Source: a virus
Reading direction: 5' to 3' (one strand)
Virus record (IMG/VR): IMGVR_UViG_3300018067_000246
Coordinates: 1-29,362 of that record
Length of the DNA stretch: 29,362 bases
Part shown: piece by piece, positions 1 to 29,362 of the stretch
How the letters are laid out: the number at the start of each line of letters is the position of its first letter
Position numbering within the stretch: the first letter of the stretch is position 1
Program-made: the position numbers and the translations under genes
The notes under the pieces: generated by a model
Told to the model about the DNA's origin: nothing
Seen by the model: only the letters and a program-made list of their open reading frames with translations
The model's database searches: none

Positions 1-66
1 GAGGTGACACCGAACGCGTTTGGAGGCACCATCCGAGCTTCATCGCGATGCTCCGAACGTCTTGCG

Positions 67-420
67 CTACAAGCCTTTCCGTGGATCGTCCCGGACGACC
101 ACCTGCACCTTGACGACGCTGCCGGGGCCGATCGCCATCTCGGCTCGTTCGCGGATCTGATCGGCCAGGAACCGGACCTGCGCGCCCCAGGGTCCGGTGG
201 TCGCGGCGACCACCAGGACTCCGCGTTCGAGGCTCACCGGGGCGGACTCCGCGGCCAATCGGGGGCCCACCACCGACGCCCATTCGGACGCGAGCTGGCC
301 GATCGGTATGCCCCGCGCGAACGTCCGCTCGCGTAGCAGGCCGTCGACGACGTCGCCGATCCTGGTTGCCTTCAGGGTCCGCTCGTCCTTGCGGTGCGCG
401 AACCCCTTGGAGTGCGGCAT
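67..420 (-). CDS. dciA: DciA-like protein (DUF721), host chromosomal gene
   Basis: This 117-residue protein has the DUF721/DciA pattern: an N-terminal helix (IGDVVDGLLRE), then W-x-S-V-V-G-P-R-L-A, then alternating hydrophobic strands (GVLVVAATTGPWGAQVRFL). DciA family members help load the replicative helicase in bacteria that lack DnaC/DnaI, acting with DnaB and DnaA at the chromosome origin. The ATG at 420 lies 5 nt after a TGA (426-428) that ends a RecF-like reading frame, giving the recF-dciA order usual in Actinobacteria. gyrB would be expected next, beyond the left edge. This is a chromosomal housekeeping gene, not a phage gene. The family call is confident; linkage to the phage is not. 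Confidence 0.85.
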   Translation of the reverse strand: MPHSKGFAHRKDERTLKATRIGDVVDGLLRERTFARGIPIGQLASEWASVVGPRLAAESAPVSLERGVLVVAATTGPWGAQVRFLADQIRERAEMAIGPGSVVKVQVVVRDDPRKGL

Positions 421-425
421 CCCGA

Positions 426-575
426 TCAGGCCCCTCGGGCGGCGACGGTCCCGGCCGACACGTCCAGGACGAGCGACGAAGGTTCGGGCACGTGGGCGTC
501 GTCGGCAACGCTGACGAGGACCTGTCCGCGGCCCGCGAGCCGCTCTCCGACCAGCCGCTGCCGGCGCGGGTCGAG
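426..575 (-). pseudogene. recF: RecF C-terminal fragment, cut at the phage junction
   Basis: The minus-strand frame upstream of dciA reads LDPRRQRLVGERLAGRGQVLVSV, then ADDAHVPEP and a short tail to TGA. This matches the end of RecF (the D-loop after Walker B, 'LDxxRR', and the 'GQVLVT' strand). RecF is the SMC-like ATPase that loads RecA at gaps. Upstream of LDPRR the Walker B residues (LLLDD) are absent and the frame turns into arginine/histidine-rich shadow sequence, so RecF homology stops near 575. About 50 codons remain. The gene is truncated either by a real insertion or by a chimeric assembly. Confidence 0.7.
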
Positions 576-590
576 GTGCGGGGCGTGGCC
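565..590. other. Host/phage junction
   Basis: RecF homology on the minus strand ends here. A plus-strand frame ending VRGVAVPVVAA with TGA at 609-611 begins here; it overlaps the methyltransferase start by one base and is probably the last dozen codons of a truncated phage gene. No resemblance to the attP candidate at 16032-16079 is seen, and no tRNA or integrase is adjacent. The exact breakpoint cannot be fixed to the base. An assembly chimera, an illegitimate insertion or a transposition-type insertion would all fit. Confidence 0.5.
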
Positions 591-610
591 GTGCCGGTGG
601 TGGCCGCCTG

Positions 611-1123
611 ATGCACCCCGAGGCGCGGGCGTTCGTCGCCGGCGTGGCGCCGCGGGCCGGGGCCCGCTGGGTCGTGGAGCTGGGCGCCCGCGACCTGAAC
701 GGGACGGTGCGCGACCTGTTCCCCAGCGCCCGGGGCTACACCGGCGTCGACCTCGTGGCCGGCCCGGGCGTGGACGTCGTGGCGGACGCCGCCGACTGGC
801 GCCCGCATCCGCACGACCAGGCGCCCGACCTCGTGGTGTGCTGCGAGGTGCTGGAGCACACCCCCCGGCCCGAGGCCGTGGTGCGCAACGCGGCGGCGAT
901 GCTCGCCCCCGGCGGCCGGCTGCTGGTGACGGCGGCCGCCCCGCCCCGCCCCGCCCACAGCGCCGTCGACGGCGGGCCGCTGCAGCCCGGGGAGCACTAC
1001 CGCAACGTCGAGCGGGACGAGCTGGGCGCGTGGCTGCGGGGCGCCGGGCTCGCCTGCGAGGCGCTCGAGGCGCACCCCGACCGGGGCGACGTCTACGCCC
1101 TCGCCCGGAAGGCCGCGCGGTGA
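611..1123 (+). CDS. Class I SAM-dependent methyltransferase
   Basis: This 170-residue protein has a Rossmann-type methyltransferase core. Motif I is VVELGARDLNG (about residues 21-31, acidic E23). An acidic residue ends the second strand in YTGVDL (D46). Then come DLVVCCEVLEH (about 73-83) and LAPGGRLLVT, the class I strand-4/strand-5 signatures of the Methyltransf_11/25 type. No DNA-methylase (D/N)PPY motif is present, so a small-molecule, glycan or protein substrate is more likely. ATG overlaps the preceding TGA, and the stop overlaps the GTG of the glycosyltransferase, so the two are translationally coupled and may modify the same virion or host glycan. The substrate is unknown. Confidence 0.75.
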   Translation: MHPEARAFVAGVAPRAGARWVVELGARDLNGTVRDLFPSARGYTGVDLVAGPGVDVVADAADWRPHPHDQAPDLVVCCEVLEHTPRPEAVVRNAAAMLAPGGRLLVTAAAPPRPAHSAVDGGPLQPGEHYRNVERDELGAWLRGAGLACEALEAHPDRGDVYALARKAAR

Positions 1124-2145
1124 GACTGCTCCTCGTCCACCCGGGGGCCGTGTGGGCCACGCACGACGTGCACACGGGGCTGCTGGCCGGTTTGCGGGCG
1201 CAGGGCCATACCGTGACCGAATACGCGCTCAGCGGGCGCCTGGAGGCGTCCCGGGTGACCCTGGAGTTCCTCTGGCGCAAGCAGGTGCGGCTCGCCGGGC
1301 CGCTGGCCCACGTCCGGCCCTCCCACGCCGACGTCCAGTACCACGCCGGGCAGGAGGTGGTGACCCGGGCGCTGCGCGACGACGTCGACTGGGTGGTGGT
1401 GGTCTGCGCGGCCTATCTGCACCCCGACGTCCTGGTGCTCTGCCGCCGGGCTCGGCTGCCGCTGGCGGCCGTCTTTACGGAGAGCCCGTACGACGACCCC
1501 GAGCAGGCGAAGGTGGCGCCCCTCTTCGACGTCGTGTTCACGAACGAGCGGGCCAGCGTGGCGCCGCTGCGCGAGGCCAACCCGAACACCCACTACCTGC
1601 CCGTGGGCTACGACCCGGCGCAGCACGGCCCCCACCTGAACGGGGCGGACGTCCCGGCGCATGACGTGGTGTTCGTGGGCACGGGCTTCGACAGCCGGGT
1701 GGCGCTGCTCAGCGAGGTGGACTGGTCCGGGATCGACCTGGGGCTCTACGGCTACTGGGCCGACCTGCCGAAGGGGCACCCGCTGCGGCGCTACGTCCAC
1801 GACGGGCTGGTGGACAACGCCACCGCCGGGGCCCTCTACCGGAACGCCCGCATCGGGCTGAACCTGTACCGCCAGGCGGGGGCGGGGGTGGCGGCGGAGA
1901 GCCTCAACCCCCGGGCCTACGAGCTGGCCGCCGACGGGGCGTTCACCCTGTCCCACCACCGCGCCGAGGTGGGCGAGCGGTTCGGGGCCCTGGTGCCCAC
2001 GTTCTCGACCCCGCTGGGTCTGGAGGCCCTGGTGCGGCGCTACCTCCAGGAGGACACCCGAAGGGCCCGGGCGACCCTGCCCGCGCGCGTCCTGGACGAC
2101 ACCTATACCCACCGCGCCGCCGAACTGGTGGCGCACCTGAATTAG
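1120..2145 (+). CDS. Glycosyltransferase, CgeB/GT4-like
   Basis: The start is the GTG at 1120, which overlaps the previous stop (GTGA). The 341 residues begin with the Rossmann strand RLLLVHPG and continue with a second Rossmann-like half: HDVVFVGTGFDSR, GLYGYW, and ARIGLNLYR followed by ESLNPRAYELAADGAF. The last part resembles the nucleotide-sugar-binding region of group 1 (CgeB/DUF3880-type) transferases. It would transfer a sugar to an unidentified acceptor. It sits immediately upstream of the tail tube gene and is coupled to a methyltransferase. Virion glycosylation by phage enzymes encoded among structural genes is known in mycobacteriophages, so a virion target is a reasonable inference, not a demonstration. 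Confidence 0.75.
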   Translation: MRLLLVHPGAVWATHDVHTGLLAGLRAQGHTVTEYALSGRLEASRVTLEFLWRKQVRLAGPLAHVRPSHADVQYHAGQEVVTRALRDDVDWVVVVCAAYLHPDVLVLCRRARLPLAAVFTESPYDDPEQAKVAPLFDVVFTNERASVAPLREANPNTHYLPVGYDPAQHGPHLNGADVPAHDVVFVGTGFDSRVALLSEVDWSGIDLGLYGYWADLPKGHPLRRYVHDGLVDNATAGALYRNARIGLNLYRQAGAGVAAESLNPRAYELAADGAFTLSHHRAEVGERFGALVPTFSTPLGLEALVRRYLQEDTRRARATLPARVLDDTYTHRAAELVAHLN

Positions 2146-2176
2146 CGAGTAGATCGCACCGTCGAAGGAGAAGAAC

Positions 2177-2578
2177 GTGCCTTTTTACCACGGCCGAGAT
2201 GGCGCCATCTACATCAGCACGACGGCCACCGGGACGCCGTCGAACCTGCTGACCATGACCGCTTGGACGATGGACCGCTCCACCGAGCGGGTCGACGTGA
2301 CCAACTTCGACAGCATCAACCAGGAGGAGGTGCAGGGCTGGCCGGCGCTCCGCGGGACGTTCGAGGGCTACTGGAACACGGACGAGGCGAAGCTCTTCGC
2401 CGGCGCCACATCGGCCAACGGGGTGAAAGCGATCTTCTACCCCACCCGCCGGGTGCCGTCCAAGTACGTGTCGTGTACGGCCTGGCTGGACGCCAGCATC
2501 GAGACGCGGGTGGACGGCGTGACCCGCGTGCGGGGCACCTACAGCGCCTACGGCTCCGACGCCGTCATCAACCTCTAG
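2177..2578 (+). CDS. Major tail tube protein
   Basis: The protein has 133 residues and starts at GTG 2177 behind GAAGGAG (2164-2170). The text 'MDRSTERVDVTNF' followed by 'VQGWPALRGTFEGYW' is the pattern of siphoviral tail tube proteins, where a conserved VDVTxF strand precedes a G-x-F-x-G-(F/Y)-W segment. It polymerises into the hexameric rings that line the tail. Its position, directly before the G/GT chaperones and the tape measure, is the standard one. Its TAG stop shares a CTAG with the stop of the convergent lipoprotein gene. A single small domain without an Ig extension fits a short HK97 gpV-like tube protein. Confidence 0.82.
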   Translation: MPFYHGRDGAIYISTTATGTPSNLLTMTAWTMDRSTERVDVTNFDSINQEEVQGWPALRGTFEGYWNTDEAKLFAGATSANGVKAIFYPTRRVPSKYVSCTAWLDASIETRVDGVTRVRGTYSAYGSDAVINL

Positions 2579-3051
2579 GAGCGCGGCGCCCGGGCGTCGG
2601 CCCGGACCTGCGCCTCGACGGAGCGCGTATAGAAGTGCTTGCACCACCCCTGACCGATGGACTGCCCGCCCGTATCGGTGACCGCATAGGTCGCCCCGTC
2701 CAGGGTGTAGCGGCACGTCTCTTTGACCTCGGGGACGACGCCGATCTGCTCGTACGTCAGGGGGAAGCGCGACGGCACCAGCGTGGCCGGATCGGGCCTG
2801 GCGTCCGCGACCTCCAGGACGCGGTTCGGCGCCTCCTTGAGCGACCACGACTGGAAGTCCCGGCACGTCCGAGCGGCGTCCACGGCGGTCACCTCGAGGA
2901 CGGCGTTGTCGCCCTTGGCCCGCACGAAGCAGGTCGTCGGCTCCGGCGGCGGTCCGGCGGCGGGGGGCGTGCCGCAGGCGCCCAGCAGGGCGGCCCCGGC
3001 GACGGCGGCGAGCAGCGCTGCGGCGCGGCGTGGCGGGCGCATCTTCATCAT
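2575..3051 (-). CDS. Predicted lipoprotein, moron-type insertion
   Basis: This minus-strand gene sits inside the rightward tail module. The 158 residues begin with a basic n-region (KMRPPRR), a hydrophobic stretch, and a lipobox LLGAC with the lipidated cysteine at residue 26. Mature cysteines at about 41, 63, 113 and 137 could form two disulfides outside the membrane. No family is recognised. Opposite orientation and isolation between tail tube and tail chaperones are the hallmarks of a moron expressed from the prophage. Phage lipoproteins of this kind can exclude superinfecting phages or alter the lysogen surface; that role is inferred. Initiation could be at M1, M2 or M4. A short inverted repeat lies just upstream (3055-3069). 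Confidence 0.75.
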   Translation of the reverse strand: MMKMRPPRRAAALLAAVAGAALLGACGTPPAAGPPPEPTTCFVRAKGDNAVLEVTAVDAARTCRDFQSWSLKEAPNRVLEVADARPDPATLVPSRFPLTYEQIGVVPEVKETCRYTLDGATYAVTDTGGQSIGQGWCKHFYTRSVEAQVRADARAPRS

Positions 3052-3054
3052 GAC

Positions 3055-3069
3055 CCGACTATGAGTCGG
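3055..3069 (-). promoter_or_regulatory. Inverted repeat upstream of lipoprotein gene
   Basis: CCGACT, a 3-nt spacer, and AGTCGG form a perfect 6-bp inverted repeat directly upstream of the lipoprotein start (3051). On the minus strand a weak -10-like CATAGT (3058-3063) falls within it. It could be an operator over the moron's own promoter. No convincing -35 is visible. Confidence 0.3.
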
Positions 3070-3158
3070 CCCCGGCCGGTCGTGTTGCGCCGCGCGGCCC
3101 CCTGTTCGCTCTTGTACGCCGCCGTTCGGAACTGTTCACCCCTTCCAGGAGGCCCCGC

Positions 3159-3617
3159 ATGACGCAGAACGGCACCGCGAACGGCGCCGTCCGCCGCTCC
3201 CGCTTCGCCGACGGCTCGGCCGTCAAGCTCGCCCTCTCGGAGGGGGACTGGGTGCTCGTCCGGGCCGAGCTGACCTTCGGGCAGCAGCGGCGCCTCGCTG
3301 CCGCCGGGCTGACCGGCGTGGACGCCACCGCCGCCGGCGGCGACCGGCTGCGGGTCGACCTGGCCGCCTTCGACATCGAGAAGCTCTGCACCTGGGTCAT
3401 CGACTGGTCGTTCACGGACGGGGACGGGAACCACATCGTGCTGACCCGGGAGCGCATCGAGGCGCTGACCCCGGAGACGGCGAAGGAGATCGCCGACGCC
3501 TTGGACGCCCACATCGAGGCGCAGGCGGCAAAAAAAGGCCCGGGGGCGCCTGGCACCAGCAGACCCGCAGCGACCTCGTCGTCTGCAAAGCGTTCGGCTG
3601 GAGCTGGCGCGAGCTGA
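3159..3617 (+). CDS. Tail assembly chaperone, short form (gpG-like)
   Basis: The 152-residue zero-frame product starts at ATG 3159 behind AGGAGG (3147-3152). The body is soluble and mixed alpha/beta; text such as 'IEKLCTWVIDWSFTDGDGNHIVLTRERIEALTPETAKEIADALD' (shown in parts) has the look of tail chaperones that precede the tape measure. After residue 126 the zero-frame continuation is a low-complexity Ser/Ala/Gly tail, as expected when the informative C-terminus lies in the -1 frame. In lambda the equivalent gpG binds the tape measure and recruits tail tube subunits, then leaves the finished tail. Confidence 0.75.
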   Translation: MTQNGTANGAVRRSRFADGSAVKLALSEGDWVLVRAELTFGQQRRLAAAGLTGVDATAAGGDRLRVDLAAFDIEKLCTWVIDWSFTDGDGNHIVLTRERIEALTPETAKEIADALDAHIEAQAAKKGPGAPGTSRPAATSSSAKRSAGAGAS

Positions 3618-3718
3618 TGGCCACCCCCGCCCCCGTGGTCGCCTGCGCCGTCGCCTACCTGAACGAGGCCGCCGGGGAGCCCGCCGCCGCCGACTCGCTG
3701 GAGTGGCCGGAGGGCTAA
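3159..3718 (+). CDS. Tail assembly chaperone, frameshifted form (gpGT-like)
   Basis: A -1 shift at the A-AAA-AAA heptamer (3530-3536) joins the first 126 codons to a 60-codon extension ending at TAA 3716-3718. The extension is clearly coding: it reads RPGGAWHQQTRSDLVVCKAF, then GWSWRELMATPAPVVACAVAYLNEAA to LEWPEG, with GC3-rich codons and no stop. It ends 3 nt before the tape measure GTG, the same layout as lambda G/GT. The fused protein should have about 186 residues. In this family the T domain binds the tail tube protein. The frameshift efficiency cannot be read from sequence. Confidence 0.82.
3530..3536 (+). promoter_or_regulatory. Programmed -1 ribosomal frameshift slippery site
   Basis: The heptamer A AAA AAA is in the correct phase for two lysine codons (3531-3533 and 3534-3536) to slip back one base with full re-pairing. 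A G-rich tract follows (GGCCCGGGGGCGCC, 3537-3550) that could pause ribosomes. A run of seven A in such a GC-rich genome is itself exceptional and points to selection. Confidence 0.8.
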
Positions 3719-3721
3719 CGG

Positions 3722-5824
3722 GTGCCATCGGTCGCTGAGCTTTCGATCCTGCTGACGGCCCAAAATTCCGCGAGCGCCCAGCTGCGCGCGCTGGGCGGCG
3801 ATGTCCAGCGCCTCGAGCGCCAGGTGGAGGGCGTGCAGCGGCGCACCGGCGGGGGCCTGCTCGGGGGCGTCTCCCTCGGTGCCGGGTTCGCCGCCGCGCA
3901 GGCCGCGCTCGGCGGGATGCAGGGGCTGTTCGACGCCATCGGCGAGTCCATCTTCGGGATGAACTCCCGGCTCGAGCAGACCGTGGCCACCTTCGAGGCC
4001 CTCTCCGGGTCGGCGTCCCGGGCCCAGCAGATCGTGCAGGCCCTGCGCCAGGAGGCGGCCACCTCGCCCTTCAGCGACCAGGAGGTGCTCGCCGCCGGCC
4101 GGGCCCTGGTCTCCAGCGCGCAGGGCTCCACCGACGCCCTGCTCGACCTCGTCCGGGTGGCCGAGCAGCTGGCCGCCGTCGACCCCGCCCAGGGGCTGGA
4201 GGGCGCCTCCGTCGCCCTGCGGGAGGCGATGAGCGGCGACTTCACCAGCCTCATCCAGCGGTTCGAGCTGTCCCGGGCCGCCATCCAGCGGTTCCGGGAG
4301 CAGGGGCTCTCCAACCTGGAGGCGGTGCGGGCCGAGCTGCAGCGCATCGGCGTCACCTCGGAGCTGGTGGAGCGCCTGGGGCAGACCTTCGAGGGGCGCC
4401 GGGCCACCATCGTCTCGTTCTTCGACGAGCTGCGCCAGCGCCTCGGCGCCGGGATCTTCGAGCGGGTGTCCGACGCCTTCGGGCACATGGTGAACCTCAT
4501 CGCCGAGCACGGCGACCGGCTGCGCCGCCTGGCCACGGACATCGGGGAGGCCCTCGGCGCCATCCTGGAGCGGGTCGCGGCCGCCACCCTGGGCCCGCTG
4601 CGCGCCCTGGTCGAGGCCTTCGCGCCCGGGCTGTGGGCGCAGGTGGCGGCCGAACTGGAGCGGGTACCCGAGCCGGTGCAGGAGATCGCCCGCGCGGCGC
4701 AGCAGGCCGCGCCCGCTGCCCAGAGCCTGGAGCGCCAGCTGGCCGGGGTGGGCGTGGCCGCCGCCGGCATCCAGATCGAGGCCAACCGCGTCCGGCAGTC
4801 CTACGAGGCGCAGATCCAGCCCCTCGAGCGGCAGCTGCGGGTGCTGCAGCAGTCCGCCGACCTGCAGCGGGTGCAGAACGCGCTGGCCAGCAACCGGGCG
4901 GCGGTGGAGAACATCCGCCTCACGGCCGAGACCGCCGCCCTGCGCCGGGCGGCCGGCGGGGCCACCGACCCGAACGCCGCGGGGCTGTCCACCCGGCAGC
5001 GCCTCATCGCCCTGGCCCTCCAGGAGCGGGAGCTGCGCCAGCAGGAGCTGGGGCTGGAGGAGCAGCGCCGCCCGGCCCTGCAGTCCGTGGAGCAGCAGCT
5101 GGCCGCCCTGCAGGAGCAGCAGCGCCAGGCGCTCGCCCCGCTGGAGGAGCAGCTCGCGCTGTACCGGAACCAGGCCGACGTCCTGCAGCTGCAGCGCCAG
5201 CAGGCGGCCCTGCTCAAGGAGGACATGGAGCAGGCGGCCGAGGCCGTGCGCCGGGCGGGGACGGGCGAGGCCGCCCCGGAGGCGCTGGCGGACTCCCGGC
5301 AGCGGGGCGAGGCCCTGGCCGCCGAGTGGCTCACGGGCTTCGAGGACTGGATCAACGCCGGCGGGGGCACCGTCTGGGGCGCCATCGGGCGCAGCCTCCA
5401 GGCGTGGTACGACGGCACCGGGAAGGCGCTGGCCCAGACCATCGGCACCGACCTGGGGACGGCCCTGGCGGAGGCCGCCGGCGTCGCCGTGGAGGCGGGG
5501 GTCCGCTCCCGCCTGGCGGCCGTCTTCGCCAACCCGCTCGTCGCCGGCCTGCTCGGCGGCGCCGCCCAGGGGCTGAGCCCCGCCGGGGCGGCCCTGCCCC
5601 AGGTCGCGGGCGCCGTCGCCGCCCAGGGGTCGGCCATCGGGCAGCAGGGGGTGACCGTGGACTTCGGGGCCGGCTCCATCGTCATCGGCGGGGTGACCGA
5701 CCCCGGCTTCGGCGAGCGCCTCAAGGCCGCCCTGACGGACTTCCTCAACGCCTTCGTCCTGGCCTCCGCCAACGTCGAGCCCGGGGCCCGCGCCGGGCTC
5801 CAGGGCGCCGGGAGGGCCCCCTAG
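3722..5824 (+). CDS. Tail tape measure protein
   Basis: This 700-residue protein is the longest protein of the tail module, directly after G/GT. The start is GTG 3722. The N-terminus is alpha-helical and hydrophobic (GFAAAQAALGGMQGLFDAIG). The centre (about residues 340-510) is a long Gln/Leu/Glu/Arg-rich coiled coil with repeated EQQLAALQEQQ-type text. Near 610-650 there is an Ala/Gly-rich hydrophobic stretch. It sets tail length; with the usual 0.15 nm per residue it predicts a tail near 105 nm. It is also ejected during infection in known siphoviruses. No lytic transglycosylase or peptidase motif was seen. Confidence 0.88.
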   Translation: MPSVAELSILLTAQNSASAQLRALGGDVQRLERQVEGVQRRTGGGLLGGVSLGAGFAAAQAALGGMQGLFDAIGESIFGMNSRLEQTVATFEALSGSASRAQQIVQALRQEAATSPFSDQEVLAAGRALVSSAQGSTDALLDLVRVAEQLAAVDPAQGLEGASVALREAMSGDFTSLIQRFELSRAAIQRFREQGLSNLEAVRAELQRIGVTSELVERLGQTFEGRRATIVSFFDELRQRLGAGIFERVSDAFGHMVNLIAEHGDRLRRLATDIGEALGAILERVAAATLGPLRALVEAFAPGLWAQVAAELERVPEPVQEIARAAQQAAPAAQSLERQLAGVGVAAAGIQIEANRVRQSYEAQIQPLERQLRVLQQSADLQRVQNALASNRAAVENIRLTAETAALRRAAGGATDPNAAGLSTRQRLIALALQERELRQQELGLEEQRRPALQSVEQQLAALQEQQRQALAPLEEQLALYRNQADVLQLQRQQAALLKEDMEQAAEAVRRAGTGEAAPEALADSRQRGEALAAEWLTGFEDWINAGGGTVWGAIGRSLQAWYDGTGKALAQTIGTDLGTALAEAAGVAVEAGVRSRLAAVFANPLVAGLLGGAAQGLSPAGAALPQVAGAVAAQGSAIGQQGVTVDFGAGSIVIGGVTDPGFGERLKAALTDFLNAFVLASANVEPGARAGLQGAGRAP

Positions 5825-6169
5825 ATGCCCCGCGCCACGTTCGCCGGCGTCACCTTCGACTTCCTCCTCGACGGGCTGCAGGATACCCACGAGGGCATGG
5901 CCACCGTGCGGGAGATCCCGTCCGGCCCGGGGGACGCCTACGTCGACCTGGGCGGGCCCCTGCTGGCCCGGCGCAGCGTCACGATCCGGGTGGACTCGGA
6001 GGCGGACTACCGCACCCTGGCCGCCCTGCCCGGCACCGCCGCCTCCAGCGGCCCCCTGACCAGCGCCGCCGAGGGCGCGCCCCGGGACGCCGTCCTGCTC
6101 TCGGTGGCCCGCACCTGGCGCCGGGGCACCGGGGCCCAGCTCTGCCGGACGGAGTGGGTCTTCCCGTGA
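5825..6169 (+). CDS. Small tail protein, possible distal tail component
   Basis: This 114-residue protein has its ATG immediately after the tape measure TAG. It is rich in beta-strand text (ATFAGVTFDFLLDGL, YVDLGGPLLARRSVTIRVDSEADYRTL) and ends CRTEWVFP. The position just after the tape measure is where siphoviruses encode Dit or minor tail proteins that link the tube to the baseplate hub. The length is short for a full Dit, so only the N-terminal beta-sandwich would fit. The stop overlaps the GTG of the next gene. Confidence 0.5.
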   Translation: MPRATFAGVTFDFLLDGLQDTHEGMATVREIPSGPGDAYVDLGGPLLARRSVTIRVDSEADYRTLAALPGTAASSGPLTSAAEGAPRDAVLLSVARTWRRGTGAQLCRTEWVFP

Positions 6170-7350
6170 CCACCACCGTCCGCACCACCACCCTGGAGGT
6201 CTACGTCCACGACGGGGCCGAGTGGCAGTACGACACGACCGCCTACGCCGTCTCCTGCTCGTTCGGCTTCGACCAGCGGTTCGCGGAGGCCACGGTGCGG
6301 CGCACCGGGGGCGGGCTGATCGCCGTCAACTACTGGAGCCCGGTCGAGATCAAGCTCGGGTGCACCCCCGGCGCCGGCGCCGCCACCCGCTTCAAGGGCT
6401 ACGTCGTGCCCGTGGAGAACGCCGTCTACCCCATCGACAGCGTCCTCACCTGCAAGGGGGTGCTCTACCGCGCCCAGTGGGTGCGCAACCAGACCCCCGG
6501 CGGCACCGTCCTGGCCGAGCCCCCCACCGGCGCCCCGGACGAGGCCCAGGTGCAGGCCATCCTCACCGCCTGCGCCGTGCCCTACACCGCCGGGAACATC
6601 GCCGGCACGGGCAAGGCCCTGGGCAGCGAGTTCTTCGACTTCGACAACCCCACCGTCCCCGGCCCCTTCACCTGGGGCGAGGGCGCGTCCGGGCTGGACT
6701 ACATCGAGCAGCTCGACGCGGTGAGCGTCCCGGACGACGCCTCCGGGCGGTTCCGCACCTTCGAGACCCTGGGGGGCGACGTCTTCCGCATCCCCATGGC
6801 CACCGCCCCGGCGGCCACCCCGGACTTCTCGTTCACGGAGGGGGTGGACGTCTTGGAAGCCCGGCTCACCCGCGATCCGGCCGGCGCCGCCAACCGGGTG
6901 ACCGTCACCGGCGCGCCCACGCCCCTGGGCGGGAGCGTGCCCGGCGTGGAGGGCCTGGATGTGTACCGTTTCACCGCCGGCACCAGCGCGGCGCCCTACC
7001 TGCCCCCCGGGCTGCCCAACGGCCCGGACGGCTACCCCGCGCTGACCGCCACCTTCGCCTCGCCGCTGATCGAGAAGGCGCTGGTGGTCGACCCCGACGT
7101 GGCCGGCGACGTCCTCAGCTGCGAGGCGGTCGCCGCCTTCCTCCTGCAGGAGCACAACGCGGTGCTGGACACCCTCGAGTTCGCCACCCCGCGGGACGAC
7201 CTGCTGGGGCCCGGGCAGACCATCCACCTGCACAGCCCCCGGCTGGCCGTGACCGACCCCGACCAGCACTACTGGCTTCAACGGTTGGAGATCACCCTGG
7301 ACGAGCGGGGCGCGTTCACCCAGAAGCTGACCTGCTTGAGGCGCTCCTGA
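6166..7350 (+). CDS. Baseplate/tail hub-like protein
   Basis: GTG 6166 overlaps the previous TGA. The product has 394 residues. The C-terminal 60 residues (a helix EAVAAFLLQEHNAVLDTLEF, then 'LLGPGQTIHL' and 'YWLQRLEITLDERGAFTQKL') resemble the end of phage hub proteins of the gpD/gp44/Tal type, where 'pGd-v-v' and 'yxvxxvxxxld..G.f' recur. The N-terminal half is beta-rich. It would close the tail tip and nucleate tail assembly on the tape measure. The assignment rests on order and this weak motif. No peptidase domain is fused. Confidence 0.5.
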   Translation: MTTTVRTTTLEVYVHDGAEWQYDTTAYAVSCSFGFDQRFAEATVRRTGGGLIAVNYWSPVEIKLGCTPGAGAATRFKGYVVPVENAVYPIDSVLTCKGVLYRAQWVRNQTPGGTVLAEPPTGAPDEAQVQAILTACAVPYTAGNIAGTGKALGSEFFDFDNPTVPGPFTWGEGASGLDYIEQLDAVSVPDDASGRFRTFETLGGDVFRIPMATAPAATPDFSFTEGVDVLEARLTRDPAGAANRVTVTGAPTPLGGSVPGVEGLDVYRFTAGTSAAPYLPPGLPNGPDGYPALTATFASPLIEKALVVDPDVAGDVLSCEAVAAFLLQEHNAVLDTLEFATPRDDLLGPGQTIHLHSPRLAVTDPDQHYWLQRLEITLDERGAFTQKLTCLRRS

Positions 7351-7351
7351 G

Positions 7352-8059
7352 GTGGTCGATACGGTCGGCCCGCTGGCGACGATGTGGCGCAGCGTCTACC
7401 GCAAGGCGTCCGAGGCGGCCGCGGTGCGGATGGCCGACCTGCTGCGCGACCACGTCTACCTGTTCCACCGGGACGCCGGGGGCGGGGGCGGCGCCGGCTG
7501 GGTGCTGCTGGCCGACCGCACCCTGGCCGCCGCGGAGGAGGTCTTCTTCACCGGCATCGCCCAGACGTACCGCGACCTCCGGATCGTGCTCGACGGGCGG
7601 GCCACCGGCACGGGGGTGGCCTCCGGCGACGTGCGGATGCAGCTCGGCTCGGCCGCTCTGGGCGGGGGCGTCGACACGGCGAACACCGCCTACCGCTCCA
7701 CGCTGCACTACGCCCAGCTGGGGAGCGACAGCCACGGGCTGGGCGCCGCCGCCGGGGGCACGCAGAACCGGGACTACTACGCGCTGGTGGGCAGCGTCCC
7801 GGGCGAGCTGGCCACCGACGCCGGCGCCACCGGGGTGATCGACCTCACCCTCTACCACTACACCCTGACCGACCGCCACAAGCGCTTCTTCGCGCTCTGC
7901 ACCCTCACCGGCGACCAGACGAAGGGGGCGCAGACCCGCCACGCCGCCGGGGAGTGGCGCAGCACCGCCGCCGTGACTCGGGTGAACCTCTACGCCCCCA
8001 GCGGCGACGGCTGGGCGGCCGGCACCCGGGCCCGCTTGTACGGCTGGACCGACGGCTAG
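7352..8059 (+). CDS. Minor tail protein, unknown
   Basis: This 235-residue protein starts at GTG 7352, one base after the hub gene stop. It is beta-rich and Ala/Gly-rich with short polar loops (TNTAYRSTLHYAQLGSDSHG-like text), consistent with a structural protein at the tail tip. No domain is recognised. It lies between the hub and the tail fibre, so it may be an adaptor or baseplate protein. Confidence 0.5.
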   Translation: MVDTVGPLATMWRSVYRKASEAAAVRMADLLRDHVYLFHRDAGGGGGAGWVLLADRTLAAAEEVFFTGIAQTYRDLRIVLDGRATGTGVASGDVRMQLGSAALGGGVDTANTAYRSTLHYAQLGSDSHGLGAAAGGTQNRDYYALVGSVPGELATDAGATGVIDLTLYHYTLTDRHKRFFALCTLTGDQTKGAQTRHAAGEWRSTAAVTRVNLYAPSGDGWAAGTRARLYGWTDG

Positions 8060-8066
8060 CCGGGGA

Positions 8067-8083
8067 TAGAATGCGAGCAGGAC
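8067..8083 (+). promoter_or_regulatory. Possible promoter and short leader of tail-fibre gene
   Basis: A TAGAAT hexamer (8067-8072) lies 11 nt before the ATG at 8084, in the 24-nt gap after the previous stop. AGCAGG (8077-8082) could serve as a weak RBS. No good -35 is seen at the right distance. The arrangement resembles the hexamer-to-ATG distance at the TerS gene (23158-23175). Confidence 0.3.
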
Positions 8084-10585
8084 ATGACCGACGACGCTAC
8101 CGGTAGCGGTTCGGGGCAGCTGGGCGGGGTCACGGGCGGCGGCGCGGCCGGAGGCGCCTCCGGCCGCGCCGCCGCCGGCGGGCTGGGCGGCCGGGCCGGG
8201 GTGGCCCCCAACGGGGGGGCCTCGCTGCTGGGCCGGCTGCGCTCCGGGCTGCCCCTCCCCGCGCACGACCACGAGACGCCCGGCACCGGCGGGCTCATCG
8301 ACTACCTGCGGGTGGACGTCGCCGCGCCCCAGACCGTGCTCGGCCCGGTCACCGTCGAGGGCCGCCCGCTGGACGCCGCCGGCGCGGTGGGGAACGTCGC
8401 GGTCTGGGACGCCGCCGGGCTGTTCGTCCCCGCCGTGGCGGGCGAACCGGGGCCGCCCGGCGCGGACGGGACACCGGGGGCCGCCGGCCCGCAGGGGCCC
8501 GCGGGGCCCACCGGGGCGCAAGGCCCGCCGGGGGTGCCCGGCGCCGACTCGACGGTGCCCGGGCCGCAAGGGCCCGCGGGGGCCGCGGGGGCCGCGGGGC
8601 CGACGGGCGACCCCGGGGCGCAGGGCGTCCAGGGGCCGGCCGGGACGACCGGAGCGCAAGGGCCGGCGGGGCCCGGCGTCCCGGCGGGGGGCGCCACCAG
8701 TCAGGTGCTGACCAAGACGAGCGCGGCCGACTACGCCACGGCCTGGCAGACGCCCGCCGCGGGGGGCGGGGGGCTGGCCACCGACCCGCTGGCGAACGCC
8801 AAGGGCGACGTCTTCGCCGCCAGCGGGAACGACGCGGTGGGCCGGCTCGCGCTGGGCACGGACGGGCACGTCCTGACCGCGGACAGCGCCCAGACGCTGG
8901 GGGTGAAGTGGGCGGCCGCCGGCGGGGGCGGGGCCTACCTGCCGCTGGCCGGCGGGACCGTGTCGGGGACGATCACGGCGGCCGGCGCGGGGGTGAACGC
9001 CGGGGGCGCCCTGGCGGTGGTGGGCAGCGCCCCGGTGGCGACCGACCGGCGGCTCTACGGCGCCGGGTCGAGCCCCGCGTTCACCGGCGGCTCGGCCGGG
9101 GGCGAGAACGGGTCGCGCTTCTCGGTCACCGGCGGGGGCTACCTCGTCGCCGTCCGCTACTACTCGACGAGCGGCTACCCGACGCACGTGCGCCTCTGGG
9201 ACACGACCGCCCCCGGCGCCCCGGTCTGGTCGACCACCACGCCCCCGGAGTTCACCGGCGGCGGCGGCTGGAAGGAGCACCGGCTGGCGGCGCCGGTGGC
9301 GCTGGTGGCCGGCCGCAACTACGCCCTCACGTACCCCTCGACCTGGCCCGCGATGACGCCCTCGCAGCAGGACGGCTTCACGCCGACGCCGGACAGCCCG
9401 GTGGTCTTCGACGCGCACGTCCGCGACAACACGCCGGGGAACTACCCCGGCACCGTCTACAACGCCGCCTGGGGCATCGACCCCGTGGTGCGGACCAGCC
9501 TCGTCGACCCGGCGCCGGCGGCGAGCGGCGCCGTCCGGTTGCCCAACGGGGCGGACGGCCGGGTCGCCTGGCGCAACGCGGGCGCGTCCGCCGACCTCAG
9601 CCTGACCGCCGACGGCAGCGACCGCCTGGCCTTCAGCGGGACGACCCTGCAGCTGGCCGGGGACGCCGCCGCCACCCTCTCAAGGACGGGGGCGGGGGCG
9701 CTGCGGGTGGACACCCACCTGGCGGTCGGCGCCGCCCCGGCGCCGCTTGCGGGGGCGTGGCGGCAGCTCCAGGTGGGGGACGCGGCCGTCCTGCACGGGC
9801 TCAGCGGAGGGCGGAACCTGCTCCTGGCCCTGAACAGCTACATGGACGCCGCCGGGGCCAACAAGGCGATCCAGAACGCCGTCGCCACGCGCCTGCAACT
9901 CTACGACGGCGGGTTCGCGGTGGCGACGGCCCCCGTCGCCACCGTCAACGCCACCCAGACCTTCACCACCCGCGCCAGCATCGCCCCCACCGGCACCCTC
10001 ACCCTGACCCCGGATGCGGGGGCGGCGGTGCTCACCACCCCGGCCGGGTCGGGGTTGTTCACCCTGGGGCCGTGGAGCGGTCTAGATAACAACTCCCTCC
10101 GTATCACCGCAGGCGTCCACATCGGTCTCGACCCGGCGAGCAACTACGTCATCCCGGTGCGAGCCGCGGCGATCAACCTGGGCAGCGCCGCGTCCACCTG
10201 GCAGGCGGTCTATGCCGTCACCGGCACCATCCAGCCCTCCTCCGCAGCCATGAAGGAGGGCATCACCCCCCTCTCCCCCGAGCGGGCGATGCAAGCGGTG
10301 CGGGACACCGAAGCGGTCACCTTTGATTACATCGCCCCCACCCGCCCGGCGGAGTGGTACGACCTGCCGGACGACCCGGAGCAGGCGGAGGTGGTGCTGC
10401 AGCAGCGCCTCACCGCAGCGCCCCTGGAGGCCGCGGCCAGGCACCAGTCGGGCTTCATAGCGGAGGCTGCCGATCCGCTTTTCTTAGTCGGCGAAGGGCA
10501 GACCAGTCCCGGTAATAGCGTGGGCGTGCTCATCGCCGCCCTCCAGCACATCGACGCGCGGCTCACCGCGCTTGAAGGAGCCTAG
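8084..10585 (+). CDS. Tail fibre: collagen-like repeats and C-terminal S74 intramolecular chaperone
   Basis: This 833-residue protein contains collagen-like G-X-Y triplets from about residue 120 to 200 ([19 protein letters not shown] and onward). A beta-rich region around 310-470 resembles DUF4082-type jelly-roll text ([31 protein letters not shown]). A C-terminal chaperone of about 115 residues begins at [12 protein letters not shown] (Ser719/720). Peptidase S74 domains fold trimeric fibres and then cut themselves off at that serine; '[11 protein letters not shown]' and '[16 protein letters not shown]' are the usual later blocks, ending in the trimeric coiled coil. The protein probably binds the host surface. 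A 42-bp palindrome lies in its N-terminal coding region. Confidence 0.85.
8135..8176. repeat. 42-bp perfect palindrome in tail-fibre coding sequence
   Basis: The two 21-nt arms (8135-8155 and 8156-8176) are exact reverse complements with no spacer; the centre is GAGGC|GCCTC. The protein over it is Gly/Ala/Arg ([15 protein letters not shown]), which many other codon choices would encode without a palindrome. In RNA it would form a very stable hairpin starting about 50 nt after the start codon. Confidence 0.9.
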
Positions 10586-10587
10586 AG

Positions 10588-10872
10588 ATGGCCGCGACGA
10601 ACCCGCCCCAGGTCGGGGTGGCGATCACCAAGGAGTCGCTCAACGCCAAACTGGGCGGGGCGACGCAGGCCCTGCGGAAGGCGTCCGTGCAGCTGCGCGA
10701 GCTGGCCGACTCGACGGCCCCCTATACCGCGGCGGACATGGAGGCGCTCTTCGGGTTCAGCACGGCCGAGGCCGAGCTGTTCCTCTCCTCGCTGCGGGGC
10801 GCGACCGAGACTCCGGCCCTGACCGCCACCGTGGACGGCTTCCAGTTCATCAACCGCACCTGGGGCGCGTAG
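10588..10872 (+). CDS. Conserved-looking small phage protein, unknown
   Basis: This 94-residue protein has its ATG 10588 behind GAAGGAG (10573-10579), two bases after the fibre stop. It is mostly helical (TKESLNAKLGGATQALRKASVQLREL, then AADMEALFGFSTAEAELFLSSL; shown in part) and ends FQFINRTWGA. Its stop directly abuts the next GTG. A role with the fibre is possible from position only. Confidence 0.55.
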   Translation: MAATNPPQVGVAITKESLNAKLGGATQALRKASVQLRELADSTAPYTAADMEALFGFSTAEAELFLSSLRGATETPALTATVDGFQFINRTWGA

Positions 10873-11124
10873 GTGGTGCCCGTCGCCCAGGAGGCCGAAG
10901 CGGCCCCCGCCGGCGCCAACGGCCGCCCCGGGGAGCCGGAGAAGCTGCGCCTGCCGGCGGAGGCGGTGCAGTACCTGCTGGCCCTGACCCTGCGCACCGA
11001 CCTGGGCGCCGCCTGGTGGCGGGGCTTCGTCTGCGCCCACGGCGAGCCGTCCTGGGTCGTCGGGGGCCAGTGGACGTTCCGCGCCCGGGACGCCGAGGTC
11101 GTGCGCGCCCTCCCGGAGGAGTAA
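10873..11124 (+). CDS. Hypothetical protein
   Basis: The 83 residues start with two adjacent GTG codons directly after the previous TAG. The N-terminus is Ala/Pro-rich, then comes an amphipathic helix (LPAEAVQYLLALTLRTDLG) and a Trp-rich segment (AAWWRGFVC, EPSWVVGGQWTF). No family is recognised. It is part of the rightward late operon. Confidence 0.45.
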   Translation: MVPVAQEAEAAPAGANGRPGEPEKLRLPAEAVQYLLALTLRTDLGAAWWRGFVCAHGEPSWVVGGQWTFRARDAEVVRALPEE

Positions 11125-11130
11125 CCCGCC

Positions 11131-11505
11131 ATGCAGAGCGTCTGCGTCGCCACCACCGTGCGGGTGGGCAACCACCTGCTGACCGCCGAGGAGGCCGCCG
11201 CCGGGCAGCCCCAGCGCCTGCCGTTCGCGGACGAGGACGGCGCCCCCGTCGACCCGGACACCGTCCTCCTCGCCCTGACCGCCGCCACGGGGGAGACGCG
11301 CACCTTCGCCTACCCGGACGTCGGCCCGGACGACTCGGGGGTGCTCACCCGGCAGGAGGAAGGGCGCTTCTACGTGGACTGGACGCCGCTCGACCCGGAG
11401 GACGGGCTGTGGCGCTGGGCCCTCGTGGGGGCCATGAGCCTGGGCACGGCCCAGAGCGACCAGGACGTGTTCTTCGTCCGCCGGCCCATCGCCCCCGGGC
11501 CATGA
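11131..11505 (+). CDS. Hypothetical beta-rich phage protein
   Basis: The 124 residues start at ATG 11131 behind GGAGGAG. The text is beta-sandwich-like (TVLLALTAATGETRTFAYPDV, GRFYVDWTPL, GLWRWALVGAMSLG, DVFFVRRP; in parts), reminiscent of small phage surface or accessory domains with an Ig-like strand order. It sits between the tail fibre and the lysis cassette. Function not assignable. Confidence 0.5.
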   Translation: MQSVCVATTVRVGNHLLTAEEAAAGQPQRLPFADEDGAPVDPDTVLLALTAATGETRTFAYPDVGPDDSGVLTRQEEGRFYVDWTPLDPEDGLWRWALVGAMSLGTAQSDQDVFFVRRPIAPGP

Positions 11506-11508
11506 GCG

Positions 11509-11862
11509 GTGAGCGACTCGGCGCCGCCGGCGCCCGCGGACGCGCCCCCGGCGGCCCTCGAGGACCACGGCGCCCAGCCCAGCACGGCGCCCGCCGGCCG
11601 GTGGTGCCCCTACTGCGGGGCCGACCTCTCGGGCGTGGCGGCGCGGCAGGACGAGGACGAGGCCGTCTTCGCGGTGGCCGGGCGCCGGCTCAAGATCACC
11701 GTCGCCGTCCTCTTCGTCCTCTTCTGGTTGATCTTGTCCGCCTACGACTGGCTGAACGACCCGGCCGTCCCGATCCTGCCGGGCTGGTTCTCGGCGCTGG
11801 GCGCCATCATGCTCTTCTACTTGTTAGGTGTCAGTCCGTGGGGCCTGCTGCGGCGGCGGTGA
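11509..11862 (+). CDS. Two-helix membrane protein with CxxC motif, holin candidate
   Basis: The start is GTG 11509. The 117 residues comprise a Pro/Ala-rich N-terminus, a single zinc-knuckle-like CPYC pair (C33, C36), and two predicted transmembrane helices (about 61-80, ITVAVLFVLFWLILSAY; and about 92-112, FSALGAIMLFYLLGVSPWG), ending in a basic LLRRR tail. It sits 4 nt upstream of the endolysin, the usual place for a holin, and two helices with a basic tail fit class II holins. The CxxC head is atypical. Only two cysteines are present, so zinc binding would need dimerisation. Confidence 0.5.
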   Translation: MSDSAPPAPADAPPAALEDHGAQPSTAPAGRWCPYCGADLSGVAARQDEDEAVFAVAGRRLKITVAVLFVLFWLILSAYDWLNDPAVPILPGWFSALGAIMLFYLLGVSPWGLLRRR

Positions 11863-11866
11863 CGGC

Positions 11867-12661
11867 GTGAGCGAGGTCGTGCCCGGCGTCTGGTTCCCCA
11901 TGGATACCGTGACCGCCTACGACCCGCTCCGGGGCGGCTACGCCTTCCTCGACCGGACGGACGGGGGCGCCACGTACCACTGCGGCGCCGACCTCAACGG
12001 CGGGGACGGCGGGGACGGGGATCTGGGCGCCGCCCTGCGGTTCCCCGTCGCCGGCGAGGTGGTCTACGTGGGCCGCTGGAACGGCTACAGCACGGGCTAC
12101 GGGAACCACGTCTGGCTCCGGCTCGTCACCGGCGACTACCTGCACTACTGCCACTGCGCCAGCCTCGAGCTGGGCGAAGGGGCGGTCGGCCAGGCGGGGG
12201 ACGTCGCGGCCCGGGTCGGCAAGTCCGGTTTTCAAACCTGGGCCCACTGCCACTTCGAAGTGAAACGGGAGGACCCGGCGCTGGCGGGGTACGACTACTG
12301 GCCCTACGGACAGAGCGCGGACTACGTGCGGCAGCACTACGTGCGGCCGGCGGACTGGTGGAACGAGCTGCTGGCCTGGTGGGCGAACCAACCGGAGGTG
12401 GACGTGAGCATCTTAACCGGCGCGCAGACCGCGGCGGTGCAGGCCGTGATGTGGGGCGAGTACCCGTTCAACCCGGACGCCGCCATCGCCGCGTCCTGGC
12501 GGGACGAGTGGCGCCGCGGCGCGTGGCGGGGGCGGGCGGTCAGCTCGGAGCAGCTCGTCCCCGAGGACACCGTCGAGGGCAAGCCGGCCGGCGCCTACCA
12601 GCTCTTTGAACTGGGCGTGTGTGTTTGGTTACCGGGAGAACCCGCCTCGTGGAACGGCTAG
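11867..12661 (+). CDS. Endolysin, M23 (LytM-type) peptidase
   Basis: The start is GTG 11867; the product has 264 residues. The M23 zinc-peptidase signature is complete: HxxxD at H38/D42 (YHCGADLNG) and HxH at H127/H129 (AHCHFE), with GNHVWLRL strands between them. It would cleave peptidoglycan cross-bridges during lysis. The C-terminal ~100 residues are Trp-rich and may bind the wall. The last 18 codons (12605-12661) are recoded with AT-ending codons, unlike the rest of the gene, and duplicate the protein sequence encoded at 13168-13224. They appear to have been delivered by the HNH element that follows. The stop shares CTAG with the convergent HNH gene. Confidence 0.85.
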   Translation: MSEVVPGVWFPMDTVTAYDPLRGGYAFLDRTDGGATYHCGADLNGGDGGDGDLGAALRFPVAGEVVYVGRWNGYSTGYGNHVWLRLVTGDYLHYCHCASLELGEGAVGQAGDVAARVGKSGFQTWAHCHFEVKREDPALAGYDYWPYGQSADYVRQHYVRPADWWNELLAWWANQPEVDVSILTGAQTAAVQAVMWGEYPFNPDAAIAASWRDEWRRGAWRGRAVSSEQLVPEDTVEGKPAGAYQLFELGVCVWLPGEPASWNG

Positions 12662-13167
12662 CGCCGAGCGCCGCTGCACAGACGCGAGACGTATTTCTCG
12701 GTCAACCCGTACTCCGCGGCGAGGACACGCTGGCGCTCGCCGGTCTTGAACCGACGACGAAGGTCCGCCACCTCGACATCGGCCAGCCGGGCACGGCTGT
12801 TCCGTTGCCCGACGGAGAACCCCGGCGGCTTAGCCGACCGCCCCTTGTCGATGCAGTCCCGCCAATTGTCGGCGATCGTGCCGACGCGCAGATGCGCAGG
12901 ATTGCAACAGGCCCGCACATCGCAGGTATGCATCAGGATCGCCGGCCACGGGGGCAGGTCATTGCCATGCAGCAGCCAGCTCACCCGATGAACGTACTCC
13001 ACGGTACGCCCACCCACGCTCATCTGCCCATAGCCGTTGCGAGTCGACCCCTTCCACAGCCAGCACGCATCCGGGCCGCCCCGGTCATCAACCCGACGCC
13101 AGAAGCGATCAGGGAGGGTGGGCGAGGCGTAGGAAAACCAAGGTGCCACGTGGATATTGTACTGGAC
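12605..13167. mobile_element. HNH homing element with recoded endolysin 3' end
   Basis: The left end is the point where endolysin codons become AT-ending (TTT GAA ... TTA ... GGA GAA). The right end is the base before the displaced original 3' end (13168). The element holds an 18-codon replacement C-terminus plus the complete minus-strand HNH gene and its -10 hexamer. The two C-termini agree at 15 of 18 residues but at only 32 of 54 nucleotides (hand count). The pattern is that of a homing endonuclease which replaces the end of its target gene with a version it cannot cut. Boundaries are inferred from codon use and the duplication. Confidence 0.7.
12658..13149 (-). CDS. HNH homing endonuclease
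   Basis: With start GTG 13149 the product has 163 residues. Text in order: CWLWKGSTRNGYGQMSVGGR, YVHRVSWLLHG, HTCDVRACCNPAHLRVGTIADN, then a C-terminal helix-turn-helix (ADLRRRFKTGERQRVLAAEYG, LTEKYVSRLCSG). This is the common phage HNH_3-type endonuclease plus DNA-recognition tail. The start is supported by a TACAAT hexamer (13156-13161) exactly 6 nt upstream, the leaderless layout seen elsewhere here; the longer frame to 13389 has no coding character upstream. GC content is lower than in the neighbours, fitting recent acquisition. It lies antisense to the flanking late genes. Confidence 0.82.
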   Translation of the reverse strand: MAPWFSYASPTLPDRFWRRVDDRGGPDACWLWKGSTRNGYGQMSVGGRTVEYVHRVSWLLHGNDLPPWPAILMHTCDVRACCNPAHLRVGTIADNWRDCIDKGRSAKPPGFSVGQRNSRARLADVEVADLRRRFKTGERQRVLAAEYGLTEKYVSRLCSGARR

Positions 13168-13224
13168 TTCGAGGCGGGGTGCTGCGTCTGGCTGCCCGGC
13201 GAGTCGGCGAGCTGGAACGGGTAG
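13168..13224 (+). pseudogene. Displaced original 3' end of the endolysin gene
   Basis: Eighteen codons plus TAG encode FEAGCCVWLPGESASWNG, nearly identical to the present endolysin end (FELGVCVWLPGEPASWNG), using GC-ending codons like the rest of the endolysin. It has no start or RBS of its own and is followed at once by the RBS of the next small gene. It is best read as the ancestral gene end left behind when the HNH element inserted. Confidence 0.75.
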
Positions 13225-13233
13225 GAGGGCGAC

Positions 13234-13386
13234 GTGATCGAGCCGAGCCTGCGGATGGTGTTCCTCGTGGTCGCCGCGATCCTGTTCGCCCTCGCCGCGC
13301 TCTACGTGCCGCCGGCCCCGCCCCGGTTCTCGTTCACGGCCGCCGGCTTGTTCTTCCTGACGGTGAGTTTCCTCTTCGCCGGGTAG
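13234..13386 (+). CDS. Small two-helix membrane protein, holin/antiholin candidate
   Basis: Fifty residues from GTG 13234, with RBS GGAGGG (13224-13229). Two hydrophobic segments (MVFLVVAAILFALAALYV and FTAAGLFFLTVSFLFAG) are separated by a PPAPPR turn. It originally followed the endolysin directly, before the HNH element intervened, so it belongs to the lysis cassette. With the CxxC membrane protein upstream it makes two candidate holins, or a holin/antiholin pair. It is too short for most gene finders. Confidence 0.65.
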   Translation: MIEPSLRMVFLVVAAILFALAALYVPPAPPRFSFTAAGLFFLTVSFLFAG

Positions 13387-13404
13387 CACGCGAGTTATGC
13401 GCTG

Positions 13405-13620
13405 TTATGGTGCGCAACTTAATGCGGCGAGTGCCTCGATGGCGTCCCGGCGCCGCAGGAAATGCTCGCCGAGCGGCACCCCATCAGCCGGCTTCGCCCG
13501 CCACGGGCGCCCGCCGGCGGCGAAGCGATGCACCCACCCGAGCCACGTCTCGCCCCGGTAGACCTTCCAGTGGCTCCCGCCGCCGGGAACCTGCCAGAGC
13601 CACACCGGCTCGTCAGGCAT
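13405..13620 (-). CDS. Hypothetical protein, leftward early operon
   Basis: The 71 residues start MPDEPVWLWQVPGGGSHW and are rich in Trp, Gly and Arg (WKVYRGETWLGWVHRF). The N-terminal strands could form a small beta barrel, with a C-terminal helix (FLRRRDAIEALAAL). It overlaps the upstream gene's stop by 8 bp and is the last gene of the leftward operon; its stop faces the lysis cassette. Function unknown. Confidence 0.55.
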   Translation of the reverse strand: MPDEPVWLWQVPGGGSHWKVYRGETWLGWVHRFAAGGRPWRAKPADGVPLGEHFLRRRDAIEALAALSCAP

Positions 13621-13810
13621 CGGTCGTCACGACGCGGCGCTTCGCCCACGCCCGAAACTGCGCCTCAGTCAGCCGTCCCGCGTGGTCGCACTCTTCTGGC
13701 CAGCGCCAGCGCCGGCATTCGGCGCAGTACACCTGGCGCTCGCCGCGGCGCATCCGGCGCTCGGCGTCCAGCGCCGCCTCGGTGTAGTCCAGCACGCACA
13801 GGTACGGCAT
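13613..13810 (-). CDS. Small zinc-finger-like protein, unknown
   Basis: The 65 residues contain C-x2-C then C-x-H (VYCAECRRWRWPEECDHAG), a plausible zinc site; the rest is charged and helical. The 19 bases before its ATG, together with the ATG, are identical to those at the gene starting at 14703, so the two share a translation-initiation or regulatory leader. Function unknown; a small DNA- or protein-binding factor is possible. Confidence 0.6.
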   Translation of the reverse strand: MPYLCVLDYTEAALDAERRMRRGERQVYCAECRRWRWPEECDHAGRLTEAQFRAWAKRRVVTTDA

Positions 13811-13829
13811 CTGGAACCCCGTTTCTTGC
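13808..13829 (-). repeat. 22-bp duplicated leader, copy 1
   Basis: Read on the minus strand, GCAAGAAACGGGGTTCCAG followed by ATG is identical to 14701-14722. It contains a GGGG run in Shine-Dalgarno position. Bases further upstream differ. Confidence 0.85.
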
Positions 13830-13842
13830 GACAGAAGTGCCG

Positions 13843-14166
13843 TTATCGTTCGTCATCGGGGATGCGGCGCGGATCGCCCCACCCGAGCACGGCGAAGGCG
13901 TGCTCCAGGTCGGAGAGGCCCATCGTGCTGATGTAGGGCTCGCCGTCGCGCTCGAAGTGGTGGCCGAACTGCCAGACCATCCCCTCCAGGCACTCGCGCA
14001 GCCGAGCGTTCTCGGCCCGCGCCGCGTCCCGCTCGCTGATCGCCTGGGCGAGCCCGGCGCTGATGTTCCCCAGCGCCTCCCGATCGGCGGCCTTGAGCTG
14101 CCGGTCCAGTTCTTTCAGCCGCGGGCCGATGCCGAGGGGCTCGCGGGTGAAGTCGTCGCTGCTCAT
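13843..14166 (-). CDS. Hypothetical coiled-coil protein
   Basis: The 107 residues begin MSSDDFTREPLGIGPRLKELDRQL; residues 15-65 are heptad-rich (LKELDRQLKAADREAL, ISERDAARAENARLRECLEGM). The tail is GLSDLEHAFAVLGWGDPRR. Its ATG overlaps the TGA of the preceding frame (ATGA). Leftward operon member, function unknown. Confidence 0.6.
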   Translation of the reverse strand: MSSDDFTREPLGIGPRLKELDRQLKAADREALGNISAGLAQAISERDAARAENARLRECLEGMVWQFGHHFERDGEPYISTMGLSDLEHAFAVLGWGDPRRIPDDER

Positions 14167-14371
14167 CGTTCGTCTCCGTAGGGGTGGGCGTGCGGGTCGC
14201 CCGCCGGCGGCGCGGCGGTTCGTCGCTCCGGTCGAGGGCCAGCAGCATCCGGCGCAGCGCGTCGAATTGCTTGGGCGTCAGGTCGGGCGCAAAAGCGTAG
14301 AGTGCCCAATCCAGGTCGTTCACGTCGGCCGGCCACCGGCAGACCCAGAGCTGCTCTGAGACGCGGGTCAT
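14163..14371 (-). CDS. Hypothetical protein with a probable frame break
   Basis: ATG 14371 overlaps the stop of the preceding gene and begins MTRVSEQLWVCRWPADVNDL, then WALYAFAPDLTPKQFDALRRMLLALDRSDEPP, which looks coding. In that frame there is no stop until 13853, where it would run as a shadow through the next gene. A sister frame ends PAGDPHAHPYGDER with TGA at 14163, overlapping the next ATG as an operon gene should. A one-base indel in the GC-rich tract near 14200-14215 would join them into a ~69-residue protein. This may be a sequencing error, a mutation or a frameshift site. Confidence 0.45.
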
Positions 14372-14703
14372 CGGAGGTCCCAGCCGCCGGAGCCCGGCGC
14401 GAATTGCTCGTCGTCGTCGGGTTCGCTGGCCGGCGGGGGATCGGCGGCGGCGAGGGGCACGTAGTACATGGCGTGCCCGTCCAGGTGGAAGTGCTTGTGC
14501 CCCGGAAAGTCCCGCTCCTCGGGGTGGGCGTGGTAGACGTACTCGTCGCTCCCGAGGCGCCAGCGGTGGTAGTGGGCGCGGGGGTGCGGCGTGCGCTGGG
14601 GCGGCGCCCCGTCGAACACCACGGGCTCGGTGTCCAGCACCCCGGCGAGGGCCGAGAGCGCCTCCGCCTGGGCTTCGATGGCCGCGAGCCGTTCGTTTGA
14701 CAT
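14368..14703 (-). CDS. Hypothetical His-rich protein
   Basis: With start ATG 14703 (MSNERLAAIEAQAEAL) the product has 111 residues; a longer frame to 14769 exists but this start has the duplicated 22-bp leader. A helical N-terminus is followed by a histidine-rich region (HYHRW, VYHAHPEER, GHKHFHLDGHAMYY) that could bind metal, then an acidic tail. No family recognised. Confidence 0.55.
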   Translation of the reverse strand: MSNERLAAIEAQAEALSALAGVLDTEPVVFDGAPPQRTPHPRAHYHRWRLGSDEYVYHAHPEERDFPGHKHFHLDGHAMYYVPLAAADPPPASEPDDDEQFAPGSGGWDLR

Positions 14704-14722
14704 CTGGAACCCCGTTTCTTGC
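14701..14722 (-). repeat. 22-bp duplicated leader, copy 2
   Basis: This is identical to 13808-13829 and ends in the ATG of the gene at 14703. The copies are about 890 bp apart in the same operon, each directly before a start codon. Confidence 0.85.
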
Positions 14723-14767
14723 TTGCTAAGGCGGAAGATGATGCGCATCTTAATGTCGTCACCGGTC

Positions 14768-14800
14768 ACCGGCCGGAGCCCTATTACCGCTCCGGCCGGT
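14768..14800 (-). terminator. Strong hairpin, possible U-poor terminator
   Basis: ACCGGCCGGAGC and GCTCCGGCCGGT are perfect 12-bp arms around a 9-nt loop, beginning 13 nt beyond the stop of the annealing-protein gene (14813). No U-run follows on the minus strand, so it may be a U-independent terminator or an mRNA-stabilising hairpin that sets relative expression of the genes further left. Confidence 0.5.
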
Positions 14801-14812
14801 TTCCGATAACAA

Positions 14813-15619
14813 CTACTTCCCGCTCGAGCGCGCCGCGGCCCCGGCCCTGGCCTCCAGCCGGCGCTTCGTCTCCCGGCTCCAGTCGACCTGGGGCTGCAGC
14901 GGCGAGCCGTCGGCCGGCGGCCCCCCGGGCGCTCCGGCGGCGGGGACGAACAGGTTGGCCGCCCGGGCCTCCCCGATGCGCTGGTGCTTCACCCGTTCCA
15001 CCTGCGTCCGGGTGTACTCCGTCCCGTCCAGCGTGATGGTGTCCTCCTCGGCCGCGCTCGGCGCGGGCGCTGACGCGGGGAGACGCGCCGGAACAGGGCG
15101 TGGCCCGGTTGGCGGGCCGAAACTCGCAGGACGGGCATTCTCGTGCGCCTGGGCGGGCTCCTCGTGCGCAGCGCCGGCGGGCCCCAGCTCCTCGAACGCC
15201 ACGGCGCCGACGTTGAGGAGCGTCCTCAAGGCACGCGAGACCGCTCGGGTGCTTGCCATTCGGATGAGGTGGGGCAGGATGCCCCGGCCGACGGACGCGG
15301 GGGAGGCGTCCCCGATGTCGCTCGCCCGGCGCAGCACCCGCCCCTCCTCCGGGTGGAAGACGGTCACCGTGGCCGAGACGACGCACGTCTGGCCGTTCTC
15401 GCCGGTGGGCAGCTGCTCGATCTTCGTGTCGACGTCGAAGTAGCCGCCGCTGAGCTGGTGCAGGCCGTCCAGCAGCCCGTCGCTGAGGATGAAGTCCCGG
15501 CCCAACTGCTGGGTGACGAACTTCTTGTCGATCCGCACCTCGGGGAACCGGTACGCCTCCTCGGCGAGCAGCTCGCCCGTCTCGCGGTCCACCCGCTCCG
15601 CCAGGTCAGTCGCGGCCAT
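14813..15619 (-). CDS. Probable single-strand annealing protein (Rad52/DdrA-like)
   Basis: The 268 residues have a conserved block at about 35-145 (IDKKFVTQQLGRDFILSDGL, then GRVLRRASDIGDASPASVG, then HLIRMASTRAVSRALRTL and NVGAVAFEEL). The GDASP...RMAxTRAxxRALR pattern is shared by many phage and plasmid proteins that I associate with the Rad52/DdrA-type annealing fold. The C-terminal third is Pro/Ala-rich and probably disordered, with a short folded piece (TITLDGTEYTRTQVERVKHQR). It would anneal complementary single strands during phage recombination and genome circularisation, perhaps with the Cas4-like nuclease at 21119. The family assignment is from motif memory and needs a profile search. 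Confidence 0.55.
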   Translation of the reverse strand: MAATDLAERVDRETGELLAEEAYRFPEVRIDKKFVTQQLGRDFILSDGLLDGLHQLSGGYFDVDTKIEQLPTGENGQTCVVSATVTVFHPEEGRVLRRASDIGDASPASVGRGILPHLIRMASTRAVSRALRTLLNVGAVAFEELGPAGAAHEEPAQAHENARPASFGPPTGPRPVPARLPASAPAPSAAEEDTITLDGTEYTRTQVERVKHQRIGEARAANLFVPAAGAPGGPPADGSPLQPQVDWSRETKRRLEARAGAAARSSGK

Positions 15620-15743
15620 CGCGCCGCCCCCCCTTCTTCGTCGCCTTCGCGGGCATGGCCACCAGCGGCCCGTCCATGACCCATTCCACCACCCGCCCGT
15701 CCGGCAGCACCAGCCGGCACGCCACCCCGCCCTCGTTCTTCAT
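15606..15743 (-). CDS. Small protein at head of leftward operon
   Basis: The 45 residues are MKNEGGVACRLVLPDGRVVE, then a W-x-MDGPLVAMPAKATKKGG segment and a basic end. The beta-hairpin-like text and GC-rich codons suggest a real gene. The ATG at 15743 lies 6 nt after a TATGAT hexamer, so it is probably translated from a leaderless mRNA. It overlaps the annealing-protein start by 14 bp. Function unknown. Confidence 0.55.
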   Translation of the reverse strand: MKNEGGVACRLVLPDGRVVEWVMDGPLVAMPAKATKKGGRRDGRD

Positions 15744-15810
15744 GTATCTATCATACCATTTTGGTATTACGATTGCATTGAAATAGTGGCACTGTGGCTA
15801 TACTGCCGGT
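15744..15810. promoter_or_regulatory. Divergent leaderless promoters of the leftward operon and RHH gene
   Basis: This 67-bp AT-rich island separates two start codons. Leftward: TATGAT (15750-15755 on the minus strand) is 6 nt from ATG 15743. Rightward: TTGAAA (15778-15783), 15 bp, TATACT (15799-15804), 6 nt, ATG 15811. Both spacings place transcription start at or next to the start codon. The composition contrast with the surroundings is strong. Confidence 0.65.
15753..15767. promoter_or_regulatory. Operator candidate for the RHH protein
   Basis: ATACCA, TTT, TGGTAT is a perfect 6-bp inverted repeat with a 3-nt spacer. It overlaps the leftward -10 hexamer and lies upstream of the rightward -35. 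RHH regulators usually bind short inverted repeats next to their own promoter, so autorepression plus control of the recombination operon is the simplest reading. Confidence 0.55.
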
Positions 15811-16023
15811 ATGCCGAAAGACGACGAGACGGTCATCTCGATCCGCTTCCCCAACCCCCTGGCGGCGGCGCTGAAGGGGCTCGCCAAGGACGAGCACCGC
15901 AGCGTGAACGGGACGGTGCTCGAGGCGGTGGAGCGGTACCTGCGTACCCGGCGGGGCCGGCCATCACGCGGCGGCCGGGAGGGCCAGGGGGGGCAGATCG
16001 GCCCAGCGGAGGACGAGGGGTGA
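15811..16023 (+). CDS. Ribbon-helix-helix (Arc/MetJ-type) regulator
   Basis: In this 70-residue protein residues 8-45 (VISIRFPNPLAAALKGLAK, then SVNGTVLEAVERYLR) match the RHH fold: one beta-strand, helix A, an S-x-N turn, helix B. The C-terminal 25 residues are Gly/Arg-rich and overlap the antisense end of the integrase. ATG 15811 is 6 nt after a -10 hexamer. The likely role is autoregulated repressor of the divergent promoter. No toxin gene is adjacent, so a toxin-antitoxin role is less likely. Confidence 0.75.
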   Translation: MPKDDETVISIRFPNPLAAALKGLAKDEHRSVNGTVLEAVERYLRTRRGRPSRGGREGQGGQIGPAEDEG

Positions 16024-17724
16024 GGCGGTCGCTGGTTCTTGTGTAGTGAACGACAAACCGTTCTTACCACAATCACCGGGAGACAGCGTCTGCGTCAGCG
16101 CCACCCGCAGCCCGTTCGGGTACGGCTCCGCCGGCCGGCGCACCTCCGCCGCCACCCCCAGTGCCCGCACCAACTCCTGGCGCTTCGCCGGCGCCAGCGC
16201 CGCCGCCAGGAGGGCCACCTCCCCGCCCGCCCCCAGCGCCTCGGCCATCCCCCGCACCAGCGCCTGCGCGGCCGCCAGCCGGTCGCGCTCCGCGTGCCAG
16301 ACCGCCCGCCGCCCCAGGATCGCCGCCCGGCTGCGCTCCAACGAGGCCACCTCCGCCGCCTTCCGGTTCAGGAGCGCCACGACCCCCGCCTGGGCCTCCG
16401 GGGTCAGCCGCCCCAGCGCCGCCTGCAGGTTCCCCTGCTCCCGCCGGCTCTCCCGCAGCGCCGCCTCGATCCCCGCCACCTCGCCCGCCGTCGGGTCGGC
16501 GTCCGCCAGCGCCGCGAAGTGCTCGCCGACGTGCTCCGGCCGGGCCAGCAGCGCCGTCGCGTGGCCCCAGACGAGACCGTCCAGCACGTCCACCAGGATG
16601 CTGTTCGTGCACTGCCGGCCGTCGGGCCGCACGGCCACGCAGCGGTACATCGCCCCCCGGTGCCGGTTGGCGTTGGCCACCACCATCACCCGCCCCAGCT
16701 CGGCCGCGTCCTGGCGGCGGCAGTAGGCGCAGCGCACCAGCCCCCCGCGCAGGAGGGCCGCGTCCGGCGCCCGGTTGTTGCGGGACGCCTGCGCCCGGTT
16801 CTGGGGCAGGCGCCGCTGCACCGCCTCCCAGTCCTCCCGGGACACGAGCGCCGGGACCGTGCCCGCCGGGAGGGGGTGCTGCTCCGCCTCCGGGCGGTAG
16901 CGCCACCCCGGCTTGCCGTTGGGCGTGCGGCGCCGCTCGTGGCGCCACCCGGTGGCCTCGCCGGTATACCGGGGGTTCACCAGCCGGTCGCGCACGGTCA
17001 CGTACGACCAGGGGTTGCTGCGCCCGCTGGGGGCGGTCACGCCCTCCCGGGTCAGCGCCGTGGCGATGCCCCGCAGCGTCTGCCCGGCGAGGTAGTCGGC
17101 GTAGATGCGCCGCACGACCCGCGCCGTGGCGGGCTCCTCGGCGTAGCCGACGATGATCTCGTCGCCCCGGTGGTTGCGCCCGAACACGAACCGGTAGCCG
17201 TACAGCGCCCTGGGTGCCGGGGGCAGCCGGCCGTGCTTGGTCAGGCTGTCCAACCGGCCCCGCATCGTGCGCTCCTTGATCGCCTCCGCCTCCAGCTCGG
17301 CGGCGAAGGCCATCGCACCCAGGGAGAACCGGCCGATGGCCGTGTCCTCGAACCGCTCCTTGACGAACTCTAGCCCGCACCCGTTCAGCCGCAGCTCGGG
17401 CAGCAGGTGCGCCGGCTGGTACTGGTTGCGGAAGACCCGGTCGACCTTGAAGACGACCAGGGTGTCCGCCTCGCCCTCACGCAGCCGGCGCCGGACGTCC
17501 GTCAGGACCGGCCGCGCGCCCAGTTCCTCCTCGATGGCCGTCTCGGCCTCCTCGTAGACGGCGAGCAGGTGGAGGTGCTCCCGGTCGCAGTACGCGCGGA
17601 CCCCCGCCTCCTGGGTGTCCAGCGAGCAGTTCTCCTCCTGGCCCGGGCTGGAGACGCGCACGTAGCCGATGGCGGATCTCCTGGTACGCCGCGGCGGGCT
17701 CGAGCCCCGGCCGCTCATCCGCAA
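15964..17724 (-). CDS. int: Large serine recombinase, phage integrase
   Basis: The 586 residues begin with a resolvase catalytic domain: IGYVRVSSPGQ (catalytic Ser25), then SLDTQ, and the VFKVDRVFRN strand. A recombinase domain follows (about 190-300; GRSNPWSYVTVRDRLVNPRYTGE), then a zinc ribbon (VRCAYCRR ... YRCVAVRPDGRQC), a coiled coil (ESRREQGNLQAALGRL) and a C-terminal tail. It would join attP and attB without host factors. The last ~31 codons run through the attP candidate and antisense to the RHH gene. The first 18 residues lie in a shadow of an upstream frame; initiation nearer AIGYVRV is possible, because AGGAG (17675-17679) precedes it. Confidence 0.9.
   Translation of the reverse strand: MRMSGRGSSPPRRTRRSAIGYVRVSSPGQEENCSLDTQEAGVRAYCDREHLHLLAVYEEAETAIEEELGARPVLTDVRRRLREGEADTLVVFKVDRVFRNQYQPAHLLPELRLNGCGLEFVKERFEDTAIGRFSLGAMAFAAELEAEAIKERTMRGRLDSLTKHGRLPPAPRALYGYRFVFGRNHRGDEIIVGYAEEPATARVVRRIYADYLAGQTLRGIATALTREGVTAPSGRSNPWSYVTVRDRLVNPRYTGEATGWRHERRRTPNGKPGWRYRPEAEQHPLPAGTVPALVSREDWEAVQRRLPQNRAQASRNNRAPDAALLRGGLVRCAYCRRQDAAELGRVMVVANANRHRGAMYRCVAVRPDGRQCTNSILVDVLDGLVWGHATALLARPEHVGEHFAALADADPTAGEVAGIEAALRESRREQGNLQAALGRLTPEAQAGVVALLNRKAAEVASLERSRAAILGRRAVWHAERDRLAAAQALVRGMAEALGAGGEVALLAAALAPAKRQELVRALGVAAEVRRPAEPYPNGLRVALTQTLSPGDCGKNGLSFTTQEPATASPLVLRWADLPPLALPAAA
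16032..16079. other. attP candidate for the serine integrase
   Basis: Half-site blocks are symmetric around 16055/16056: GGT (16034-16036), TTGTG (16039-16043), GAACG (16048-16052) pair exactly with CGTTC (16059-16063), CACAA (16068-16072), ACC (16075-16077). The centre dinucleotide is AA. Size, interrupted dyad symmetry with outer GGT/ACC, non-palindromic core and position beside int are those of large-serine-integrase attP sites. It is much more AT-rich than the surroundings. The dyad looks complete, suggesting attP and not attL or attR. Confidence 0.7.
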
Positions 17725-17797
17725 CCTCCTTGGCGACGTCGAGCAGCGGCGCGTACAACTCGGCCAGGATGGCGCGCAAGCGGTCGTCCGGCGTCAT
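17477..17797 (-). CDS. Small hypothetical protein upstream of int
   Basis: ATG 17797 begins MTPDDRLRAILAELYAPLL, then DVAKEVADERPGLEPAAAYQEI, a convincing helical protein for about 50 residues. The frame then continues open for 83 codons inside int, where the text (Gly/Pro/Arg runs) looks like shadow. Either the true product is read to the 17477 stop, or the stop was lost, or the two were once separated by a cleaner junction. A promoter with TTGACA lies 7 nt plus 29 bp upstream. Function unknown. Confidence 0.4.
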   Translation of the reverse strand: MTPDDRLRAILAELYAPLLDVAKEVADERPGLEPAAAYQEIRHRLRARLQPGPGGELLAGHPGGGGPRVLRPGAPPPARRLRGGRDGHRGGTGRAAGPDGRPAPAA

Positions 17798-17804
17798 GCC
17801 CGGG

Positions 17805-17833
17805 AGTCTGCGCAGACGATGCGCCCGTGTCAA
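17805..17833 (-). promoter_or_regulatory. Promoter of the int operon
   Basis: On the minus strand: consensus TTGACA (17828-17833), 17 bp, CAGACT (17805-17810), then 7 nt to ATG 17797. This again implies a leaderless or nearly leaderless transcript. Confidence 0.5.
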
Positions 17834-17910
17834 CGTTTTTTGCGCCACAGCGCACGGATGATGGCATTTCGTCACCATCGTAGCAGGCCGACCGGCCCGG
17901 TGGGGAGGAC

Positions 17911-18399
17911 TCAGTCGGGCGGCGGGGGCTGCGGGCCGGGCGCCGTGGGGATGCGGACGTAGAGCACCACCGAGCCGTCCGGGCGGTACTTCTGCAGCAC
18001 CGTCGCGCCCGGGGGCAGCGTGAGCAGGGAGGTCGGTCCGACCGCCGCCCCGGGCGTCGTCGGGGCGTACTGCGCCACGGCCTCCGCGGCGGTGCTCTCC
18101 AGCTCGGCCTCGGCCGCCTCCCCCGCGAGCGCCTCGGCCGCCAGTTCCGCGTCGGCGGCGGACAGCTCGGGGATCGGCGCGCAGCCCCGCAGCTGGCGGG
18201 GGGTGACGCCCAGGGCCCGGGCCAGGCGCTCGATGGTCTCGTCCTCCGGGCGGGGCCGGCTGGCCTTCTCCAGGCCGGAGATGATCTGCCGGGGCACGCC
18301 GGCGGCCTGGCTCAGCTGCTCCTGGTTGATGTCGCGGTGCGCCCGCAGCACGCGCAGCCGCTCGGCCAACGCCCGGCTCCGCCGGGCCTGTGCGGCCAA
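17911..18399 (-). CDS. XRE-family repressor, CI-like
   Basis: In this 162-residue protein residues 10-70 form a lambda-repressor-type HTH (ALAERLRVLRAHRDINQEQL, SQAAGVPRQIISGLEKASRP, then ETIERLARALGVTPRQL). The C-terminal half is Ala/Glu-rich and ends with a short beta domain (GATVLQKYRPDGSVVLYVRI); no S24 peptidase dyad is visible, so RecA-triggered self-cleavage is not supported. The start is TTG 18399 behind GGGGAGGAG. Divergent from the early rightward operon, it is the likely lysogeny repressor. Confidence 0.75.
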   Translation of the reverse strand: MAAQARRSRALAERLRVLRAHRDINQEQLSQAAGVPRQIISGLEKASRPRPEDETIERLARALGVTPRQLRGCAPIPELSAADAELAAEALAGEAAEAELESTAAEAVAQYAPTTPGAAVGPTSLLTLPPGATVLQKYRPDGSVVLYVRIPTAPGPQPPPPD

Positions 18400-18450
18400 C
18401 CGGGCCTGTCGCTCCTCCCCGTCGATGGCGGTCTCCTCTCCCCCGCCCCT

Positions 18451-18479
18451 AGTGTTGTCCGGGAGTCACCAAACGTCAA
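18451..18479 (-). promoter_or_regulatory. Leftward promoter of the XRE repressor
   Basis: Minus strand: TTGACG (18474-18479), 17 bp, AACACT (18451-18456). The -35 is good and the -10 is poor, as expected for an activator-assisted repressor-maintenance promoter. Confidence 0.4.
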
Positions 18480-18587
18480 GGGTCTGCGGGGCCGAGGCCC
18501 ACTCCTCACGCCGCCCTCACGTCAGTAGCGGGGCTGCTGCCGATGGTGACGGTTTAACATCAACTACTTCATGGGGCGCTAAAAGTG

Positions 18588-18617
18588 TTGACGACTGGTA
18601 AACGGCGGCACTAGAGT
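18588..18617 (+). promoter_or_regulatory. Rightward early promoter
   Basis: TTGACG (18588-18593), 18 bp, TAGAGT (18612-18617). It fires toward the Cro-like gene and leaves a leader of about 100 nt, unlike the leaderless promoters elsewhere. Confidence 0.6.
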
Positions 18618-18629
18618 CCCCGCCACGAC

Positions 18630-18705
18630 GGCGGTGCCGGGAGCGCACCGCCCCGACCACCGAGGGACGCGCAGCAGCGGGGGCCGTGGCCGGCCCCCCA
18701 CGGCC
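18630..18705 (+). promoter_or_regulatory. Two leader hairpins before the Cro-like gene
   Basis: Stem 1: GGCGGTGC (18630-18637) with GCACCGCC (18645-18652). Stem 2: GGCCGTGG (18682-18689) with CCACGGCC (18698-18705). Both stems are perfect. The Shine-Dalgarno AGGAGG (18706-18711) follows stem 2 immediately, so stem 2 may modulate ribosome access. Confidence 0.5.
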
Positions 18706-18721
18706 AGGAGGGGCGCCGAGG

Positions 18722-19009
18722 ATGACGACGCAGCCAGCTACGCCCGTGGGGTTCGTGCAGCACATGGAGGTGAAGCGGCAGGCGCTCGGGCTCGGGCACG
18801 GCGCCTGGGCGGGGCTGCTGGGGATCGACCGCAGCCTGTGGTACCTGCTGCGGCAGGGGCAGAAGGAACTGTCCATCGCCCTGATCCAGCGGGTGATGCG
18901 GGAGTGGCCGGACGAGTTCGAGCCCTACCTGCGGGACGCCGTGCTGGCGTGGCGCGACCGGGGGCCGGACGGCCCGGACGGCGGGGAGTCGCTCCAGGAG
19001 GCGTGCTGA
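18722..19009 (+). CDS. Cro/CII-like HTH protein
   Basis: ATG 18722 is behind AGGAGG; the product has 95 residues. Residues 12-70 (FVQHMEVKRQALGLGHGAWA, GLLGIDRSLWYLLRQGQ, ELSIALIQRVMREWPDEF) resemble an XRE-type HTH with a recognition helix around DRSLWYLL. It is the first gene of the rightward early operon, opposite the repressor: the Cro position. The end overlaps the next ATG (TGATG). Confidence 0.6.
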   Translation: MTTQPATPVGFVQHMEVKRQALGLGHGAWAGLLGIDRSLWYLLRQGQKELSIALIQRVMREWPDEFEPYLRDAVLAWRDRGPDGPDGGESLQEAC

Positions 19010-19254
19010 TGCCCCCCCGGCCCGCCCGGCCGGTGCCGCCGACCAACGCCCAGCGCATCGCCGACGCCCTCGTCCACTTCGAGATCGGCCTGCGCACGCA
19101 CAGCGCCCACCTCCCGGTCGACTGGAGCTACGTCGCCTACCGAATGGCCGTGGCCCTGGGCGAGGACGAGTGGGATCGGGACGGCGCCGGCGCGGGCGTG
19201 ATCGAGCTGGGCCCGGCCACCCGCCACGTCCTGCGCCGGGGGGGGGCGTCGTGA
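19009..19254 (+). CDS. Hypothetical protein
   Basis: The 81 residues include a basic/proline N-terminus (PPRPARPVPPTNAQR) and a helix-rich middle (IADALVHFEIGLRTHS, SYVAYRMAVALGEDEWD). ATG overlaps the previous TGA and the stop overlaps the next GTG, so it is clearly an operon gene. No family. Confidence 0.55.
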   Translation: MPPRPARPVPPTNAQRIADALVHFEIGLRTHSAHLPVDWSYVAYRMAVALGEDEWDRDGAGAGVIELGPATRHVLRRGGAS

Positions 19255-19397
19255 ACGTCGGCGGGGTGGTGTTCTGGATTGTGGTGGCGGCGGCGGTGTG
19301 CGGTGCCGTCATCATCGTCGGGCTCATCGGGGTCGTCCTCGCGGCCGGCCAGGATCTGCCGACCGAGGAGCGCGACGACCTGGGGCGCTGGCGCTGA
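19251..19397 (+). CDS. Small single-pass membrane protein
   Basis: The 48 residues run from GTG 19251: a hydrophobic helix (VVFWIVVAAAVCGAVIIVGL, then IGVVLAAG) and a charged tail DLPTEERDDLGRWR. Overlaps at both ends (GTGA and TGATG) show tight coupling. A single-pass early phage membrane protein could serve exclusion or membrane attachment of replication; no evidence decides. Confidence 0.55.
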   Translation: MNVGGVVFWIVVAAAVCGAVIIVGLIGVVLAAGQDLPTEERDDLGRWR

Positions 19398-20023
19398 TGC
19401 CCGCCCGCCGCGAGTACACCGCCGAGGAGCTGGCCGAGCGGCTCGTGCGGCAGCGGGAGCAGGCCCGGCTGCGTATGGCCGTGCTACGTGCGCGTAACCG
19501 TTCGCGTAACGCCGCGAACGTTCGCGTAACGCCGGCCGTCTCTGGTGGGGCCGGTGACGCGCACCCCCCCATACCCCCCTCGTCTCTCTCTATCTCTAAA
19601 GAGATAGAGAAGGTCGGCCGGTTGCTGGCGCCGTTGGGCGCCCGGGGCTACGAGCACCAGCCGGATCTCTGGGCAGAGCTGGCGGCGACCTACCCGGCGG
19701 CGCGCCTCTCGGTCGAGGCGTACAAGATCGCGTCCTGGTTCAAGGACGCGGCGCAGCGCAGCCGCAAGGTGAAGTCGTGGCCCGCCTTCCTCGACAACTG
19801 GCTCAAGAAGGCGCAGCGCGACGCGACCGCGCCGCCGACCGCCCACGGGATGGCATACCAGATGCCGTCGCCCGGGAAGCCGGCGGACCCCGAGCCGGTG
19901 CTGCCGGACGGCGCCGTGCTCCAGATGATCGACCCGGCGGAGGCGCGCCGTGCGCTGCTCCAGGCCAAGCGGATGACGCTGCCCGAGAAGTTGGCACTGG
20001 TGCGGAATGGGAGGCAGCAGTGA
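19397..20023 (+). CDS. Candidate phage replication protein with origin inside the gene
   Basis: In this 208-residue protein the N-terminal residues 5-40 are charged and helical (EYTAEELAERLVRQREQARL). A linker (about 45-70) carries the iteron-like DNA repeats. The C-terminal domain is helical (LWAELAATYPAARLSVEAYK, ASWFKDAAQRSRKVKSWPAF, LDNWLKKAQRD), resembling replication-accessory text in which a 'W..FL.NWL' helix follows the linker. There is no helicase or primase motif. The DNA repeats inside the linker argue for an initiator of the lambda O type. Function is inferred from position and repeats. Confidence 0.45.
   Translation: MPARREYTAEELAERLVRQREQARLRMAVLRARNRSRNAANVRVTPAVSGGAGDAHPPIPPSSLSISKEIEKVGRLLAPLGARGYEHQPDLWAELAATYPAARLSVEAYKIASWFKDAAQRSRKVKSWPAFLDNWLKKAQRDATAPPTAHGMAYQMPSPGKPADPEPVLPDGAVLQMIDPAEARRALLQAKRMTLPEKLALVRNGRQQ
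19487..19534. repeat. Iteron-like repeats, candidate replication origin
   Basis: CGTTCGCGTAACGCCG occurs exactly at 19499-19514 and 19519-19534 (20-bp period), with a diverged copy CGTGCGCGTAAC at 19487-19498. The exact copies are read in different codon frames (RSRNA against VRVTP), so DNA and not protein is being repeated. An AT-richer palindromic tract follows 50 bp downstream. Confidence 0.6.
19587..19610. repeat. Pyrimidine/purine inverted repeat
   Basis: TCTCTATCTCT, AA, AGAGATAGAGA: perfect 11-bp arms with a 2-nt spacer in a low-GC patch, encoding SISKEIE. One strand is mostly pyrimidine up to the centre and mostly purine after it. It may be part of the origin (easily melted or extruded) or a transcription/translation hairpin. 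Confidence 0.75.
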
Positions 20024-20253
20024 GCGAGGCCCTTGAGTGGCGGACGCTGTACGAGCGGCGCCAGACGCTGTTCCTGGACGGTGTGGCGGTGGGGGACTTC
20101 TACCCCACCAGCTCGGGCGTCTTCCGGGTGCGGCTCTGGCCCGAAGACCGGCTCCAGGGCGGCCGCGAGCGATTGGTGCTGACAGAGGAGTCGGCGCGCA
20201 CGATGCTGCTGGGCATGCTCGAGCGCCTGCGCCGGGACGAGGGCGCGGCGTGA
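20020..20253 (+). CDS. Hypothetical protein
   Basis: The 77 residues start at GTG 20020, overlapping the previous stop. Strands (TLFLDGVAVGDFYPT, GVFRVRLWPED) are followed by a C-terminal helix (TEESARTMLLGMLERLRRDE), a small alpha/beta domain. Coupled on both sides. Function unknown. Confidence 0.55.
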   Translation: MSEALEWRTLYERRQTLFLDGVAVGDFYPTSSGVFRVRLWPEDRLQGGRERLVLTEESARTMLLGMLERLRRDEGAA

Positions 20254-20468
20254 GACCACCCCGCTGGGGCCTCGACGTCTCCTGGGGCGTCGTCCTCGGC
20301 GCCGTGCGTTTCCGCGACCCCTTCACCGGGGAGTGGCACGAGGTGGAGGGCCGCTGGCTGCCGTCACCCAACGAGAAGACGGACCTGCGTTGGATGCGGA
20401 GCCGCGCCGGCGCAGCGCGACACCGGGGGGCATCACTCGGCGCCGGCGGCCCACCAGCCCGCGCCTGA
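20250..20468 (+). CDS. Hypothetical protein
   Basis: The 72 residues run from GTG 20250 (overlapping GTGA). The N-terminal half is strand-rich (RWGLDVSWGVVLGAVRFRD, GEWHEVEGRWLP); the C-terminal third is low-complexity Arg/Ala/Gly. Last gene before an apparently acquired HNH-type gene with different base composition. Function unknown. Confidence 0.45.
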   Translation: MRPPRWGLDVSWGVVLGAVRFRDPFTGEWHEVEGRWLPSPNEKTDLRWMRSRAGAARHRGASLGAGGPPARA

Positions 20469-20480
20469 TCGGAGATCGAG

Positions 20481-21122
20481 TTGCTCGAGTATGGGGCTTC
20501 AACCTCGGGGCACCAGTGCCGCAAATGCAGGCGGGTCTATCCGCCCGAGCAGGTGCCCTATCAGTTCACGCGGCGACGACGCCAGGTGCGTCTCCATTCG
20601 CATGCGAATGGAGACAACCGGGGCAGGCTCGGGCCGCTCGAGTATCTCGATGTCTGCAATCGCTGTCTCCAGATCCAGCGGGACGAGATCAAGCAACGCA
20701 ACCGCTTCCTTGCCAAGGCGAGACGAACCTTGAACTGGCATGCAACCAAGTTCGGCTTCCGACCGGCGGCGTTCGCTTCGAAATACGGGTGGGATGTGAA
20801 GCAAATGGCACACGACTGCGAGCACGCAGCGAAGAACGGGTGCCCGTACTGCCACATGGCCTTCGCGGAGATGGCAAACGGCCTCCGGGACATCACCCTC
20901 GATGTCTACGACCCCCACGCGGAGCCCTACTACACAAACACCAGGTGGGTGTGTAACACCTGCAACAGCAAGAAGCAGGATATGCCCATAGGGGACTGGC
21001 ATCAGGTGTGTTTGGCGTTCAAGGTGCAGCGGGACTTTCTGCTGCTCCTCGATCAGAAGGCGCCAGTTGTCCCAGCGGCGCAGCAACTCCCGCTGTTTGA
21101 GATGGCGGGGTCGGCCGGGTGA
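20481..21122 (+). CDS. HNH-type zinc endonuclease (homing or phage nuclease)
   Basis: With start TTG 20481 behind GGAG (20471-20474) the product has 213 residues. CxxC pairs: CRKC (about residue 13), CNRC (about 60), CPYC (about 121) and CNTC (about 161). The segment CPYCHMAFAEMANG ... ITLDVYDPHAEPYY ... WVCNTCNSKK is an HNH/zinc-finger core. GC content is visibly lower than in the neighbours (AAG/GAA/CAA codons common), pointing to acquisition. A 26-bp palindrome lies in its coding sequence. It may be a free-standing homing endonuclease or a replication or packaging nuclease. Confidence 0.6.
   Translation: MLEYGASTSGHQCRKCRRVYPPEQVPYQFTRRRRQVRLHSHANGDNRGRLGPLEYLDVCNRCLQIQRDEIKQRNRFLAKARRTLNWHATKFGFRPAAFASKYGWDVKQMAHDCEHAAKNGCPYCHMAFAEMANGLRDITLDVYDPHAEPYYTNTRWVCNTCNSKKQDMPIGDWHQVCLAFKVQRDFLLLLDQKAPVVPAAQQLPLFEMAGSAG
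20590..20615. repeat. 26-bp perfect palindrome in HNH-type gene
   Basis: Arms GTCTCCATTCGCA and TGCGAATGGAGAC, no spacer. It lies across codons for RLHSHANGDN. A zero-loop palindrome of this length is unlikely by chance and might be a protein-binding or recombination site. Confidence 0.85.
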
Positions 21123-21808
21123 GCGACCGGCAGCACTTCAAGCTGGCGCCTTCCGACTTCGCCTACCTCTGGGAGGAGTGCCGGCGCTGCTACTACGAGG
21201 CGCGGCATGGACTGGGGCGGCGCCCGGACACGCCGTTCCCAGCCATCTTCAACCGGATCGAGGACGCCTTCTGCGCCCACCTTGAGGGCTGCGACCCGGC
21301 CCGGATGTCGCCGCTGCTGCCGGCGGGCCGGGTGACCTGTCGCCAGCGACTGGTGACGTCTGCGCACATCAAGGTGCCCGGCCATCAGGCGACGGTCTCC
21401 GTGTCCGGGCGCATGGACGCCTGGGCGCGGTTCAGCGACGGCGGGTTCGGCGTGATCGACTTCAAGGTGGCCGCCCACAGTGACGACCTGGCCACGCGCT
21501 ACCAGCGCCAACTCTGGTCGTACGCCTACGCGCTCGAGCACCCGGTCACCGGGACGCTCCCTTGGTCGCCCATCTCGCATCTGGGGCTATTTGTCCTTGA
21601 GTCGCGCGGCGTGGCCGATCTGGCCTTTCAGGAGCAGAAGTGGCTGCTGCTCCACATGGAGCCGTTGTGGTGCCCCGTTGAGCCGGATCAGGGAGCGTTC
21701 CTGCGCTTCCTGGGGGAGGTATTGGATGTGCTGGAACTACCCGAACCGCCGCCGCCGAACCCGGCCTGTAAGTTCTGCGCGTACCGCGCGCGGGGCCTGA
21801 CGTCGTGA
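21119..21808 (+). CDS. Cas4/RecB-like PD-(D/E)XK nuclease with Fe-S cysteines
   Basis: This 229-residue protein shows the nuclease motifs D100 (GRMDAW) and D114-x-K116 (GVIDFKV), followed by a QxxxY-like motif (YQRQLWSYAYAL). Cysteines C21, C24 (CRRC) at the N-terminus and C217, C220 (CKFC) at the C-terminus match the split four-cysteine Fe-S cluster of Cas4/AddB-type exonucleases. It probably resects DNA ends to single strands for the annealing protein. No cas1/cas2 or CRISPR array is nearby, so a recombination role is preferred. GTG 21119 overlaps the upstream stop. Confidence 0.75.
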   Translation: MSDRQHFKLAPSDFAYLWEECRRCYYEARHGLGRRPDTPFPAIFNRIEDAFCAHLEGCDPARMSPLLPAGRVTCRQRLVTSAHIKVPGHQATVSVSGRMDAWARFSDGGFGVIDFKVAAHSDDLATRYQRQLWSYAYALEHPVTGTLPWSPISHLGLFVLESRGVADLAFQEQKWLLLHMEPLWCPVEPDQGAFLRFLGEVLDVLELPEPPPPNPACKFCAYRARGLTS

Positions 21809-22233
21809 CCATCCGCTACGTGCGCGTCGACCTGAAGCCGGTGCGGATCGAGACGCGCCACGTCTTCGTCCCGCCGCCCCCGCCGCTGCCCATGCGCGAC
21901 CGGCCAGACCCACCCCCCTCCCCGGCGACCCGGCTCGCCCGGTTTACGGCGAACGAGCGGGCGATTGGCGCGGAACACCGCCGCCGGCGGGCTGCCCTGC
22001 GCGCCGACGCGGCGGACGCGCCCGAAGTCACCCCGGCCGACCTCATCCGGGCGCGCAAGGGGATCGCCGGCTGCTCGCAGCGCGACCTGGCCCGGGAGTA
22101 CGGCTGCTCGCGGAGCATCATCGCGGAGGCCGAGCGGGGCGTGCGGACGCCGCTGCCGGCCATCGCCCGCTGGACGGCAGGCACCCTGGCCGCCCAGGCG
22201 CTGCGGGACGCCGAGGCGGAGGCGGCGTCATGA
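21805..22233 (+). CDS. HTH (XRE-like) DNA-binding protein
   Basis: The 142 residues run from GTG 21805. The N-terminus has a strand-rich piece and a proline run (VPPPPPLPM). The HTH spans about 83-120 (LIRARKGIAGCSQRDLAREY, then GCSRSIIAEAERGVRTPLPA), matching 'R...g.sQ.dLA...G.s...i...E.G...P'. Near the end of the early operon, it could be a late-gene regulator or second repressor. It overlaps neighbours at both ends. Confidence 0.65.
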   Translation: MTIRYVRVDLKPVRIETRHVFVPPPPPLPMRDRPDPPPSPATRLARFTANERAIGAEHRRRRAALRADAADAPEVTPADLIRARKGIAGCSQRDLAREYGCSRSIIAEAERGVRTPLPAIARWTAGTLAAQALRDAEAEAAS

Positions 22234-22592
22234 AGTGGGCCAGTTGGGCGTGGGGCTTCGTGGCCGGCTGCGTGTTGGCGAGCTACGTGATGCTGAGCTG
22301 CAGCGACGGGAACGCCCAGACCGAGGAGGTGGCCGACGCCATCGAGTACGGCATCAGCATGGGGCTGCCGCCGGCCTGGGCGTGGCGGGTCGCGTGGTGC
22401 GAGTCGCGGTACACCAGCGGGGCCTACAACCGGTGGTCGGGGGCGTCGGGGCTCTATCAGTTCATCCCCAGCACCTGGCGGAATACGCCGCAAGGGCGCG
22501 CCGGGATGAGCCCCTTCGACCCCTACGCCAACGCCGCCGCCGCCGCCTGGCTGTACCGTACCGGGGGGCCGGGCCATTGGAGCTGCAGGTAG
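22230..22592 (+). CDS. Lysozyme/transglycosylase-like protein with N-terminal membrane anchor
   Basis: The 120 residues begin with a hydrophobic N-terminus (WASWAWGFVAGCVLASYVML) ending at a Cys in a weak lipobox-like context (LSC), suggesting export or anchoring. A goose-lysozyme/SLT/Rpf-like domain follows: WCESRYTSGAYN (catalytic Glu), GASGLYQFIPSTW, then DPYANAAAAAWLYR. It would cleave the glycan strand. It lies far from the lysis cassette, before packaging genes. It may be a virion or entry muramidase, or an accessory lysin. Confidence 0.75.
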   Translation: MKWASWAWGFVAGCVLASYVMLSCSDGNAQTEEVADAIEYGISMGLPPAWAWRVAWCESRYTSGAYNRWSGASGLYQFIPSTWRNTPQGRAGMSPFDPYANAAAAAWLYRTGGPGHWSCR

Positions 22593-22849
22593 TGCCGACC
22601 GGGGACGTGCACGCCGAGCACGCCCCGGACGCCTGCTGCGAGCTGGGCCGCATCGACAACCACCACCCCCTGCCCACCAACCTGCGCCTCTACGTCGACC
22701 CCTACGGGTTCACCTACCGCTTGTGCGAGCGGCACTACCTCGCCCTGGTGGCGGGGCTGCTGCGCGCCGAGGGGCTGCGACGCCAGACGAGACCGATGGG
22801 GCGCGCGTGGTCGGAACGCGGTACGCTCCCCAAGAGGAAGCGGGGATGA
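22592..22849 (+). CDS. Hypothetical Cys/His-containing protein
   Basis: The 85 residues run from GTG 22592, overlapping the previous TAG. CC, H and C residues (HAPDACCELGRIDNHH; YRLCERHYLALV) suggest a possible zinc site; the tail is strongly basic (RPMGRAWSERGTLPKRKRG), so nucleic-acid binding is plausible. The stop overlaps the next ATG. HNH was considered but the motif is incomplete. Confidence 0.45.
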   Translation: MPTGDVHAEHAPDACCELGRIDNHHPLPTNLRLYVDPYGFTYRLCERHYLALVAGLLRAEGLRRQTRPMGRAWSERGTLPKRKRG

Positions 22850-23178
22850 CGGCCCTGACCACCCAGGAGCACCGGCAGGCGAAGACCCGCCGGAACACCT
22901 CGGCCCGCAACGGCCGGGCCGCCCTGGCCCGGGCCTGGGCCTGGATCGAGGCCATGGAGGCCCAGGTGGTGGTCGAGCCCACCCCCAGCGGCGTCGTCTA
23001 CACCATCCGGGTGCCGGGGTTCCACTCGCAGAGCGCCCGCTGGCTGCCCGCCGCCGTCAACGCGCTGGAGGGCAACATCGCCCACTTCTGCGACAGCCGG
23101 GCCACCCACGGCCCCACCGGCGCCAAGCTGGACGCCCTCCGGGCCAAGCGGGCGGCGTATGCTGAGCGCAGCGCATGA
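22846..23178 (+). CDS. Hypothetical protein
   Basis: The 110 residues start at ATG 22846 with AGAGGAAG upstream. A basic helical N-terminus (HRQAKTRRNTSARNGRAALA) is followed by a small beta domain (AQVVVEPTPSGVVYTIRVPG) and a helix. The last residues overlap a promoter-like motif and the TerS start. It may bind DNA near the packaging genes. Function unknown. Confidence 0.5.
   Translation: MTALTTQEHRQAKTRRNTSARNGRAALARAWAWIEAMEAQVVVEPTPSGVVYTIRVPGFHSQSARWLPAAVNALEGNIAHFCDSRATHGPTGAKLDALRAKRAAYAERSA
23157..23173 (+). promoter_or_regulatory. Repeated promoter-like motif before TerS gene
   Basis: GTATGCTGAGCGCAGCG here and GTATACTGAGCGCAGCG at 28623-28639 differ at one base. TATGCT would be the -10, 11 nt before ATG 23175. 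Both copies precede key late genes (TerS/TerL and protease), so a shared late promoter is possible. Confidence 0.5.
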
Positions 23179-23522
23179 CCGCCGCTGAAAACCGCGACGA
23201 AACCGCGGCGCCCCTGGCCGTCGTCCGGGGGCGGCCGTTTGCGCCCGGCAACTCGGCGAACCCCGGCGGCCGGCCCAAGGGCCTCGCCGAGCTGGTGCGC
23301 CGGGAGACGAAGGACGGCGCCGAACTCGTCCGCTTCATGCTCCGCATCCTCCGGGGCCAGAAGCAGCCCCTGCGCTACCGCCTGGAGGCCGCCGCCTGGC
23401 TGGCCGACCGCGGGTTCGGCAAGGCCCTGCAGCAGATGGAGCTGTCCGGCCCCGGCGCCGAGCCGTTGACCATCCGGATCGAGTACTCAGCCGATGCCAA
23501 CCCTGACGGTGACGCTGCCTAG
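23175..23522 (+). CDS. Probable small terminase subunit (DUF5681-like)
   Basis: The 115 residues include GRPFAPGNSANPGGRPKG at about 19-36, the DUF5681 signature often found just before large terminases. A helical middle follows (LAELVRRETKDGAELVRFML, RYRLEAAAWLADRGFG). It overlaps TerL by 29 bp. As TerS it would recognise pac/cos and regulate TerL. DUF5681 proteins are not all proven TerS, so the call is positional. Confidence 0.6.
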   Translation: MTAAENRDETAAPLAVVRGRPFAPGNSANPGGRPKGLAELVRRETKDGAELVRFMLRILRGQKQPLRYRLEAAAWLADRGFGKALQQMELSGPGAEPLTIRIEYSADANPDGDAA

Positions 23523-24693
23523 ACCGCACCAGGCGCAGGCCCGCATCCTCCGGGAGCGGGCCCGGTTCAACGTGCTCTCGTGCGGGAGACGGTTCGGGAA
23601 GACGACCCTGGGCATCGACCGCCTGGTGCAGCGCGCCCTCCCCGGCAACCCGGTGGCCTGGTGCTCGCCCAGCTACCGGATGCTCACCGAGGTGTGGCGG
23701 GACGTCCGCCGGGCCACGGTGGAGGTGGTCACCCGCACGGACAGCCAGCAGCACCGGCTCGAGCTGGTCGGCGGCGGGGTGATCGAGATGTGGTCGCTGG
23801 ACATGCCGGACGTGGCTCGCGGGCGTCGCTACGCCGAGGTCATCATCGACGAGGCCGCCATGGTGCGGCAGCTGGAGGAGGCGTGGAACGCCGTGCTGCG
23901 CCCCACCCTGGTCGACTTCCGGGGCGGCGCCTGGTTCCTCTCCACCCCCAAAGGACTCAACTTCTTCAAGCGCCTCTACGACCGGGGCAACGACCCCCAG
24001 TACCCGGACTGGCGGGCCTGGCAGATGCCCACGGTCAGTAATCCGTACATCCCCGCCGACGAGGTGGACGACTCCCGCCGCAGCCTGCCGGAGCGCACCT
24101 TCGCCCAGGAGTTCGAGGCGGTCTTCCTGGAGAACGAGGGCGCCGTCTTCCGCCGGGTGCGGGAGGCCGCCACCGCCACCCCCCAGGCCGCCGCCCTGGA
24201 CGGGCACCGCTACACCGTTGGAGTAGATTGGGGCCGGGCTTCGGACTTTACGTGTATGGCGGTCATCGACTCCACCACCCGGGAGCTGGTCTGCCTCGAC
24301 CGCTCCAACCAGGTGGAGTACGCCCTCCAGGCGGGGCGCCTTCAGGCGCTCTGTGCCAGGTTCCGGCCGGATGCGGTGTACGCTGAGCAGAACGCCATGG
24401 GCGAGCCCATCGTGGAGCAGCTGCAGCGGATGAACCTCCCGGTGTACCCCTTCCAGACGACGAACGCGAGCAAGGCGGCCGTGATCGACGCCCTGGCCCT
24501 CGCGTTTGAGCGGGCCGAGCTGCGCCTGCTGCCGGATGAGACGCTGCTGGGCGAACTGCTGGGCTACCAAGCCGAGCGCCTGCCCTCCGGCCTGCTCCGG
24601 TATTCGGCCCCCGAGGGCAGCCATGATGACACCGTCATCAGCCTTGCGCTTGCTTGGTACGGCGCGTCCCAGCCCACCCAGTTCGTGTTCTAG
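23494..24693 (+). CDS. Large terminase subunit (TerL)
   Basis: In this 399-residue protein Walker A GRRFGKTT (K36), Walker B VIIDEAAM (D119, E120), the coupling segment FLSTPKG, and the RNase H-like nuclease residues D245 (VGVDWGRASD) and D378/D379 (HDDTV) are all present. It packages DNA into the prohead through the portal and cuts the concatemer. It is short relative to many TerL but complete. ATG 23494 overlaps the TerS gene, giving coupled translation. Confidence 0.93.
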   Translation: MPTLTVTLPRPHQAQARILRERARFNVLSCGRRFGKTTLGIDRLVQRALPGNPVAWCSPSYRMLTEVWRDVRRATVEVVTRTDSQQHRLELVGGGVIEMWSLDMPDVARGRRYAEVIIDEAAMVRQLEEAWNAVLRPTLVDFRGGAWFLSTPKGLNFFKRLYDRGNDPQYPDWRAWQMPTVSNPYIPADEVDDSRRSLPERTFAQEFEAVFLENEGAVFRRVREAATATPQAAALDGHRYTVGVDWGRASDFTCMAVIDSTTRELVCLDRSNQVEYALQAGRLQALCARFRPDAVYAEQNAMGEPIVEQLQRMNLPVYPFQTTNASKAAVIDALALAFERAELRLLPDETLLGELLGYQAERLPSGLLRYSAPEGSHDDTVISLALAWYGASQPTQFVF

Positions 24694-24705
24694 GAGAACC
24701 GCACG

Positions 24706-26208
24706 ATGGCCACCCTGCAGTCCGCCTGGAACGCCTTCTGGAACATCGAGACGAAGGCCGCCGCCCCACCGCCGACGGCGCCCCCCGAGCTGCGGTCGCT
24801 GGTCTTCTCCCCCGGGTCGTACCCCGACGCGGCGGGCGACTACTGGAACCCCCTGCTCACTCAGGTCTTCGGGGGCTACAACGCCGCCTGGAACAGCGCC
24901 GTCTACGCCTGCCTCAAGACCATCTGCTACGCCTTCCAGGAGGCGCCGCCCAAGGTCTACCGCCTCCAGGCGGACGGGACGGAGCTGTTCCTCGAAGAGC
25001 ACCGCCTCATGGAGCTGCTGGCCGACCCGCACCCCTCCCTCTCCGGGCCCGAACTCAGTTTCTGGGTGCAGTACTGCAAGCAGGTGGACGGCAACGCCTA
25101 CCTGCGCAAGATCCGGAACCGGGCCGGCGAGGTGGTGCAGCTGTGGCCCATCTCGCCGTCGCAGATGAGCCCGGAGACGTCCGACGAGGACGCCGCCGCC
25201 GGGGTGTTCATCTCGCACTACGTCTACGACAACGGCAAGGGCAAGCACGAAGAGGTGCCGGTGGGGGACGTCGTGCACTTCCGCCTGGGGGTGGACGACG
25301 CCGACCACCGCAAGGGGCTGTCCAACCTGCGGCGCCTGCTGCGGGAGATCTCCAGCGACGAGGAGGCCACCCGCTTCACCGACGACCTGCTGCGCAACTT
25401 CGCGGTGTCCTCGCTGGCGGTGACCGTGCCCCCGGGGCCGGTGCTGACGGAGGAGCAGGCGGAGGCGATCCGCGACCGGCTGCGGGAGGCGTACAGCGGC
25501 GCCAACCGGGGCCACCTGGCCGTGCTCGGCAACGGGGCCACCCTGCAGTCCATCGGGTTCAACCCCCAGCAGCTCGACCTCAAGGCGGCGCACCAGATCC
25601 CCGAGACCCGCATCTGCGCCGTGCTCGGCGTCCCCGCCATGCTCGTCGGGCTGTCCGCCGGGCTCGAGCACACCATCTACAACAACATGGAGCAGGCCCA
25701 GGAGCACCTGTACGAGCAGACGGTGGTGCCCCTCTGGCGGGCGGACGCCGCCACCCTGACGAAGCAGCTGCTGCGGCCGGACTTCGACGCCGACCCGGCC
25801 GTCCGGTTGAAGTACGACACCGACGACGTGCGCGCCCTGCAGGAGGACATGGACGAGCGGTACGCCCGCCTGAGCGTGGCCGTGGAGAAGGGCTGGGTCA
25901 CCAAGGACGAGGCCCGGGCGGAGGTGGGGCTCGAGCCCCTGCCGAACGGCCTGGGCGAGGCGCAAGACCCCATGGAGCTGCTGCGGGCCACGGCCGAGGC
26001 GCGGGGCCCCGCCGGCGGCGGCCCGCCCGGGCAGAACGGGGCCCCGCCGCAGAAGGCGCTCGAGCAGAAGGCGCTGGCGCTCAAGGCCACCCCGGCCATG
26101 CAGGACTTGCTCGCGGCGCTGGTCGAGCCGCGCCTGCAGGCCGACCTCGAGGCGCACCTCCGGGAGCAGGCCGAGCGCGTCCAGCAGGCCGTCCTGAAGG
26201 CGGGCTGA
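24706..26208 (+). CDS. Portal protein, HK97 family
   Basis: The 500 residues start at ATG 24706 behind AGGAG. Recognisable portal text: NSAVYACLKTICYAFQEAPP, then QVDGNAYLRKIRN, the 'GLSNLRRL' segment, 'CAVLGVPAMLVGL' and 'NNMEQAQEHLYEQTVVPLW', in the order of HK97-like portals. The C-terminus (about 430-500) is Ala/Gln-rich and helical (crown/barrel). A dodecamer would form the DNA channel at the head vertex. Position after TerL is standard. Confidence 0.92.
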   Translation: MATLQSAWNAFWNIETKAAAPPPTAPPELRSLVFSPGSYPDAAGDYWNPLLTQVFGGYNAAWNSAVYACLKTICYAFQEAPPKVYRLQADGTELFLEEHRLMELLADPHPSLSGPELSFWVQYCKQVDGNAYLRKIRNRAGEVVQLWPISPSQMSPETSDEDAAAGVFISHYVYDNGKGKHEEVPVGDVVHFRLGVDDADHRKGLSNLRRLLREISSDEEATRFTDDLLRNFAVSSLAVTVPPGPVLTEEQAEAIRDRLREAYSGANRGHLAVLGNGATLQSIGFNPQQLDLKAAHQIPETRICAVLGVPAMLVGLSAGLEHTIYNNMEQAQEHLYEQTVVPLWRADAATLTKQLLRPDFDADPAVRLKYDTDDVRALQEDMDERYARLSVAVEKGWVTKDEARAEVGLEPLPNGLGEAQDPMELLRATAEARGPAGGGPPGQNGAPPQKALEQKALALKATPAMQDLLAALVEPRLQADLEAHLREQAERVQQAVLKAG

Positions 26209-26209
26209 C

Positions 26210-26782
26210 GTGCGGGTCGAGGACGTCTACGACCCGGAGGAGGAGCAGCGGCGCCTGTTCCGGATCCTCGGCCCCCGCGTCCTGGAGCTGCTGCGGGCCT
26301 GGCACCAGTGGGTCGCCGACCAACTGCAGCTCTCCGTCGAGGCGTTCCGGCTGGACGACGCGACCACCCGAAAGTTCCTCGCCCACGCCGCCGAGCGGGT
26401 GGTGCTCATCGACGGGGCCGGCCAGCGGGAGATCCAGGCGCAGCTCACCGAGGGGCAGCGCCGGGGCTACTCCGCCTTCCAGTTGGCGAACGGCGTGCCC
26501 GCGGAGGACTTCCGGGGCATCAAGGGCCTCTACGAGGAGACGTGGCGGGGGCGCAGCGAGACCATCGCGAAGACGGAGATCGCCACCGCCCAGGTCGCCG
26601 CCGCGCTCGATAGGTACGGGGCCACCGGCATGGTCGACGAGGTGGAGATCGTGGAGCACGAGGACACGGACGAGCCCTGCGCCGCCCGGAACGGGACGCG
26701 GGTGCCCATCAGCAGCAATCCCGGGCTCAAGCACCCGAACTGCCAGATGTCGCTCATCCCCATCGTCAACGAGGCCGCATGA
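26210..26782 (+). CDS. Minor head protein (phage head morphogenesis, gpF-like)
   Basis: This 190-residue protein starts at GTG 26210, one base after the portal stop. RSETIAKTEIATAQVAAAL, then EDTDEPCAARNGTRVPISS and HPNCQMSLIPI match the end of Mu gpF/SPP1 gp7-type head morphogenesis proteins, where 'R.iarTe...a' precedes 'D..C..C....g' and 'HP.Cr'. It is shorter than full gpF, with a reduced N-terminal helix region. It is a minor capsid component near the portal vertex. Confidence 0.8.
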   Translation: MRVEDVYDPEEEQRRLFRILGPRVLELLRAWHQWVADQLQLSVEAFRLDDATTRKFLAHAAERVVLIDGAGQREIQAQLTEGQRRGYSAFQLANGVPAEDFRGIKGLYEETWRGRSETIAKTEIATAQVAAALDRYGATGMVDEVEIVEHEDTDEPCAARNGTRVPISSNPGLKHPNCQMSLIPIVNEAA

Positions 26783-27891
26783 CCACGCTGGCCCGCCCCC
26801 GACTCGACCCGCTGCTGGACGCCCCCCTCATCGGCCCCCGGGTGCTGCAGCTGGTGGGCGACGTCTCGGGGTGCTCCATGTGGCGGGTGTGGCAGCCGGT
26901 CAGTTTCCTGCGCCTGCACGGCTACCCGACCGACTGGACGATGGTGCGCGACCCCGGCCTCGTCCGCGTCCCCTTCGCCTACGACGCCGTCGTGCTCTGC
27001 CGGCTGGCCTGGTGGGGCGGGCGCCCGCGCCGGCAGGCCGAGGCCACGCTGGAGGGCTGGCGCCGGCGGGGGCTGCGCGTCCTCTTCGAGTGCGACGACG
27101 ACCTGATCACCCCCTTCGTGGTGGAGCAGCAGCTCGGGCGGGTCAACGCCGAGAAGACCCGCTCGCAGTTGGACGCCGACCGCAAGGCGGTGCAGTGGCT
27201 GCTGCGCCGGGTGGACGGGGTGACCGTCTCCACCCAGCACCTCGCGTCGACCGTGCGCCGCTTCACCGGCGCCCCGGTGGAGGTGGTGCCGAACGCCATC
27301 GACGCCGAGTGGTTCGCCGGGGTGCAGGCCGGCGCGGGGCGCACCGTGCCCGGGCCCACGGTCGGCTGGGTGGGCGGCAACCGGCCGGACAGCGACCTCG
27401 AGGCCATGGCCGTGGCCTGGGGCCGCATCGCGGAGCGGTTCCCGGCCGTGACGTTCGTGGTGATGGGCCACCACCCGCCGGTCATCGCCGAGCACGTCCC
27501 GCCCGAGCGGCTGGTGCGGGTGCCCTGGATGGATCCCAAGGACTACCCGCTGGGGCTGGTGGGGATCGATATCGGGTGCTGCCCGCTGGAGGACCGGCCG
27601 TTCAACCGCTGCAAGACGCCGATTAAGGCGCTGGAGTACGGCCTCAGCGGCGCCGCGGTGGTGGCCTCGCCCACGGTGTACCGCTTCTGCGTCCGGCACG
27701 GGGAGACGGGGCTGCTGGCGAGCACGGCGAACGAGTGGGAGGCCATGCTGGCGCTGCTGCTCGAGCGGGAGGGCGACCGCCGGGAGCTGGCGGCGAACCT
27801 CAAGGGGGAGGTGCTCGCCCGCTGGGCGCTCAAGCGGCACTACTGGAAGTGGCCGGCGGCGTGGAACCGCTTGTGGAGGGGGACGGCGTGA
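26779..27891 (+). CDS. Glycosyltransferase family 4-like, in the head module
   Basis: The 370 residues have an N-terminal Rossmann half (YDAVVLCRLAWWGGRPRRQA, then LRVLFECDDDL), a linker with VSTQHLASTVRRF and VEVVPNAID, and a C-terminal Rossmann half (PTVGWVGGNRPDSDLEAM, FVVMGHHPP, RVPWMDPKDYP). The nucleotide-sugar site is FNRCKTPIKALEYGLSGAAV, the usual 'KxxExxxxGxPvv' region of GT-B enzymes. It overlaps the minor head gene (ATGA). The gene is placed amid capsid genes, which supports virion glycosylation as its job. Confidence 0.82.
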   Translation: MTTLARPRLDPLLDAPLIGPRVLQLVGDVSGCSMWRVWQPVSFLRLHGYPTDWTMVRDPGLVRVPFAYDAVVLCRLAWWGGRPRRQAEATLEGWRRRGLRVLFECDDDLITPFVVEQQLGRVNAEKTRSQLDADRKAVQWLLRRVDGVTVSTQHLASTVRRFTGAPVEVVPNAIDAEWFAGVQAGAGRTVPGPTVGWVGGNRPDSDLEAMAVAWGRIAERFPAVTFVVMGHHPPVIAEHVPPERLVRVPWMDPKDYPLGLVGIDIGCCPLEDRPFNRCKTPIKALEYGLSGAAVVASPTVYRFCVRHGETGLLASTANEWEAMLALLLEREGDRRELAANLKGEVLARWALKRHYWKWPAAWNRLWRGTA

Positions 27892-28142
27892 CGAACTGGA
27901 CGACGGTGCCGCCCTGGCTGTACCAGAACGACCTCCCGGACGACGAGCTGCAGGCGCTCTACGTGGAGGGCGCCCGGCGGAAGCTGGCGCAGCTCCGGGA
28001 GGAGCGGCGGGCCCTCGCGGACCAGCTGACCGAGCTGGAGGGGCAGATCGCGCAGGCGGCCGCGTTCCTCGCCCAGGCGCAGCGGGCCCTCACCCAGGCG
28101 CAGCGGGCCCTCACCCAGTACCGGACGCCCCGCCGTGGCTAA
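27888..28142 (+). CDS. Small coiled-coil protein
   Basis: The 84 residues run from GTG 27888 (GTGA overlap). After an aromatic N-terminus (WTTVPPWLYQNDL) the rest is one long heptad helix (RKLAQLREERRALADQLTEL ...) ending in a tandem 7-residue repeat (AQAQRALTQAQRALT) encoded by an exact 21-bp duplication. Possibly a scaffold-like or accessory head protein. Function unknown. Confidence 0.6.
   Translation: MTNWTTVPPWLYQNDLPDDELQALYVEGARRKLAQLREERRALADQLTELEGQIAQAAAFLAQAQRALTQAQRALTQYRTPRRG
28074..28115 (+). repeat. Tandem 21-bp duplication in coiled-coil gene
   Basis: Two exact 21-bp units (28074-28094, 28095-28115) in frame add seven residues, i.e. exactly one heptad. Identity at the DNA level points to a recent slippage or duplication that lengthens the helix without changing its register. 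Confidence 0.85.
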
Positions 28143-28326
28143 GCGCCCCCCGGCGCCGGCCGTCCCCGCGCCGCAGGCGCTGGTGGTGAGCGGCCACAAG
28201 GGCCTCGACGTGCGGGTGGACACCGACCCCCGTTGTCAGCACTGCGGCAAGCGCCAGGGCGAGTACTTCGGGGTGCCCTGGAGCGTCAAATGCCGGGGCT
28301 GCGGCCAGCAGGCGAAGCGGGACTGA
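28135..28326 (+). CDS. Zinc-ribbon protein, Com-like
   Basis: The 63 residues start at GTG 28135, overlapping the previous gene by 8 bp. Two CxxC pairs (RCQHCGKRQGEYFG ... VKCRGCGQQAKRD) form a compact zinc ribbon at the C-terminus; the first 30 residues are basic and Pro/Ala-rich. The spacing is reminiscent of Mu Com, an RNA-binding translational activator, but no mom-type modification gene is seen. Nucleic-acid binding is likely. Confidence 0.55.
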   Translation: MAKRPPAPAVPAPQALVVSGHKGLDVRVDTDPRCQHCGKRQGEYFGVPWSVKCRGCGQQAKRD

Positions 28327-28329
28327 GCG

Positions 28330-28614
28330 ATGGCGAAGGCGCGCACGGTCAGCGCCCCGCACCTGCACGAGGCCTTGCTCCTCTTCCACCACCTCCTGAA
28401 GGCGTTCCTCCACCCGACGCCGGCCGCGCGTGAGTGGACGGCGATGGATGTCATGCTCCGCCGCCTCCCCGACGCGGAGTTGGAATGCGTGCTCGCTGCG
28501 TTCATCGACGTCGCCCTGGAGGAGGGCCAGGACTGGTCGGAGATTACGGGCTTCTGGAACGCGATCGGCTTCCCCGTTCCGGAGGCCCTCCGAGGCCGGG
28601 TGAAGCAGGGGTAG
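28330..28614 (+). CDS. Hypothetical helical protein
   Basis: The 94 residues run from ATG 28330, helical throughout (HLHEALLLFHHLLKAFL, WTAMDVMLRRLPDAELECVL, AAFIDVALEEGQDWSEI). GC3 is slightly lower than in the neighbours. It is followed by the promoter-like motif and terminator. Function unknown. Confidence 0.55.
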   Translation: MAKARTVSAPHLHEALLLFHHLLKAFLHPTPAAREWTAMDVMLRRLPDAELECVLAAFIDVALEEGQDWSEITGFWNAIGFPVPEALRGRVKQG

Positions 28615-28622
28615 ACGAGGCC

Positions 28623-28639
28623 GTATACTGAGCGCAGCG
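28623..28639 (+). promoter_or_regulatory. Repeated promoter-like motif before protease gene
   Basis: GTATACTGAGCGCAGCG contains a good -10 (TATACT, 28624-28629) and matches 23157-23173 at 16 of 17 bases. Transcription would start about 20 nt before the terminator hairpin. Confidence 0.5.
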
Positions 28640-28655
28640 GCCCGGTTCCGGCGAG

Positions 28656-28687
28656 CGGCCCTTCTCTGCCGGGGGAGGGCCGTTTTT
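28656..28687 (+). terminator. Intrinsic terminator overlapping the protease translation start region
   Basis: The stem CGGCCCTTCTC (28656-28666) pairs with GGGGAGGGCCG (28672-28682, two G-U pairs) around a 5-nt loop, followed by TTTTT (28683-28687). It is the best rho-independent terminator in the window. The only Shine-Dalgarno-like sequence for the protease GTG at 28689 (GGGGGAGGG, 28671-28679) is inside the 3' arm. Confidence 0.8.
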
Positions 28688-28688
28688 G

Positions 28689-29362
28689 GTGTCCGGGACA
28701 CTCGCCTACGGGGCCCCGCAGCGCATCACCGAGGTCAAGGCCGCCGACGACGGCTGGGAGGTGGCGGGGTACGCCTCCACCTGGGACCGCGACCTGGGCG
28801 ACGACGTCGTCCACCCCGGCGCCTTCAAAGCGTCCCTGGCGAGCGGCCAGAAGGTCCGGTTCCTCTACGCCCACGACGCCGCCCAGCCCCTGGGCCGGCC
28901 GCTGGAGCTGCGGGAGGACGCCACCGGGCTCTTCGGGCGCTTCCGCATCTCGCGCACCCGGCTGGGGCAGGACGTCCACACCCTGCTCAGCGACGGCGCG
29001 CTCGACAGCTTCAGCATCGGCTTCATCCCCCGGGACTTCGACCGGGACGAGAAGGCCGGCACCCGCAACCTGAAGGCGGTGGAGCTGCTGGAGTGCAGCC
29101 TGGTCTCCCTCCCCATGCAGCCCCGGGCCACCGTCACCGGGTTCAAGGCGCAGGACTACGCCGCCCTGCCGCTGGAGGCCCTGCTCGAGGCGTACGACGA
29201 ACACCGCGCCGCCGCGCTGGGCCAGGCGAGAGCCGTGGCCGAGCGCCGCCTGGCCGAGGGGCGGAAGCTCTCCGACCAGGCCCTGGCCGCCCTGGAGCGC
29301 CTGCGCGCCCTCGCCGAGGACGACGCCGCCGAGCTGCTCCGGCTGGCCACCACCCCGCCCAC
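28689..29362 (+). CDS. Prohead protease (HK97-type, S78), 3' end beyond window
   Basis: From GTG 28689 at least 224 residues are encoded. Motifs: GYASTWDRDLGDDVVHPGAF, FLYAHDAAQPLG (catalytic His62), GLFGRFRISRTRLGQDVHTL, and ALDSFSIGFIP (catalytic Ser109), in the order of HK97 gp4-like proteases. The C-terminal part (about 165 onward) is a charged helical region, perhaps a fused or delta-domain-like scaffold. It processes the capsid scaffold before DNA packaging. The capsid gene should follow outside the window. Confidence 0.88.
   Translation, partial: MSGTLAYGAPQRITEVKAADDGWEVAGYASTWDRDLGDDVVHPGAFKASLASGQKVRFLYAHDAAQPLGRPLELREDATGLFGRFRISRTRLGQDVHTLLSDGALDSFSIGFIPRDFDRDEKAGTRNLKAVELLECSLVSLPMQPRATVTGFKAQDYAALPLEALLEAYDEHRAAALGQARAVAERRLAEGRKLSDQALAALERLRALAEDDAAELLRLATTPP

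Follow-up and report, generated by a model that had tools for sequence, protein, structure and literature searches.

The lysin locus and its two endings

The lysin described here is encoded on a 29.4-kb IMG/VR contig that also encodes a portal protein, a terminase, a tail fibre and a serine integrase (IMGVR_UViG_3300018067_000246), and whose whole analysed stretch of 29,362 nt is referred to below as the window. A separate feature of this record is found in its large serine integrase gene (window 15964-17724, minus strand), the last ~45 codons of which include an abrupt AT-ending stretch (CTG TCT CCC GGT GAT TGT GGT AAG AAC GGT TTG ...), which may be an att site that overlaps the end of the gene. 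The lysin frame as a whole spans 11867-12661 (Table 1) and contains an M23 peptidase domain; its body has a GC3 of 0.95 and is homologous along its full length to the lysins of the IMG/VR loci L035, L050, L051 and L039.

Table 1. Features of the lysin locus, in window coordinates
Feature	Position	Strand	Remarks
M23-family lysin, native body, codons 1-246	11867..12604	+	GTG start; PF01551 36.4 bits against a cut-off of 28.7
Live substitute 3' end, 18 codons and TAG	12605..12661	+	GC3 9/16 against 0.964 for the phage
Complete 563-bp insert, from the substitute 3' end through the antisense HNH gene to the spacer	12605..13167		One precise block absent from L035/L036
HNH endonuclease gene, 164 aa, ~495 bp	12658..13152	-	GTG start inferred; antisense to the lysin
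Spacer, 15 nt, from HNH start to stranded native end	13153..13167		Not in the empty allele
Stranded native lysin 3' end, 18 codons and TAG	13168..13224	+	Without a start of its own
Small two-TM holin-like gene, normally directly 3' of the lysin	13234..13386	+	GGAGG RBS overlapping the native stop; L035 homologue at 17097-17249

The lysin has two endings, one live and one stranded behind the HNH gene. The live tail (TTTGAACTG...GGCTAG) encodes FELGVCVWLPGEPASWNG and a stop, the stranded tail (TTCGAGGCG...GGGTAG) encodes FEAGCCVWLPGESASWNG and a stop, and the two are identical at 15/18 amino acids and 32/54 nucleotides. Indeed, of all C-terminal pairs anchored at a stop in the window, this one scores highest (91), the best scores in 12 letter-shuffled versions of the window being 50-68, and the similarity is far beyond chance. 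At 12 of the 13 identical residues other than Trp, the two tails use different codons, for example TCG versus AGC and TTA versus CTG. The GC3 is 0.964 for the phage, 1.0 over the 60 codons preceding the junction, 9/16 in the live tail, where exactly seven codons end in A or T, and 16/16 in the stranded tail, and the switch in codon usage is abrupt at codon 247. In an AlphaFold model of the lysin, whose mean pLDDT of 62.5 is too weak to lean on, the junction falls within the last beta hairpin (242-247/250-254). The stop codon of the stranded copy runs into the GGAGG ribosome-binding site of the small downstream gene, as in the uninterrupted relatives, which identifies this copy as the native end. 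A previous sequence-only reading had given the same tail coordinates, the same identities and the seven non-GC-ending live codons, and had assigned GC-ending codons to the stranded copy and the rest of the lysin, all of which was reproduced; its 500-bp insert with an antisense HNH gene held for the gene, while the insert itself measures 563 bp.

The stop codon of the HNH gene overlaps that of the lysin. The gene is recognised by PF13392 HNH_3 (33.5 bits against a cut-off of 24.8) and by PHROG 1872 (E=5e-30), and its product keeps all 22 residues that are invariant among nine aligned members (eight of them phage HNH relatives), including the conserved Zn/catalytic residues, with weak DNA-binding matches in the C-terminal region (HTH_31, E=0.046; phrog_517 HTH, E=0.007). 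The GC3 of the gene is 0.774 versus 0.964 for the phage (P=3e-17), thus the HNH gene and the live tail have a foreign composition in common. The position of its start codon and promoter is uncertain, and neither a sigma-70-like promoter nor a terminator was found around the element. The arrangement is not that of an intron or intein, as the lysin frame stops at a TAG ahead of the antisense gene and an Rfam search of 12400-13500 for an intron or other RNA element gave zero matches at E<=1. On the strand opposite the HNH gene, a 201-aa open frame (12619-13224, plus strand) continues into the stranded tail and is probably a shadow frame of this GC-rich antisense gene.

Uninterrupted relatives and further occurrences

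IMG/VR scans retrieved L035 and L036, which belong to the same phage lineage as the window with about 76% nucleotide identity where alignable; they were picked up with the ORF at 6222-7838 as a query, probably a shadow frame that nevertheless tagged the right DNA. In both, the sequence matching window 12481-12603 adjoins that matching 13185-13329, with no HNH gene between them. Since the two flanks lie side by side there, the block at 12605-13167 can be read as a precise insertion between codons 246 and 247 that includes its own 3' end, in agreement with the earlier proposal that the element had brought its own lysin ending. A relative with a native-type end fused directly to codon 246, also predicted beforehand, was found in L035 (...EGKPAGSWQLFQYGAAVWLPGQSVSWNG and stop), followed by the same small downstream gene. 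Neither outcome named as contrary to that proposal, that is, relatives without the HNH gene carrying both endings or an empty allele ending in the AT-rich version, was seen. The lysin ends of L050 (...FELGVAAWLPGQPVSWNG), L051 (...FELGVACWLEHHPVSWNG) and the more distant L039 (...FESGLLIYKRDGTMSWTG), each followed by a stop, are likewise uninterrupted, and HNH relatives were looked for near the lysins of L035, L036, L050, L051 and L039 and none was found, so that the site is empty in five relatives and the presence of the HNH gene is sporadic.

Compared with the natural end of L035, the stranded tail matches at 39/54 nucleotides and the live tail at 30/54. In protein, the natural allele nearest to the live tail is that of L050 (14/18); the residues FELGV and P of the live tail are common to the lysin ends of L050 and L051, and the stranded tail groups with L035, to which the lysin body too is closest. 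At the protein level, the empty lysins share only 33-48% identity with that of the window, so the window's own ancestor is not directly visible among them. No occupied sister with the same element at the same site was found, and the mobility of the window element is therefore inferred from the empty alleles and from the cultured phages described below. As for other sources of relatives, lysin searches among annotated phages gave weak M23 matches only, scans of genome contigs gave nothing useful, and terminase-based relatives of the window end before reaching the lysin. A further contig, L005 (3300021082_000803), is 99.93% identical to window 14517-25585; it begins 1.3 kb downstream of the element and is thus uninformative on the lysin allele.

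The evidence is stronger for a second occurrence, in cultured phages, than for the window. In the Streptomyces phages Forrest (L165, 2454-3600) and Jada (L185), a macro-domain gene (PF01661, E=5e-4, which is under the cut-off) ends in a substitute tail, followed by an HNH gene, which is gene 171 in Forrest, and then by the native tail; the empty allele in Gilson is gene 168. Natural empty controls are available from the same genus in Gilson (L179) and Emma1919. In particular, Forrest and Gilson are identical at 382/385 positions in the body of the gene and at 692/692 in the native tail and downstream sequence, Forrest's stranded end being 100% identical to Gilson's, and they differ by an insert of 609 bp. 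Forrest's live tail matches the end in Gilson at 28/31 amino acids and 61/93 nucleotides (66%), with different codons at 22/27 residues, and it matches the end of the same gene in Kenrey (L186) at 81/93 nucleotides (87%), whereas the bodies of Gilson and Kenrey are 99% and 70% identical, respectively, to that of Forrest. Both the HNH gene and a native copy are absent from Kenrey, which may thus resemble the donor or be a descendant that was later stripped; whichever its role, these comparisons indicate that the end of Forrest's gene has moved apart from its body. The end of the macro-domain gene is also a hot spot in Gilsonvirus: beside the tail and HNH gene in Forrest and Jada, MeganTheeKilla (L184) has other last few codons and other small downstream genes, and the length of the gene end differs in Phredrick, Moab, Patelgo, Beuffert and Faust.

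The search for similar C-termini bracketing an HNH gene covered 139 HNH genes at 120 loci, drawn from the window, 80 IMG/VR loci, annotated phages and bacterial genomes. Beyond the window it yielded two clear cases, the macro-domain gene of Forrest and Jada and a terminase gene in L061, and a weaker candidate in L127. Shuffled pairings gave nothing comparable except matches at E<=1e-22, which are attributed to loci with several HNH genes. In L061 (1260-4383), the end of a GpA-type terminase large subunit is substituted (...CWWIRQQVGHEEITSIDEMTDLGF...), and a sense HNH gene and an ORF with HNH_repeat and ROS/MucR matches precede the stranded native end (...CWWIRQQIGHEEITSLEEMDELGF...SDYYN and stop). 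The GC3 is 32/46 in the live end, 43/46 in the stranded end and 244/289 in the body; an empty sister of this terminase locus was searched for and none was found. In L127, a 29-nt direct repeat (2956-2984 and 3467-3495, 86%) flanks a sense HNH gene, the upstream gene ending in CAPCREPKKGARRAPAY and the HNH frame continuing into SAPCREPKKGYAR, each before a stop, which makes it a candidate only. Two further matches, L121 (E=0.001) and the RtcB gene of Gordonia phage Miskis (E=0.002), were set aside because control pairings of ends from other loci reach E 2e-4; L093 and L103 were artefacts of self-overlap and L083 consists of tandem HNH paralogues. The bacterial HNH_3 loci, whose flanks are short, gave no case.

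Origin of the inserted block

What is seen directly at the window locus is an insertion exactly between codons 246 and 247, an in-frame substitute end, the native end intact behind it, empty relatives and an intact HNH gene, and the same architecture recurs in three unrelated genes (lysin, terminase, macro-domain). Quite probably, the block at 12605-13167 is a compact mobile element, comprising an HNH homing endonuclease gene and a working, DNA-diverged replacement for the last 18 lysin codons that was most likely captured from this gene in a diverged relative. In such a mechanism, the HNH protein would nick or cut uninterrupted lysin genes near the conserved junction, and repair against an element-bearing genome would copy the element in, with the lysin body as the left arm and the stranded native end together with the downstream gene as the right arm. 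The stranded end at 13168-13224 is probably this right homology arm, a role that would account both for its retention and for the exactness of the insertion. The replacement end would keep the lysin whole and, being diverged, would neither rebuild the target at the left junction nor recombine readily with the native end to drop the element. Indeed, a substitute identical to the native end would do the first and would form a deletable direct repeat, and divergence avoids both.

The divergence of the live tail could have arisen in two ways. The sequence-only reading had called the end synonymously recoded; that it is diverged stands, and its alteration by the element to escape cutting finds no support in the 87% nucleotide match of Forrest's tail to Kenrey or in the FELGV and P residues common to L050 and L051. 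Selective recoding, in which an ordinary copy of the lysin end was altered codon by codon to evade its own nuclease with the protein kept, would explain why nearly all the shareable codons differ. The 12/13 mismatch has P=4e-7 (4.7 expected) when codons are drawn at random according to the usage of the phage, P=1.5e-4 with the usage of the HNH gene, and P=0.03 (8.7 expected) even under uniform usage. Moreover, the live tail breaks six bases kept in all four natural alleles and makes 5-8 synonymous departures at columns conserved in three natural alleles, compared with 0-2 for the fourth natural allele. However, the stranded copy would have had to stay undecayed over the time needed, the live tail has residues in common with natural ends, and in Forrest, where the substitute matches a natural allele, the codon mismatch is as expected from random drawing (P=0.10), so that recoding appears unlikely. 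The undecayed stranded copy implies that the divergence of the live tail is older than the insertion, with no drift in situ. Thus, the substitute end is most simply explained as a captured, diverged natural allele rather than as codons redesigned in place: the resemblance of Forrest's tail to Kenrey and that of the window's live tail to L050 and L051 make capture sufficient and design unnecessary. The 54 nt of the window's live tail are too short to fix its donor.

A passive scar, left when two diverged phages exchanged the lysin end by recombination and an inert or unrelated HNH gene with no role at the site came along, is similarly improbable. Boundaries of genetic exchange in phages often hold nuclease genes (PMC10448857), and the activity of the HNH protein is putative. 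On the other hand, the insertion is exact with both native flanks kept, in the window as in Forrest, three unrelated genes have an HNH gene between their two endings, and the HNH gene in the window is intact. A scenario in which the lysin end was duplicated in tandem on either side of an inserted HNH gene, and the live copy then drifted synonymously, would produce the bracketing by two similar ends and is already contradicted, with hardly any probability left: the unselected stranded copy should decay while the live one saturates, and instead it has a GC3 of 16/16, an intact frame and the codons of a natural allele, codon use shifts sharply at codon 247, and Forrest's stranded end is unchanged from Gilson's. 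A chimera of metagenome assembly, conceivable where a single contig spans the site and L005 starts at 14517, is just as negligible, given that no long word is common to the two ends for misjoining, that both flanks are colinear with L035/L036 and that isolate genomes (Forrest, Jada) have the same architecture.

Relation to known homing systems

The closest parallel to a captured gene end travelling with a nuclease is found in the mORF hybrid genes of fungal mitochondria, described for atp6 of Allomyces macrogynus and for atp6, atp9, cox2 and nad3 of Glomus sp. (PMC3630166). The 3'-end replacement in Allomyces atp6 had already been named as a parallel in the sequence-only reading, and is reported there. 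In both systems an endonuclease ORF lies near the 3' end, a foreign C-terminus is in frame and the native C-terminus is stranded downstream, the native end being closest to relatives and the inserted and native ends being diverged in DNA and similar in protein (PMC3630166). In the phages, the native end is indeed nearer to relatives than the inserted one, with 39/54 versus 30/54 for L035 and 100% versus 66% for Forrest and Gilson. However, mORFs encode LAGLIDADG or GIY-YIG endonucleases of fungal mitochondria (PMC3630166), whereas the phage elements belong to tailed phages and encode HNH proteins, whose gene is antisense to the invaded gene in the window and has the sense orientation in Forrest and L061. 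Given this other nuclease family and other type of genome, the phage element would work like the mORF hybrids without being a member of them.

Among phages, HNH genes outside introns, the splitting of genes, co-conversion and marker exclusion are on record (PMC2988022, PMC10448857). As with the free-standing HNH endonucleases mobA-mobE of T4, the HNH gene of the window is intronless and lies beside essential genes, and homing with co-conversion of flanks is the known mechanism of such enzymes (PMC2988022). In marker exclusion and co-conversion by the endonucleases of T-even and HMU phages, a diverged flank likewise travels with the nuclease and replaces that of the recipient; there the recipient allele is normally replaced, whereas the phage element retains the recipient's native end (PMC2988022). 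Free-standing homing endonuclease genes lie between genes or split one, as in Aeh1 nrdA and T4 topoisomerase (PMC2988022), and an element that brings a substitute 3' end and leaves the native one in place behind it is not described in the passages searched of that source or of PMC10448857. The list of known sites of homing endonucleases as introns, inteins or intergenic spaces was thus incomplete, both for these split genes and for the gene ends replaced by mORFs (PMC3630166). Engineered Cleave-and-Rescue and home-and-rescue drives also pair a nuclease with a functional, DNA-diverged form of an essential gene (PMC7951863, PMC7968924); these are synthetic, with Cas9 and designed recoding, whereas the phage element is natural and the resistance of its substitute end, which its divergence in sequence would fit, is putative. 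No phage case of such gene-end replacement was found in the open-access literature, and a subscription paper might have been missed.

On a wider scale, it appears somewhat more plausible than the contrary that tailed phages carry recurrent home-and-rescue HNH elements, in which a nuclease gene is coupled to a captured, target-resistant 3' end of the invaded gene (lysin, terminase or macro-domain protein), and for whose spread the stranded native end serves as a homology arm, driving a modular exchange of gene ends among phages. If true, this would mean that gene-end replacement by homing endonucleases, described in fungal mitochondria, extends to phages and to nucleases of the HNH type, would illustrate how a nuclease without an intron gains access to essential genes while its host phage survives, and would provide a natural counterpart to the engineered drives as well as a mechanism for phage genes whose ends and bodies differ in ancestry. 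Forrest and Gilson, a cultured and near-identical pair with and without the element, open homing and immunity to direct testing. A different combination is observed in Acinetobacter phage APK44 (L173), where one HNH gene interrupts the DNA polymerase I gene and a second one follows it, gene splitting and end invasion thus occurring together.
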